From NCBI GenBank assembly GCA_021399445.1, contig JAJTUQ010000008.1, forward strand, positions 496,001 to 560,000: a DNA stretch of 64,000 nt, read 5' to 3'. Below the pieces are notes generated by a model that was given only the letters and a program-made list of their open reading frames with translations, did no database searches and was not told the origin of the DNA. A program made the position numbers and the translations under genes. The DNA is from Xylogone sp. PMI_703. Taxonomy: Eukaryota > Ascomycota > Leotiomycetes. Below are positions 1 to 64,000 of the stretch, in pieces. The number at the start of each line of letters is the position of its first letter. Positions within the stretch are counted from its first letter, which is position 1.

Positions 1-274
1 TCAGCTAAGGCTAGTCTTAAAAAGTCTAAAGAAACTTATGAAAAAAGTTACTAAAATAAATAATTATTAATAAAAAAGACATTAGATAAAAAGAACAAAA
101 CAATAAACTAAAACAACAAAAAGTATCGTCGGCTTTTCCCACTATGGCTAGTGCGGCCGACTTTTAAAACTGCGGTTCCCTTGTAGTCGGTGGAAGCGAT
201 TGACACATGGAAGCGAATGACACAAACTGATTTTACAACCAGATTTTCGAAAAAGTTCATTTTCGCTTAGGTTT
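1..274 (+). mobile_element. 3' internal end of an LTR retroelement (fragment)
   Basis: A lysine- and asparagine-rich, stop-containing stretch is followed by a short GC-richer segment that runs directly into the LTR at 275. I read it as the degraded 3' end of the internal region of the element that owns that LTR. The first 120 bases are AT-rich and have no intact frame. A local inverted motif (gtcggc near 128, gccgac near 156) is present. No polypurine tract is obvious before 275, so the assignment rests on adjacency. Confidence 0.35.
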
Positions 275-508
275 TGTTAGGGGATGAGCATCCCGGGGTG
301 GTCGACAGCGAATCACAGGCAAGACGAAGGGTGTGCGCAGGTGTCTCTCATACATTCCACAGACTAAATCTTGTCCCTTACATCGTTAAGCTTAAGCTCT
401 ACTTTATACTGTACAATGGTCACGTGAATGTCCTAGGCGAGGTCCCTTCGCTGGGGCTGCATTCCCCCCTGGTGGGCGTAACACCCCCTTTACACCTGGC
501 CCTTAACA
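275..508. repeat. LTR (234 bp) with TGTTA/TAACA ends
   Basis: The segment begins TGTTAGGGGATG and ends GGCCCTTAACA, giving 5-bp terminal inverted repeats with the TG..CA ends of an LTR. Its base composition is near normal while everything to the right is strongly AT-rich, so it is younger or less mutated than its surroundings. Homology between the two copies of the neighbouring minus-strand element starts exactly at 509, so this LTR marks an insertion or recombination point in that copy. I see no matching 5-bp target duplication. Confidence 0.5.
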
Positions 509-1748
509 TTTATCATGAGTGGTTTAGTTTTTAATTTTACTCAAAAAGAAGTACTTAAACTGTTTATCATTTTGATAAAGTAACTTCTCCCCTTTTTAAC
601 TTTAGTGTTTAGTTTTAATCAAGAGATTACTTTAAGTATAATAAGGTTAATTATACTGTTATTATCGAACATTACTGTATTCTTTCTTATTATTATCTTT
701 GTGCTAAAAGTTAATTATCTTATTAAACTTATATTATTTTCTTATCTTATAACTTTATTATAATATATGTTATTTATGATAAAATCTTTCTTTATTAAGA
801 ATAGTTTTAGTTTATATAGTTTTATATTTTGTTTTTATTCATATTATTTATGTGTCTAAGAGATTTTTTTACATTAGTGACTTTATAATTAATAATATAA
901 TAGTATAGTATTCTTAACTATAACAGATTCAAACTTAGGTAATAATGAGATCTAGACATGACCTTTATGATTGTTCTAAAGTTAATGATCTTATCTTTAG
1001 CTAAATATGGTTTTATTTATTACTGTTAACGTTTTATTATAGACTATATTCTGTGCTGACTTTTTTAGTTCTTCGTAATTCTTTTAAGCATTACTCTTTT
1101 GTTTACCTTTAAGGCTTTAATGTACTTATCAATCTTTTATAGGTTATGTGATTTTCTAATCATTAGTTCTGATTCTAGTACTTTGTCTTTCATAGCTTGG
1201 CTAAGACCTGGTTCTGTTAAATCTTTTTCGAGTTCAGATTCTGACAATGTTTTTAACTAGTTTTTTATTGCTTTTAGTATATTCTTAGTGATATTCTTTA
1301 ACGTTTTGATTAATATCTTTAATATCTACTTTTATCTGAAGATCTTTTTAATAAGTTTTAGTACTAAGATCTTTATATTATCTAAGGTTTTCTCGACTTA
1401 TACCTAGTAAAATGTATTTTTTAAATCTAGTATATTAAAAAGTCTAGTCTTGGTTTTTCTTGTTAAAGCGTCGTTGTATATCTTTAGTTTATTACTCTTT
1501 TGTTCTTTTTCTAAGTTATTCTTTGTAAAAGCTTTTTCTTCTGTCTTATACATAGAATACTTATACAAGATTTAGCTTATTGACAAGTCTTTGTTGTTTT
1601 CTGGCCAAGTCTCTGAGCTAATAAAGGATATTTCTCTTATTATTTGCTATTTTGCTTTAGTTTCTGTTTTAGCCTTTACTTTTGTAAATACTGTTATAAA
1701 CTTGGATCTCTGCCTTAGTCCTATAGAGTGTATAAGTATATACTAAGT
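509..1748 (-). mobile_element. Truncated second copy of the RIP-decayed LTR element (gag/protease region)
   Basis: This AT-rich stretch aligns along its length with 5842-7060, for example around 535-690 against 5865-6010 and around 1480-1640 against 6880-7000. It is therefore a second, diverged copy of the region just downstream of gag. It abuts the LTR at 1749-2051, which then serves as its 5' LTR in minus orientation. Compared with the other copy it lacks about 0.5 kb that holds the zinc knuckle. No open frame survives; the differences are mostly C/T and G/A, as expected for RIP. Confidence 0.6.
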
Positions 1749-2051
1749 TGTAAAGGGGTTAGTGAGAGCTCGGGGATTAGTATAATATAATATATGATCG
1801 TAACTACAATTGTATAGATAACAATCTGTATATTAAGTTGAGTACAAAGCTCTTATCTACTGTATAACTATCTAAGCTTATATAAATGATAAAATATGTT
1901 AGATTATCTGAATCCTCTAAATCATCACAATAATCTTAATGATCTTAATGATCCAGATCACGTGACACTTAGCCTTGTGGTCTTAGTCTTATATCAGGTT
2001 CTCTATATAATGCCTCGCCTGCCGAGCCTCAGGCCTTCTGTAATCTTAACA
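1749..2051 (-). repeat. LTR (303 bp) of the RIP-decayed element, with adjacent polypurine tract
   Basis: On the minus strand this reads TGTTAAGATTACAG at one end and CCCCTTTACA at the other, with a TATATAG box inside. Just outside it, at about 2067-2082, the minus strand reads AAGAGGGGGATAG, a good polypurine tract, which is what should precede a 3' LTR. It is thus the 3' LTR of the element to its right, and by position also the 5' LTR of the truncated copy to its left. That is the LTR-internal-LTR-internal arrangement left by LTR-LTR recombination or tandem insertion. Confidence 0.6.
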
Positions 2052-2149
2052 AGTTTATAATACTATCCCCCTCTTAGACTAACTTTGTCCCAAAGCTTAA
2101 AGCTAAAGTGAGAACAATCCCATTGTTCTATGAACTCTTCTTCTTTTTC

Positions 2150-2620
2150 ATTATGTTACCTAAGCGTCCTATTGAGCAAAAACACCAAGAATCAGTGAGA
2201 GAGAGAAAGAGAAAAAACAGAATAAAATTATCAGAGCAAATAAAATCCACAAATGTAAAGATGTCATCATATAGTCATAATAAACGTTTAGGCAAGAAGT
2301 GTATTATTACTCTTCATTCTTTGCGCTGTTCTGAATGTATTACCGTAGGCAATAATGTAAAGTACAATGTTTATAGCCTTTCTCCCGAAGAGTAAGAAAA
2401 ACTGAAGGCCGAGAAAGCTTGTCTAGAGGCCGAAGAAGAGGCTGTTGCCCTGGCCGAGCAAGAGACCTTTGCTCGTCGAATGTACTTACAAATACTTCAA
2501 AAACAATTAAAGACATACAGTGCTAAAATACTAAAAAGAGGCTTGAGTAGTCTAAAGGAGTTAAACATTATTAAAAAAAAATGTACCAAGTGAAAAAGTT
2601 TTAACTATATAGTCATAATC
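2150..2620 (+). pseudogene. Antisense small ORF of the LTR element, RIP-inactivated
   Basis: This plus-strand frame lies between the polypurine tract and the end of the minus-strand pol, so it is convergent to gag-pol. The product starts MLPKRPIEQKH, has a basic N-terminal third, then a C-x2-C-like block (LRCSECI) followed by a Glu/Ala-rich helical tail that continues past the stop at 2393-2395. Fungal LTR elements often carry such a basic, Cys-containing, Glu-rich small protein (known to me only as hypothetical). The stop falls where a Trp codon is expected (TGG to TAA), and Cys codons read Tyr, both G-to-A changes typical of RIP. Function unknown. Confidence 0.5.
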
Positions 2621-2719
2621 TCTTCAGATAATTCTGTCTTTTCAAACTCTTAGATTAACAATCTTTTTAAGGTTTCCGACCAGATTTCTTATTCTGATAA
2701 CCTAGCGCTAGATGATCTA

Positions 2720-5700
2720 GTTTAACGTGTTTAGCCTCAAACTCTTAAACTTTCTGCTGAACATTCTTGAGTTCTTTTGCTGGTTTTTAGGTATTTTCCG
2801 ATTTTGGATATTTTTTTTATTTAATCAAATACTGAACTTTCTTTCTGAAGACTCTTTGTCCTTTTATGCTTTTTACTTTATATTCCTTTTCCAGGTTGAG
2901 ATTTTCTGTTTTTAAGTACATAATTATTAATATTTCTGGTAATACTAATTCTAGTATAACGACATAAAATACTGAGTATATTTTAGTGTTTTTAAATAAT
3001 TTTAGCTTATATATTACTTGTCTTAAAACCTCGTCGATTTCTAGTAATCTTATTTTCCTGAAATCTAGTGATTTACTTAGTCTTTTGGTTTTAATAAATT
3101 TTCGTAAAAGATATACTTTATCCTTTTTCTTAAATATAAGTTTTATTCTATATTATTTATTATAGTAATTTTTCATTCTTTCTCTGACTTCTTTTAGGTT
3201 TTGCTGTATAACTGATTGTGTTTCCTTGATAAGCTTAATCTTTTCTTTGATCAACATTACCATGTTGGGTGTTTTCTTCTACAAATATGTTATACTTATT
3301 TTTTTTCCGAAATTTGCATAATGTAGTAATACTTGTATATTGTTGTACTTTACTCTGTTGTACGTATACTACGTTATTAGTAACAACTTAACCTAATTAT
3401 CTTGTAAATAATTAACATATGTTTTAAGGTATTACTTAAGTATCTGAATTAGTCTTTTAGTACCTTTGTTGGTTTGTGCTTATCCTTTGGTGACTATCTT
3501 AGTTTTAGTTTTTATTATAGTCATAAGTACTTGTCAAAACCTTAAAACAAACAGTTTGTCTTTGTCAGAGATGATTTTCTTCAGAAATCTAAATATTACA
3601 AATACTTTACTCATGAGTATATCTATTAACTGTTTTACTGTATAAATACCTTTTTATGGTATAAAGACTTTGTATTTGGTCAGTCTGTCTATGACTATTA
3701 ATACTTTGTCGTAGATCTCGTTGTCTACGTTTAATGACAATAGTAAGTCTATTATAAAGTTTATTGTCATTAACTTTTATAGTCTTTTTGGTACTTTTAA
3801 CGGTTATAATAACCTGTGTATGATTTTTTGCGTTAGTTTGATTCTGTAATATGTATTATATGCCTTGACAACTTCTTATATTGTCTTTCGTAACTTAGGT
3901 ATATAGAATTCAGGACTGAGAAGTTCGTACATCTTTATGATTCCTTGATGTTTATACAGTAATGAGTTATGTATGTATTTGACAAATTTCTTAACTAAAG
4001 ACTATAGTATGTAAATTCTTTCGTTGTAAAACCATATTCCTGGTTCTTCAATAGATTTTTCTTACTTGTTGTCTGGACTTAATTTTTAGAATAGTACTTT
4101 AGTCTCTTTAATCTCATGTTTGATAGCTTTAACTATTTTCTTCGTTTATTTTATGTTAAACTCTTAATCTTCAGCTTTTTAAACTAAGTAATTATAGATT
4201 AACGTCTTATCTTCTTCTTTTTTAAGAATAGACTTAGTTACTGGTTCTGTCTTTTTTATATAATCTGGTCTTTTGTTAAGTATGTCTGCTTTAGCGTTTT
4301 CAGTTCCTTTGATATGCTTTATCTTAAGGTTGTATTGTATGAGTTCTTTTACTTATCTAACTTGTTTAGTGTTCAAGATTTTAGTGTTAGTAAAGTACCT
4401 CAGGTTATAGTAGTCCGTAAATATCTTTACTTTTGATATTAAAAAGTATATTTTTTAGGTTTTGAACATGTTTATTATAGTTAACAGTTTCTTGTTATAA
4501 ATATCATAATTTCTTTCCGTGGAGGTAAACTTCTTTGAGTAAAAAGTTATCAATCTTTATCTTCTGTTAAGGTGTAACTGGCTTAAGACTGTTCTTACAG
4601 CTTTGTTCGATGTATCTATTTTAACTTTTGTTGATAGCCTTGTCTAGAATATTGTTAAGATTATTTTTTTGTCGAACTAGTTCTTAAGTTTTTGTTAAGC
4701 TTCTTGTTCTTTGTTTTTGAACTTGAATTTTCGATCTTTCTTGGTTAACTTGTTAAGTAATGTTATGATGTCTGAGAATTTATGAATATATTTTTGGTAA
4801 AAGTTATATATTCTCTTGAATGTCTGAATGTCTTTAACATTCTTTGGATCTGGCCATTCTCTTATGCTGGCTACTTTCCGCGGATCTATTCAGAATTCTT
4901 TTCCTAAAACTATGTGTTTTAGAAATTTTATTTCCGTTTAATAAAATGTATATTTGTATGATTGACATCATATGTCGTTATTTAACAAGATCTGTAAAAC
5001 CTTTTTTATATATTTTCAGTATTCCTCTAATGTCTTAAAGTAAATCAATAGATCATTAATGTAAGTTATAACAAACATATCCAGATATAGTATAAGTATG
5101 TAATTCATTATCCTTTGGAATATTGTAAGTGAGTTAATTAGTCTTATTAGTAAGACTAAGTATTCAAATAATCTATAACGTGTTCTAAATGTTATCTTCT
5201 ATTTATCACTTTCTGCGATTTTAACTAAGTGAAATCTTGTCCAAAAGTCTAACTTCGTGAAATACTTAGTACTTGTTAATCTCTTTTGTAAGTCCGAGAT
5301 AAACGGTATTAGATACTGATCTTTGATGGTGATATTGTTTATTCTTCGATAATTTATGATTATTCTTTATTTCTTAGGTCTTTTCTTTAGAACATATATT
5401 ACTGATGTTTTACAAGATGTTTTAGAAGGTCTAATATGTCTTTTTACTAATAACTAGTCTAGTTCTTCTTGTAAGACTTATTGTTATTCTTTGTTTATTA
5501 TATATAGTCAGTAATACAGTAAATGAGTTTTTTCCTTTAAGTGTATATGATAGTTTTATGGTTTTTGTAGTAATAATGCCTTTACATCAGGTGGTTCCTC
5601 GAATAGCTTTTGATATTTCTGATACTTCTTAGGTAACGTTAATGTTATCTTTACATTGTTGGCTTATGCTAGTGAGTTGGCTAGTCATAAGCTTCTTTTT

Positions 5701-7560
5701 TTGCTGAATCTTATTATTAGACCTGTTTCTTAATCTATCTAAAAGTTGTATCTCTTGAACTACAGTATTCTTATGATTGTCTCATACTTGCTTAAGTATA
5801 ACACGTCAAACATAATTTCTGTTATTTCTCCTGATATCTCCATCATTAGCAGTTTAGTCTCTAATTTTACTCAAGAAGAGGTACTTAAGTTATTTATCAT
5901 TTTGATAAAGTAGTTTCTCTCCTTCTTAACCTTAGTATTTAGTCTTAATCAGGAGACTGTTTCAAGCATAATAAAGTTAATTATGCTACTGTTATTGAAC
6001 ATCACTGTTAGATTTTGTCTTTTTAGCTTAATAGGTATTATTAAAAGAGAACTTCCAAAAATTACATTAACCTTAGTATATTCTTTTTTATTATTATCTT
6101 CGTGTTAAAGGTCGATTGTCTTATCGAACTTATACTGTTTTCTTATCTTATAACCTTATCTCGATATACGTTATTTGTGATAAAATCTTTCTTTATTAAA
6201 GATAGTTTTAGTTTATATAGTCTTGTATTCCGTTTTTATTTATACTGTCTATATGTCTAAGAGACTCTTTTACGCCAATAACTCTGTAGTTAATAGTATA
6301 ATAATGTACAATGCTCTTGACTATAAAAGACTTAGGTTTAAATGATAATAAGACTTAAACATAACCTTTATGATTATTCTGAAGTTTACGATCTTGTCTT
6401 TAGTTAGATATGGTTTTATTCATTATTACTAACGTTTTACTATAGATTATATTTTGTACTAATCTTTCTAGCTCTTTATGATTTTTCTGAGTATTACTCT
6501 TTTGTTTATCTCTAGAGCTCTAGTATGCTTATTGATCTTCTATAGGCTATATGTTTCTCTGATCATTAGTTCTGATTTTGGTGTCTTGTTTTTCGCGGCT
6601 TGACTAAGACCTAGTTCGGATAACATCTTAAACTAGTCTTTTACTTTTTTTGGTATATTCTGGGTAATACTTTTTAGTGTTTTTGTTAATGCCTTTGGCA
6701 TTTGCTTTTATCCGAATGTCTCCTGGATAAACTCTAAAGCTAAGATCTTTTCGTTGTCTAGGTTTTCTTTAACTTGTACTTAATGGAATACATCTTTTAT
6801 ATTTAGTGTACTGATAAATCTAGGTTTCGTGGCTCTTTTTGGGGCGTCGTTGTATACTTCTAATTCGTTATCCTTTTGCTCTTCTTTTAAGTCATCTTTT
6901 ACAGAAGTTTCTTCCGTTTTATACACAAAATACTTGTGCAAGATTTGGCTTATTGACAAGTCTTTGTCATCTTCTGGCCAAGTTTCTGAGTTAGTAAAGG
7001 AGAATATCTTTTTCATTACTTGTTATTCTGCTTTGGCTTATACTTCTGTAAGTGTTTCTTCTTCTTCTGGAGTAATTGCCATATTGATCTCTGTAAATGT
7101 TACTTTCTTACCCTTTCTTCTATGCTCAGACTTTTGTTTTGTCTTTTCTGTATGGTTGGCTTACTTGCTCTTGAGCTTACTGTCTTTGTTGTATTTATGA
7201 GTTATGTGCTTTAGTAAGTAGCATTTGAAACACAAGTTCTTTTCTTTGTGTTTTTTTCTTTATTCTAACGTTAAGTTGTACCTTCTTCTCTTCTTGGGAT
7301 CTCCTTTAGAGGTTATATTCACTTCTCAGTTTATGGCATCAAAGTCTTTCTTAGATCTCTTGCCTTTTTCTTCGAAGCCTCGCTTCTTGTTGTTTTAGCT
7401 TATTATTCTACCCTTTTTTATCTGATGTCTTTCTCACTGATAGTCGTTTATTTCAGTAACTTTTTTTCATAAGTTTCTTTAGACTTTTTGAGGTTAGCCT
7501 TAGCTGAACTATTTTGTTATTATTATATTTTTAAGGCTTTCCTTGTAATAATACATCAGG
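2720..7560 (-). mobile_element. RIP-decayed Ty3/gypsy-type LTR retrotransposon, gag-pol region
   Basis: Reading right to left on the minus strand there is a gag zinc knuckle at about 7195-7245 (C-x2-C-x4-H with the last Cys changed to Tyr), an acidic linker segment near 6780-7016, and near 5040-5085 a reverse-transcriptase active-site block reading FVITYINDLLIY, where the first Asp of the usual DD is Asn (G-to-A). RNase H and integrase should follow to about 2900, but no frame is open long enough to place them. AT content is extreme and stops are everywhere. The 5' end stops abruptly near 7560 where composition returns to normal; no 5' LTR is seen there. Confidence 0.7.
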
Positions 7561-9087
7561 ACTTTAGAACGTCATGTGCATAGTAGCGGCTGCGGATCAA
7601 TGCGTACCAAATGTCGCCAAATATTGTTGTCATTATAATTGAAAGGAAATTTAGGTTGCATAGGAAATTCTTAAGCTGTATGAGGAGTGAATTGCGCATT
7701 TGGGGCATAAGCAGAAATATTCGAAAGGAACAAAAACTTCAAAATCTCTAATGAGCCTTCTCATAACAGTTAAGAAACAAACCTGATGATTGCTATGCTA
7801 CGGTCTTGTGCCGTGTTTCCCTCTCGTGCCGGTATTAAGTAGTAGAACAAGATTCTAACTAATAATTATAATTAGAAGAAATTTAAGAAAGGCACCGATA
7901 ATCCGCATTAGGGAATTCGTATGATAGGCAATGAGAAACAACAATACACTAAATCAAATCTCACATCCGAACATCGAAATATTGATTATACCTATCCTTA
8001 TGAAAAACAACGATATTTTATGAGGAACAAAGTAACCAATTAGTGCTAGTCCAAGGAACACCACCGACAACTATTTATGTTCAAAGCGGAAGCTGGAGCA
8101 GCCGATTGCAAGGAGCGTCGATGCGTTTGCGTTGCAGTGCCGTAGGGTGACAGTAGGGTGGAATGCTGTTGTGTGTTGTACTGTACAAACTGGCTTATCT
8201 CTTTCATTTCCTTGGGGTATTCTAAGGATGGCCTCTAAACATACTACCCTTAGACTTCTATGTTGAGAGCATGTACGTACATACTCGTTCCATAAAATCT
8301 ACGGTGGGACAGCGTGAGTAAATGGCTCCTGATCATTAGTGTCATCCCCTGCCAGATCTTAAATCTTGGAGTTTCAGCGGTTAAGTACCGGTATTCATAC
8401 AATGATAGTCAAGGGAACACCGCACTTGCTTATAGTAGGTAGTAACCTTAATAGTGTTACAGTATAAGGCATTGCTTATCTATACCTATGAAAATACATA
8501 ATCTTGCAAGTGAACCAGATATTGTCCAGAACTTAAGTAGTTACGCAACTTCACAATGCTTTTTCCAACAGCATAAACAAACTATTATATAATCAGCTGG
8601 GAGATGAAAGTTACTAACATAGGTACGTCTATCTAGAAACCTGTCCGTAAGCAAGGTTTTACGTTAGCTATAGTTAGCCCATTACAAGACCAAAATCTTG
8701 GCTGTTTTAAATTACTCAACTTTACTCGAACCCGCTATGCGAGTGCTGACTTTAAACTTAGAGTGAATCTTCTATGTAAACTTGGGATTTACGCAGGGAG
8801 TACACGCAGTGGACCGGCAAGATGCCGTACACATGATTTACGAAACCTCTAGCATTACCATTGCGGTCGGACAAGCTCTTCGCTAGTGCTGTGTTAATAC
8901 TTTACCTCTGTACCTCTGTAAGCACATTACATTCATTCACCGAAATCATGGCACGACACAAGTGATTTAACATATAAGATTCTTAAAGCATTCATTCTAG
9001 ACTATTGGCTCTCATTTCCTCATTAACAGATTGCATGTATTTTAGGGGCTCTAGGAGCAAAAGAAATCATCAAAAGTTTAATGGCAT
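7561..9087. other. Non-coding interval
   Basis: No convincing reading frame on either strand. Base composition is normal compared with the retroelement block to the left. A short piece near 8735-8790 recurs in direct orientation near 57905-57965 (shared core gctgactttaaactta), so at least part of this interval is dispersed repeat. Confidence 0.5.
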
Positions 9088-9510
9088 TCATTTATCTGTG
9101 TCGTCCTGTATTCTGGAAGTGTCTCGACCCCAGCGGCTGTAAAATTCGGACCTTGAGCTAACTATCCGCGTACAGCCGCCGACAATCAGTCTCCATCCGG
9201 TCAATTTTGGCGATCCTTCCCGCCGTAACATCATTCTATATAGCCCGATATTTCGCAATTTCTGGTTGCGTGCTTGCCCCTCTTCGACTCTTAGCAGAGA
9301 ATCTCTACACTCGCTTAACGTACAACCTCGACATTCCTGATACTTGGTTGCGAGATCAGCTTCGGTCTCGAATCTGTGGATCGTGTCTTCGATGCTCATT
9401 GTGGCATAATTTGGAGGGGATAAGACTGAAGAAACCCATGTGTACCGCGTTTGATGGGGTATGTGGTCTATATATGCCAGTTGGTTACGCTTGAGGCGAC
9501 TGCGCCTCAT
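9088..9510 (-). CDS. Hypothetical protein (low support)
   Basis: An uninterrupted frame of 140 codons; an internal ATG gives a 103-aa product starting MSIEDTIHRFETEADLA. It has a short acidic helix, a Cys-containing stretch (ECRGCTLSEC) and a basic C-terminal half. I do not recognise it and see no signal peptide or membrane segment. The opposite strand is also open over much of the same interval, which weakens the case. It may be a real small orphan or chance. Confidence 0.25.
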   Translation of the reverse strand: MRRSRLKRNQLAYIDHIPHQTRYTWVSSVLSPPNYATMSIEDTIHRFETEADLATKYQECRGCTLSECRDSLLRVEEGQARNQKLRNIGLYRMMLRREGSPKLTGWRLIVGGCTRIVSSRSEFYSRWGRDTSRIQDDTDK

Positions 9511-11120
9511 TAAACGCTGCTGGTTCTGGCTTTCTCCATAGGCAACAACGGCCCGGAGTCAGCGAACCCTACAAGTAGATGTAGTTAGCAATGCTGTACC
9601 TGAATACATGCGTGGTGAAAAGATCGTAACCTACGTGGTTTTCTAACTATGGGAGATCGCCTGTCTCCAGAATACGCAGGATTTACCGCACAGTTCTACT
9701 GCACAATTGGTCGGTTCGTAGCCCTCCAGACTACATCACACCTCTCAACCTTGACTTGATGAGGCGGAAGGAGTTAAGGGTGTCATAATTAATAAGTTAA
9801 CTAATAACGTAAATCCCTGTGCACCGGGCCATCCCATGAAGCGGGCCACCGAAATTTCTCTGTCATCGATCAAATTCCAGATTCCATGCGAAGTTTTAAT
9901 AATTAATCCATCAAATAGTGATTGATTGGATAGATCTTCAACTCGAGCTTAGCTGATGAATCGAAACTACACCTGTGTATGAATGATAATATAAATCTGT
10001 AACCATACGTAACATCGAATGGCTGTCTCTAGACAAGACGATTGGCGAGCGTCTCTGAAATGCTACACACAGTAAGCATCCCTACGGAGGTTAATTAATA
10101 GGGGTGAAAACGAAATCGAAATGTTGGATTAGATCCAGTCTGAAAATGTCCAAGGTAGCCAGAGAAAGTAACCAGCGGAAGTTTTTACCCTAGTACAGTG
10201 TTGCCTAAAAATTGTGATATTTCCCTCGGTCAAAGGTTGCCACCCCATGAACTTTCCTACATATCTCGAGTCTGTTGTGGATTTAAGGTGCAGCCGAGAG
10301 ACTTGATAAGCATCGCCTAGTCACGCACGGACAAAATCCTACCTTGTTTCAAAGCAAGCCCCCAGGGTCAGGTTTGTGGCTCTAATTGTAAATGCCTCTT
10401 GCTCCGAAGGTGTACATAATCATCACTAAAACAAATCGTGTTTCGGAGTTCCTGCATGGTTGGGTAGCACCAGTAATTAATGGACAATCAATGGACGGGG
10501 CAACTAGAACCAAAGACTGGAAGCCATTATTGGAGGATCATAGAACGGGGCTAAACTAAAAGATAATGGGTAGTGGTATGCCCTCTCCGTGTCATCCCAA
10601 CGCACTCGGATTATGGATCGATGAACCAAAATCGACTGGCAACAATGCAATGACCTCTTTCTGGCGATCGAAGTCCAAGTAGGAGCGTTACACACCGTTA
10701 TTTGGCTATATTGGCGTATGGGCTGGCCGATTGGGCTATTTAAGTTCAAATTAGCCACAGGGTTATGTGAACTTTTAGTTAACGTTCAACTTATATTTTA
10801 TTAGTCCTTGAAAACAAATTCCCAGTTCAACCAGAATGCTATCCAGCAGTATTTCTGCTACTTATAAGCTAGCCTTACTTCTGACATCTGGCTTTCTCTC
10901 ATTCTGTGTAATTAGCACCCTGATAATAAGTAATAGCAAAGCTTAAAATAGTTAATTGGAAATTTTGCAATAACTAGTTGAATTCTTTATTTTAGTTTTT
11001 CTGCTAACAACAAGAGCTAAGCTGGCCCATAGGCTGAAGTGAGGTTTCCGTGGCTGGCTGCCGCGGAAATGTGGGTCAACCTTGTTTTGACGACACCTGA
11101 TTGTTTTGTTACCCTAAGGT
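9511..11120. other. Intergenic interval with a dispersed repeat
   Basis: No supported gene. About 9908-10255 is an inverted relative of about 53440-53665 and shares a short block with 55195-55245 (listed separately). The region ends in the 3' flank of the RNA-binding-protein gene. Confidence 0.5.
9908..10255 (+). repeat. Dispersed repeat, copy 1 (with about 106-bp extra block)
   Basis: The stretch from gtgattgattggatagatc through cggtcaaaggttgccacccc matches, in inverted orientation, 53440-53665. Relative to that copy it has an extra block at about 10061-10166, flanked by short gaaa motifs. The block is either an insertion here or a deletion in the other copy. No coding potential is evident. 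Confidence 0.6.
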
Positions 11121-11132
11121 CATATTATCCGT

Positions 11133-11215
11133 ACATTTCAGCCTTGAGGTATTGGCCAAACATGTCATCCTCCTCAGCTGAAACTTCGTATTCTGTGCCT
11201 GAGTAGCCCATTTGC
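11133..11215 (-). other. Possible 3'-terminal exon of the RRM gene
   Basis: On the minus strand, downstream of the RRM gene's stop, a short frame reads GYSGTEYEVSAEEDDMFGQY and ends after LKAEMYG with TAA at 11131-11133. The acidic, coding-like composition suggests a real terminal exon, but the splice junctions I can propose from the main frame do not keep phase. It could be an alternative 3' end or an unrelated fragment. Confidence 0.25.
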
Positions 11216-11456
11216 AAAAATAAAAAAAGAACAAAAGAGAAAAGGAAACGAAAAAAAAGTTTTAAAACAAAGGAGTGGGCCCAGGAGAAAGGATTGAATT
11301 TTTTTGCCTCCCTCGTTGGAAAAGAGTAAAGGAGGTCACGCATAATTACAACTGAAGTATCCATGCAAATTGGTAAAAATTATGGTGACCAGAGATTGAT
11401 TGACTGATGTTCAGGGGATAAAGGATGAATTCTTCTTTGGGGGTACGTTACGCAAT

Positions 11457-13385
11457 TTACTGCGCTACCTCCTCTTCCACCCAGCCATTCAACCCATTCT
11501 CTGGGATAGCAAGCCTAAACCCGTTGCTATCGAAGCCACCGTTACTCAGGCCAGAAAAGCTGCTCTGGTATTGGTGGCCACGTGCATTGCTGGGCACCAG
11601 CATACCGCCGATGGTCGTAGCCGCCGAGGTACCATTTTGGAATCCATTGCTGAGGTTGACACTGGAACTTTGATGGTGACCTAATGAACACTGTTGAGGT
11701 ATATCAAGGGCATCAAGGCTGGCGCTGTTAGGGCTGCTGCTGAAAAGAGCAGCCTGCTGAGCGGCAAGAACATTCTGTTGCTGTTGCTGCAGGGCTGCGA
11801 CCGAGAAGGGATCTAATTGTTGCTGTGCCTGTTGGGCTTGAGCCTGCTGGCTGACCTGGTTGAGGTACATCGTGAGTGGGTTGTTGCTACCTGCATTGAG
11901 GATGGCGGATGCGGTTGGGCTCGATCCATTCTGGCTGGGTTGAAGACCACCACTGTTAGATGGCGGTGAGTTCACACCGCCAGCACGAGGGGGCTGGGCC
12001 TGCTGGAACTGGCGAGGAGGGTTTCCACAGCGATCCTTGCCAAAGTTGACCTTGAACCGTCGGTACTCTTCCTTGCCTCGAACGGCCTCAATGGCCTTGA
12101 TTGCATTGGCAATGTTGGTGAAGTTGACAAAGGCGCAGCTCTTCTCTCGAAGAGTGTTCACTAGCTCGATCTCGCCGTACTCGGAGAAATCCTGTCTCAG
12201 TCTTTCCTCCGTCCACGATTCGTCCAGGTTGCCCACATAGACATTTCGGGAAGCACCGCCGCTGACAGCAAGGGCAATGGCTGCGGGCAAGGCGCCGGAA
12301 TGCTTTCCCCATCCAATCTTCAATTTTCTGTTGTGAATCATTAATCTCTGCAAATTACTCAAGGCGTAGAAAGAAGCTGCAGAAGTTGGATCAATAAAGG
12401 TGACAAAGCAGATGTGCTTGTCGGGTATATATCGAATGTGATGTAAAATTCCACCCCTGACAACGTTACAAATCTCCTCAATAGTGGTCTCCGGATGAAC
12501 GCTCCCCAGATAGACCGTTCGGTTTCCTAGGTTGTCGATGTCTCCTGCAGATGTAGCCGCGGCCGCGGCCGCCACAGACTGCCGTGCCAAAGCATTGGAG
12601 ATCAGATCTCGGTCTGCACAGTTCAGCACGTGTGTATATCCGGGAGCAATACCCAGATACTGGGCAGCATTTTGCTGCTGCGTCCTGGAGACGTACGCAC
12701 ATCGATCCTTTCCGTAGTAGACGCGGCGTGATGCTTGCCACTTCGGCTCCTGGGGCAATTGTGCAACAGCCTTGATAGCATTTCCGATGGACAGGAAGTG
12801 CACAAAGCCGATCGCCTTCTCTCGTACGATCTTGACGGTGTCGATTGGGCCAAACTTGCCAAGATCCTCGCGTAGCTCCTCTTCGGTCACCTCCTCAGGT
12901 AGGTTTCCCAGGTAGACGTTTCTGGAAGCACCCGACTGCTGTACCGCCAGGGCCACAGATGTGGGCACCTGAGAAGGCTTTCCCCATCCCATCTTGATAT
13001 CCTGGCCTCGAATAGCAAGCCTCTTCAAGATTGCATCGGAATGGAAGTGCGTGGCGGAGCTGGCATCCAAGAATGAGATGAAAGCACAGTTCTTGTCTGG
13101 GAGGAGTCGGACGGACTCGATCTGCCCACTTCGAACATGACCCAGAATCTCCTCGGCCGAGGTCTCAGGAGGAATATTTCCGAGATAGACGGTTCGGCTG
13201 GTGCTAGACATCATTCCCGGAGAGACGTTGACGCTCTGGGCCTGTTGCTGTTGCTGCTGTGCTTGCTGCTGGCCCTGCTGGGTATTCTGCTGCTGCTGCT
13301 GGAACGTTGCAAAGTTCTGGAAATGGGGGCTGGAAGTTCCTGGGGAACCTGGCTGGAAGGGGCTTCCGAGCGACGGTTGTGACAA
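11457..13385 (-). CDS. nrd1: Four-RRM RNA-binding protein, Nrd1/Mrn1 family
   Basis: The product has a Gln-rich N-terminus (about residues 25-50), four RNA-recognition motifs at about 64-136, 155-229, 289-361 and 380-453, and a Gln/Asn/Ser-rich C-terminal tail. RRM1 and RRM3 each end in a GWGK motif, RRM2 and RRM4 in a YGKDRC/FGKDRC-type motif. That alternating pattern is characteristic of fission-yeast Nrd1 and budding-yeast Mrn1, cytoplasmic mRNA-binding regulators of differentiation and stress responses. The open frame has an upstream TAA and begins at a TTG; the first in-frame ATGs are at residues 58 and 59 (13214 and 13211). The low-complexity N-terminus is family-like, so an upstream exon probably supplies the true start; a GCTAAC branch-like site lies near 13420. 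This is the only conserved core gene in the window. Confidence 0.9.
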   Translation of the reverse strand: MSQPSLGSPFQPGSPGTSSPHFQNFATFQQQQQNTQQGQQQAQQQQQQAQSVNVSPGMMSSTSRTVYLGNIPPETSAEEILGHVRSGQIESVRLLPDKNCAFISFLDASSATHFHSDAILKRLAIRGQDIKMGWGKPSQVPTSVALAVQQSGASRNVYLGNLPEEVTEEELREDLGKFGPIDTVKIVREKAIGFVHFLSIGNAIKAVAQLPQEPKWQASRRVYYGKDRCAYVSRTQQQNAAQYLGIAPGYTHVLNCADRDLISNALARQSVAAAAAATSAGDIDNLGNRTVYLGSVHPETTIEEICNVVRGGILHHIRYIPDKHICFVTFIDPTSAASFYALSNLQRLMIHNRKLKIGWGKHSGALPAAIALAVSGGASRNVYVGNLDESWTEERLRQDFSEYGEIELVNTLREKSCAFVNFTNIANAIKAIEAVRGKEEYRRFKVNFGKDRCGNPPRQFQQAQPPRAGGVNSPPSNSGGLQPSQNGSSPTASAILNAGSNNPLTMYLNQVSQQAQAQQAQQQLDPFSVAALQQQQQNVLAAQQAALFSSSPNSASLDALDIPQQCSLGHHQSSSVNLSNGFQNGTSAATTIGGMLVPSNARGHQYQSSFSGLSNGGFDSNGFRLAIPENGLNGWVEEEVAQ

Positions 13386-13399
13386 AGTAGTGGTTTAGT

Positions 13400-13920
13400 G
13401 TTGATCGATGGGACGTTAGCCCTACAAGGAAGAGAGTAAGTTTTGCAATTGGCCTTTCTGTTGTTCTCTGGAGGCTGCTCGCTTTTTGGTGTCTACTAGG
13501 TTTGCAGAAGAGTAGAGCCACAAAAATCCAGGGAACGACTAGTTAAAAGTCTGGTGTAGGCTTTCTTCTTTTATAATTGAGCGAAGGTATCCCAAGTTGA
13601 CTTTTGAGGGGCGGAGAGGATGGAGAAGAGAGGTGTACCTTTCCTTTTCAGCTCTTTAGGCAGCAAAGAGAGTGAGAAAGAGAGAGCCGGGATGATTCGC
13701 TCGCGTGGGGTCAGGAATACCGTATCTTCATCCGGAGATAGTGGTGGTAGTAGTAGTGGGCTAAGATTGGTGTTTGAGGAAGAATACGTATGTAGCAAAC
13801 AGGATATAACAGTGCGAATCCTAATCGGGAAAAATATTAATAGGTCGATAATAACTTCACGAACAGAACGAAGGGGCGTGGAAATAGTCAGTCAAAGTTG
13901 GCTCCCTTCTTGACTAGGCA
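13400..13920 (-). promoter_or_regulatory. 5' leader/promoter of the RRM gene
   Basis: The minus strand is rich in CT/TCTTT tracts, typical of promoters and 5' leaders of well-expressed fungal genes, with a TATAAA-like box near 13568. Frames here are low-complexity and not persuasive as genes. The missing first exon of the RRM gene should be here. Confidence 0.4.
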
Positions 13921-14328
13921 GGATACCGTTTTGATCCGTTCCCAGCCACTCACTCTCTTCAACAACCTAAAACTCAGGAAGTCGGGAGGATAGATAATCC
14001 AATCACGAGGCAGTGATAGAGGATGGTGAATGCCTGTTGTCATAACAACGAGTAATTGGCGTCCATCAGACTAGGCATATGTAAGTATTATGTCACATAT
14101 AACATTTGGAGGCAGAATTGATTTGGCGTGATATACCCTAAATCCCCGTCCTTAATACCTGATACTACTATGTACTGACTCAGGAAAACCTTGCCACTGA
14201 TAGAACGTAAGTAGCAATGGCCTTACTTGTGAGAGAAATTCCAGCCCACGTTTCAGCTATGTCCCTGAATCGTCCTGGACAACTCGCAAGATGACACCGC
14301 CTGATGTAAAATACGCGTCAGTCTTACC

Positions 14329-14771
14329 ATGTCGCGTTATACGGATGGTCTTGTTTACCGTCCTATGTATCCGGCCGACCTCCAGGCCTCCACGCCCCTG
14401 CCAGTCAACACGAAGAGGTGGAATCAGGTATTAAAGATATGTGTATATGTAGAACAAAAGGCATATCACTCCATAGAGCAAACTAACCGCGGGACTAAAA
14501 AGGAGAATGAATGGCACAGATGAGGTTCGAGATTTCTGGCTGCAGGTTTCCTTCTGCCAAATTCTCTTATGCTGCTAACATCGCGACTAGTTATCCCCAT
14601 CCTACGATCGTCGTTCTAGGTCTAGATCGGGCGTCAGGCGCAAGGATAACCGTGTTGGAGAGGCTACTGATGAGTCTTCAGCGTAATCAATGGAGAACCG
14701 TCACGCTAGTATCATCCAGCCGTTCATGCGACCGGTTGATCCAACCGCCGATGGGGTTCCAGACTACCTAG
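14329..14771 (+). CDS. Hypothetical two-exon small protein
   Basis: Exon 1 at 14329-14427 (starts MSRYTDGLVYRPMYPAD) can be spliced to exon 2 at 14520-14771 by an intron of 92 nt with donor GTATTA, a CTAAC branch site near 14483 and acceptor CACAG. The joined product is 116 aa. I do not recognise it; there is no signal peptide, membrane segment or known motif. Splice signals favour a gene or gene relic, but composition is weak. Confidence 0.3.
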
Positions 14772-15221
14772 AAATCATCACTTGGGACGATCAAGTCTAA
14801 GCTAGATGGCAAAACCTATCGCACTACAGAGGAGTTCAGTAAAGATGTGTCACAGGTGTTTGGGAACTGTTATAGATACTGAAATAAAGAGTACCAGATC
14901 CATAAGAACTGTCGAGTTATCGAAAAATGGTTTTGCAATAGGTGGAAACATATGACTCAAGACTAGGTTATTCGATTTTTGCCATACACGATCCTTTATC
15001 TCTCATGGTAACTAATATGGTATTGGTCTAGTTTTTCATCCGAAATGCAGAGCATCCAATAGACTGCCTCATAACTTACGCCCTCATTCACAAGTGAGGT
15101 CGTCAAGCAGATTCCCTACGCGTGATGAGAGTTGTTATTGGCTTTAATGTTTTGAAGTGGCTGGTGAGCGCAGTCAAGATTACGTACGCGCAAAAGTGGA
15201 GCGCAGTGATGCAAAAAATGG

Positions 15222-16086
15222 CTGCGGTATGGTGTACCATGTGGGGGAGTTGTGCCAAACTTAGCGATCGACATTTTGAAATTTTGACGATTTGATGTTT
15301 TGGGGAGTTCAACCACCCCAAACTCAACAACAGTAACCTATTCACGCTCTTTGACGTATAATTATTAGTTAATAGACGTCCAGTAAGACTCTGAGATTAT
15401 AGAATTCAAGCTAACAGCCCATTTGCGGTTGTTAGCTTTAGTACGGTACAGCCCATATAGTACAGCTCACAAGCCAACGGCCGAAGAACGTTGGCTGAGA
15501 ATGGCCTGTACTGAATGGCCCGTAGAGCTAAAGCCCTACTCTTCAACTATATTTTAACACCTTTTAGCTGTTAATTTCCAATTGAATACCGCATATTCTC
15601 ACGAGAATGACTCTCGAACTAAGCCCCCTGAATTCCGCTCTATGGTATATTTACCGAGTGGTTAATCTCCTAGTGCTGACGATACGCACTGTATAGCGTT
15701 ACATTTTCTATCTAGTTCGACAGTCAATTTCATGAGAATATGCGGTAATACCCGTGTGAGCAAGCAAGGCTGAGCGAGACTCTACTGTAGTAGAGTAGCT
15801 GAGCGAGGCTTTACTGTAGTAGAGTAGCTGAGCAAGGCTTTACTATAATAGTACGTGTTAATGACTTTCGGCCGTTGGCTCTCTGTATACGTTATATTAT
15901 ACTCTATATACTTTATTAAGTTATAAATAATCATATTATTCAATTAATCAATAGAAACTGGCTCTGGTTGTTGGGTTTGAAGTGGTTCAATTCTTCCCAA
16001 AGTCAAATAGTCAAATCGTCAAAATTTCAAAATGTCGATCGCTAAGTTTGGCACAACCCCCCCACATGGTACACCATACTGCGGTG
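15222..16086. repeat. Nested foldback/MITE-like structure with long terminal inverted repeats
   Basis: The outer arms are about 15222-15333 and 15964-16086, sharing in inverted orientation the core aaaatttcaaaatgtcgatc and a gtaccatgtggggg block. Inside is a second inverted pair, ccaacggccgaa (about 15474-15486) with ttcggccgttgg (about 15866-15878), and inside that a third, accgcatattctca (about 15586-15600) with tgagaatatgcggt (about 15733-15747). No coding region is present. The three nested pairs suggest serial insertion of non-autonomous elements or one complex foldback. Confidence 0.65.
15769..15855 (+). repeat. Tandem repeat, three units of 29 bp
   Basis: The unit gctgagcgaggctttactgt plus agtagagta occurs three times in a row with a few substitutions, the third being the most diverged. 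It lies inside the nested foldback. Each unit contains the small palindrome tactgtagta. Confidence 0.7.
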
Positions 16087-16164
16087 GGGCTCAATTGGTT
16101 CTCGCGATTTAGATGATCTGCAACCTTGTTTTGACAACATCTGACATCGCTTATTTTAGCATCT

Positions 16165-16340
16165 TGAACCGACGTGATTTGTTGATTAACAAGTTGAAGT
16201 CTTCCTTCTTGCTCTAGATAACCTTTTGCCCATTTTGACGTGTTGTGGTTGTAAAATAATTCATAGAAAGTTGCGGCGTTGATGGGTCAAATAAATTTTG
16301 GGGAAGTGGCCGGCCGAGCCGGGATCTACGTACAAAGTAC
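16165..16340 (-). mobile_element. Fragment of a pogo-type transposon (transposase 5' end and terminal repeat)
   Basis: This piece matches, in the same orientation, 61130-61325, the start of the pogo transposase gene plus its terminal sequence. Shared landmarks are gaagtcttccttcttg, the gacgtgtt-tggttg block and the end gggatctacg followed by TA. Only the first few dozen codons of the transposase would be covered, with indels, so it is a dead remnant. Confidence 0.6.
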
Positions 16341-17395
16341 AGTATTCAATCCACTCGTTTACATCGGACTACCAGGGTGTTAGTCCCTGATATTGATATA
16401 CTGCATCATTTCATTCTCATGGATCCCAGAAGTACCTGTATTGAATGCATCCTAAAGAGGTTAATAAAGCATTATATTTGACCCTTATGAACACTAATTA
16501 CGGCCGTACGCTATATTTACTCCCTAGAAATTCCATCGCCCTAATCCTAACTTCCGTTTGGACCATCAGGTTAATAAGTGGGGGCTTGGTAAATATACCC
16601 CATTGAGCACCGTGGAAAAATACTAGACTAAAAGTGCATAGTGTTAGTCTAAGCACTAAATGCCCTGTCTGACACCCTACATAGGGCGTCCATGCTATAG
16701 CACATACGGGTAACATCGGGCGTAGTGGAGATGGGGCAAAGTATCAAGTCTTCTGATAAGACGTCGTAATCATGAACATCAAGTGTACATAATCCTTATG
16801 CTAAGCTGACTTATATTGCAGTAATTGGTCAAATCGTCATCAGCACGGCATATTGCTCCTTCTAATGTTCCCTTAGACCTGACTTACGCTTGACACCTTC
16901 GGTTCGGCATAAAGATATTGCGCAAGTCTAGGTTGAAGTTCCGTAGAGAATCAGTGAGTTAAGCAGACAGGTGAAATCAGCGCCTGGCGCCTTCGGTCAT
17001 GGAGAAAGAAGATAGTAGACAATCTACGGGTACAGGTGCAAAACCATTAAAAACAGTCTTTTTTCTTATATTATTTCGAAAGATTTTAACATTACAAATA
17101 TATTAATTCCGGGAAACTTCAGACTTCCATTAAGAACTATATGTAACAGAAAACTTTTAGAAAAGATAAAGTGAAATGCTTGAGCACTTTCAAAACATGG
17201 TTGGAAGCTCTTGATAAATCAGAAAAGGACAGCGTTCAATAAACAAGAGCACTGTTCCACGCGTCCCTCTGTCGTTCAACAGATTTTTATCCCGTACCTA
17301 AAGTGAAAACTCCTGAGGGTTCATCATCATCCACTTTATGTGTCATTGGTTGTCTAGTCATGAAATCGAGGCACAGCCCTGATTAGAGTCCGCAC
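16341..17395. other. Non-coding interval
   Basis: No supported gene on either strand; the longest frames are short and compositionally unlike coding sequence. It precedes the duplicated segment that starts near 17396. Confidence 0.5.
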
Positions 17396-18537
17396 GCCTC
17401 TTGACTCTCAGTGTGTCGGGCAGAACTCGCAGCCACTTTCGACTTCACACCTAAGGCACATAATTCAAGGGGAGGCCTCCACACACGCACAAGTGGCGAT
17501 ACACACATTCTCTTGGATTCCATTTTCCACACTTTTCACACGGGATCCAACCACTAATGGCTCTGGTGGTCAACAAATCCAGGTAAAGGAGATAGTAGAC
17601 TGCGATACTATAACAGCCTAAAACAGCTTAGCGCTGCTAGACAGGATATATCCCTGCTATCCTTAATCAGATAACAAAAAGGCTATTTTTGGCGCTGCTA
17701 ACTAGGTCCTTTAAAATAGCATTACCTACGATGCTATGTCAGCTACCCAACCTGTTCTTTCTCTACAATACTTCCCTTTGAAATGGCTGTTTCTATGATT
17801 GCCTTTGGTAAAAATTGCGAGTATGAATCTATATGGAAAATCTTGTTTCAGGATACCAAAGTCCTCGACGAATGCAGCACATCTGGACTGAAGTTTATTG
17901 TACTCGGAATCGACTTACCAGACATTATAGATGAATATCATAAAAAAGTTCATTGTCCAATTCGGCCTAAAGGCAGCACTCCGAAATTAGTAATAGTTAT
18001 ATTAAACGAGAAAAAATTCCAGTTTAGCAAGAATGGCTGGCAACGTTTCAAAAAGTCTCTCCGACCTCACTCGTACAGCGAGGGAAAATACGAATTCAAC
18101 CTTACTGACCCAAACATAAATTTAAACGTCCACAGTTGTATTTACAACACGCTACATCGACCTATATTCATCATGGAGCCCGACCGATTGTTTTATAGGT
18201 ATTATAAGAGTGGACTTGTCGAAGTAATCTCCACATGTGCCGCTATGTATGGGGACCGGTTAGAAAATGAAGACAAAAACAGGTCATATAGTGATACTGC
18301 AATTTGTCCACACTCTAGAGGGTATCAGATTGAACTAAAATATGCTGGTCGATTACATCAGTGGGATATTTTGCCGTTATGGTGGCAATGAAAATGTAAG
18401 GGGAACGTTGTGAAGTCCACTCTTTTCCATATCCTAGAAACGAAAAGGCTGCGTTAATTTGTAGGAAGGGGAGCTCTTGTAAACTACGTAACCTAGCAGA
18501 CATTCATTTAATCGAAAAAACCTTGTTGCCTATCTAC
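17396..18537 (+). repeat. Inverted segmental duplication, copy 1 (partner 62794 to window end)
   Basis: Over about 1.15 kb this segment matches the minus strand of 62794-63995 with small substitutions and indels. The match starts near cttgactctcagtgtgt and ends after ttgttgcctatcta. It includes the whole frame at 17783-18391 with its upstream region. The partner continues to the window edge, so the duplication may be longer. Confidence 0.85.
17783..18391 (+). CDS. Orphan protein, 202 aa, duplicated in inverted orientation
   Basis: A single uninterrupted frame from ATG, starting MAVSMIAFGKNCEYESIW. The product is soluble-looking, mixed alpha/beta, without signal peptide or membrane segments, and with several basic patches. 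I do not recognise the family. The second copy (minus, about 63042-63540) has lost the start codon (ATG to ATA) and has one extra G after the codons for NEDKN, so its frame ends earlier. Because the last 35 residues here depend on which indel state is ancestral, the true C-terminus may be near residue 167. The upstream region is duplicated too, so promoter and gene travelled together. Confidence 0.55.
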   Translation: MAVSMIAFGKNCEYESIWKILFQDTKVLDECSTSGLKFIVLGIDLPDIIDEYHKKVHCPIRPKGSTPKLVIVILNEKKFQFSKNGWQRFKKSLRPHSYSEGKYEFNLTDPNINLNVHSCIYNTLHRPIFIMEPDRLFYRYYKSGLVEVISTCAAMYGDRLENEDKNRSYSDTAICPHSRGYQIELKYAGRLHQWDILPLWWQ

Positions 18538-19400
18538 AGGAGAATTCGAAACCACGCTCTCACCCAATACCCTTCTTGAAGGAGAACGTGGTGGTATATA
18601 CACGAGTTATGAGGGTGTCCAGTTGGTACTCTTTATTTAATATTTGCCTTATTTTCAGGATTATTAGGTACTTCTTTTTCAGTTCTAATAGAATATTAGT
18701 TTTAATTGCTTCCTGGTTGCTATTCGAGCTATGCATCCTAGGTGGGAAAGCAACTGTTAAGACAAAAGTAAATAACGTCTATCCGCCCGTGCCGAGAAGA
18801 CTGCCGTAGTGAGAAAATTTTGGGGATACTTTGACTTGAAGCATCTCAAAATTTGCACACAGATTGATATTCATAATAATTCCATATCAACTCTGTATTA
18901 TACCTACTTGTAAACATCTAACTAGTTATGTTACGTATTCTCTGGAATTTCCTTTTAATATGATAAGTTGTGCCTCTGCATATGTAGTTAGTATACTTAA
19001 TCCGATTTCGCCCTCTGCCCATAGAACCACCCAATACCTAGATGTTGTGACTGTCGTGCCGCTATGATTAATCTGAGAAATTTCAGGCCCCGGTGAATTC
19101 TGCGTGGCTATAGAGGAGCCGATCACCCGAGAAGAATTTTTTGCTTGTCGGACAGAGATGCTGAGTGCTAGACGTGGAGTTTACCATCTGTGTTCGACTC
19201 GCTCCAAATACCGGTGGCATATTAGGGGGAAGTTGGGCTTGAGGTATACCCTAGTGTTGGAAATACAAATGCTGTGCCCGTGCCTAGAGTATTCTTGGTT
19301 GACTGAAAGCTGGTTGTGATGGTGATATCTAGGGAATTTGCCATTCAATGGCTAGCAATTCATATTTCGCAGTATCTGTGCACCGTGCTATGTTCATCAG
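18538..19400. other. Interval without a supported gene
   Basis: Frames are short and unconvincing. The right end runs into the relic at about 19405-19560. Confidence 0.45.
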
Positions 19401-19404
19401 GCTC

Positions 19405-19700
19405 TGCTATGCGGCCTCTCCAGTACCACCTACGGAAGTACATCCCGCGCTTCGCGAGCCGCGAGCATCTCCGCCTGATTTTGCCACGTCTGGAAGGATC
19501 TCGGATCCACAAGAGCTTCCGGAAATCGATCCCTCTACAGTACCAGATATTTAAGTCAATAATTGTCTTGTTTTTCTTCTTATTTTTTCTCTTTATCTTT
19601 TTATTTTTCATTTTTTATTTTTTTGGGGGTGGAGTTGGGGGGGGGGGGGGGGGGGGGGGGCTCAAAGGGGGCTTCTGTATCAGCTTTTATTATAGATAAT
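19405..19700 (+). pseudogene. 3' relic of the orphan gene at 41362-41874
   Basis: The frame around PPTEVHPALREP to PEIDPSTV matches the last 40 or so residues of the 171-aa orphan at 41362-41874, and the 3' flank also matches (agggggcttctgtatcagc here, gagggcttttgtaatctgc there). The 5' part of the gene is absent. The flank here has expanded into a T-rich tract followed by a run of 24 G. Confidence 0.6.
19637..19660 (+). repeat. G homopolymer, 24 bases
   Basis: An uninterrupted run of 24 G, preceded by T-rich sequence and GGGGGTGGAG. The paralogous site near 41960 has only AGGAGGAGGGGTGTGGAGGG. A run of this length can form G-quadruplexes and is a common site of sequencing error, so the exact length is uncertain. 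Confidence 0.8.
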
Positions 19701-19967
19701 GGTCACCACCTCTTCATTCATTAAAATTGCTTTATTCACCATCTCCTTACATAACACTTACCGTATTTTAATCGCCGTATATATAGAAAACTGTACTCAA
19801 AGTCGGTTTCGATGCACTTGCACTCTGTGATTTTTTACTGTTCCTGTTAAAGTTAGGTTTGTAACAGCTGAAGCTCTAGAAACGACGCAATGGCATTCCA
19901 GCATTGTCCATTAGGATCATCTACATCTCATAGTTGGAGATAATGATGATATTGTTCTTGATCCCCA

Positions 19968-20257
19968 ATACGTGGTAATCATCTCGATTAGGCGTCGAGG
20001 TTAACTGTTGCGTATTTCCTTTCCTGGCTATTTTATTCGCCTTTGATTCGGATGAGGGAGACTTGGACCTATCATCTAGTGGCGCTTACTTGAACTAGCA
20101 GTACTTGAGTGGAGACGCTCTTCTGCTAGATTCGGCATGAACGTGCCAATCTGCGTCGTTGGTCATGCTCTTTGGGACATCGGAGTAAGCTTTCTCTGAA
20201 ATAGAAAGCATAGAAAGAAGGGAAACTTTGGGTCGTGTTATATAGTTCACTTGGACG
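19968..20257 (-). pseudogene. Inverted fragment of the pseudokinase N-terminal region
   Basis: The minus strand of this stretch matches 31450-31735, covering the upstream region and about the first 70 codons of the pseudokinase gene, including the GTTCGTGCCGAATC-like block and the CGCAACAGTTAA block. Indels and a rearranged start region destroy the frame. It is a non-functional fragment. Confidence 0.65.
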
Positions 20258-20387
20258 AGGAGTAATGAGAGGCCAAAATTGACTCCGCGGACGGTACTTT
20301 GATTTTTAGTTCTAATCTAAAGGGAAACACGAATAACTATGTATTTGCTGTAGCCTACTTCCTTCCGTCCCAACTTTACCTCTTACT

Positions 20388-22226
20388 CTAGGTCCAAACT
20401 AGCTGCTTGTTCTCGGCTGGCTGGTAGTCGAGCTCTAGTAACCTCACATTCTCACTTAAGTGTGGCTGGAGAAGAAGCCTTAGTTCATCACGTACTTGCG
20501 TATTGGCAGAAACTTGAGAAATCAGCTGAGAATTGGGTTGTTAAAAACTTCATATCCCACCTGTAATCAACATTTTAGTTTGGCTATAAACTCCATGTAA
20601 CAATATCTCATCATCCACGAGAGCGGAGAGTTTCATTTTGCCGTTGTCGTAAGCAAGCCGCCCATGAACCCCACCGTACTGAGGGGTAGGGGACAACCGC
20701 CCTTGCTCATAATAAATTCGTATACGGAGCATCTAAAGTAACTTAACAAAGACTCATGATTGTTTACCATCACTTACATATCCATTCCCCAATTCATCCT
20801 CCTCTAGAGCTCGATCAAGTAAATCACTGGCCGGCTTCTCATCTCCTACTGCGATTAAAAGTGGCTTCTCGATACGCTCAGAAGAACACCTACCATGATG
20901 TTGCAGTTGCCAAACCAGAGTAATATAACGTGTACGTACGACCGATGCATTAAAACCCTGAATAAGCTCCTTCAGAAGCGGTAGCTGTGCGGTTATTCCA
21001 AAACCGGTAGCGATCATGAACACCCTCCCATAATCGCCAGCGCGCACCGGCAGCCCATGTGGTCCACTAAGGAGAGCGATATGGGATCTTGTCGGTTCAG
21101 AAGTATCTGATACCCTAGCATCTCCGAAGGCTCTCTGGATAGGCCTAAACTTTTTGTCTCCCGAGTGTCGGTCTTCTCTGTAGGCGTCGGCTCGTGTGAA
21201 GAGCCTTTGCGTAAATCCCGTCCTTGGTTCTATGAGGAGATCAATACTTGGTCGTTCCCCTCCACTCCATGAAGCAATTGTGAAAGGATGAGTTTGCAAC
21301 GCAGACAATGGACTGATAGAGGGCATCCAGAGGTTAACGTACTGCCCAGCCTTGAAGCCCCAGTCCTTTGGTACATAAATCGTAACTCTAACAGCTCCAT
21401 TGTGTCTCGCGATTAGAGCCCTGGGGGTCTCTCCGTGAATCGAGACATTTCGATACAAAAGAGTGAGCACTTCAAGAGCCACTGTGACCAGGAAAGTGCC
21501 ACCGCAGATCAGTAAGTAGATACGCGGAAGTTCCCATTGCGAAACATGCTTCCATAGAGCGTAGACAACCATGATAGCCAAACCCTGATGAATGCGGAGG
21601 AAAATTTCGTAGGACAACCAGCGAAATATAGGAGATATCAAAAGCATCGAGGCCATACAAATAACTGCCTGAATCAACGTCAACATCTGGTTTTACCCTC
21701 ACTAAGGCAAGCTTACTGTCAGCCCAAAAATCCGGTCATCTGTGAGGCTCGGCTTGCTGAACACGCATATAAGAACATGCAAGAGGCTAAGAAGAATCGT
21801 CATACACCCCGCTGATGCATGCAAAGTATAATACTTCGAAATGGAGATGCCAAGTAGATCCGATGCAAAGCCCATATGAAGCCCAAGATAGACAGGGACC
21901 ATATTCATGAGCGATAGATGGCCTGCCTGGGCTGCCTCACTGCTAGTGCCAGCTTCCACGTACCATGCGCAGAAAAGGTTAATAGAGAAGTAGAGCAGCT
22001 GGACAGCCACCTGGACATAGGTCCATGGGCCAAAGAATCGGTAACGGGGAAGGATTCTGGGATAAACAAGGTAATTTTTAATTGGTATGCCATAGCGTTT
22101 CGAGAATGAAGAGAGACTTCTCAGAGCTCGAACAATCAGTAGCAAAAGAAGGCTACCAGCCAGACCAATACCGTAAAGTTGTGGAACGCTCAGATCAACG
22201 CCGTGAAACCGTGTGATGGTTGCCAT
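20388..22226 (-). CDS. Ferric-reductase-type transmembrane oxidoreductase (FRE family)
   Basis: Four exons, 22226-21717, 21668-20778, 20732-20561 and 20512-20388, join in frame over three introns of 48, 45 and 48 nt to a 565-aa protein. The ferric reductase transmembrane domain has both heme-ligand pairs, H136/H150 and H197/H211, each spaced by 14. A FAD-binding motif HPFT is at 297-300, a GPHG motif at 372-375, an ATGFGI nucleotide-binding motif at 390-395, and the family's LELDYQP ending is present. The enzyme should move electrons from NAD(P)H via FAD and two hemes across a membrane to ferric iron. It is intact as spliced and divergent from the DUF3723 gene, with 202 bp between the start codons. 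FRE genes are recurrent cargo of fungal Starship elements. The third donor is non-standard (GTGGGA) but has a CTGAT branch site. Iron or copper substrate cannot be told from sequence. Confidence 0.88.
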
Positions 22227-22428
22227 GTTTTACCAGAAGGATGAATGCTGAAGAATCTGATATCGTGAAAGGCCATAAATGTCGCTATATAGTCTCTCCT
22301 AAATGGCAGCCAATTGTGCTGGTTCTGGTGGCTGGGCCAGTTCTGTAGTTACATTATAGTAAGGAGTAAATGCTACTATAAAGACAGAAATATGGAGTAA
22401 CTAGTACGAGCGAACGCATTCTCTCGAA
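22227..22428. promoter_or_regulatory. Shared divergent promoter of the FRE and DUF3723 genes
   Basis: Only 202 bp separate the two start codons, so both promoters must lie here or overlap the genes. The sequence is AT-rich in its right half (tactataaagacagaaatatgg), with a TATAAA-like box at about 22376-22381 suited to the plus-strand gene. I see no GATA-rich iron-regulatory cluster. Confidence 0.55.
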
Positions 22429-25261
22429 ATGAACGAGTCGTCTACCCAAATTTTGTCAGGGAAAGCCTTGCAGATCTTCCGAGAAAAGAGCAGGGCGTTC
22501 TACGGATCAGCGAAAGTATCACTCGACAAGCTTCAGCACGAAGAGCTGCCCGACAACCCACGACAAAAAGATGATAAGAATATCGAGAGGCTCGTTAGAA
22601 TTTTTCGTTCGGATGGCTGTGACCCGCTAGACCCAGAAAATCACGTTCCTGTGCTGGTGTCCCGACGGATTCTTCCCAGAGAACCATTTCGTGTCGGAGA
22701 TGATTACCAAGTGTTCGATCCCGATCAGCCCCTCGTATACTTGGAAGGAAGACATCGTATAGAGGCTGCCCGCAAATTCCTTGAGGGAGATGATAGATGG
22801 TGGGTCGTTGACCTCTATTCAGACGGTCTGTGACCCGTCTCAACGCAGCGGCCACAGCTGATAGATGTAGACCTTAATGACCAGGTAAAGAATGAGTTCC
22901 GCGAGCATGATCCTAACTGCGCAAAATTTTATGATGGTGATATCCTGCGGCAGATTTTAATATCCACCATGCGTGGGGACAATGTAAAAAGAGGAAAATG
23001 GATGTCTCGGCTTTCAACAAGCAAGCAAGACTGCGTCAAGCGTCTCGAAGCACTACCTCCAATGTTTTGCAACAGCTTAAATGCCTTGATCCCGTTTGCC
23101 GGACTATGGCCAACTGTATTGATAGGGGCGATCCCACGACTCTCAAGCCTCCACTGTCCAGAAGTATAACCTTCCTTCGCCAGTGCTTTGATCCGTGCTA
23201 ACCGTGCAGGAAATGACCCGCTGCTTGCGCAGGGTCAAAGAGACATTGGTCTATATTATTGGTGAGAATGAGCAAGACTGGCTGTTAATTGATCCAAATA
23301 CTGTGCATCTTATCGAAGGCCGCTGTCCCGGCTTATCCCTCGAAGACCGTTCTCATGTTCAGAAAAAAATGAACACACGTGAACTGTTTCCTGGGATAAG
23401 AGACGATAGAATTCGATCGCAGATTCTCGAGCGTATGTGTGCAGTCCCGCACATCATCCCCACGATATACATGTGCATTGAGGATTCAAAGTGTCTGGAA
23501 CCTTGCGCCAGAATACTGAAGAGGATCCTCCCAGGTAGATGCAAGGGTTCCCTCGCGCAGTACTTCCGAGCTCTGCATAACGGTCAGCAGAACGTTAAAG
23601 TTCAGACTTCCGAGTTTACCTTTGAGAATCGCATATTATCTGGTTCTTACGCATCCTGGGTATCGTATCGTGTTCTTTGGCTCTTAGTCCTTCGTCACTG
23701 CCCGAGAATGGATGGCAAGTCACTGCGAAGAGACGTCGGGAAAGAAAGTACTTGGCAGCCAGGACTGCAGTTGAGGTGGTGGGCGGATCTTGCTGAACTC
23801 GCTCGCGAAAATGGATATGAAAGAATAATGCAGCCATACAGAGGATATAAAGTTGCAGAGATGACAATGATAGAAGATTTAATGAGAAGGATTCGTCCTG
23901 TAAAATACTTTAACCTCGATGTGAATTCCATGCGACAAAAGGTTGAACGTATCTCGGAGATTATCGGGGATGATCCGATCGTCCAAACACGAGTGACTGC
24001 ACCGGGGTTGACCTCCAACGATGACAATTGTAGGCCTGGAGTCTCCGACAGGTGTGGTCGGCCACGCGTGAGTGTCTTTTTAGCAGATGAAGACTACCTC
24101 TTTTTTGATTATATCTACTCAACCCCGTACGATACGACACCACAACAGTATTTGACATCGTTCGCAATTACGCGAGATTTCTTCCAGCGCTTCTTTGGAC
24201 TTGCAGAAGATGGCTTAGATCAGCCCTATTCAGGTATGTCTAGTGCCAGCCCCAACGGAGGAGAGCGCGCAGAAAGTACTCCTTCAGGAGTACCGCCTTC
24301 CAACCATGATCCACAGTCGGTGCAAGAGATTCTGCTACCATCAGAAATGCCCGTAGAAACCCCAGTTGCTTCCGACGACATGGCAATGGACGTAGAGACT
24401 CCAGGTTATACCCATCTGGAAGAGAGTCCAGGTGATGAAGAAGTGTTCGATGCAAGAGAAGATACGAGTGGGGCCGTGATTCCGTGGATCCCTTCACTGC
24501 AAGCTTCTCCAAACTTACCCGTAATTCGCACATTAGGTACAGGCTTGTTTGTTGACAGTGATATTGAAAATCCTGTTGTGCCGAGAGATCTCCCGCTGAC
24601 ATCACCATCTATGTTTGAGTTTCAACCATCCCAGCCCGGAACAATTTCGCTATGGAATGCCCGACGCTCTCTTCTTCGCTCCCGGATGGGCACTCCGCAA
24701 AAACCGTTTCAAGCCCTCCACCCCGCAGACAACGGTAGGTTCCACGTTCGCGTGGCCAATCCAACCAATATTGTCGAGATGATGAAGGCTCTCCAACCTC
24801 CTATACAGCCGACTACTATTCCTCGGTTTTTGACAAGGGACCATGCTAAAAGACTAAAAACTATGGATGTCGTTACTCTTCTTCATGATGCCCGCAGCCA
24901 CAAGCTTGAGACCGCACTTGTACTTTCAGAGCAGGATGTTGGGGAGCAGAGACGCCTACTAGAGGATAGCGAAGTGGACCGAGAATTGCCACATAAGGTA
25001 CCTGCGTATGCAAGCGAACCAGTAATTACGATTTTAATTTGGGATAACGGGGCGTGGAAGATAGCAGATAAACGGGTGACGCGAGGCCGAACAGCGGACA
25101 GAGTACAATACTATATGCGCCAGTACGGTGGCCTTCTACCGTACGATTGGGAAGGCCATCCTGTCTCTGTTGAAGATTGTTTCGATGCTGCCCAAAGAGA
25201 CGAACCACCAACCATTTATCTTTGTAATGCAGAGCAAAGCAATCGTGCATTTGAACTATAG
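22429..25261 (+). CDS. DUF3723-family protein, with one in-frame TGA
   Basis: The frame runs from ATG 22429 and carries a YLEGRHRIEAA motif (about residues 104-114) and WWVVDLYSD (about 124-132), the hallmarks I know from DUF3723. It then meets a TGA at 22831-22833 but stays open and family-like (FYDGDI...) to 23163. A 46-nt intron (23164-23209; GTATAA donor, CTAAC branch, CAG acceptor) joins it to the long exon 23210-25261. The total is 928 codons. The C-terminal half is Pro/Ser-rich and acidic, then folded again at the end (RRDEP-like tail). The TGA is either a recent nonsense mutation or a sequence error; a 32-nt intron there would be too short. DUF3723 has no established biochemical function but is strongly associated with Starship giant transposons and accessory regions. 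It is divergent from the FRE gene. Confidence 0.78.
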
Positions 25262-25341
25262 GTCTTCTACACGCCGCTCAGGAGACTTTTTCCCTCTAAA
25301 ACTAACTATCCTCATTCGGATTTACTCAGAATAAACCCAAA

Positions 25342-25466
25342 CTTCTCTTTTCTTTTCTTTCCTTTTCTTTTCTTTTCTTTTCTTTTCTTTTCTTTTCTTT
25401 TCTTTTCTTTTCTTTTCTTTTCTTTTCTTTTCTTTTCTTTTCTTTTCTTTTCTTTTCTTTCCTTTC
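25342..25466 (+). repeat. Microsatellite (CTTTT)n
   Basis: About 120 bp of nearly perfect TTTTC pentanucleotide repeats, with two TTTCC interruptions at the ends. It sits exactly between the end of the DUF3723 gene and the left edge of a segmental duplication. Confidence 0.9.
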
Positions 25467-25467
25467 T

Positions 25468-27680
25468 ACTTAAAAGAATGTTTTACCGTTCAGTGGCGGA
25501 GGCGGCAAGGTGGCACAGGCGGCGCAGGCGGCGCAGAGCTCATTCACCTACCTACACATCACTCATATCTGTGACAAAGCCAAAATTCCTGCAAGGATAG
25601 TTGAAAATATTATCGGATCGCAATTCTTAGAGGGGGTGTGGTGGGCTTCCAGTCGCTGTTGCGAATTTTATTCAAATCGAGGACATCCCTTGTGAGAAGA
25701 CACGCGATCATGCAACACCAAACTCATCCCACTGTCAAACTCTACAAACTTTTCCATGTTAGATTCCGATGGTTCCGTGGTACCCCGCCTTCATCGCCTA
25801 ATATCATTGGTGGTGATGAGCACGAAATCCAAAATGACGGGTATAATCACGATCAAGCTGAGTTGTTATGCAAACTCTAAAATTCATTGCATCTACCCGT
25901 ATGAGACATACGGTGCAAATCGTATACAACCACTGGAGTCGGCGGCTCGGAATACAATTGTTGGTTATGGTGGACCCGATAGGGTGAGATTTTAGAGGGG
26001 CATGATGGTATCACGAACAAGAGGCCTCGGACATGTTAGATAAGAGCGGTACGAGTACGTTGAAATGTTGATGCTCTCTCTTAGGCAGGTGAATGGAGTC
26101 GATGAAAATCTACCGTGTTCAATCTTACTAGCTTTTGCCGTAGTGTCGCACATTTTGTGCCAAAATGTTATCACATGCCCCACCAAGTTACATCCCAGTT
26201 ATGTGCCTTTGTGTGATTTCTCGCATGAAGCGGCTTTAATTAACCAAGCAGAATGGTTGCATTGACAGTGTACTAACAGTCATGCGGACGAGGTCTGTTG
26301 GTGGCGCAAGATGAGGGGGTGAGGAACAAAGACCGGTGTGGTGAAGCAATTTCTTGAATGTATGGACAGCCGTATCCCTCAAGCAGCTATCCTCAAGTCA
26401 GACCACATCTCTGTGTCGTCAATTTCTTGATTCAATATTTTCGAATCAAGAAACCGCAAACAGCATGGGTCCATTTTCGAGGCACATGCTCAAGGGTGCA
26501 CGGTTCTGGCCGCAGTCACAAGCAGTACGAGATCCATTTCTGGCCTACAACACAGTTGCCACATCGCAATCCTAGGACCCCTTCCGGCCGACAGGGACAC
26601 CACACCTCTTTGCTGCACGTCGTGTATCGAGCCAACAGTCAGGCTGCAACCAGTCTTTTGATCGATGGAAACGAGGGAGCGGTCCTCTAATGCAGCTAAG
26701 TCGCTCCTCTGCTCAACTCAAGTTCATCCCGAATCCCATCCAGTGTACCGTAGATAAGGGGACAAAGAATGTGTCTCTGGAGAATAATCACGAAATCTGG
26801 GATAGAGTCCATCGACGATTTCGCTGTGCCTCGCTCTTCCTTGGTAGAGATCTCTGCCATATAACACACAAGATCAATGAATCAATATCTTAGCATATTA
26901 TATCTTGTTAGCGCCTGAAAATCAATACATCAACAAGAACAACCTAAATACATAATTTCTCACTCTCTAACAGATACAGACTCCGCTACATAACTTCTCA
27001 CTCTTTGACAGACACGGACTCGACATTTTTGAGTTCGTGGCGAGAGCGCACTTTACCAAACGAATGGCAAATCAACGGATCTATGATTTCTCTCTTAACA
27101 TCCAACAATTATTATCTTGTCCCTTCACCAGAATCACCACGCGCGTCTAAGAAGTCAAGCAGCGCTTAGCCTGCATCTGTGTATGGCCGACAATTATAGC
27201 TTGCGTTTACTTGGCACTAGATTCCTGCGCGCCATCGCCTCTCGCGTAACTGCAGCTCATAGGGCGAGGGGTGATCGGTGGTTGACCGTGTCCTGCGCCA
27301 CGTTAGCATGTTCCTGCCTTAATCTACAGTATGACCCCACAAACGACCTGTCGTCAGCCTGACCGGTGTTTAGCTCCGGAATAAGGTTTGGCGTGCCAAT
27401 GCACAGCCCACCAATCGCTTTTACCTGTTGGATCCTCAAAGTGTTGGAAAATTCGCAAATTCTGTGCAATGGCCATCCGTTAAAACTGAAAGAAAAATGT
27501 TGGCAGATGTTACAGGATTTTAAAAGTATGGCGACCATAAGAGCGCAAATAAAAATATATAAGCAATGAGGGAGACTTGACTTGAAACAGGTAGTTTTCG
27601 CTCTACTTCTAGTATTCACATAATAAGCATAATCATTATCTCATTGAATAATGCATCCTCGCCAACAATAAGATTGGCCA
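25468..27680 (+). repeat. Segmental duplication, copy 1 (decayed; partner 38466-41090)
   Basis: Starts at taaaagaatgttttaccgtt and runs in direct orientation with 38466-41090. Within it the coding part of the 229-aa orphan is broken by a deletion of about 345 bp (at about 25877), leaving only N- and C-terminal remnants. At about 27135-27340 the sequence is inverted relative to the partner. Frames inside are short and interrupted, so this copy is a pseudogene segment. Confidence 0.85.
25710..26040 (+). pseudogene. Internally deleted copy of the coiled-coil orphan at 38716-39405
   Basis: The 5' part (MQHQTHPT...) and the 3' part (YETYGANRIQPLE... and the basic KRPRTC-encoding end) are recognisable, but the central coiled-coil coding region is missing and the frame is shifted. 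Confidence 0.7.
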
Positions 27681-27909
27681 ATGGTCTGGGTGATTGGCGA
27701 ATGGGTGGCATTGGCGTATCGGAACATATATGTTTTAAGAGAGATGCTTCTAAATTGCATGGAAACGTACTGTTACAACCCTCCTTTGTTATTGTAAAAA
27801 GATAGGAAAAGCGGAGGTACAGGTCAGCAAATTGTAAAGGACAGAATAGCTAAGTGTTGTTGCGCCAAATGTAAAGAGCTCCAACAGTTGGCACACTGGA
27901 CAGAACCAA

Positions 27910-28847
27910 TCATCCAGGAGTCGCAGCCAGTTCATATCGATTTTCCGGTTGCTCCATTTCACTTCGCTCTACTTCCACGTTGCACTTTCCTTCAGACATC
28001 CTATTATGCAACGGTTTAAGACTAATGCTACTATCAGATGCCCCGGCTTTCTTCCTGTTTCTCTGGTTGCAAAATAAGGCGACAAAAATAACGCAGCAAA
28101 GTCCCAGTACACCCGCGGAAATCCCAACACTGACGGCCACTCTCGCTCCAGTATTCAGACCGCCTGTGCTGGGTGTTTGGGATGACGTGGGTGAGACTGT
28201 CGACCCGGTGCTGGTTGCTAATGATGGTATACTTAAGGGGGAGCTAGTCGTTGAAGATGGTGCGAAGATGTATCCGTTAAGTTGGACCGCAAAAACACTC
28301 GCTCCTTCAGCCGAAATGGTTGCACTAGCTGTGTGTAGACTTGGGGTCAAGTCAATGTAAGTCAACACTTGACCAACAGACAGAGGCGAATTGCATTGCC
28401 CAAGGGTTCCACTATCCTTTGTGCCTTCAAATGCATAGTTTCCAGGAGGTGAGTTAGCCGCTACATAACCATACTGCAGGTCTATGCATAAACTTACGAA
28501 GGGCAGCATCCAACAAAAGTGCTTAGATCATTGACGACACTGGTAGTGGCTGTGGTGTAACCTCCAGGGCACACAACCGGACCGAGGCTTGTGCGCGTTA
28601 GAAGAGGAGTGAGAATTGATTGATCCCACCACGAAGTCGCAAAAGGTGGAAGACAGGTGAGCGATCCATCAATACTGATCCCGTAGAATGGATCATCAGC
28701 AATAGCTAGCGCCCCGTTGACCCCGATTTGAGAATAGATACCACCTGTAGCGCATTCCGCGATCGATGGCCAAGCAGAGGTGAGTGGTAACCATGAGGTA
28801 ACAATGCCTCCGTTTGTCTCTGGAGGATGCGATGCGACCGAAGTCAT
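27910..28847 (-). CDS. Single-pass membrane protein of a fungal-specific family (frame problem at the exon junction)
   Basis: The N-terminal exon (28847-28494, starting MTSVASHPPETNGG) carries Trp/Cys/Pro motifs such as TSWWDQ and ends GCCPS. The rest (28493-27910) has a Ser/Thr/Pro-rich stalk, a membrane segment in VAVSVGISAGVLGLCCVIFV and a short charged cytoplasmic tail. The order is that of a common filamentous-ascomycete family of type-I surface proteins with a mucin-like stalk. A GTAAGT donor follows TC of the last Ser codon, but no acceptor within reach restores the downstream frame. Either a 1-nt indel makes this a recent pseudogene or the sequence has an error. There is no classical N-terminal signal peptide, as I recall for this family. 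Confidence 0.6.
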
Positions 28848-28849
28848 AT

Positions 28850-29690
28850 TTAGGACAGACGCGAAGTGCTAGAGGCAGGAGCAGACAGGAAAGGAGAAAT
28901 AAGTTGGAGTTTGCGTGACAAACGGCACCCGCAGCCTTTAGTACTCTAACTCTCCCCCTTGATGGTTTATGTGATGTGTACGGCGTGCGTGGAAGCGCGG
29001 GAGCGAGGCTGGGGGAAGCCCCAAACCACTATACGACCGGGGTCAAGCTCGGTTAACCAATCGGATCGGTCTATCCACGCACAGACACCCAATGTTACAT
29101 TCAAAATTGTACCACAATACACGTTACTGCCACTGTCTCCAACAATCCCAATCATCCTTACAACACAAGGGAATGCTACATTCCTGTAAAGATAGAATTT
29201 TTTGTGTCGGAAAATGTTGTGAGCGTGTTTTGCTGTGTATTCTTGTTATGTTGGCGATGCTATTGAGGCCAATGGCGCGCGCTAAAGATGTAACGGTTTA
29301 GGGCTTAGAGAGATAATGTCCCGCACTCCCGGCGACATATAGGCCAATCACGCCCGCTCACTGGGGATGCAGGAGTCTTTTGCTGACGTCCCCTGCGTAC
29401 CCAGCCAACTGGTAATCCTCCTAGTTGGTCGGGGAGTGCGCGCCCGATACACTCACCCCTGCGGCTCTACAATTGGAAAGTGCCAACGGGCGGGCTATTT
29501 TAGTTCGCAGATTTCGTAGTGTACGGAAGTACGTACCTACTGAGGCTGTTGGTCAACCATAAACCGCACCAATCCCCCAATATTTCCTCCATCAAAATCT
29601 TGCGTGACCCTGCATCAAGTAGGACAAACAACACCACACTTCGCTCCACACGAAACGTTCTTGCTCAGAGGTCATCGGATTATTCCAAAT
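28850..29690. promoter_or_regulatory. Divergent promoter region of the membrane-protein and glycosyltransferase genes
   Basis: No gene is supported here. The region between the two outward-facing genes contains a GC-rich block at about 29340-29480 with a short inverted repeat (ccaactgg...cctagttgg near 29405-29440). Regulatory meaning is inferred only from position. Confidence 0.4.
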
Positions 29691-29696
29691 GCCATC

Positions 29697-30626
29697 ATGG
29701 TGCCACAAGCACTGCAGACAAGACGATTGATCATTCTCTGTGCCTTTGCTGCTATAATTCTCCTCTACTTGTGGTTACCTTTCCAACCACCGTCTTTTCG
29801 TACCGGCTCCTCCAAGGCAACAAAAACTCCCTCTGCTTCATCTAGAAAAGATTCTATTATTACAAATAATGTCGCCGCGATTATCGATACCCGCCCTCTT
29901 GATCGAGTGGTGCCGCTGTTACTTCACTTCTCATCGGTCCTCGGGCCCGACTGGCCAATATTCCTGTTCACTTCGCAAGATATTGTTTCGCTTTCAGCTC
30001 CCTTCAACCGACTTATCGACGAAGGTCGCTTAGCTGTACGATTCTTACCACCCACGGTTGACTTCAGGAACCGGCTAGATGTGTCGGGGTTCCTTACGGA
30101 GGCTTGGCTTTGGGAACAGCTTTCACCAGCGAAACATGTATTGATATTCCAGTCTGATAGTATCCTTTGTTCCAACTCGCCACTAAAAGTCGACGACTTC
30201 CTCTTTTACGACTTTGTCGACGCCCCGATTGACCCAGCATATGGCGAAGGGTATAACGGTGGTCTCTCCTTACGAAATCGCTCGATGGTTTTGGATATTA
30301 TACACAGCTCGAGTTGGAGGGATGAGTTCGATCATGCTAAGAACAAACTACAGCAGAGTGTGGAGTTCGAGGACCAATGGTTTTATAGCAAGATGAAGGC
30401 GTTGCCAGATCGTGGGAAAGCGGCTGCGAGGCTCCCAAGCCAAGACGTCGCAAAGACCTTTTCTGTTGAGACTGTCTGGTACGATAAGCCTTTCGGCTAC
30501 CACCAGGTCCAGAGATGGCAACCAGACAAGATGGACCAGGTGCATAGATGGTGTCCTGAATACAAGATTGCGATGAGCGAAGTGATCAACTCAGCGAAAG
30601 CCGCAACTGTCTATCGAGGAGTATGA
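29697..30626 (+). CDS. DUF5672-type glycosyltransferase, type-II membrane protein
   Basis: The ATG at 29697 (MVPQALQTRRLIILC) gives 309 aa and puts a single hydrophobic anchor at about residues 10-28 after a short basic tail, as in Golgi type-II enzymes; the open frame extends further 5' but without an anchor at its end. The lumenal part has the DUF5672 signature blocks, including a QSDSILC motif that resembles a metal/sugar-nucleotide-binding DxD region, then DFVDAPID and GYNGGLSLRN. The family is annotated as putative glycosyltransferase in ascomycetes; donor and acceptor are unknown. Single exon, no defects seen. Confidence 0.8.
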   Translation: MVPQALQTRRLIILCAFAAIILLYLWLPFQPPSFRTGSSKATKTPSASSRKDSIITNNVAAIIDTRPLDRVVPLLLHFSSVLGPDWPIFLFTSQDIVSLSAPFNRLIDEGRLAVRFLPPTVDFRNRLDVSGFLTEAWLWEQLSPAKHVLIFQSDSILCSNSPLKVDDFLFYDFVDAPIDPAYGEGYNGGLSLRNRSMVLDIIHSSSWRDEFDHAKNKLQQSVEFEDQWFYSKMKALPDRGKAAARLPSQDVAKTFSVETVWYDKPFGYHQVQRWQPDKMDQVHRWCPEYKIAMSEVINSAKAATVYRGV

Positions 30627-30629
30627 GGA

Positions 30630-31525
30630 AATAGTTTATGATTTTGAATAATAACTACAAGTTGATAGCCATTAATATTACGTAAGGTTTGAAATTATCC
30701 TTCCAGCTTTTCAGCTATGCTAGGTAGTACGCTTGTATACGGATAGTATGTAGATCTCGTAGTGTTGGCGTAGCAAGGCACATTGACTCCAGCATCTCGC
30801 AATAGCATTGTTGTCATCAATAAGAGGCATGGGTTTGCTTGTAGACTGAAAAAAATAATGTGATTTGACTTTGTTTTAGTATAACTGATGTACTTAAAGG
30901 GAAAATCGAGGACACTCAAACATAATCCGATTCAGGAACGGGCGACAAATCCTCAACTCTGGTCATACAACATTCCCCAAATCAGCCTCCCTCCACATGT
31001 CTTTGTGCGAGATTTCACCAGTTGAAGGTAGCAAAAGTTGTCGAAATATTCCTGGGATGGAAACTGGAAAGGACTGGTATACAATACTATACAGTACATA
31101 CAGTAACACCCCCTCCTTTTCTCCTTTGCTTGCTTGGTTCAGTTTCAGCAGCTACCTCCTATTTTGGCGTCCGTTAGTCTACTGGCTCAATTCTCAGCCA
31201 TCGGTTACCAATTGGCCAAGTATTGTCTCTCCCACTGTTGAGCCTCCTAATCACTCCCTTTGATATTGATTCCTAACGGGGTATTTCCAAGTGCGGGGGT
31301 GAAGTGGAAAAATATCTGGAGATGCCGGATCAACTTGATTTTATATCTACAAGGTTGTCTACCTCAGTTAAAGAAAAATTTTGCTAGAGATCTGTTAGCC
31401 ACACACAACAAAAATCGGTGCACTGTCTGCGGTGTCAATTCTGGCTCTCATACACCTTGTCCAAGTGAACTATATAACACAACCCAAAAATTCCCTTCTT
31501 CCTGTACTTTGTGAAGCTTGTTCTG
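30630..31525. other. Intergenic interval upstream of the pseudokinase gene
   Basis: No gene supported. A short plus frame at about 31395-31510 includes a Cys pattern (CTVCGVNSGSHTPC) that runs out just before the pseudokinase start; it could be a degraded upstream exon but has no clear splice partner. The last 75 bp recur at 20180-20257 as part of the inverted fragment. Confidence 0.4.
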
Positions 31526-32587
31526 ATGTCCCGAAGAGAACGACCAACGACGCAGATTGGCACGTTCGTGCCGAATCTGGCAGAAGAGCATCCCAACTCA
31601 AGTACTGCTAGTTCAAAAAAGCGGTTACTAGATGTGTCTAAGTCTCCCTTATCCGGCTCAAAGCCAAATAAAATAGCCAAGAAAGGAAATACGCAACAGT
31701 TAATCTCGACGCCTAATCGAGATGATTACCACGTGTTTATGGTTATAGACCAGGCTGGTCCTGCTAATATAGCAAGTGATAATACTAGAGAACGCAAATT
31801 TGTCGCAATTAAGAGGGTTAAAGTCCGGGACGTAGCCTCGGCCAAGATAACGTCTTTCAAGAGCGACCACGTCGTGAGCATCAAAGACATGTATCTCGAC
31901 GGTAACAACATGGTAATCATTTACGAACAGATGGATGTTACAATGCGACACGTTACCAGCATATTAAATGCTCCCTTAAAGCCATTCCAGATCGCCGCAA
32001 TATGCAAAGAGGTAAGAACAAGGTTCTGGAATCTATTGCATTCTAATTTAAGACAGCTTCTGAGTGGCCTCTCTTACATACATGAGAAGCTTTTTGTATC
32101 CCATGGTAATATAAGCTGCGGCGCAATTCTTCTCAATCTCGAAGGAACGGTGAAGATAGGTGCGTTCTCAATCCACCATTATTTACTGTTATTCTGACAT
32201 GCGAAGCAAATATTGGAGAATCCCTTTTGCAGAATAGAAAACTATCGACACAGGCCGAACAACACGACGTCCAAAGTGTAGGCTATGTAATGATAGAGCT
32301 CATGGAGCCTTCAACATACATCCTCGATCCTCGGTCCACAGAACTGAAAAATCCAGAAGAATGGAAAGATGAATCTGGAATTAAAGAGTTTTTGGCAGCT
32401 ACTCAGCATCAGTCTTTAGAGGTATTAAAGGAGGTAAGCTCTTACTATTGAAAAATTAGAAAGTCACACTCACAACATAAAGCATAATTTTCTTCCAAAA
32501 GAATCGTTGGCAATGTGCTTGAGAGAGCACATATTTTGTGCGTTACGGGTAGCGAGAATGGAGTGGGATATTATAGCACTTCCGTAG
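31526..32587 (+). CDS. Protein-kinase-fold pseudokinase
   Basis: Exons 31526-32011, 32057-32159, 32219-32433 and 32528-32587 join in frame to 287 aa. The introns are 45, 59 and 94 nt; the first has a CTAAT branch site. A Ser/Lys-rich N-terminus (1-65) precedes a kinase-like fold: FVAIK with the beta-3 Lys at 96, a hinge-like IIYEQMD, LLSGLSYIHEK, then HGN in place of the HRD catalytic loop (about 178-180), and VKIGES where DFG should be. The final segment RVARMEWDII resembles the C-lobe end of related fungal kinase-like proteins. The Gly-rich loop is not recognisable. Loss of the catalytic and metal-binding Asp residues predicts an inactive, probably scaffolding or regulatory protein. A broken copy of its 5' end lies inverted at 19968-20257. 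Confidence 0.72.
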
Positions 32588-32741
32588 CCTAAGTAGCATA
32601 GCACACCAAGATGATAATTTGGAAATACAAAAAATTTCGGCTGTTACACGCTCATCATTCCTCGAACAGTTGTCAACTCTAACTTGACCTCCTAATACCA
32701 AGTTTGAATCTCGGTGACTTGTTTAGCAAGGGGGAAGATAA

Positions 32742-32979
32742 TGTCAGGTGCCAGGGTCGCAGGTGGCCAGAATAAGCATCGCACGTGACCCCGCGCGAGC
32801 GAAGCGAGTGCAGGCGAGTTACAAGCGAGCGGTTCGAGGCCTGAGGCCGCGAATCGATATATATAAGGGAAACCCCCTCTTAAAGGGAGGGGCTAGAGTT
32901 CAATTTGTATAATATTCTTACGAGATAGAGCTGTATTGTAACGATCAATCGAATCACCACTTACCTCCCTGCGACGTCA
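32742..32979 (+). repeat. Probable solo LTR or 5' LTR remnant
   Basis: Starts TGTCAGGTGCCAGGGTCGC, contains a TATATATAAGGG promoter box followed by an A/C-rich leader, and ends near CTGCGACGTCA. The TG..CA ends, length of about 238 bp and central TATA are LTR-like. The next 200 bp are Thr/Pro-rich and may be the start of an internal region, but no gag frame is present. No target-site duplication identified. Confidence 0.5.
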
Positions 32980-33401
32980 TACGCATATTCAACCACTCCT
33001 TCACTCTGTGTAGTAAACCCCCTACGAAAGAAGAACTTCTCCTACTTATAGACGAACTCACGCTCCGCTCAATATCTGCCTTCTTCGGTCACCCTTTCCG
33101 CTGACTGAAACACACTAATGACCTGCCGATGCGCCTATGACTCATCCTGCCCACTAAGTTCCTATGATTTATCTAACAAGCACATCTTGCCGATTACCAG
33201 TCGGTGACCAGATACAGTAAGGCACGTCTAAGTCCAAAAAATCTGTTTAAGGTAGTGTTTTCTCGTGGAACATATGTTCAATCTCTTCCCATCTGGTGCG
33301 AAAGTTGTTCAAGCACCTTGAGTTTTAGGTCTTTTCGACGGATTTTGCGAAGTTGAGCTACTAGTATCTGCGTGAGCTTCAGCTGCAGATTTTCCGCAAA
33401 T

Positions 33402-33965
33402 ATGAGGCAATGGTTTCAGATCCTCAAAAACCTGCGTTACTGGTTGCAATCTTTATGGGCATGCTGTGAAATCCTTTTAACAGTTGTTTCGTCTATAATC
33501 ACCAGTGCTTACGTGTTCATCTATAACAAGAGAGTAAGAAATCTGTGAGGGAAAATTCCACGATAATGCTAACGTTAATTATCTAATTAGAGCAGTGACA
33601 GTGACAGAGAGAGCCTTATATCCCAGCCGATAATATCTCTCTTTCGAACCCTGAAATTCTCTGTAGACCATTCGCCGATCTTGGTGCTGGCTTCCTTTTT
33701 AGTCTGTGGTCTGTCCGTATCGTCGTTTACATATCGTCACCCTGAGAGAAGAGGCATATTTGTTCTTGTGGTCGTTGCTGCCTGTTGCGTCGCGTTTTAC
33801 CTGAACATCAGCGCGAGACTAATACTCGCAGTAGTCATTCCGTGGGCAGTCTCGATTACAATGGTCTGCAGTATACTTTATCATTGGGTGCTTCATCACT
33901 GGAGACTTCGGTGGTGCGGTTGGAAATTCGAAGAACTAAAGGGAGTTGGTGAAGTTAGCATTTAG
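33402..33965 (+). CDS. Small multi-spanning membrane protein, two exons
   Basis: Exon 1 33402-33533 (MRQWFQILKNLRYWLQ, 44 codons) and exon 2 33591-33965 join across a 57-nt intron with donor GTAAGA, a GCTAAC branch site at about 33568-33573 and acceptor AATTAG, giving 168 aa in frame. Hydrophobic segments lie in the first 40 residues (ILLTVVSSIITSAYVFI) and three more in exon 2 (LVLASFLVCGLSV; FVLVVVAACCVAFYL; LILAVVIPWAVSITMVC). The end is Trp- and Lys/Glu-rich and cytosolic-looking. The family is unknown to me. Good splice signals and a consistent topology argue for a real gene. Confidence 0.55.
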
Positions 33966-33969
33966 TAAC

Positions 33970-34850
33970 TGTCGTATGAAGTGACTAACTTACATAATGT
34001 ATGCTGTTACCTCCTAAGAACACATTGCGATTTGAAGAGATTTATTAGGGTAACTTAATTGGTTTAATTATAAATATATGCTATGTAATCCAAATACCGA
34101 CTGATTTACTGTACTGTACAAAAGAGCACCGCTCCATAATTACTCTATAACTCAACCAATCAAACGACGTATCCACATTTGGCTTCTGTTTATTTACCTA
34201 ATTAATAATCCGATTTTGGCTGATTTACCAACTTTGGCTCATGCATTCATTTTTAGCCCTAGGCCCCACCAAACACCACCCGGCTTGTCCCGAAACAAGA
34301 GAGGTCACAGTGGGCCGTCACATATTGTGATACACCGTCTGAATCTGCAGGGACGAAAGCTAAGAAGTAGACGGAGGTACAAGGCTCAAGATACGGATAT
34401 ACGCCCATGGCTAACACTCCTGTGTCCAACACTCCTTTTAATGACGCCCACCAAATTGCTTGGAGTGTACGATTGAAAGACTTGTACCATACGAGTGTTA
34501 GTACGAGTCTCGAGATAGTTTCAATGTTCAAATGTAGCTAGCTATCAGAATACTAACAGATCTGGTAATGTGATGATTTGCAGCCTACGCATACGGGAAT
34601 CCCCAATCGGCAGGCAATCACTGGTTCTATGGACATAACAATGACAATATGCCATCTCCTGTTTCTATTGCAACTCTACTGGATCCTACATCGTATTGCC
34701 GCTACAAAACCCACATTCTCTCACAAACCGTTCTCCTAGGACTCTAGAGGGTCTTTGGAAATTATTGGAAGCCTGGTGACTTCCCAATGGGTCCCCTTCA
34801 GTATTAAACTCATCAAATAACCCCACATTGCTAATACTGATGAATCAGAC
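33970..34850. other. Interval without a supported gene
   Basis: Short overlapping frames on both strands around 34216-34530 look like chance. Nothing else is recognised. Confidence 0.45.
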
Positions 34851-34853
34851 ACA

Positions 34854-35615
34854 TTAATCGTTAAAGTACCAGGCTGCTTTTGCGCGACCAACAAGAAGGT
34901 CATCGAGATCGATGAAGGCAGCCATAGAGAGGTCAATTGAGAATCCTTTACACGCTGTACATTTGTCTCTAACTGTGGCCTTGGTCGACTTATTGGTATC
35001 CAAGCAAGTAATCGTTATCTCTTTACCGCAATATGAATTATTGTTCGAGTCTGAGCCCATAAAATCTTCTGCAAGAGCAACTATTTTCTCTGTGCTCCCG
35101 TCATTCACAGAGCCGCACGCGCCCAATCCAGCGATATAGTAAGTCATATCACCCATACAAGGATATCTAGACGAACAAACGACGGCTGAAGGTTCGGGTT
35201 TTGAACTCGACAAGGCTAAATTCGAGGATTGCGAAGATAACTGTTGGTATGGTTTCACGCCAGTCGACAAATCAGCAGGAGTAGATAATCTTGGGCCAGA
35301 GCCCGTAGTTTTGGACACCGGGATAAGTGCTGAGCTATAAGTTAGGCATGGAATTTGGGGAGCACTTGTTGTAGCAGGCTCAGAAGGATTGCAAGGAACG
35401 GAATATGGGGATGGTGGAGATTCGGAGTGGTAAGCGGAGCTAAGGGACAAAGATTTAAGTAGTTTTTGAGGACGGACCGTTTCTGTGATACAGAAGGTCT
35501 TGGTCACATAGCTCGTATGAGTGATCCAAATAATTTCTTGCCGCTTGTGATACTGATGAGGGTGCGCGGTGCTGGAGGATAGGAGACCCAAGAAAATAAG
35601 ACAGCTGAGCCTCAT
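34854..35615 (-). CDS. Secreted protein with C-terminal double-psi beta-barrel (RlpA/Asp f 7-like)
   Basis: A 253-aa single-exon protein. Residues 1-17 form a signal peptide ending at about STAHP, followed by a possible KRQ dibasic site. The middle (about 60-145) is a Ser/Thr/Pro-rich linker. From about 150 the DMTYYIAGLGACG block starts a double-psi beta-barrel like those of Asp f 7-type allergens and riboflavin-aldehyde-forming-enzyme-like proteins; the later DKCTACKGFSIDLS and FIDLDDL motifs belong to it. Cys residues pair plausibly. Such proteins are cell-wall or apoplast associated; no enzyme activity can be claimed. Parts of its signal-peptide region are echoed in the relic at about 44950-45040. 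Confidence 0.8.
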   Translation of the reverse strand: MRLSCLIFLGLLSSSTAHPHQYHKRQEIIWITHTSYVTKTFCITETVRPQKLLKSLSLSSAYHSESPPSPYSVPCNPSEPATTSAPQIPCLTYSSALIPVSKTTGSGPRLSTPADLSTGVKPYQQLSSQSSNLALSSSKPEPSAVVCSSRYPCMGDMTYYIAGLGACGSVNDGSTEKIVALAEDFMGSDSNNNSYCGKEITITCLDTNKSTKATVRDKCTACKGFSIDLSMAAFIDLDDLLVGRAKAAWYFND

Positions 35616-36220
35616 AGTGAAGAGTCGTAGACAATAGAATAAAATTATATTTTAAGTGTTGGCGACTTCGTTCCTTTCTCAAGCTGACACTATATACTGC
35701 CTTAGAAAAGAAGGGACTGAGGAGTAGTATAAAAATAAACGCAGAGTATTGCTGATATTGACGTAGTCGAGCTTGATCGTGACGGTATTATTCATGAGTA
35801 CAATAATGAAACGTCTCACATTTGGTAAGTATTACTGGTTTGTGTGGTACATCAAAATTGGCTCACTTAAAGCGACTACTGTCTTTTCCTCATAGGATGA
35901 GACACGAACAGAACCGAAAAGAAAAATTTACCTTAGATTCGACACATATCTTAACTTCTATTTTGAGGCTATTTCTTACCTAATCAAATAAGAGCAACTA
36001 AACTACTCTAAGAGCAAGTACAGCAATCTAGCTGCTGGAATGTTAGGAGAGTAGAGTAAGAGAGCACAAGTTTCGTGTGCTCTCGCTCAAATATTTCTAT
36101 GGAATTGGCAATTGTGAGAAAGATCAATCAAGAGTGGTTCTTAGCTGCCACTTTATGCTTCTCAGTCAAATTTGACAATTACTTGCGAATAACCTAGTCG
36201 TTTATTACGTTCAACCAAAA
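35616..36220. promoter_or_regulatory. Promoter of the DPBB gene and convergent spacer
   Basis: The left part should hold the promoter of the minus-strand DPBB gene (a TATATA box at about 35690 on the minus strand). A hairpin-forming pair, gagagcac...gtgctctc, lies at about 36060-36085. No coding frame. Confidence 0.4.
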
Positions 36221-36222
36221 AC

Positions 36223-36714
36223 CTATTTACTATTTAGTTGCCTAGATAAAATCGTCCATACTTTATTTTGGCCAGTATAAAAAAGCTTAATATGTTGTTC
36301 AACAATAATATCGAATACCTCTGAATCTTGACCAATGAGTCCTCGCAAGGATTCGTATTCTTTTATACTTTTCCACAAATCAGTTCGTAGAGTGATTCGA
36401 TCGTGATCTAATTTCGAGCATACTTGATCAAGCTTCAAGCAGATTTGATCAAATTTAGAGATTTGGTCAATCCCCCGTGCATGAAGTCTTGAAACAAGGT
36501 GTTGAGGAGAAATATTTGAGCGTGACTGATGCCGTGGTGGATGTTGAACCTCATGAGGGAGAAGTGCCTCAGCAAATACGGTCTGCTGTTGTTGCCGATT
36601 CGGGTGATGCGTCTCAAGTTGGCTAGCTGGAGCTGGAGCTGGAGCTCCAAAATCCTTCAGAGCTTGTAAGATAGCAGCGGTGAGTTGTGGATTTGCCTGG
36701 TTCTCTGCAGACAT
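36223..36714 (-). CDS. Hypothetical protein, 163 aa, Gln-rich with helical C-terminus
   Basis: A complete frame from ATG. Residues 1-75 are low complexity: a repeated Ala-Pro stretch around 24-31 and a Gln-run near 41-45. Residues 85-160 look helical, with a heptad-like repeat of FDQICLKLDQVCSKLD suggesting a short coiled coil. No known domain recognised; there is no signal peptide. Coding bias is plausible but there is no homology support. Confidence 0.45.
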   Translation of the reverse strand: MSAENQANPQLTAAILQALKDFGAPAPAPASQLETHHPNRQQQQTVFAEALLPHEVQHPPRHQSRSNISPQHLVSRLHARGIDQISKFDQICLKLDQVCSKLDHDRITLRTDLWKSIKEYESLRGLIGQDSEVFDIIVEQHIKLFYTGQNKVWTILSRQLNSK

Positions 36715-37282
36715 AGTGAATTCGAAGCTTTGTGTTCTTCTATTGTGGGAGATCGTGCATAAATTTTATCCAAGCTTACACTACTATGGAAGAGAGAAAT
36801 CTCCTCTTCCCTGCCCAGGTATCTAGGTGTCTCGATTGTAGACTCTTATCCCACCTACTTTCAGATTCAGTTATAGAACATATAAATCTTTTTACCATAT
36901 CCTATTGCTGGTCTAACGCTAGAAGTTAGTATTATATTAGTTAATTCAGGAGAGAACGCGATATTCTTTTCGCATTCCTAGTTGGCACTTACAAGATTGG
37001 CATGTTACGTTTCTGACACTGTCTGAACTTAGCGAGGATATAAAGGCTCACATAACTAGTCAATGGCCATGGAGATGAGGGGGGAGTAACGATGGTGTGC
37101 TGATGTAAGTGATATGCAAATTGGCAACAGGAAATGGCAGCAGGAAATGCTCAATACGGATGTAGGGGAAAGATGTGGCAAAAAACGGTTTCATTTAGTG
37201 TCACCCCATCCTTCACGGAACAGCGCTAGGAAACGGCCCAAGGAAAGTCTCCACATTGACCACTGAATAGTTTGTAACATAA
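36715..37282. promoter_or_regulatory. Divergent spacer between the 163-aa orphan and the MADS-like gene
   Basis: No gene supported. Both flanking genes point outward, so their promoters are expected here. Confidence 0.35.
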
Positions 37283-38131
37283 ATGGCTTTCATGGCGCAT
37301 GAACTGGCTCATGCAAAAATGGCTCGAAAACCTATACGGAGAAATCAAAGAGGCGGAGATGCTCTCAAAGAATCAGACCGAAGACGACGACAAATATTTC
37401 GAAAACGCGGGCCTAATGTTATTAAGAAGGTGGTGGAGTTGATAATATTGACTGGTTGTCGTGCCGCGGTTGTTATTGAGGATTTGAATGGCAATTGCCA
37501 CAGCGCGAGATCATCTGGCGATTCCGCATGGTCTTCATATATTGATAAGATAATTGTAAGGACACCTTTCTTACATCCTCTGGTAATGCATTAACCATTT
37601 TTAAAGGAGCGATATCCCTTGGGAAAGCATCAGCGTATCCCAATTTCATTTAGTCCATCGAACAATGATCCAACACTGAGCGACAACGATCAAAATGGTG
37701 GGGGATCTGAATGTCAAACTACCTCTGACTGCTACCCAGACTCAACCATTCAGCTCATAGATTCACCCATAGCTAGCTTCCTCGAAAATTGCACAGCTAA
37801 ACAGCCAGAGAACTTCAGCCAAAACAACCCACAGATGGATGTGGACTCTTCAAACGGTGAAGAGTTCGAATTGAGAGAGGCAAACAACAGAAGGAAATTG
37901 CGGGACATCAAAGGACCTATCTCTCTGCATCCGTTAGCAAAATCCGATATTGGAAAGACTACAGCGGAGGAGGGCGATGAGAGCACTTGGAAGAGACCCT
38001 CCGGGATGGGGGAGAAAGTTCTGCATAACTCATCGGATGCAGCACCCGATCGTGACGAGCATGAGCAGGCCCTCAACATATCTTCCATGATGCGCTTTTT
38101 GGATGACTGTAGTGCCATCTTTCAGAGGTAG
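37283..38131 (+). CDS. MADS-box-like (SRF-type) putative transcription factor
   Basis: Exon 1 37283-37555 and exon 2 37607-38131 join in frame over a 51-nt intron (donor GTAAGG, acceptor TTAAAG) to 265 aa. Residues of about 30-75, with the pattern DRRRRQIFRKRGPNVIKKVV followed by ELIILTGCRAAVVIEDLNG, resemble the SRF-type MADS domain (basic stretch, F-x-KR, I-KK, EL-x-L-x-TG, then a hydrophobic beta strand). Conservation is partial, so DNA binding is inferred. The C-terminal region is acidic, Ser/Asn-rich and low complexity, as in activation domains. It would be an accessory, non-orthologous MADS-like gene; the alternative is a diverged basic nuclear protein. Confidence 0.5.
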
Positions 38132-38465
38132 AGGTTGTATCCTGGCCCTGCCTCTAGAGAAGGGTGGTTTAGTTTGTATCACATGTTAACTTCATCCAGT
38201 CTCTTACTCGTACAAATGAAACAGTTTCTCTAGTCGTGGTTGTATGATCGCAGAACCTGCCGACGCATGGTAAATTTACTGAAGACAACTCTGTACACTG
38301 CAGTTGGGCTCCTCGCGGCCCGACTGGGTCACTGTGAAGTGAGACGCTTAATTCGCTGTGTACGATACCGCACTTCTCTGGGGTGGGTGCTTAGCCGGAT
38401 CATTCTCGGGTCGAATCATGGACTACACAGCATTTCCAGTTCATCAAGGTTCGATTCATATTTCA
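38132..38465. other. Short intergenic interval
   Basis: No gene supported; ends at the left edge of the segmental duplication. Confidence 0.4.
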
Positions 38466-41090
38466 CCCAAAAGAATGTTTTACCGTTCAGTGGCGGAGGC
38501 GGCAGAGGCGGCGCAGGCGGCGCAGAGCTCATTCACCTACCTACAAGTGTCAGAAAATGGACACCACTCAGATCTGTGACAAAGGCCAAAACCCCTGCAA
38601 GGGTGGTTGAAAATACGATCGAAACATAATTCTCAGAGAAGGTGTGGTGGGCTTCCAGTCATTATCGCGAATTTTATTTAAATCGAGGACGCCCCTTGTG
38701 AGAAGACACGCGATCATGCAACACCAAACTCATCCCACACAGTCAAACTCTACAAACTTTTCCATGTCAGATTCTGGTGGTTCGGTGGCTACCCCGCCTT
38801 CATCACCTAATGTCATTGGTGGTGATGAGCGCGAAACCCAAAATGGCGGGTATAATCGCAATCAAGCTGAGTTGTTCTCCAAAATCGGATCCAAAGCAGA
38901 AGCAATAATGAATTTAGCAACATCGGGCTTAGAACAGATATTTAATAGCCAAACCAAAAAGCCCAACAGCAGTGGTCAAAATGACGGGCTGTTATATAAG
39001 AAGCTTGAAGAACGTTGCAATGAGCTCGAGGAATCTTGCTGGACCCAGAAGCTAGAGATAGAGCATCTCAAACAAATTGTCTACGGGTGGACAAGCAGAG
39101 AGACAGACCAGATACCGAAATACGCACGCAGCGCGACACATCTCATACAGAATGGAGCTCCATTACCCGATGACGAGTTCAATCTTGGATCAGCGGAAGA
39201 TTCATCACCAGATTCATCACCACGCTCTAAAAGTCATGGCATCTACTCGTACGAGACATACAGTGCAAATCGTATACAACCACTGGAGTCGGCGGTTCGG
39301 AATACAGTTGTTGGTTATGGTGACTGTTGCGGACCTGGGACCCACTACGGTGAGATTTTAGAGGGGCAGGATGGTATCACGAACAAGAGGCCTCGGACAT
39401 GTTAGATAAGAGCGGTGCGAGTACGTTCAAAGGGTCGATGGTCTATCTTAGGCAGATGAGATGGATTTTTAGCAGTACTTTCTTCATCTATACATGAATG
39501 GAATCGATAAAAATTTACCGTGATCAAGCCTGTTAGCTTTTGCCGTAGAGTCGCACATTTTGGCACCAAATGTTATCCCATGCCCCACCAAGTTACATCC
39601 CTGTTATGTGCCTTTGTGCGATCTTTTGCATAGAACGGCTTTGATTGACCAAGCAGAATGGTTGCATTAACAAGTACTAACAGTCATGCGGACGAAATCT
39701 GTTGGTGGCGTAGGATGAGGGGGGTGAGGAACAAAGACGGGTGAGGTGAAGCGATTTCTTGAATCTATGGACAGCCGTATCCCCTCGCTGCGTCGTCAAT
39801 TTCTTGATTCAATATTTTCGGATCAAGAAACCGCAAACAGCATGGGTCCATTTTCGAGGCACATCATTAAGGCTTTGCAGCTCAAGGGCACGGTTCTGGC
39901 CGCAGTCGCAAGCAATCCGAGATCCATTCCTGGCCTGGCAATAACCAACACAGTTGCCACATCGCAATCCTAGGACGACGTCCGGCCGAGGGCACCACAC
40001 CTCTTTGCTGCACGTCGTGTATCGAGCCAACAGTCAGGCTGCAACCAGTCTTTTTGATCGATGGAAACGAGGGAGCGGCCCTCTAATGCAACCAGGCCGC
40101 TCCTGCGCTCAACTCAAGTTCATCCCGAGTCCTATCCGGCGCAGATAGGGGACAAAGAACGCGTCTCCGGGGAATCATCATGAAATCCGGGGTAAAGTCC
40201 ATCGAGCATTTCACCGTGCCTCGCTCTCCCTTGAGACAGATCTCTGCTATAAAACACACGACCAATAGATCAATCCGCAAGCATCCTGAAACTCATATAT
40301 CAACGCGAAAAGCCTAGATACATAATTTCTCACTTTCTGACAGACGCGGACTCAGTTGCACAATTCTCACACTTTTGAGTTCATAGTGGGAGCGCACTTT
40401 ACCAAACGAACGGCAAATCAATGGATCTAGGATTTCTCTCTTAACATCCAACAATTATTGTCTTGTCCCTTGCATAGATTAAGGCAGGAACATGCTAACG
40501 TTGCTGCAGGACACGGTCAACCACCGATCACCCCTCGCCCTATGAGCTGCAGTTACGCGAGACGCGACGGCGCGCAGGAATCTAGTGCAAGTAAACGCAA
40601 GCTATAATTGTCGACCATACACAGATGCAGGCTAAGCGCTGCTTGACTTCTTAGACGCGCGTGGTGATACTGATGACCCCACAAACGACCTGTCGTCAGC
40701 CTTACCGGTGAGGCAAAGAGCCGTTTTAGCTTCGGAACAAGGTTTGGCGTGCCAATGCACAGCCCACCAATCGCTTTTACCAGTTGGATCCTCAAAGTGT
40801 TGGAAAATTCGCAAATTCTGCGCAACGGCTCTCTGTTAGAACTAAAAGAAAAATGTTGGAAGATGCTACGGGATTTTAGGGGTGCGGCGACAATAGAGAG
40901 CTCAAATAAATATGCATATAAGCAATGAAAGAGATTTGATTTGAAACAAATAGTTTTTACCCTACCTTTAGTATCTCTTTTGATATGGATCCATTAAATC
41001 TACTTTATCTCACATATCTGGCTAAATTTTCTGGCCAAATAAGCATTATCATCATCTCACTGAATGATCCATCTTCGCCAACAATAAAAT
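38466..41090 (+). repeat. Segmental duplication, copy 2 (fuller; partner 25468-27680)
   Basis: Begins aaaagaatgttttaccgtt followed by a GGCGGC-rich short repeat and ends near cgccaacaataaaata. It contains the intact coiled-coil orphan and about 1.7 kb of shared non-coding sequence. The block at about 40472-40675 is the reverse complement of 27135-27340 in the other copy. Confidence 0.85.
38716..39405 (+). CDS. Coiled-coil orphan protein with C-terminal nuclear-localisation-like motif
   Basis: The first ATG in the open frame (38716, MQHQTHPTQSNSTNFSMSD) gives 229 aa. The N-terminal 50 residues are Ser/Thr/Pro-rich. A coiled coil spans about residues 95-130 (KKLEERCNELEESCWTQKLE). A Ser/Asp/Pro-rich stretch follows, and the product ends in TNKRPRTC, a basic motif resembling a nuclear-localisation signal. 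No domain is recognised. The upstream duplicate at 25710-26040 has lost the coiled-coil part, so only this copy can be functional. Confidence 0.5.
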   Translation: MQHQTHPTQSNSTNFSMSDSGGSVATPPSSPNVIGGDERETQNGGYNRNQAELFSKIGSKAEAIMNLATSGLEQIFNSQTKKPNSSGQNDGLLYKKLEERCNELEESCWTQKLEIEHLKQIVYGWTSRETDQIPKYARSATHLIQNGAPLPDDEFNLGSAEDSSPDSSPRSKSHGIYSYETYSANRIQPLESAVRNTVVGYGDCCGPGTHYGEILEGQDGITNKRPRTC

Positions 41091-41227
41091 ACATCGCTGT
41101 GATTACATCTATCCTATCGGGTGGGCCACTCTTCCACATCATTATTCACTTGCTTTGCAAAACGTCATTGAATCAGGTCTGTTTTATTGGATATATTGTT
41201 ATCATCTGGTACATACCTTTCTCTTAG
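40985..41227 (+). CDS. Short hydrophobic ORF (low support)
   Basis: Eighty codons from ATG with two or three hydrophobic stretches (IIIISLND; YIAVITSILSGGPLFHIII). It straddles the right end of the duplication. No family recognised; could be chance in AT-rich sequence. Confidence 0.2.
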   Translation: MDPLNLLYLTYLAKFSGQISIIIISLNDPSSPTIKYIAVITSILSGGPLFHIIIHLLCKTSLNQVCFIGYIVIIWYIPFS

Positions 41228-41361
41228 AAGTATCCCAACCGCAACTAAGGCGTCATAGCATTGCTCCCGATATTCTATGATTCACCGCTGTTCATACACA
41301 CAGTCTCAAAGCATACATTATTGTAACATTATTCGATATTGCATCCGCATGCGTGTTTCTT

Positions 41362-41874
41362 ATGAGCAGACGGCTTCGCTCTGCCAACAAGTCTGATGTT
41401 GAGATAGGTGAGCAGCGTAGGCCAGACATCGAAGGAGGAAACGGCGGTCGGCATTCTCGGGACTCAAATGAACGAGGCTATCGGAGGATCTCTCCTCCCC
41501 GAACGATGTCGCGGGCGGAAAACAATGAGCCTATTACGACGAACAACAGACCACCTATTATTCATTCTCCACCTTATGACATCCCACAGAGGTATCGAGA
41601 AGTCGACGTCCTTGAAGACGGGGTGAGCGGCGCGTTTCGTAGAGGCCCAGCTCGTGTTGTCCAAACATTTCCTTTCCAGGATATTTACGCTACAGATGAT
41701 GATAATGAGTCTCAAGCTGAGAATACAGATCCAGTGCCACCGACGGAGCTACATCCTGCGCTCCGCGAGCCGCAAGCATCTCCATCTAATTTTGCCACAT
41801 CTGGAAGGGTCTCGGTTCCACAAGCGCTTCCGGAAATCGATCCCTCTACGGTAACCAGATATTTGAATCAATAA
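41362..41874 (+). CDS. Hypothetical protein, 170 aa, disordered
   Basis: From ATG 41362 (MSRRLRSANKSDVEIGEQ). Highly charged and Pro/Arg-rich throughout, predicted disordered; no membrane segment or signal peptide. The C-terminal 40 residues recur in the relic at 19405-19560, so the gene family has at least two copies here. The 3' flank carries G-rich sequence in both copies. Function unknown. Confidence 0.45.
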   Translation: MSRRLRSANKSDVEIGEQRRPDIEGGNGGRHSRDSNERGYRRISPPRTMSRAENNEPITTNNRPPIIHSPPYDIPQRYREVDVLEDGVSGAFRRGPARVVQTFPFQDIYATDDDNESQAENTDPVPPTELHPALREPQASPSNFATSGRVSVPQALPEIDPSTVTRYLNQ

Positions 41875-41875
41875 T

Positions 41876-42767
41876 CAGTGAGCACACATGTTCTATGCCT
41901 TGAGCTCTCTCCTAAAGTTTGTTGTGTACTTTGCTCTCTATCTTCTGTCTTCAGCTTTTTTAGGAGGAGGGGTGTGGAGGGCTTTTGTAATCTGCTTTGC
42001 TGTGGGTATCACTATGCCTTCGTTCTTTAAAATTTATTTGTTCTTAACTTAAACTACTTATTGCAAGTAGCATGATCTTCTGTTTCTTCTCTCCGGAGTT
42101 GATAATATTGCCATTGCTTTTTACCTATACAGTAACATAAACTTTTCAAACTGAGAATAATCCGTAAATCTTCAAATATGTTGTAGTTTACTGTATGTAT
42201 TGTCTAGAGTAACTATCTTCTCCAGTTATCATTAGGACACTCAGAATTACGTGATGCTCCACAGCATTGGTAAAACTACGTAACTAACTTAAAACTACTA
42301 CCATGTAGCTTGAGGGGTGGTTGGGAAAATAACTCAGCCAAGCTTCTAAGAATCACGGTAGAAGTTATTTGTAACAGGAAATCGTGTTACTTCTAAGTAG
42401 TGCGTGATGCGAATCTGATTTAGCTAACTAGTAGATGCAAATGACACCGTGCGATACAGTAACCGATTCCTCTATGGAGGCTGATTATTTTGCGGAATAG
42501 ATTTAATTACATTTAGCTAATTCCAGTGCAGCCGTTCTGAACAAAGCTCTACTTACGGAAGTGCTATAATATTCCAGCCCATTCTATTGCATTATAGGAT
42601 GATGCCCCACAATCTCATATTGAATAGATTCCGTGTGACTGGATAATACTGTGACTAATTCTTAAATAATTTTGAGCAAGAAAAAATAAGTGCAAGCATC
42701 TATGACCATAGTTTAGATCACAACACACACACCTTATACACTTATTGATGTAATATGGTACCGTACT
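41876..42767. other. Interval without a supported gene
   Basis: AT-rich, with no frame of interest. It lies between the disordered orphan and the 3' end of a minus-strand membrane-protein gene. Confidence 0.45.
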
Positions 42768-43559
42768 TTATGAATGAACGTAAGCCGGATTCATATTCAC
42801 ATGTTCCTTCCAGTCCGGCTTGATTCGACCCACATACAGTTTATATAGCACTAATGTGACGACCAGAACGAAGGCCGATACATATGCAGTAACGAGAGCA
42901 GTGATCGACCAGTGACCGCCCTTGCTGCCATAGACATTAATCACTGTGGTCATCAAACCTGTAGCGGCATTTAGAAGTGCAGGCCTATAAATATTAGAGT
43001 GGGATATTACATCAATGGCACAAACTTACAAGAATATCTGATCAGTCAGCCAAATAAAATTATCACTATTCACCCACCATAGCCAAGCTACTCCGACTAT
43101 TCCGAATCCAAAACATATCCACGCTATTACCAGAATGGGAATATTTTCTACCACATTGGAAACAACCTTTCCAGCTTTTCCAATGCTCTTTAAGGCGTTA
43201 GAATCGTGGAGGGATGTAAAGGTCACCGGAAGCACAATAAAGCCGGCAAGAAGAAGCCAAGTGAAGAGTCGAGCCAGGTGATCAGTGGAAACCATGTGAA
43301 AGTAGACTTTTGGGATTTGGACTTTCATTTTTACCCAATCGTTTACTAATAATGGTTGATGTTTTAGTCGTCCATGCCCCAGATGTTTACCAAGATATTG
43401 CGAGAGGATCGAATCATGACGCCAAAACTTAAAAACTAACGAAAGGTAGTTTTTTTGGCGCTTTTTTTGCTTATTAGGACCAAGTTGTTCAAATGGAAAG
43501 CGCGACAGAGAGGGATTCCCCAGAGTAGTCTTTGGTTCAGTGTCAGCGGTAGTGGACAT
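42768..43559 (-). CDS. Multi-spanning membrane protein of unknown function, two exons
   Basis: Exons 43559-43030 and 42984-42768 join in frame over a 45-nt intron (donor GTAAGT, acceptor TTATAG) to 248 aa. I chose the ATG at 43559 (MSTTADTEPKTTLGNPSL); the frame is open a further 30 codons upstream but that part is not convincing. A soluble basic N-terminus of about 95 residues is followed by four hydrophobic segments, including LFTWLLLAGFIVLPVTF, ILVIAWICFGFGIVGVAWLW and ITALVTAYVSAFVLVVTLVL, and a short Lys/Pro tail. It resembles fungal-specific four-span hypothetical membrane proteins; no activity can be assigned. Confidence 0.65.
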
Positions 43560-44079
43560 ATCCTCTTGGGAATATTGGTGCGGGCTTTGTCCAAGGGAAA
43601 GGATATTTATCATGGATTCTACAATGCTCTGAGAGAAAATCAGATTCATACGGGAGAGGGATGTTTACTTATGGCTGTTGCGAGGGAGGTTGAATTTATG
43701 GCCTGGAACGGTTCATTTTTGGCTACAGTCAAGCAATTCGCTACTGGTCGAAGTAGCGCGCGAATTCGTAAAATGTAGTGGTTGCTCTGTGCGACCAGTC
43801 ATTGTAGACATCTCCGGATTAGGAATATTCTCTTATTCTCAGAGTCTCTTTTTGTCTAAAATTTCGATGAGCTCATAAGGTTTTCCACCATGTAGATAAG
43901 ACTTTGGACTCCTATAAGAACCACAGTATACAGTATTTTATACGAGTACCGTCCATCAAAACTAAGCGATGTATACAAAGGGGGCCAAATCGTGAACCAA
44001 CATTCCGAACACCATACTTGAGCTGACCGAGATGTGCTACGGAAGGAGAAATTGGTCAAATATTTGCTTCAAACTTCTG

Positions 44080-44380
44080 CCTAGTTTGGAAAAGCAAGAC
44101 AAGCAGCCATTGACTGGGTAGCAATCACTTACTTCCAAGGACTGCCAACTACCACCACAATCGATATCGCCACTGTGATCGCTACTCCTTCAATCCACTC
44201 AATAGCGGCCTCGCCCTCTTCGTGCGGTTGCCCAAACGATTGGTAAGTCCTACGGCTAGCGATATGACAGCTGGGATAGTCAACAAAATGCCTATGAGAA
44301 TTGTTTAGTATGGTCATCATTTTAGATTGCCTCAGTATTATTAGGAGAAAACTAAAAAGAGAATAAGGCCTTAACACGTG
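44080..44380 (-). pseudogene. Relic of a P-type Ca2+-ATPase (PMCA-like), TM1-TM2 region
   Basis: On the minus strand the translation ILLTIPAVISLAVGL is followed, after a one-base frameshift, by YQSFGQPHEEGEAAIEWIEG and VAITVAISIVVVVGSPW. This is the first transmembrane hairpin of plasma-membrane/vacuolar Ca2+-ATPases, which read A-VISLALGLY...E-WVEGVAI-VAI. A GTAAGT donor follows. Neither the catalytic DKTGT site nor other domains are found nearby, so only this fragment remains. Confidence 0.65.
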
Positions 44381-44939
44381 TCGACGTATCGCTGAAAGGA
44401 AATATAGTAAATAATACTACGCTATAATTAAAAGGGCATGATATAATAGGGTAAGTTTACGGAATTGTTTGAATCACTTGAGAGTGGCTTGTGACAAGAG
44501 TGGTAGCCAAAAAAAATCAAATAAAAACTAAAAGGAAAAAAAATGCATATTCGCGATAACAAAGCAAAGGAAAGAAGGTAAATAAAATAATTGTTCAGGA
44601 TTATTGTTTCAGAAGGGAGAGACAGATAAAGCGAGGAAATTGGTCAACTCACGTTCTGGCCGGCTTGTTACGCTCACTGAGAAGAGAGTCGATCTCCATG
44701 CTGCGAGAGCTATGATAAAGTAAATGCTTGCATTTGAACTTTTCTCTAGTCGACATTAACAACTAGTATCGCATGGTATCGAAAGGAATACGCACAGATC
44801 ACGGATACTGGAAGGACAATATGTGCGCATTCCAGTGGGATAGAGTTGATGGGGGTGAAAAGACTTTTCCTGTAAGATTTTAATTAGAGTTTGCCTAATA
44901 CAAGAATGATGAGATTGAAATCATTGAATTCCTTCGGCA

Positions 44940-45060
44940 CCTACAACATTAATGATACTACGTAGTTGGTGTGAGTGACCCTCACTACTAAGTCTAGGCT
45001 GCGCGATGCTGGAGGACAGAAGTGAAATAAGAATAAGATATGTATCGTTTGATATAGAAG
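44940..45060 (-). pseudogene. Possible relic of the DPBB secreted-protein 5' end
   Basis: The order of short blocks (gtgtgagtgaccc, gcgcgatgctggaggacag, aataagaataaga) parallels 35515-35600, the signal-peptide coding region of the DPBB gene (gtatgagtgatcc, gcgcggtgctggaggatag, aaaataagacag). The frame is broken and the rest of the gene is missing. Confidence 0.35.
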
Positions 45061-45244
45061 CCTATCTGTTTCCTGGCTACCGGAGTGTTGTGCTATGCAG
45101 GTGTCCTTTTTGAAGCTGGGTACGTAGCTCATATCTCCACCTCCCAGATCGTATTGTTTTCTGTTCCTTGCTAATGCCGTTCCTCGGCGACGCCCCTTTG
45201 ACCATACAAGGGGGCAGAGCAAGGCTGATCTGTTCTAATTTCTA

Positions 45245-46459
45245 GTGGCGTTTCAGTCCTGGAGGTGTATAGTTCACAATAGCTGTGATACGGATAGAAT
45301 AATTGTCAGTAAAGACCAAACTCCGTCGGTGCCTTACCAACTAACATATTCACCAGATTAGGTTACCGAGATCCTAGCGCTGGGGATAAGCTATTTGCAA
45401 TATGAATGGCCTTCACGGCCTAATAAATTATCATTAGATCAACAGATTTCAGGAATGCAAGGCACCTTTGAAATGTCTTAGGGATGATAAACCTAGGGTA
45501 AGAGGATATGTATAATGTCGTTTATGGCTTAGAACAAGCTACTTCCGAGCTGTGTTTACCTTAATATAAGATATACAATGGCGCTGCGTCCAGTTTTAAT
45601 CTCTACGCCTTATCTTCATTCAGAATGGTTATAAATTGGGCTATACTTGTAATAAGCTTGTTATTTGGCTATGGATTTGCAACTGGGAGTGAAGTCCCAG
45701 CAGAAGCAACAGTGCAAATTCAATATAATGGCGAGGAAGGCTCCGGTATTATTACGATGACTAGGCCTACGCCGACCCATGAAGCTTTCATCACGACCAC
45801 CTTTCAGTCAACCAAGAATACTCTAGGCACGGGCACAGCATCTGTATGTTAAAGATAGTCCAGCATCATGTTGTGTGGGGTGAACAATTCGATAAGCCAT
45901 ACAGATATATATGCCAGTGCAACCTGACATGGGCCATTTCAAAGACTTACACGCGTCACCAGAGCCGGAAATTACGAGAGTTCATAAAATGCGTCTTAGT
46001 TCGCACTACAAAGGTAGAAAGGTTGGCGAGTACTTGGTGGATAAATACCCTCTTTAGATTAGTGAAGATCAATTGACGATCTCATTCTGCTCTGCATTCC
46101 TCTCTAAGTTGTACAAACCTCTACTGTGGAGGTTTCAAGAAACAAGTAGCTAAGAGAAATAACAGCGTCTTCTCCTAATCCTTCAAGCCAAGCACAGCAT
46201 GAGGTTGATCTCACACATACTGCAACCCCAGTGAGTGACGGACAGTATAACATCTTAGCTGTTGATCTAATGATAATTTATTAGGCCGTGAAGGCCATTC
46301 ATATTGCAAATAGCTTATCCCCAGCGCTAGGATCTCGGTAACCTAATCTGGTGAATATGTTAGTTGGTAAGGCACCGACGGAGTTTGGTCTTTACTGACA
46401 ATTATTCTATCCGTATCACAGCTATTGTGAACTATACACCTCCAGGACTGAAACGCCAC
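45245..46459. repeat. Large inverted repeat: 201-bp arms identical by eye, 813-bp loop
   Basis: 45245-45445 and 46259-46459 are exact reverse complements as far as I can read them. Weaker matching extends outward to about 45205 and 46535, interrupted by a block of about 37 bp in the right arm that contains a small palindrome (gtttgttgtgcaacaaac). The loop holds a small secreted-looking ORF. Such identity in a genome full of RIP-type decay implies a recent event, gene conversion between the arms, or a sequence shorter than the RIP threshold. Confidence 0.9.
45625..45852 (+). CDS. Small secreted-peptide-like ORF in the palindrome loop
   Basis: Seventy-five codons from ATG. Residues 1-20 (MVINWAILVISLLFGYGFAT) look like a signal peptide; the remainder is Thr/Glu-rich with a single Cys at the end. 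It may be the first exon of a longer gene whose continuation is lost. No family recognised. Confidence 0.35.
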   Translation: MVINWAILVISLLFGYGFATGSEVPAEATVQIQYNGEEGSGIITMTRPTPTHEAFITTTFQSTKNTLGTGTASVC

Positions 46460-46607
46460 CAGAAATTAGGCAGCTCTCATCCACTGGTTTGTTGTGCAAC
46501 AAACAGATCAGCCTTGCCCTGCCCCTTGTATTCTCGTTTTCTCTTTTTCTCAGGTCTGTTTTTTGAGTAGAGCTTCCTTCTCCTTTGCTCCTTGGCCAAC
46601 TGCCACT

Positions 46608-47303
46608 CTAATTGCTTTCTAACCTTCTCTTTTGCCTTCGCTTTATTATTGCCTTTCGTTTCTTTTCCTCTGTAACCTCTTTTTCAGCCATTTTTGCAAG
46701 TGGACGCCAAATGTCTACCACATAAAAATCAACCGATATAATAAGGAATGCAGACAAGTAGAGCGGCCGAGCTGTTTCTAGAGGCATAAGGTGTTGCGAT
46801 TGCCAACATAACACGAGGACTTCAGGCACTTCATGTGATGCTGCTGTGCCTAGATATAGTGCAAGCACGGCTGTAGTTAGACCCAGGGACCAAGTCTTCC
46901 ATCCGCCTGCGAAGTAGAAACAGTATACACAATATATACCCCATATTGCAGAAGCACAGCTCGGAGTTATTGTAGGACAATGACAGGAACTCCAGGTATA
47001 ATGATTCCGGAGCCGTTTAAAAACATGTTGCGACACTACGTAGACTCTATGGGATCCTTGCAGAGATTTATTGTCTCGGTATGCGTCAGATAGATTTCTG
47101 AGGAACATGAGAATGTATATAGAATGAAAAAATACAAGGCTTAATTCGTGCAAAATCCTGAAGAGCGGAGAGAAGTGCCATCCTATTGACAAAGTAATGA
47201 GTATAACGCCTCCCATGTTGTAGGAAAACGATTTCTGGTATCGTATAAGCAGCTGTGTAAGTGGTGCTAAAGTTCGCTGGAGTTGTCTCGTTTTCTGGTC
47301 CAT
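46608..47303 (-). CDS. Multi-spanning membrane protein, 231 aa, unknown family
   Basis: The ATG at 47303 (MDQKTRQLQRTLAPLTQL) is the first in the frame; the open frame extends seven codons upstream without ATG. Hydrophobic segments include GGVILITLSIGWHFSPL, LSLVFFHSIYILMFL, IWGIYCVYCFYF, LGLTTAVLALYLG and LYLSAFLIISVDFYVV. The protein ends in a highly basic tail of about 30 residues (KKRKAIIKRRQKRR) that is likely cytosolic. No domain recognised; single exon; no defects visible. Confidence 0.55.
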   Translation of the reverse strand: MDQKTRQLQRTLAPLTQLLIRYQKSFSYNMGGVILITLSIGWHFSPLFRILHELSLVFFHSIYILMFLRNLSDAYRDNKSLQGSHRVYVVSQHVFKRLRNHYTWSSCHCPTITPSCASAIWGIYCVYCFYFAGGWKTWSLGLTTAVLALYLGTAASHEVPEVLVLCWQSQHLMPLETARPLYLSAFLIISVDFYVVDIWRPLAKMAEKEVTEEKKRKAIIKRRQKRRLESN

Positions 47304-47329
47304 CGTTGGGATACTAGGATGCAATGATA

Positions 47330-48490
47330 GTTGAAGGGTTTATATAGTTTGAATGGTTTAGGTACAGGCTTTCCTGAGGCGTAAAGATTACTGCAATTTT
47401 TGTTATCTCTAAGATGTGAACCCCTATATATATTATGTTGAGTCACCGTGACAACACAATAGCGCACTATAAAAAAGGAGTCATGGAATACTACCAAACG
47501 GAGTACTACAGAGTAGTAAGGTTGCAAAATCGCAACACCTCTGGGACGTGCAAAATGGAGTACTACTTAAAGGAGTGGTACAGTACAACAGTGCCTCACG
47601 TACGTGAGGGGATAGAATAAATGAATGGGTACCGCTTTAGAGGCCGACCAGTTTTTGCCACCAGCTTACAGCTTTACAGGGCTGTAGACCCTTGTGTAGC
47701 TGAAATCATTCCCTGTATAGTTGTAGGGCCCTGAATATATACATTATAGCTGGCGAGAATAAGGTCTTGTAGCTAAAGTTCATTTATAAGTATTTTTTCC
47801 CCCTCGTTTGACAGAGTTGCTAAATTAACTTGAAGTTAAAGGCAAAATCTTGATTCTATAGCCAATGTAGAGGTACTGTATGTTGCAATATATGGAGTTT
47901 ACGGATACCACTACACAGGGTTCTTACGGTTGCCAGCGCCAGGGCTTACAGATGGGGTTCACAGTAAGCTATCACTGTAGGCAACCTCAACCACTTTACA
48001 GGTGCCTGTACGACCGTAACTATCGGGCATAACGGTTTACGGCCGTAATCTCACTGTATATATAGAATTAGCTGTAGCCGGAGACTCCTTTAGCAATTCA
48101 ACTGCGTTTCCCTTTGAGCCCACACAAGATGACGACAGGCGGTAGGACGCACAATCAATTTTTGTAGTAACCTGAGATCCCCTACTTAGCTACATTTAGG
48201 GACCGTGTAGCCGTTCTATTAGCTGTCATGAAAGGAGGAGCAGAAGGCAGCAAGTGGCAAAAGAGATAGTGGGATGCAGACACCTCAGCGTGGCTGAGAG
48301 AGGGGTTGCAACATGTCTATAAGAAACAATCCCTCACTCTTCCTCTGCTCTTTTTACTTTAGATCCAAAGTTGAAAATTTTAATATAGTACCTTTGAATT
48401 ATCGTTCCCAACGCAATCGCCATTCTGGCGCTAAAGCTTCATTTCTGCATCCTCGGTGCTTACATTTGAAGACTACTCTCTAAAGCGCTA
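47330..48490. other. Interval without a supported gene, with short repeats
   Basis: Around 47480-47590 the motif ggagtactac / gtactac recurs several times; around 47670-48050 short tacag/ctgtag motifs recur. No coding frame. The right part is the presumed promoter of the frameshifted orphan. Confidence 0.4.
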
Positions 48491-48564
48491 CTTCATACAG
48501 TGGAAATATTCAAAGCTCCAAGCATAGCTACCGCTGGTACTCTGCTTCTAAGGTTAGCTGACAT

Positions 48565-49386
48565 GGCCCTATTTACAAGCAGGCAAACTGAAAATCAAGG
48601 TATGTAGTGCGCCGAGGTTTAGCATCGATATCTAATCCTGTGCAGCAGACTTAGCAGAGAAAGAGAGCCGTTCTAAAGAGGAGCTTCCTCCGTTTCCTTC
48701 TTTATTAAAGAGGCCTTGCATCCTATGCCAGAGAGCGGAACTGGCAATCTCAGTGCCGAATGTGCCCCGAATGTGAAGACCATTGAGGATTCTAGTAGCA
48801 CACTTATCTTCAACAATGACAAGGTTACGAAGAGGAAAAGATCTATTTCATCCGATCCTATTACGTGCCACAGTGAGACGCCATCTCTTGAGCAGAATAG
48901 CGACCACATCTTTCCTGAGAAGCCAACAGAGGAGTGTTCAAAACGGCCAAAACTCAGAAGTGTACCGGGTAACACAACTACACTGTGTCAGAATTCTACT
49001 TCTCAAGAAGACTCCGGCACCTCTATCGCATGTGAATCCAGTCTCATACCAAATCTCAACGTTATCAGAAACCGATGGTATGGGTGCCTAACGGATTGCG
49101 TTGGGAGATTGACGAAGTTGGAGATGAAGAAGTTATCATTGACCAAGTGTTATTCCGTGAGGTTAAGTGGTCTCGGACACGCGTACCAGTAAATTGGATT
49201 ATTGAGGCGGAGAAGATCTCAATGCAAAAATCCAGAGACGGGGAGTACTGGAGAATTCGTAAACTTGGGAAGAAAGTGGATGTTATTAATAGCGAACCGT
49301 ACCGTTTGGTTACCTGGTACCCAACACTCGAACCGGAAAAGAACATAGCAAGCGCGGAAGATGTTTCGGCAGAGGAGAAAGCATGA
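48565..49386 (+). pseudogene. Frameshifted orphan gene
   Basis: A possible first exon (MALFTSRQTENQ, 48565 on) has a GTATGT donor after CAAG and a GTGCAG acceptor near 48640. The frame then runs DLAEKESRSKEELPPF but shifts near 48715 to a Ser/Thr-rich, nuclear-looking frame (from 48725, MPESGTGNLSAEC) with a KRKRSIS basic motif. Near 49070 it shifts again to a frame encoding EVKWSRTRVPVNWIIEAEKI and ending at 49386 with an acidic tail. Two frame changes without splice sites suggest a decayed gene. Family unknown. Confidence 0.45.
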
Positions 49387-49780
49387 CAGTGCGAATTACA
49401 ATATCTTACTAATTTTTTTTTAACTTTGATGTTCGATATTTATCGTGTAATCTTTTATATTATATTAAATGATATGCTTCAAAACTGCACGTAGGGTTTG
49501 AAGATGCGTGGTATGTCAAATTATAATCATTCCAAGCTACCTTTCTTCCCACCCGCCCGAAACCATAGCCCATAAAAATGTGGTAGAAACCATCAATAGG
49601 GGTAAACGTACCTAGTATGACGTTTCTCCACTGTCTGCCTTGCACTATAAATAGTGAAAGAACAGTCTCCAGCTCTGCTAAGGGGAAGCGTAAATGCACT
49701 CTTCATCCCCACGGGAGAACTCGTTCCTCCATGTAAACTACTTAAACAAAAGTACTGTTCCTTTACTATGACGAGATATT

Positions 49781-50160
49781 TTGGATATATTCGTTAAAGC
49801 ACGAGACTGTAGGGGCTGTTGTAAGATGCGGGATCAAGTCGAGAAACTGTGCAAGTTCTTCCTTTGGTCGGATACGATAGTCAAGCCTCTTGCCAACATG
49901 GACCCACACGCGGCACTAGCATGGATGGCTGTTCAATCACTTTTCTCTGTAAGTAGCCAATTCCTCTTTTTAGCGCACTGACTTATCCACTTGGCTACTC
50001 TCGAAATCATACCTGAGCGAGAAAGCCATGTTAGAAGGCTTGAATCAGACTAACGAGCTTCGAATGTACTGGCAAATCTGTGAGGAGCATTGCCTCCAGT
50101 CTGAAAATCGAGACCGCTACCAACCCCTCATCAAACCACTTCCCAATGCAAATGATTAAT
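49781..50160 (+). pseudogene. Relic of an NLR (NACHT-type STAND) N-terminal domain
   Basis: The first frame reads MDPHAALAWMAVQSLFS, which matches the (A/D)PHAALAWAGV-x-LLLP motif in the N-terminal domain (NACHT_N/PF17100-like) of fungal NLR proteins, and is followed by a GTAAGT donor. After a gap a second frame at about 50025-50157 reads EKAMLEGLNQTNELRMYWQI then CEEHCLQSENRDRY, resembling the next helix of that domain. No NACHT P-loop or repeats follow before the transposon at 50.5 kb. It is a truncated remnant. Confidence 0.5.
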
Positions 50161-50540
50161 ATCAGCAGCGGGGTCGAACCAGCTGTTCGGCAAAAAAGCC
50201 CGAGGGTGAATACTTTGCATCGCTAGAGGAGTCAATTTTTCCCAGGATATCACCCGTCTCGAAAGCTACTGCTCGCGACTCACGACATTACTCAAGTAGG
50301 CCAGACCTAAATCCACTTGCAAATCGCCGATAACCGGAGCTTATTCGGCAAACTTTGACTTACACAATTTGTTAGTAATCTAGATATGCGCTTAGACTGA
50401 GGAACCTGGAATTGAGACATACAGGACGCTTAGGGCATAGTAATAATGTATTGCAATTATTATGGATATAATTATATTTAATGCCGATGAGTCTTTCAAG
50501 CATAATTCAATTGTTCTTATCACTTTATTTGAGCTTCAAA

Positions 50541-52779
50541 ATGGTATCCTCATACAGTATTACCCCCCCTGAAGGCTCCCAGGCACCCCCTGCCCCTCCT
50601 GAAGCATTATACTCTGATCTGGAAGCTTTACAAGCTTCAATTCAAGCTTGGGGTCGTGCCAATGGCTATACCTTTGTCAAGCGTGATAGCAATAGCCATA
50701 AAGTAGTCTTCATATGCGCTCGGTTTAGAAGCTATCAATCTAAAGGCAAAAAGAGTAAGGTTTACCTTTCCAAGAGACGTAAAGGAAGCTCTAAGAAATG
50801 TGATTGTAAGATGAAAATGACTGTTATACTAGAAAGTGACAATTGGAGGCTCAAAGTGCTAGAACCTACTTATAACCACACTGCTAATCTAGCTATAACT
50901 TATCTTCAGCATAGAGTAGGCGCTTTAAGCGCTGAGCAAAGAGCTGAAATTGTAGTTAATGTGTGTGTTAGCATGAAAAATAGTCAAATTATTGACTCCA
51001 TTGCTCTTCAACAGCCGGAAACTCTCTTAAAGTTTAGTGATATAACCAATATCATACAGCAGGCAAGGTTGAAGGATTTAGGTAATAAGACCCCGATTCA
51101 GTGGTTATTGTATGTTATCCTCTCTTCCTTCGTATATTCTTTGCTAATAAATTAGGTGGAAACTTGAGCAAAGGGGCTTTTGCGAAGTATATACTACAAA
51201 TATGACTAATAACCTTGTTTGATTATTTTATATAGACCCTATTACGATAACTATGTATCAACAAAACCCTGATATTCTCCTTATGGATTGTACTTACAAG
51301 ACCAACCGATTCAGTATACTACTCTTCAATATATATGCTATAACTGGTAGAAACAAGGTGTTACAAGTAGGGTTAGTATTCCTTTCTAATGAGACGGAAA
51401 AATCATACGATTAGGTCATGGGACGGTTAAAGGAAGTGATGAATAAATATAATATTCCAGAGTTACTTTCTATTGTAACTGATAAAGAATTAACTTTAAT
51501 GAAGAGTATAGATTCACACTTCCTTATCTCTAACCACCTTTTTTGTAGATGGCACGTTAATATGAATATACTCTTTAAAACGAAGAGGTTCTTCCCACCT
51601 GCCTCTAAAGTGAATGGGGTATGGAGAAGGCACTCTACTTTCCAGGAATTCATGAAAGTATGGGGTACTGTCCTTGAATCTGAGACCGAGGAAGCTTATG
51701 AATCGAATCTCACTAAATTACGTGCTTTCCCCCTTTTAGCTGTCGAATATACCGAGAAGACATGGTTAATTCCCTGGAAAGAGAAGTTAATACGATATTA
51801 GATTAACCAGCACTGTCATTTCGGAGTAGTAGTTACTTCTCCAATTGAAGGGTGTTACAGTACTTTAAAGACATATCTACAACGTAGGAATAGAAATCTT
51901 AATGACGTATTCGATAGATTAGTCTTATTTTGGGCTATTCAGCAAAGAGGCATATCTACAGCTACAGCTCAAGAACAACTCCGAATTAAGCACTATATCA
52001 ATATACCACTCTTTGCCACAGTGATTAGTCAAGTTCACGATTATACGCTTCAAAAAATCTTGATTGAATAAGCTAAAATACTTAAAGATAATGTTACAAC
52101 ATCTCCTGAAGGCTGTGATTGTACGATTCAGACTTCCATGGGCCTCCCTTGTTACCATATTATATGGAAACGCCAACAGGCCGGGGGTATGATCTTCTTA
52201 GAAGATATACATAGTCACTGGTATTACGACAGGCAGCTTGAAAGTATCTCAGCTAATCACAACATTCAGGGGCCTGTATTGAACCCTTAAACTGTTCGAG
52301 GCAAGGGAAGGCCAAAGGGAGCTTTTGGTGGCAGCAAAAACTCTAATACAGCTATATCTAGCACAAGACGTTTATTTTCGGCCTTTGAGCTCCCAACTAG
52401 CTCAGCGCTTTCAATTATGGAGACCTCAGTTCCACGGATACGACCTGTAATACTAGAAACAGAGATTAAAGTGCTTATTCAGCAAAAAGTGGTGACAAAC
52501 CGTCAGGTGGTGCCAAACCGCCAGCGATATACTACCAGGTTTGGCTGTGTAGCTACTAGAATTGGCCTTCAGAGAATCGATAATATTGGAGACACTTATG
52601 AACCAGGGACAGCACGTGAGAGAGGCTATCAACTGGGGATATCGTCAATATACCAAACAGATTCAATTGAAGAGACGGCTACGTTAGCTAACTTAGCAAT
52701 CCAAAGCGATAAAAGTGTGGAGGTGGTAGAAGTAGAGTTGAACGAGGGAACCCAAGATTATATTGAAGTTATGATGTAA
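50541..52779 (+). pseudogene. Mutator-like (MULE/FAR1-type) transposase with RIP-type stops
   Basis: Starts MVSSYSITPPEGSQ (an upstream in-frame ATG is at 50481). An N-terminal FAR1-like zinc-binding domain (residues about 30-115) contains CARFRSY and a CDCKMKM motif, then comes a MULE catalytic core: LLMDCTYKTNRFSILLFNIY and the FCRWHVN block, then a C-terminal SWIM-type CDCTI...GLPCYH motif. The frame is broken by stops at about 51415, 51799, 52069 and 52288, each explicable by Trp or Gln codons turned into TAG/TAA through C-to-T or G-to-A change. A frame change at about 51150-51240 adds to this. Non-functional; terminal repeats not located. Confidence 0.8.
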
Positions 52780-52959
52780 TTAGAGTAGCTAAATTTTACA
52801 TTGAACATTGTATTAGTGGGCTAAATTATATAAATAAATTTCACCACTCAATCTCTTCGTACAGTACAAAATTGTATGGGAGCGCGAGGTGTTGTGGTGC
52901 CTGAGGTGTGTCCGGTTATCGGCGATTTGCAAGTGGATTTAGGTCAAATGCAAGTGGAT

Positions 52960-53184
52960 TTAGGTCTGCCCTTGTTCAATATCTGGAGTTACAACTCGAC
53001 GGCGACCGCTAGGCTTTCTGATATCGATTCCAGCTATTCCACTGAGCTTCAATCTTCGCGCATAGTATCGAACTGTCTCATAAGAGACCCCAAAAGTGTG
53101 AGCAATCGCATAGTTATCGTCGTCAGTATTCAGGAGAGCCCATTCGATTGATTTGACGGTATCTTTGGATAGTCTGGGAGCCAT
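52960..53184 (-). pseudogene. Truncated Tc1/mariner-type transposase N-terminus
   Basis: The 74-aa frame starts MAPRLSKDTVKSIEWALL and contains a helix-turn-helix (IAHTFGVSYETVRYYARRLK) followed by the RKPSGRRRVVTPDI linker, the usual N-terminal DNA-binding part of fungal Tc1/mariner-like transposases. The catalytic DDE region is absent; the frame ends in unrelated sequence. Confidence 0.6.
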
Positions 53185-56045
53185 ACACGCGTTATACGCG
53201 TCAAAATAGGTTGATACATGTGTTAGAAATCTTAATATATTGCATACAAGATGATTAAATAGAAGGTTGTTGAGTTATCACGCGTCAATTGCTCGATTTA
53301 CCCGTTGCATTCAATTACTGTGGTACGCGCACCAAAAAGTGGTGCACGGGGCCTAATTTTACCGAAAAAAATGGTGATTTAGGATATCACAGTAACCTGC
53401 CCCTCGTATGCCATACTAATGCAGGCACAAACGCTGGGGTGGCAACCTTTGACTAAGAGAAATATCACGATTTTAGGCAACACTGTGCCAGAGTAAAACT
53501 TGCGCTGGCTACTTTCCAGAGACGCTAGCCAATAGTCTTGTCTAGAGACGGTCATTCGATGTTACGTATGGTTACACATTTATATTATCATTCATACACA
53601 GGTGTGGTTTCGATTCATCAGCTAAGCTCGAGTTGGAGATCTATCCAATCAATCACTATTTGATGCATTCTGTCGAGACTTTGAACTACATGCAACCACC
53701 AGGGTGTCGGATCACTGACTCACTTTAACAAGTCCTGTTGTCGGTTAGCTTATTGGTTTCGCTCTTTGATTAGCCGTCATGAAACTACAGCAGCATAAGT
53801 CATGTTCGTATGGCAATGTTGTTTGTTCACCTCTATCGCCGTTAGCCCCTGAGCACTGCAATTAGCATGACGAACCGTGCGAATTGCTATGATTGCACAG
53901 GAGTTCGGCGACCCACAAGGACTGCGAGCATCACATTAGGGCCGGCGAATAGGCTAGGACAAATACGGCAAGTTAATTCCCGTTACACGCTCTTCTCATA
54001 CTCGATGGTATCTGCCCACAATGTCTTGTTTGTGTGTGGCGATTTGCTGGGCCGGAGTTCTCAAGCAAAATATTAACTACCTCATCGCCACACTTGAGAT
54101 TATGCTTTACAGTGGACGGAGCTGTATCAAAATAGAAAGTGAAGTCCACGAAATACACAACGGATCGTCATAAGCCATGAGACTAACGTTTATACGACGG
54201 TTTTATCCCGTGACATGCTTGCACAGCGATTGTGTAGATCTACATGTCCCCCAAGGTAAAAGTATTTTCCAATCATGCAACTTCGTTACTAATATATATA
54301 TGAAGTCTACGATAGAGATTACTGGGATCTGTGAGTTGAGAAATTGCTGTGGGTGTGGTCAACTCAGATTACTTTAATGTCATGACTTAACATTGTAACA
54401 GAAAAACTATCGTGAGCGAACCACCATATGATTCAAGGCGCCGAGATAGGCAGCTCGACAATATTGACTCGGAGCTCCAAGCACCCTCCAATACTCCTGT
54501 TAAATGGGAGACTATGGAGCAAGCTTCGACTGGGCCATAGGATTTACACACTTCAGTCAAGGGTGAGTAAACTTATCGAATAATTGCTTCAACATTCGGA
54601 GTCTCTAATAAAGCTATTTTGTATTTCACTTCTGTCAAATCTAAAGCTTTCATCTAGTTTTTAGATATACAACTGGAAGGAAATTGCCATGTGTCAATCA
54701 TTGGTGATCATGGGAACTACATGGCCTAACCCGGGCATTACTATGTAGATAACAAAAACATTCGAGTTTATACAGTATAACTACACGTTAATTGTATATC
54801 CTTTAATCATCCCGATGTGTTTGTTTCGCGTGACTCAGAAATCCACCTTAGCAACTAGATCACTTCTTGAGCATGTTTTGAAGCAAATTGAGTCTTGCAG
54901 CAGACTCCTACTCCCTCCGATTGCTGCAGAAGCTGTAGATCCATTCCACGAGGACTTCTGAAACGTTGTGTTCCTCAATCAGTCAAATCAATACAGAAAA
55001 TATAACCATCACTGGTGAGCTTATCCTTGTTCAATGGAAGATGAGAATAGCAAGAGCTGGGCTTTTGCCTATTAGCGCTTAGGACACCCTCGTAATTTAG
55101 CAAATTGCGGTGGTACTAGATTGTACACAGAATGACGGTCGTTCGCCGTAGTGTAGCTTCGGGTATGCAATCTTTGCAATCCATAAGCGTTTCTATCCAA
55201 TCAATCACTGCTTGATATGTACATTCTGTTGGGACTTTGAAACAAGTTTTAGCTTATGACCACACCCCACATATAGCTCTAATAGTCTCAGGTGTTGCGC
55301 GAACACTCATGTCGCGGAAAGAGCGGGCGACAGAGGGCTGGTAGTAGGCCCTCTTCCAAAGCATATGTTCTGGCCCATACTAAATTAATGTCAGACGTAA
55401 ATCCACTTTAGTCCTGATTTTGAACACTCGGAGGGCCAGGAGTAAGCCCACAACTAAAGCTACAGTACCGTGAAACAGGTTTTGCGTGAGCACCCTAGCA
55501 ACCGCTTTCCAAAGGTCTCCCTACATAACCAGAAAATCAGTAGCACTTTTGATTAACAACACAAGCAGTCGCACAAGGGAAGATCAACTTCTTAAGAGGC
55601 TGCACTATTTCTGCTTGTGGATTGCCTAGATCCGTGCTAATACCTTCGGTATTAAAATGATAGATCATTTTAGAGTGCCATATCGCTGGCTAGAACGTGA
55701 ATATAGGGTTTTAATCTCTTAACCATTCGATGTAGGTTAGCAAATGCGCGATGTCATAAGCAGGCAGTTTGTCAGTACTATAAAGTCCTCCGCTCATTTT
55801 ATTGACCTGCCAGAATGATACAACTTATGTAGTCATTGACTTGTTATCTTCACACATACCCCTACGTACCACTTGTCAACAGATGATTACGAAATCAAGC
55901 CCATGGAAAAGAGTTGACCGTATTGAGTTTGCAACTTGTTCTTACGTTCCAAAGATAGTACTTAAACCTCCAACGTTCCAGCTCATCTCACATTATTTAC
56001 CTCTTCGTTTGTTCAGTGTGTTTTGCTCTTGTTTCTAGCTTTCCA
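53185..56045. other. Gene-poor interval with repeat copies
   Basis: About 2.9 kb without a supported gene. It contains the dispersed repeat at 53440-53665 and a related direct block at 55195-55245. Short coding-like fragments occur at about 54410-54540 and 54830-54960, each ending within 45 codons; I cannot name them and take them as gene debris. Confidence 0.45.
53440..53665 (-). repeat. Dispersed repeat, copy 2
   Basis: Inverted relative of 9908-10255 without the extra block of about 106 bp. The block ctatccaatcaatcact is repeated again, in direct orientation, near 55195-55213. Confidence 0.6.
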
Positions 56046-57853
56046 ATGGATATGTTTACTTACTACGGGTATGTGCAAACATACGAAGATGCAATCAAGC
56101 TCTTTGAAGCATGCCGGCAGGGCAAATTACCTTTATTGCAGCGACGTTTGCTCCGGCAAGAGAGAGCATTGATACAGCCCGGATGCGTATTCGTATGGGA
56201 TGAACAGGAAACAGGTATGAAAATTTGGAGCGACGGCAAGGTGTGGAATACTTTCCAGGAATCCGATCGCTTTCGCATATATGAGGAAATGATAGACCAC
56301 GGGAAGGGCACGAATAATTCAGATAGATATAGCTACAAACCTAACGGATTATTGAAAAAAGTGCTCAACATTGCTACTTCTACCGGAAAGCGTCTGCATC
56401 TGGTCAGCTATTCGCTCTCTCACTCTAATCCACTAGGGTTGTCAAGACCAACTACAGATCCAGGACTTCAGCACATTATTCCAGTCAAAGAAATTTATTC
56501 AACCAAGCTTCCAAAAACTCAAACCCGTAAAACGGCCCCGGCGCAACGGAACTCGTGCGTTCCATTGCCTTCCTTGCAGCCAGTTCCAGCAGAATACCAA
56601 TACCGAGTCTCTAGTGATTATCAATGGCGTCCTCCACCATCTCAGAATCAAGCTATTCCATTAGCATATGAGAGTGTGATCCGCACAGCGATTCGTGGTA
56701 TACAACGCCCCGTCGCCTTATATTTCACTTAAGAGCTTCGAAATCTACTGTTTGGGTCGCGCTAATTATTGCAGAGAATTATGAAATCCTACCACCAGAA
56801 TATGAGAGTGAATATGAGCTTCTGAATGGACGAAGGACCCCGAAATCTCCGGACGCTCTGTCACAGATATCTGGCATAACTGCGAGTACCTCACACTCAG
56901 TTGAGGAAATACGGGACATGGATACAGGCCATATTATTGGGTATTTGCCAGATCTCTACCAAACAGCTTACAGGCTGCTCATACTACTTAAGCCCTGCCA
57001 AACGAAAAATGGAGTAGATCAAAAAATTGTGAACGAGCTCTTCCCTGACTCACCAAAGAATGATTTATTGAACATGAGAGGACAAATGTTCGAGCACCCC
57101 AGAAAGGCTTATGGCTCAGAGCAATACATTAGAACTACATACATTCTGCGAAAACTTCTCAATGAGCCAGATCCAGGGGAAGGGAACTTCAGGCCAGATA
57201 CTATCTTTCAGACCGCAAATCTAGCAAGAATGGTGAAAGATCTTCTTACTGCTCCACAAGATACTCAGAAAGCTTTGTTTCTAATACAAGCTCTCGATCT
57301 CGCATTTCCTACGGCTTTCATGACAGGATTTGATATTACTTCGAATTATGGAAGGAGCACAATGGTTGACGAGACTTTCGAGATAGGCTTGCAAATTCGA
57401 ACTCAAGCTGTCATCTTATCTTAAATATTGGATGACAAAAACCGAGCTATTACTCCGGAAGAACTCTTGATAGATGTGTTCTATTATCCTCTTGATCAAT
57501 ATGATGGCCAATTATCTGTTTTTGATGAGGCACTCAGCAACGGTGCGCTGAAGGAAATTCTCGAGGTGCCGGAAGATTTCAGTACTCCCACAAAGCGGAA
57601 GTTACAAAAGCAGAGTCATAGAGCGTGTAGAACTTATCCACTCCCATTTTGGATGATCAAATGTCAACTTATATGGCTTAATCAGCCTATTTCCTCGGTA
57701 TATATTCCTGGTAGAGATTCTAAGATGGTCCTGGAATCGTTTCGGCGAGATCAAACAATGTATTGAAGCGCAAGGAGGAGTCGAGTCTATTCAGAGATCG
57801 CTCGCCGATACTGTGCATAGAATTGACCCCGACATCGATCTCCTATGTGACTA
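56046..57853 (+). CDS. WOPR (Gti1/Pac2) transcription-factor gene with unusual C-terminal region
   Basis: Exon 1 56046-56697 and exon 2 from 56775 join over a 77-nt intron (GTATAC donor, GCTAAT branch site, TTGCAG acceptor). The frame runs to a TAA at 57422-57424, 433 aa. Residues 4-130 form the Gti1/Pac2 domain: YYGYVQTYEDAIKLFEACRQ, then a VFVWDEQETGMKIWSDG block and a TSTGKRLHLVSY block, as in Wor1/Ryp1-type morphogenesis regulators. The second region (about 265-433) is helical, unfamiliar to me, with GSEQYIRTTYILRKLLNEP. After the TAA the same frame stays open to 57766, and a +2 frame continues to a TAG at 57853 with coding-like sequence (RYIFLVEILRWSWNRFGEI), so the original protein was longer and its 3' part has decayed. 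The WOPR part itself is intact. Confidence 0.7.
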
Positions 57854-57977
57854 GCTTATGCCTGCGGTAGGATAACTTCAGCTTTCCTCTACAACAAATA
57901 TAATTCAAGCGCTGACTTTAAACTTAAAGTAAATCTTCTATGCAATCTTTCAACCTAGGCGTGCTAAGGGGAAGTTC

Positions 57978-58421
57978 ATGCACAGGAAGAGCATTGAGCA
58001 TGGCAAAGATTACGATGTTGTGACGGAGTCGGGAAAGGATATAGAAATCAATTCCTTAAGACAATGTTCAATACCAGCTTTAACAACCGCGCCGCCTTCA
58101 AACTGCTCAAGTCCGTCAGTTTTATCTCAAACTAGCGGAATACCAACTACGACCAACAGTACTTTAGATATAGTGCCATTCCTTTCACCAGTGTGTCCTA
58201 ATTCACATTCAGAGACGCCTGATCATGGCAGAGGATTAAATGAGAAGGATTCGGGGCACAGTCTCGATATCCCCTGTACTCTTATCTTATTCCCCGATCA
58301 GCTAACAATACCCTCGGGTAATACATGTGTGAGTAGGGAGAGATTCCAATCACAATCTAACTTAGAATATTCCTACTGTGAGGCTGCACACGTGACGCTC
58401 AGAATTTTATATATTTATTGA
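57978..58421 (+). CDS. Hypothetical protein, 147 aa (low support)
   Basis: Open from ATG; Ser/Thr/Pro-rich, disordered, ending in a short hydrophobic stretch. No motif or family recognised. The preceding 60 bp contain the repeat also found near 8741-8790. Confidence 0.3.
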   Translation: MHRKSIEHGKDYDVVTESGKDIEINSLRQCSIPALTTAPPSNCSSPSVLSQTSGIPTTTNSTLDIVPFLSPVCPNSHSETPDHGRGLNEKDSGHSLDIPCTLILFPDQLTIPSGNTCVSRERFQSQSNLEYSYCEAAHVTLRILYIY

Positions 58422-58620
58422 TAACAAAGACGAGATTCATAATAACGCGAAAATATATAACAATGAGCACATGGATTCCTCATTCTCAGAACTAACAGCC
58501 AATAACATGTCTGGGTAGGTTTGTTTCCACCATTGGAAGCTTAACACTACTGGTGTTAAGGTGGAGACCGTTTTTTTGAAGGGCGAGGAGTACCTTTCGC
58601 ACGTGGAAAAGAACTATTCT

Positions 58621-59592
58621 TTAATGCCTTCTGTGATGTCCTTCTTTCCCTTTACCTTTGTCACGTGAAACAATGCTATCACCGGGGTCCAAAGTTCTGG
58701 TCCAGTAGTATATCCCAGAATTTTGGCCGTAGTACACCATGCATGGATTACCTTCTGGATCATTCCATTGAAAGAAGTCTGCCCCGGATTTCTCCACCTT
58801 TCCAGCTGCAGTACGAAATTGGTAACGGTTCTCCGAGATGCTTGCGCCACGATGCACTAAGGTGACTGTAACATAGTTTTCGTTTTGCAGATATATATGT
58901 TGGGAGGTTGTTGCACCAGGAACAACACCTGATGTCTGAACCGGTTCCCATTCCATTGAGGCAGCCGAGGGTTGAGTATATGCAGTTTGTTGAGTATAGC
59001 TTGAAAAGTCTGCCGGCTCTCCTATATTATCTGTGTGAGTACCCGTCTCGTATGGGACAGCATATTCCGCCAGAGGGTCGTTACTAGGAAGATAAGTTCC
59101 TGGCTTAGAATACGGTAGAGCACCACCGATCTGGAAATGTTCCTGATCTATGCGAAGATGACCTGTTGGCATTGATTTCATGGATGCAAAGGCCCACTCC
59201 AGTATCTCTTTGTGCTCATCTTTACCAACGTCTTTATAGTACTCAATATGATCCTTTTCACTACCGTCCCAAAGGCCTTTCAAATACCGGTCTCCCCTAT
59301 GCATAGACCAACATCGGATCAGTACACCGACAAGAGTGCAAGCATAGACAATTCCTTCGTCTGGATTATGTTCGAGAAAAGCCTCACAATAAAGTTGTGC
59401 TTGGTCCTCTAGATCCCGGATGCTTGCACGATTGGTCTTTTTAGCCCTTTTTGCTTCAACGAAGCAAAGGATATGCCATTTGTATTGAGTGTCGACATAT
59501 CTGATCACAAGATCGCATGCTTTATCAACACCCTTTTTCTTTGACGGAGGATATTGGGGGGCGAGCTTGAAGTTCCGTCCGGTGAATATCAC
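58621..59592 (-). CDS. PD-(D/E)XK-nuclease-like protein, 5' end incomplete
   Basis: The frame is open back to about 59634 and the start codon is not ATG, so an upstream exon is missing; an ATTACAG acceptor at about 59622 fits. The region encoded by 59530-59380 has the restriction-nuclease signature: D in CDLVIRY, ExK in FVEAKR, and a following Q in LEDQAQLYC. The next block (CTLVGVLIRCWSM) and SEKDHIEYYKDVG match fungal hypothetical proteins I recall with this core. The C-terminal 150 residues are Gly/Tyr/Gln-rich and end in a basic tail. Nuclease activity is inferred from motif only. No interruption in the readable part. Confidence 0.5.
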   Translation of the reverse strand: MIFTGRNFKLAPQYPPSKKKGVDKACDLVIRYVDTQYKWHILCFVEAKRAKKTNRASIRDLEDQAQLYCEAFLEHNPDEGIVYACTLVGVLIRCWSMHRGDRYLKGLWDGSEKDHIEYYKDVGKDEHKEILEWAFASMKSMPTGHLRIDQEHFQIGGALPYSKPGTYLPSNDPLAEYAVPYETGTHTDNIGEPADFSSYTQQTAYTQPSAASMEWEPVQTSGVVPGATTSQHIYLQNENYVTVTLVHRGASISENRYQFRTAAGKVEKSGADFFQWNDPEGNPCMVYYGQNSGIYYWTRTLDPGDSIVSRDKGKGKEGHHRRH

Positions 59593-59634
59593 TTGGGTGA
59601 AAAGACCTGAGAATAACTGAACTGTAATCCGTGT

Positions 59635-60205
59635 TCATCGATGGTAATTTTAGCAGCTTAGTAATCTTCTTCATCACGTTGATCTTGAATAAGTCCATGC
59701 GGTACCCAATAGGAGGACATGATAGCAGGTCTTGTATGTCTATGAATTGCTCGATCTTAGGATAATTGAAATAAATATTGAATAAGTGATATCTTTGACG
59801 ATTAACAGTTGAAAAGCTTATAATATTGCGCAGAAGCTTGAGATGACCCCAGATTTATATAGAAATCCAACTAGAAAAGATCTGAACACCACTTTCTTTC
59901 CTGGCCAGCTACATAATGCGACGTAAGTATGCTTATCAATTTTGCAGCCGCCATCATTCTGCTATTCACATATTCTGAAAGTTTTGGCTTTCGCATTGGT
60001 TGGCAAAACGTATACAATAATAACTCACTCCTCAAGCCACCAATAGTTTAGCCAACTTGGACAAGTTTAAAACACCAACATCACGGACGGATTTTGGGCG
60101 AGATTGCTTAGGTTTTACTAATCGCGCAAGAAACCTTCAGGCAGAGTTGGGAGTATTTTTGGGCACCTCGGATATAAAAGCTCGGAGATAAGAGACGGAG
60201 CCTTT
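59635..60205. other. Interval between the nuclease-like gene and the pogo transposase
   Basis: The part at about 59640-59760 may contain the missing first exon of the nuclease-like gene (minus frame MDLFKINVMKKITKLLKL). The rest, to 60205, contains the remnant 3' end of the transposase gene in another frame and no left terminal repeat that I can recognise. Confidence 0.4.
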
Positions 60206-61210
60206 TTACTGGTGGGATTTCTTGTTCGGCTGCTTCAAAACAGCAAAACAACTCACATCCAAAGGTTGAAGGATATGAGATGAATGTGGAGGCATACAAA
60301 CCACAATAATCTTGTTCTCAATACAATACTGATCAAACTCAGGGGTAACATGGCTTCCATGGCCATCAAGAACAAGCATGCGATATTGGCCTTTGGTACG
60401 CACTTTGGTGTATGGATCAAAGCTTTTTTGAAGCCAATCAAGCCCAATCTCATTATTGGTCCATCCATTATCACTAGTAGCAATCCTCCAACCAGTAGGT
60501 AGATTCTCAAACCACCCAAGAAGTGATCGCTTCCCTTTGAATATAATCAATGGAGGCAAAGCCCAGCCTTGTGTATTGATCGATTCAATCACAGTAACCC
60601 ACTCTCTATTGCCAGGTTGTAGAAGTGGAGGTTTGCCCAAACAATCAGTAGATGTAACTACTTTAGTAGTAGCAACTGGTCCCATAGCAAACCCAGTTTC
60701 ATCAAAATTGTAGATGTCCTCCTCCAAAATCCCATATTGAAGCTTGACTGATATAACCCTTTCAAACCACTCACGTATAACCTTTGGATCCTCACATTTA
60801 GCACGCTTGTAGTTGTATCGACGTATATATTTGGTATTCAAGTCTAAATTTCGAGCTAAAAAGCCATGAAACCAATTTTTGTTGACCGGAGAAGGAGGAA
60901 TAGGTTCACCACATTTAGAAATCAAAAGATTGGCCATTGTTCGCACATTTGAAGGTCTAGGGGGTAATCCTTGCTTTCCCATAGAAATTATCCATTGCTT
61001 CAACGATTGCTCTTCAAGTTGAGTCATTCTATACTTTCTAGTATAGGTGGTTGCTAATTGAGGACGGCCTTTAAAACGTGCACGAAGTGTTGATTCTGGC
61101 ACATCATAATTACGTGCTGCAGCTCGAGTTGACGTGATTTGACCCTTTTTTAACGTGTTGATAGCTAAAAGAAGTCTTCCTTCTTGATTTGGATGCGGCT
61201 TTTTGGGCAT
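60206..61210 (-). mobile_element. pogo-family transposase, C-terminally truncated
   Basis: From the ATG at 61210 (MPKKPHPNQEGRLLLAIN) the frame gives 334 aa; fungal pogo/Fot-type transposases usually exceed 500. It has a psq-type helix-turn-helix (about 10-50), a CENP-B-type DNA-binding region (about 60-135) and a DDD catalytic core with D170 (NFDETGF), D282 (VLDGHGSH) and D318 (ILQPLD). The frame ends 16 residues after the third Asp in unrelated KKSHQ; the next readable segment, in another frame to about 60108, resembles the far C-terminus, so an internal deletion removed the middle. The 5' flank (61211-61325) ends in the terminal sequence gggatctacg next to TA. Confidence 0.82.
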
Positions 61211-61239
61211 TTGGACGTGTTTTGGTTGAATAATAATTA

Positions 61240-61330
61240 ATTGAAATCGGTGGTGTTGATAGAATTGATGATTTGGTGGGGAAGTGCGCCGACCGATTGG
61301 GTGCGCCGACCGTATGGGATCTACGTTACT
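61240..61330. repeat. Right terminal region of the pogo element
   Basis: Contains a directly repeated motif, gtgcgccgaccg, at about 61286-61298 and 61301-61313, followed by the outer end atgggatctacg. The same outer end is at about 16325-16337. The corresponding left end was not found. Confidence 0.5.
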
Positions 61331-61359
61331 TTTGTCAAACATTAATAAATTCTTTTCCA

Positions 61360-61620
61360 TGGTTATTAGACTATCCTTCTAATACACTGTGTTGGTGGGC
61401 TTGCAAGACATACCAAAACTGTCGACGTAACCCTCAGCACACCATCAGCGACCATATTCTCTATTGTGGAAATGAACCTCAACGCTTCCTCGTACCATGC
61501 GCGACTCCAACTGGGAATCAGAGGGACCTCCCATTGTCCCTTGATGTCCAAGACACGAATCTACAAGAGGATTGCCCTGTTTGTTTTGGGCTGACGCCGC
61601 CTAACTCTTCTGATTAGACT
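61360..61620 (+). other. Cys-rich coding-like fragment
   Basis: A plus-strand frame ending at a TAG at 61615-61617 encodes CWWACKTYQNC, ISDHILYCGN and EDCPVCFGLT, a Cys/His-rich pattern that could be a small zinc-binding protein or a 3' exon. It starts at the edge of the pogo element, so its 5' part may have been separated by the insertion. Unrecognised. Confidence 0.25.
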
Positions 61621-61746
61621 GGTCAGTTCCCCAGCGTAGAGTAAGAGACCGTGGTTGAGCCTGCTTGCTAGCGGCCGCCCCGAGGTCTCGAAATTTAACT
61701 ACTAGATAAAGCTGATTAGTAATTTATAGTAGTTAGTAGAGATGAC

Positions 61747-62007
61747 TCACAATGTACTGGGTTTTGAGACTTTGAACATTCGAAGCTCCAGCTTGCTGAC
61801 GTCGACATCAGGAACCTCTTTACAATAAAGATCGAGAACAAGAAATAAGCTTGAAGGCGAAGAGGGATCATAACAATGGTGTACATAACAGTCCTCTAAA
61901 GTTCCGAGACTTTGCGAGTCAGAGAAAGCTGTAATCATCTCTTTTAGATCTTTAAAATATTCTTCGCGATATTTGAGGACCATCCGCTTCGGAGTGATCT
62001 GGCTCAT
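61747..62007 (-). CDS. Hypothetical protein, 86 aa
   Basis: From ATG 62007 (MSQITPKRMVLKYREEYF) the frame encodes a soluble protein with a basic-acidic helical N-terminus and a Ser/Pro turn followed by two likely strands. No domain recognised. The 5' flank is normal in composition, and a TATAAA-like box lies upstream on the minus strand. It may be a genuine small orphan. Confidence 0.35.
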   Translation of the reverse strand: MSQITPKRMVLKYREEYFKDLKEMITAFSDSQSLGTLEDCYVHHCYDPSSPSSLFLVLDLYCKEVPDVDVSKLELRMFKVSKPSTL

Positions 62008-62009
62008 CG

Positions 62010-62793
62010 TGATCGAGGATACTGGCTGCGAGCGACTAAGCTTAGCTCAGAAGATAACATTAAGGAGAAACGGTGAGTGATGGATTGACAATCACTGACG
62101 AGAATTGCATGATCGCGGGAGCTTGGAGATGAACGAGGACTGGAGAGTGCGATGTGGAGAGCCGAGAAACAGCACGACTTATTATTGCAGGTCCGCTTTT
62201 CTGGCCCGTGCACGTATAAAGGGGGTGCTAGGTTGCTCTGCTCGTAATCTGGCCTGTACACAATTACAGTACACTGCGACAATACCGTAAAGTTACCATG
62301 ACTTTGGGATTTAGTCTGCAAAATCTACAGCAATTGTATTTAAATCTCCCAAAGAGAACTTAAACCCACACTTCGCAATCGAAAGGTATTTCTTAAGTGT
62401 CTCCAACCACTCAGTCTAATAATTTATTGTTGCGACTGCTGCACTAGCTGTCTCAATTGCTACGTCTCGGCATCACGTGGTAAAAAAAAAGTCATCAGCC
62501 ACAGTATTCTACTGAACAGCCACAGGCTTGAGGGTTTTACAGTAATTAAGTTATATGGGTCAACATACTTTACCACCTTGGAATGACAAAATTACAAGGT
62601 TCGATCGCATGGATAATTGCTTCGCTAAGGAGCTACTTGAAAATACAGACCCAGATGAAGCATTTAATCCGACGCCGTGGCACAATATCCACTTTCATAA
62701 ATCAGACTTCTCTGTTGGTCGTTTTGTTAGCCCTCTTCCTATATAGGTTCATCCGTGATCCCCCTCCGTTGCACAAGGTTGAATTAAATTAGA
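62010..62793. other. Interval without a supported gene
   Basis: Short plus frames at 62555-62790 (MGQHTLPPWNDKITRF and an overlapping one) are not convincing. Ends at the edge of the inverted duplication. Confidence 0.4.
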
Positions 62794-64000
62794 TAGGCAA
62801 TAAGGTTTTTTCGATTAAATGAATGTCTGCTAGGTTACGTAAATTTAGTTTACAAGAGCTCCCCTTCCTACAAATTAATGCAGCCTTTTCGCTTCTAAGT
62901 TATGGAAAAAGAGTGGACTTCACAACGTTCCCCTTACATTTTCATTGCCACCATAACGGCAAAATATCCCACTGATGTAATCGACCAGCATATTTTAGTT
63001 CAATCTGATACCCTCCAGAGTGTGAACAAATTGCAGTATCACTATATGACCCTGTTTTTGTCTTCATTTTCCAACCCGTTCCCATACATAGCGGCACATG
63101 TGGATATTATTTCGACAAGTCCACTCTTATAATACCTATAAAACAATCGGTCGGGCTCCGTGGTGAATATAGATCGATGTAGCGTGTTGTAAATACAACT
63201 GTGGACGTTTAAATTTATGTTTGGATCAGTAAGGTTGAATTCGTATTTTCCCTCGCTATATGAGTGAGGTCGAAGAGACTCTTTGAACCGTTGCCAGCCA
63301 ATCTTGCTAAACTCCAGTTTTTTCTCGTTCAATATAATTATTACTAATTTCGGAGTGCTGCCTTTAGGTCGAATTGAAAAGGGAGTTTTTTTATGATATT
63401 CATCTATAATGTCTGGTAAGTCGATTCCGAGTACAATAAACTTCAGTCCAGATGTGCTGCATTCGTCGAGAACCTTGGTATCCTGAAACAAGATATTCCA
63501 TATAGATTCATACCCGCAATCTTCACCAAAGGCAATCCTAGAAAAAGCTATCTCAAAGGGAAGTATTATAGAGAAAGAAGAGGTTGGGTAACTGAAATAG
63601 CATCGTAGGTAATGCTATTTTAAAGGACCCAAATCCTAGTTAGCAGCGCCGAAAATAGCCTTTTTGTTACAGTACCTGATTAAGGATAGCAGAGATACAT
63701 CCCGTCTAGCAGCGCCAAGCTGTTTTAGGCTGTTATAGTATCGCAGTCTACTATCTCCTTTACGGATTTGTTAACCACCAGAGCCATTAGTGGTTGGATC
63801 CCGTGTGAAAAGTGTGGAAAATGGAATCCAAGCCGGAAGAGAATATGTGTATCGTCACTTGTGCGTGTGTGGAGACCCTCTCCCGAATTGTGCGCCTTGG
63901 GCGTGGAGCCAAGTGGCTGCGAATTGGCTTGACACCAATCGAATGCATAACTTAACTTATTACTGTGTAGTTCCGCCCAACACACCGAGAATCAAGAAGC
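62794..64000 (-). repeat. Inverted segmental duplication, copy 2 (runs off the window)
   Basis: Reverse complement of 17396-18537, including the coding region. The right end of the homology coincides with the window edge, so its extent is unknown. Differences from the first copy include loss of the start codon and a one-base indel in the orphan gene. Confidence 0.85.
63042..63543 (-). pseudogene. Second copy of the 202-aa orphan, start codon lost
   Basis: The frame reads EIAFSRIAFG where the other copy has EMAVSMIAFG, so the initiator ATG is ATA. An ATG-less frame then runs to NEDKNRVI and stops because of one extra G relative to the other copy. Amino-acid identity over the shared 150 residues is high by eye. 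Probably a pseudogene, unless a downstream start is used. Confidence 0.6.

What the first reader, a model, noticed from the sequence alone, without database searches (positions are those of the whole stretch)
20388..25261. FRE and DUF3723 genes in divergent pair: possible Starship cargo module
An intact spliced ferric reductase (bis-His pairs, HPFT, LELDYQP ending) and a DUF3723 gene diverge from 202 bp. These two families, with NLRs and patatin-like phospholipases, are the ones repeatedly reported as Starship cargo. A decayed NLR N-terminus lies 25 kb to the right. The surrounding 45 kb consist of orphan genes, relics and duplications beside a housekeeping gene (nrd1), as expected of a giant element or its remains. 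No captain is in the window.
Basis: partly seen in the sequence, partly recalled or inferred. Interest (0 to 1): 0.8.

Follow-up and report, generated by a model that had tools for sequence, protein, structure and literature searches.

The report
Captain-less Starship-type cargo gene pair
Two neighbouring fungal genes of the kind carried by giant "Starship" jumping elements are really here and occur as linked neighbours at several places in this genome, but no engine gene of such an element was found on their contig, so this copy looks like stranded and locally re-copied cargo.

Summary
Observation mostly right, interpretation half right. The FRE gene (20391-22226, minus) is intact and matches a GenBank protein of Xylogone sp. 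PMI_703 without mismatch. The DUF3723 gene (22429-25261, plus) starts 202 bp away and reads as three exons. In this genome the two families are linked far beyond chance: 7 of 12 DUF3723 loci, on 5 contigs (C2, C3, C10, C20, C24), have an FRE-like match within 10 kb. On four of those contigs, not C24, a DUF3435 captain-type gene lies within 100 kb. "Starship cargo module" is thus well supported as a description of gene content. A Starship at this locus is not: the 1.30-Mb contig gave no DUF3435 match even at E<=10, and ends or an empty site could not be tested. Three side claims change. The "housekeeping" nrd1 is a truncated extra copy; the long gene is on C23. No NLR domain was found where a decayed NLR was claimed. 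The surroundings are a patchwork of segmental duplications. FRE plus the 5' half of DUF3723 recurs, inverted and 99% identical, 380 kb away, with signs of recent homogenisation. Best reading: derelict Starship-type cargo spread by segmental duplication. Ordinary in kind; the recurrent FRE-DUF3723 linkage is the interesting part.

The parts
20388..22226 (-). FRE: spliced ferric/metalloreductase gene, 549 aa, intact
   Evidence: 0 mismatches to P0165 = F5884DRAFT_534680; Pfam PF01794, PF08022, PF08030
22227..22428 (.). 202-bp intergenic region between the two divergent start codons
   Evidence: read
22429..25261 (+). DUF3723 gene, three exons (22429-22825, 22871-23163, 23210-25261), probable introns 22826-22870 and 23164-23209
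   Evidence: PF12520; alignment to P0018 places both introns; coordinates read by me
19419..23350 (.). segment with an inverted 99.1% copy at C24:897621-901539; holds all of FRE and the 5' half of DUF3723. 33 of 37 differing positions lie in 19594-20415, 4 in 20416-23350, none in 19419-19593
19419..19563 (+). end fragment of the repeated block 36323-41875, joined to the FRE module at both C24 loci
36323..41875 (.). segmentally duplicated block with partial or near-whole copies on C24, C13 and C4
25472..27674 (.). partial second copy of that block right of DUF3723, with a small internal inversion
19967..20307 (-). relic resembling the 5' part of the kinase-like ORF at 31478-32197, beside the FRE 3' end
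   Evidence: 83% identity to 31410-31737
31478..32197 (+). kinase-like ORF (partial Pkinase and PK_Tyr_Ser-Thr matches, E 1.5e-5 and 3.5e-5)
11457..13394 (-). truncated extra copy of nrd1, not the housekeeping copy
17443..18486 (+). about 1-kb segment with inverted copies at window 62846-63908 and C24:644736-645753; all 3 matches found lie on C24

Best explanation
The FRE-DUF3723 pair is a Starship-type accessory ('cargo') gene module that has lost, or was separated from, its captain. Inferred history: a DUF3435 tyrosine-recombinase element carried the module into this lineage. On C24 the element decayed, or only its cargo was copied there. The module then spread inside a duplication-prone C24/C13 compartment by ordinary segmental duplication, and gene conversion kept the two C24 copies nearly identical. 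Shown: intact FRE, open three-exon DUF3723, 202-bp divergence, recurrent linkage of the two families, captain-type genes within 100 kb on four other contigs, the inverted copy with uneven divergence, and no captain match on C24. Inferred: past transport by a captain, and gene conversion. Function, from family knowledge and not tested: FRE moves electrons from NADPH through FAD and two haems across the membrane to ferric iron; the role of DUF3723 is unknown, and a regulatory or DNA-linked role is a guess.
For: FRE matches the GenBank model. DUF3723 open with two probable introns. 7 of 12 DUF3723 loci (my grouping of the 23 matches) have an FRE-like match within 10 kb. In the within-contig shuffle (9 of the 12 loci; C1, C7, C19 left out, where no FRE or DUF3435 match lies near) 7 of 9 loci on 5 contigs, null mean 0.46, reached in 0 of 20000 shuffles. 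6 of these 9 lie within 100 kb of a DUF3435 match (null 2.1, P 0.0018), and 5 of 8 FRE loci on the same contigs do (null 1.6, P 0.00025). C20: captain 71.0-72.3 kb, FRE-like 77.5-78.6 kb, DUF3723 83.3-84.5 kb. C2: NACHT 191 and 225 kb, FRE 208-209 kb, weakly kinase-like ORF 210-211 kb, DUF3723 211-213 kb, DUF3435 231 kb. Closest FRE paralogs are those of C2 and C3. In public proteins, FRE and DUF3723 homologues share contigs of identical length and source 3 times (16263 ena, 19466 ena, 13355 lgn; 44 DUF3723 against 69 FRE rows; length-jitter null 0.05, never 3 in 20000). Inverted 99% copy at C24:897.6-901.5 kb.
Against: No DUF3435 match on C24 at E<=10. No element ends, target-site duplication or empty site seen. 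Order and orientation of the pair differ between loci: divergent on C24; divergent with an ORF between on C2; convergent on C3 (337-kb locus); same strand on C10 and C20. The C10 FRE match is weak (E 5.7e-5, N-terminal part only) and the C20 one has 28% identity and one stop. Two of the 7 linked loci are copies of each other and two share one FRE, so 5 contigs is the independent count. The 10-kb and 100-kb limits were set after the loci had been seen. FRE and DUF3723 could cluster because both collect in repeat-rich compartments. 5 of 12 DUF3723 loci have no FRE within 10 kb. In Gaeumannomyces, Starships lack DUF3723, FRE and PLP genes (PMC12134995, passage), so these families neither define nor require a Starship.
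Confidence: 0.62

Rival explanations
1. Resident accessory genes: FRE and DUF3723 pairs sit in repeat-rich, duplication-prone regions and multiply by segmental duplication and ectopic recombination, with no Starship ever involved at C24.
For: The compartment is rich in old and recent segmental duplications; the one recent event seen is such a duplication, ending inside DUF3723; no captain match on C24.
Against: Four other contigs hold the pair within 100 kb of a DUF3435 gene; both families are described Starship accessory families (passages).
Confidence: 0.22
2. A still complete Starship whose captain was missed, for example a strongly diverged, intron-split or RIP-mutated tyrosine recombinase on C24, or one lying on an unjoined contig such as C13.
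For: C13:11.5-12.7 kb encodes a DUF3435 relative just under the curated cut-off, related to the C2 one, and C13 shares duplicated blocks with C24. An AT-rich 12-kb block lies at C24 492-504 kb.
Against: Search at E<=10 gives nothing on C24; captain pieces from six contigs find nothing better than E 0.76 in C24:296001-570000 and C24:891001-908000 (the rest of C24 was not read); no DUF3723 match on C13.
Confidence: 0.1
3. Vertically inherited core gene pair with a housekeeping role, in conserved synteny beside nrd1.
For: FRE is intact and the DUF3723 frame is open.
Against: nrd1 here is a truncated extra copy; the pair occurs at several loci; apart from P0165 the 69 listed FRE relatives are at most 66% identical.
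Confidence: 0.03

Closest known systems
Starship giant transposons (Pezizomycotina): DUF3435 captain plus accessory NLR, PLP, FRE and DUF3723 genes (PMC12506042, passages)
   Same: Carries two of the four named accessory families side by side; other contigs of the same genome combine them with DUF3435 and, on C2 and C10, NACHT genes.
   Different: No captain match on the contig; no ends, target-site duplication or empty site known.
Captain-less or disabled Starships such as 'Icarus' of Pyrenophora tritici-repentis (PMC9594970, passages)
   Same: Starship-type accessory genes without a DUF3435 gene, mixed with class I/II transposons.
   Different: Icarus has terminal inverted repeats and a comparison strain; here neither was available.
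Possible Starship-derived region of the rice blast fungus, with FRE and NLR domains but no DUF3435 inside (PMC10691877, passage)
   Same: Accessory-type genes without a captain inside; a fragmented DUF3435 lies nearby in one strain.
   Different: That region is syntenic in all genomes compared; here synteny could not be tested.
Other fungal FRE metalloreductases
   Same: Same domains and His pairs.
   Different: The window FRE is closest in its own genome to the FREs beside DUF3723 on C2 and C3 (41% and 44% over the part around the FAD domain); the other FREs score lower.

Membership tests
Starship element | DUF3435 (PF11917) tyrosine-recombinase captain at the 5' end | tested here: not met
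   0 of 18 genome matches at E<=10 lie on C24
Starship element | Accessory families FRE and DUF3723 present | tested here: met
Starship element | NLR (NACHT) accessory gene nearby | tested here: not met
   none in the window; C24 matches lie at 386, 741 and 1242 kb. A HET-domain ORF lies at C24:567.2-569.2 kb
Starship element | Patatin-like phospholipase gene | not tested
   no PLP search was made on the genome; none of the window ORFs scanned matched one
Starship element | Target-site direct repeats or terminal inverted repeats at defined ends | not testable with these tools
   ends cannot be placed without an empty site
Starship element | Presence/absence polymorphism between strains | not testable with these tools
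   no relatives of this genome are held
Starship-type accessory gene pair (derives from cargo) | FRE and DUF3723 linked to each other and to captain genes elsewhere in the genome | tested here: met
Ferric reductase (FRE) | Two His-x13-His pairs, FAD and NADPH domains | tested here: met
   P0165 sequence, Pfam
DUF3723 (PF12520) | Match above the curated cut-off over the family profile | tested here: met
   profile 1-83 and 179-508 of 508; 1-180 read through the first intron

The most novel reading that the evidence does not exclude
FRE and DUF3723, perhaps with a kinase-like gene, form an old co-inherited functional module rather than two independent cargo genes. It travels as a unit between Starships and captain-less compartments, and once stranded it keeps spreading by segmental duplication and gene conversion. 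The C24 (from about 505 kb)/C13 region would then be an accessory compartment grown from Starship cargo.
Probability: 0.3. Interest if true: 0.6.

Novelty: new member of a known kind. Interest (0 to 1): 0.4.

Why it matters
The papers of which I read passages list FRE and DUF3723 as separate Starship accessory families. If they are a linked unit, as five contigs of this genome and, indirectly, three public contigs suggest, this gives a testable handle on what DUF3723 does and may let derelict Starships be recognised without a captain. It also shows how cargo could stay alive after its engine is gone.

Tried and rejected
nrd1 as a conserved anchor was rejected: it is a truncated extra copy. DUF3723 as a pseudogene because of its in-frame TGA was rejected after comparison with P0018. 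The repeated block 36323-41875 as a transposon with defined ends was considered; one edge coincides with the stop codon of an ORF and no long terminal inverted repeat was found, so a duplicated gene block is more likely. Homology of the window kinase-like ORF to the ORFs on C2 and C3 was not supported by BLASTP, though those two are related to each other (the C2 one has only a weak Pkinase match, E 0.005, the C3 one none); a three-gene module is therefore only a suggestion. Scans of viral and prokaryote contigs for DUF3723 gave no relatives, so other contigs with the pair could not be read. No PDB relative of DUF3723 (best E 0.81) or of FRE at E<=0.001. A likeness, recalled from memory, of the DUF3723 stretch GRHRxxAA to ParB/sulfiredoxin proteins could not be tested because structure prediction was off; Pfam at E<=10 gave no ParB match. 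The 1-kb inverted repeats at 17.4-18.5 and 62.8-63.9 kb were considered as element ends and rejected because a third copy lies at C24:644.7 kb.
Full report
What is there. The window is C24:496001-560000 of a 50.1-Mb, 25-contig fungal genome; C24 is 1,296,432 bp. The organism is very likely Xylogone sp. PMI_703 (Leotiomycetes; lineage of the genus): the NCBI-named protein F5884DRAFT_534680 of that strain (P0165), listed with a contig of 1,296,432 bp, matches the window FRE with no mismatch.

The two genes. FRE runs from 22226 down to 20388 on the minus strand and is intact, with FAD, NAD and ferric-reductase domains. DUF3723 starts at 22429, 202 bp away, on the plus strand. Its frame has a TGA at 22831, but the Hyaloscypha relative P0018 skips exactly the 15 residues around it, and a GT...AG stretch of 45 nt (22826-22870) fits. 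A second GT...AG stretch (23164-23209), with a CTAAC near its end, joins the next exon in frame. The gene therefore reads open to 25261. That both stretches are spliced out is inferred; no RNA data were seen.

Linkage to each other. The genome search gives 23 DUF3723 matches, which I group into 12 loci. Seven of the 12 have an FRE-like match within 10 kb, on five contigs: C24 twice, C3 twice (sharing one FRE), and C2, C10 and C20; five have none. Shuffling DUF3723 positions within contigs (9 of 12 loci used; C1, C7 and C19 left out, where nothing lies near) gave 0.46 on average and never 7 in 20000 tries. The distance limits were set after the loci had been seen. The C10 FRE match is weak (E 5.7e-5) and the C20 one has 28% identity and one stop. 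The FREs closest to the window FRE, after its own copy, are those beside DUF3723 on C2 and C3. In public proteins three contigs of the same length and source appear in both the FRE list (69 rows) and the DUF3723 list (44 rows), with 0.05 expected from a length-jitter null. As a control, 117 of the 120 listed nrd1 rows share no length with either list; the two rows of the window's own strain were left out, one of which (P0045) lies on the same contig as the window FRE. This is indirect, as the contigs themselves could not be read.

Linkage to captains. DUF3435 matches at E<=10 lie on nine contigs, none on C24. Six of the 9 tested DUF3723 loci, on five contigs, have one within 100 kb (null 2.1, P 0.0018), as have 5 of 8 FRE loci (null 1.6, P 0.00025). 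On C20 captain, FRE-like match and DUF3723 lie within 14 kb. On C2 an FRE, a weakly kinase-like ORF, DUF3723, two NACHT matches and a DUF3435 match lie within 41 kb. This resembles the gene set that published work calls Starship accessory genes (PMC12506042, PMC10175614, PMC9594970; passages read). Against a strict rule, Starships of Gaeumannomyces were reported to lack DUF3723, FRE and PLP genes (PMC12134995, passage). The original survey (Gluck-Thaler et al. 2022) is not held and was not read.

This locus. The six-frame search found no captain in the 1.30 Mb of C24. Captain pieces from six contigs find nothing better than E 0.76 in C24:296001-570000 and C24:891001-908000. A DUF3435 relative sits on C13, a 135.6-kb contig that shares duplicated blocks with C24, but nothing shows that C13 joins C24.

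Surroundings. Window 25301-44800 has 69 scored matches elsewhere in the genome, 57 of them on C24 (between 515 and 1054 kb) or C13, at 65-98% identity (only 39 of 49 candidates were scored). The rest of the window adds matches of the same kind and also genome-wide transposons. The parts of this compartment that I read (C24 504-570 kb, 891-908 kb) are not AT-shifted, although a 12-kb block at 492-504 kb is strongly AT-rich and RIP-like. The nrd1 copy belongs to this patchwork: the long gene is on C23, and the window copy is truncated and 87% identical in DNA over its best stretch.

Recent history. Window 19419-23350 has an inverted copy at C24:897621-901539, 99.1% identical, cut off inside DUF3723. 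Of 37 differing positions (13 of them one gap at a G run), 33 lie in 19594-20415, none in 19419-19593 and only 4 in the 2.9 kb that hold the genes. A single duplication would be expected to spread differences more evenly; recent gene conversion of the gene part is the simplest reading, but it is inferred.

Judgement. As gene content, Starship-type cargo: likely. As an intact Starship: the defining feature was tested and not met. The most interesting part is the repeated FRE-DUF3723 linkage. Three papers in the held library contain 'Starship', 'DUF3723' and 'ferric reductase' together; the passages that I read in them name the two families but do not describe a linked pair. That is not proof that it is unpublished.

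Noticed in passing
window 50304-52971: Mutator-like (MULE) DNA transposon: AFT/FAR1 and MULE domain matches, four copies at 91-94% identity on C2, C23, C25 and C8, more distant ones elsewhere, and short matching inverted ends.
   Followed up: partly
window 60206-61378: Transposase ORF with DDE_1 and Tc5-type DNA-binding domains; copies at 71-85% identity on 12 contigs.
   Followed up: partly
C24:492001-504000 (window 1-8000): 12-kb block of 27-29% GC with a high RIP index, the only such block in the 274 kb read; possibly a RIPed transposon nest or a centromere.
   Followed up: partly
C13:11561-12666 (L040): DUF3435 captain-like gene just below the Pfam cut-off, related to the one on C2; C13 shares duplicated blocks with C24.
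   Followed up: partly
C24:269648-270777: Decayed FRE relic (several stops) on the left arm of C24, without a DUF3723 match nearby.
   Followed up: no
window 45235-45445 and 46259-46469: 211-nt inverted repeat, 99.5-100% identical, 0.8 kb apart.
   Followed up: no
window 25342-25465: (CTTTT)n microsatellite of about 25 units just downstream of DUF3723.
   Followed up: no
L013:7218-9173 (C24:567218-569173): 651-aa ORF with a HET (heterokaryon incompatibility) domain about 7 kb right of the window.
   Followed up: no
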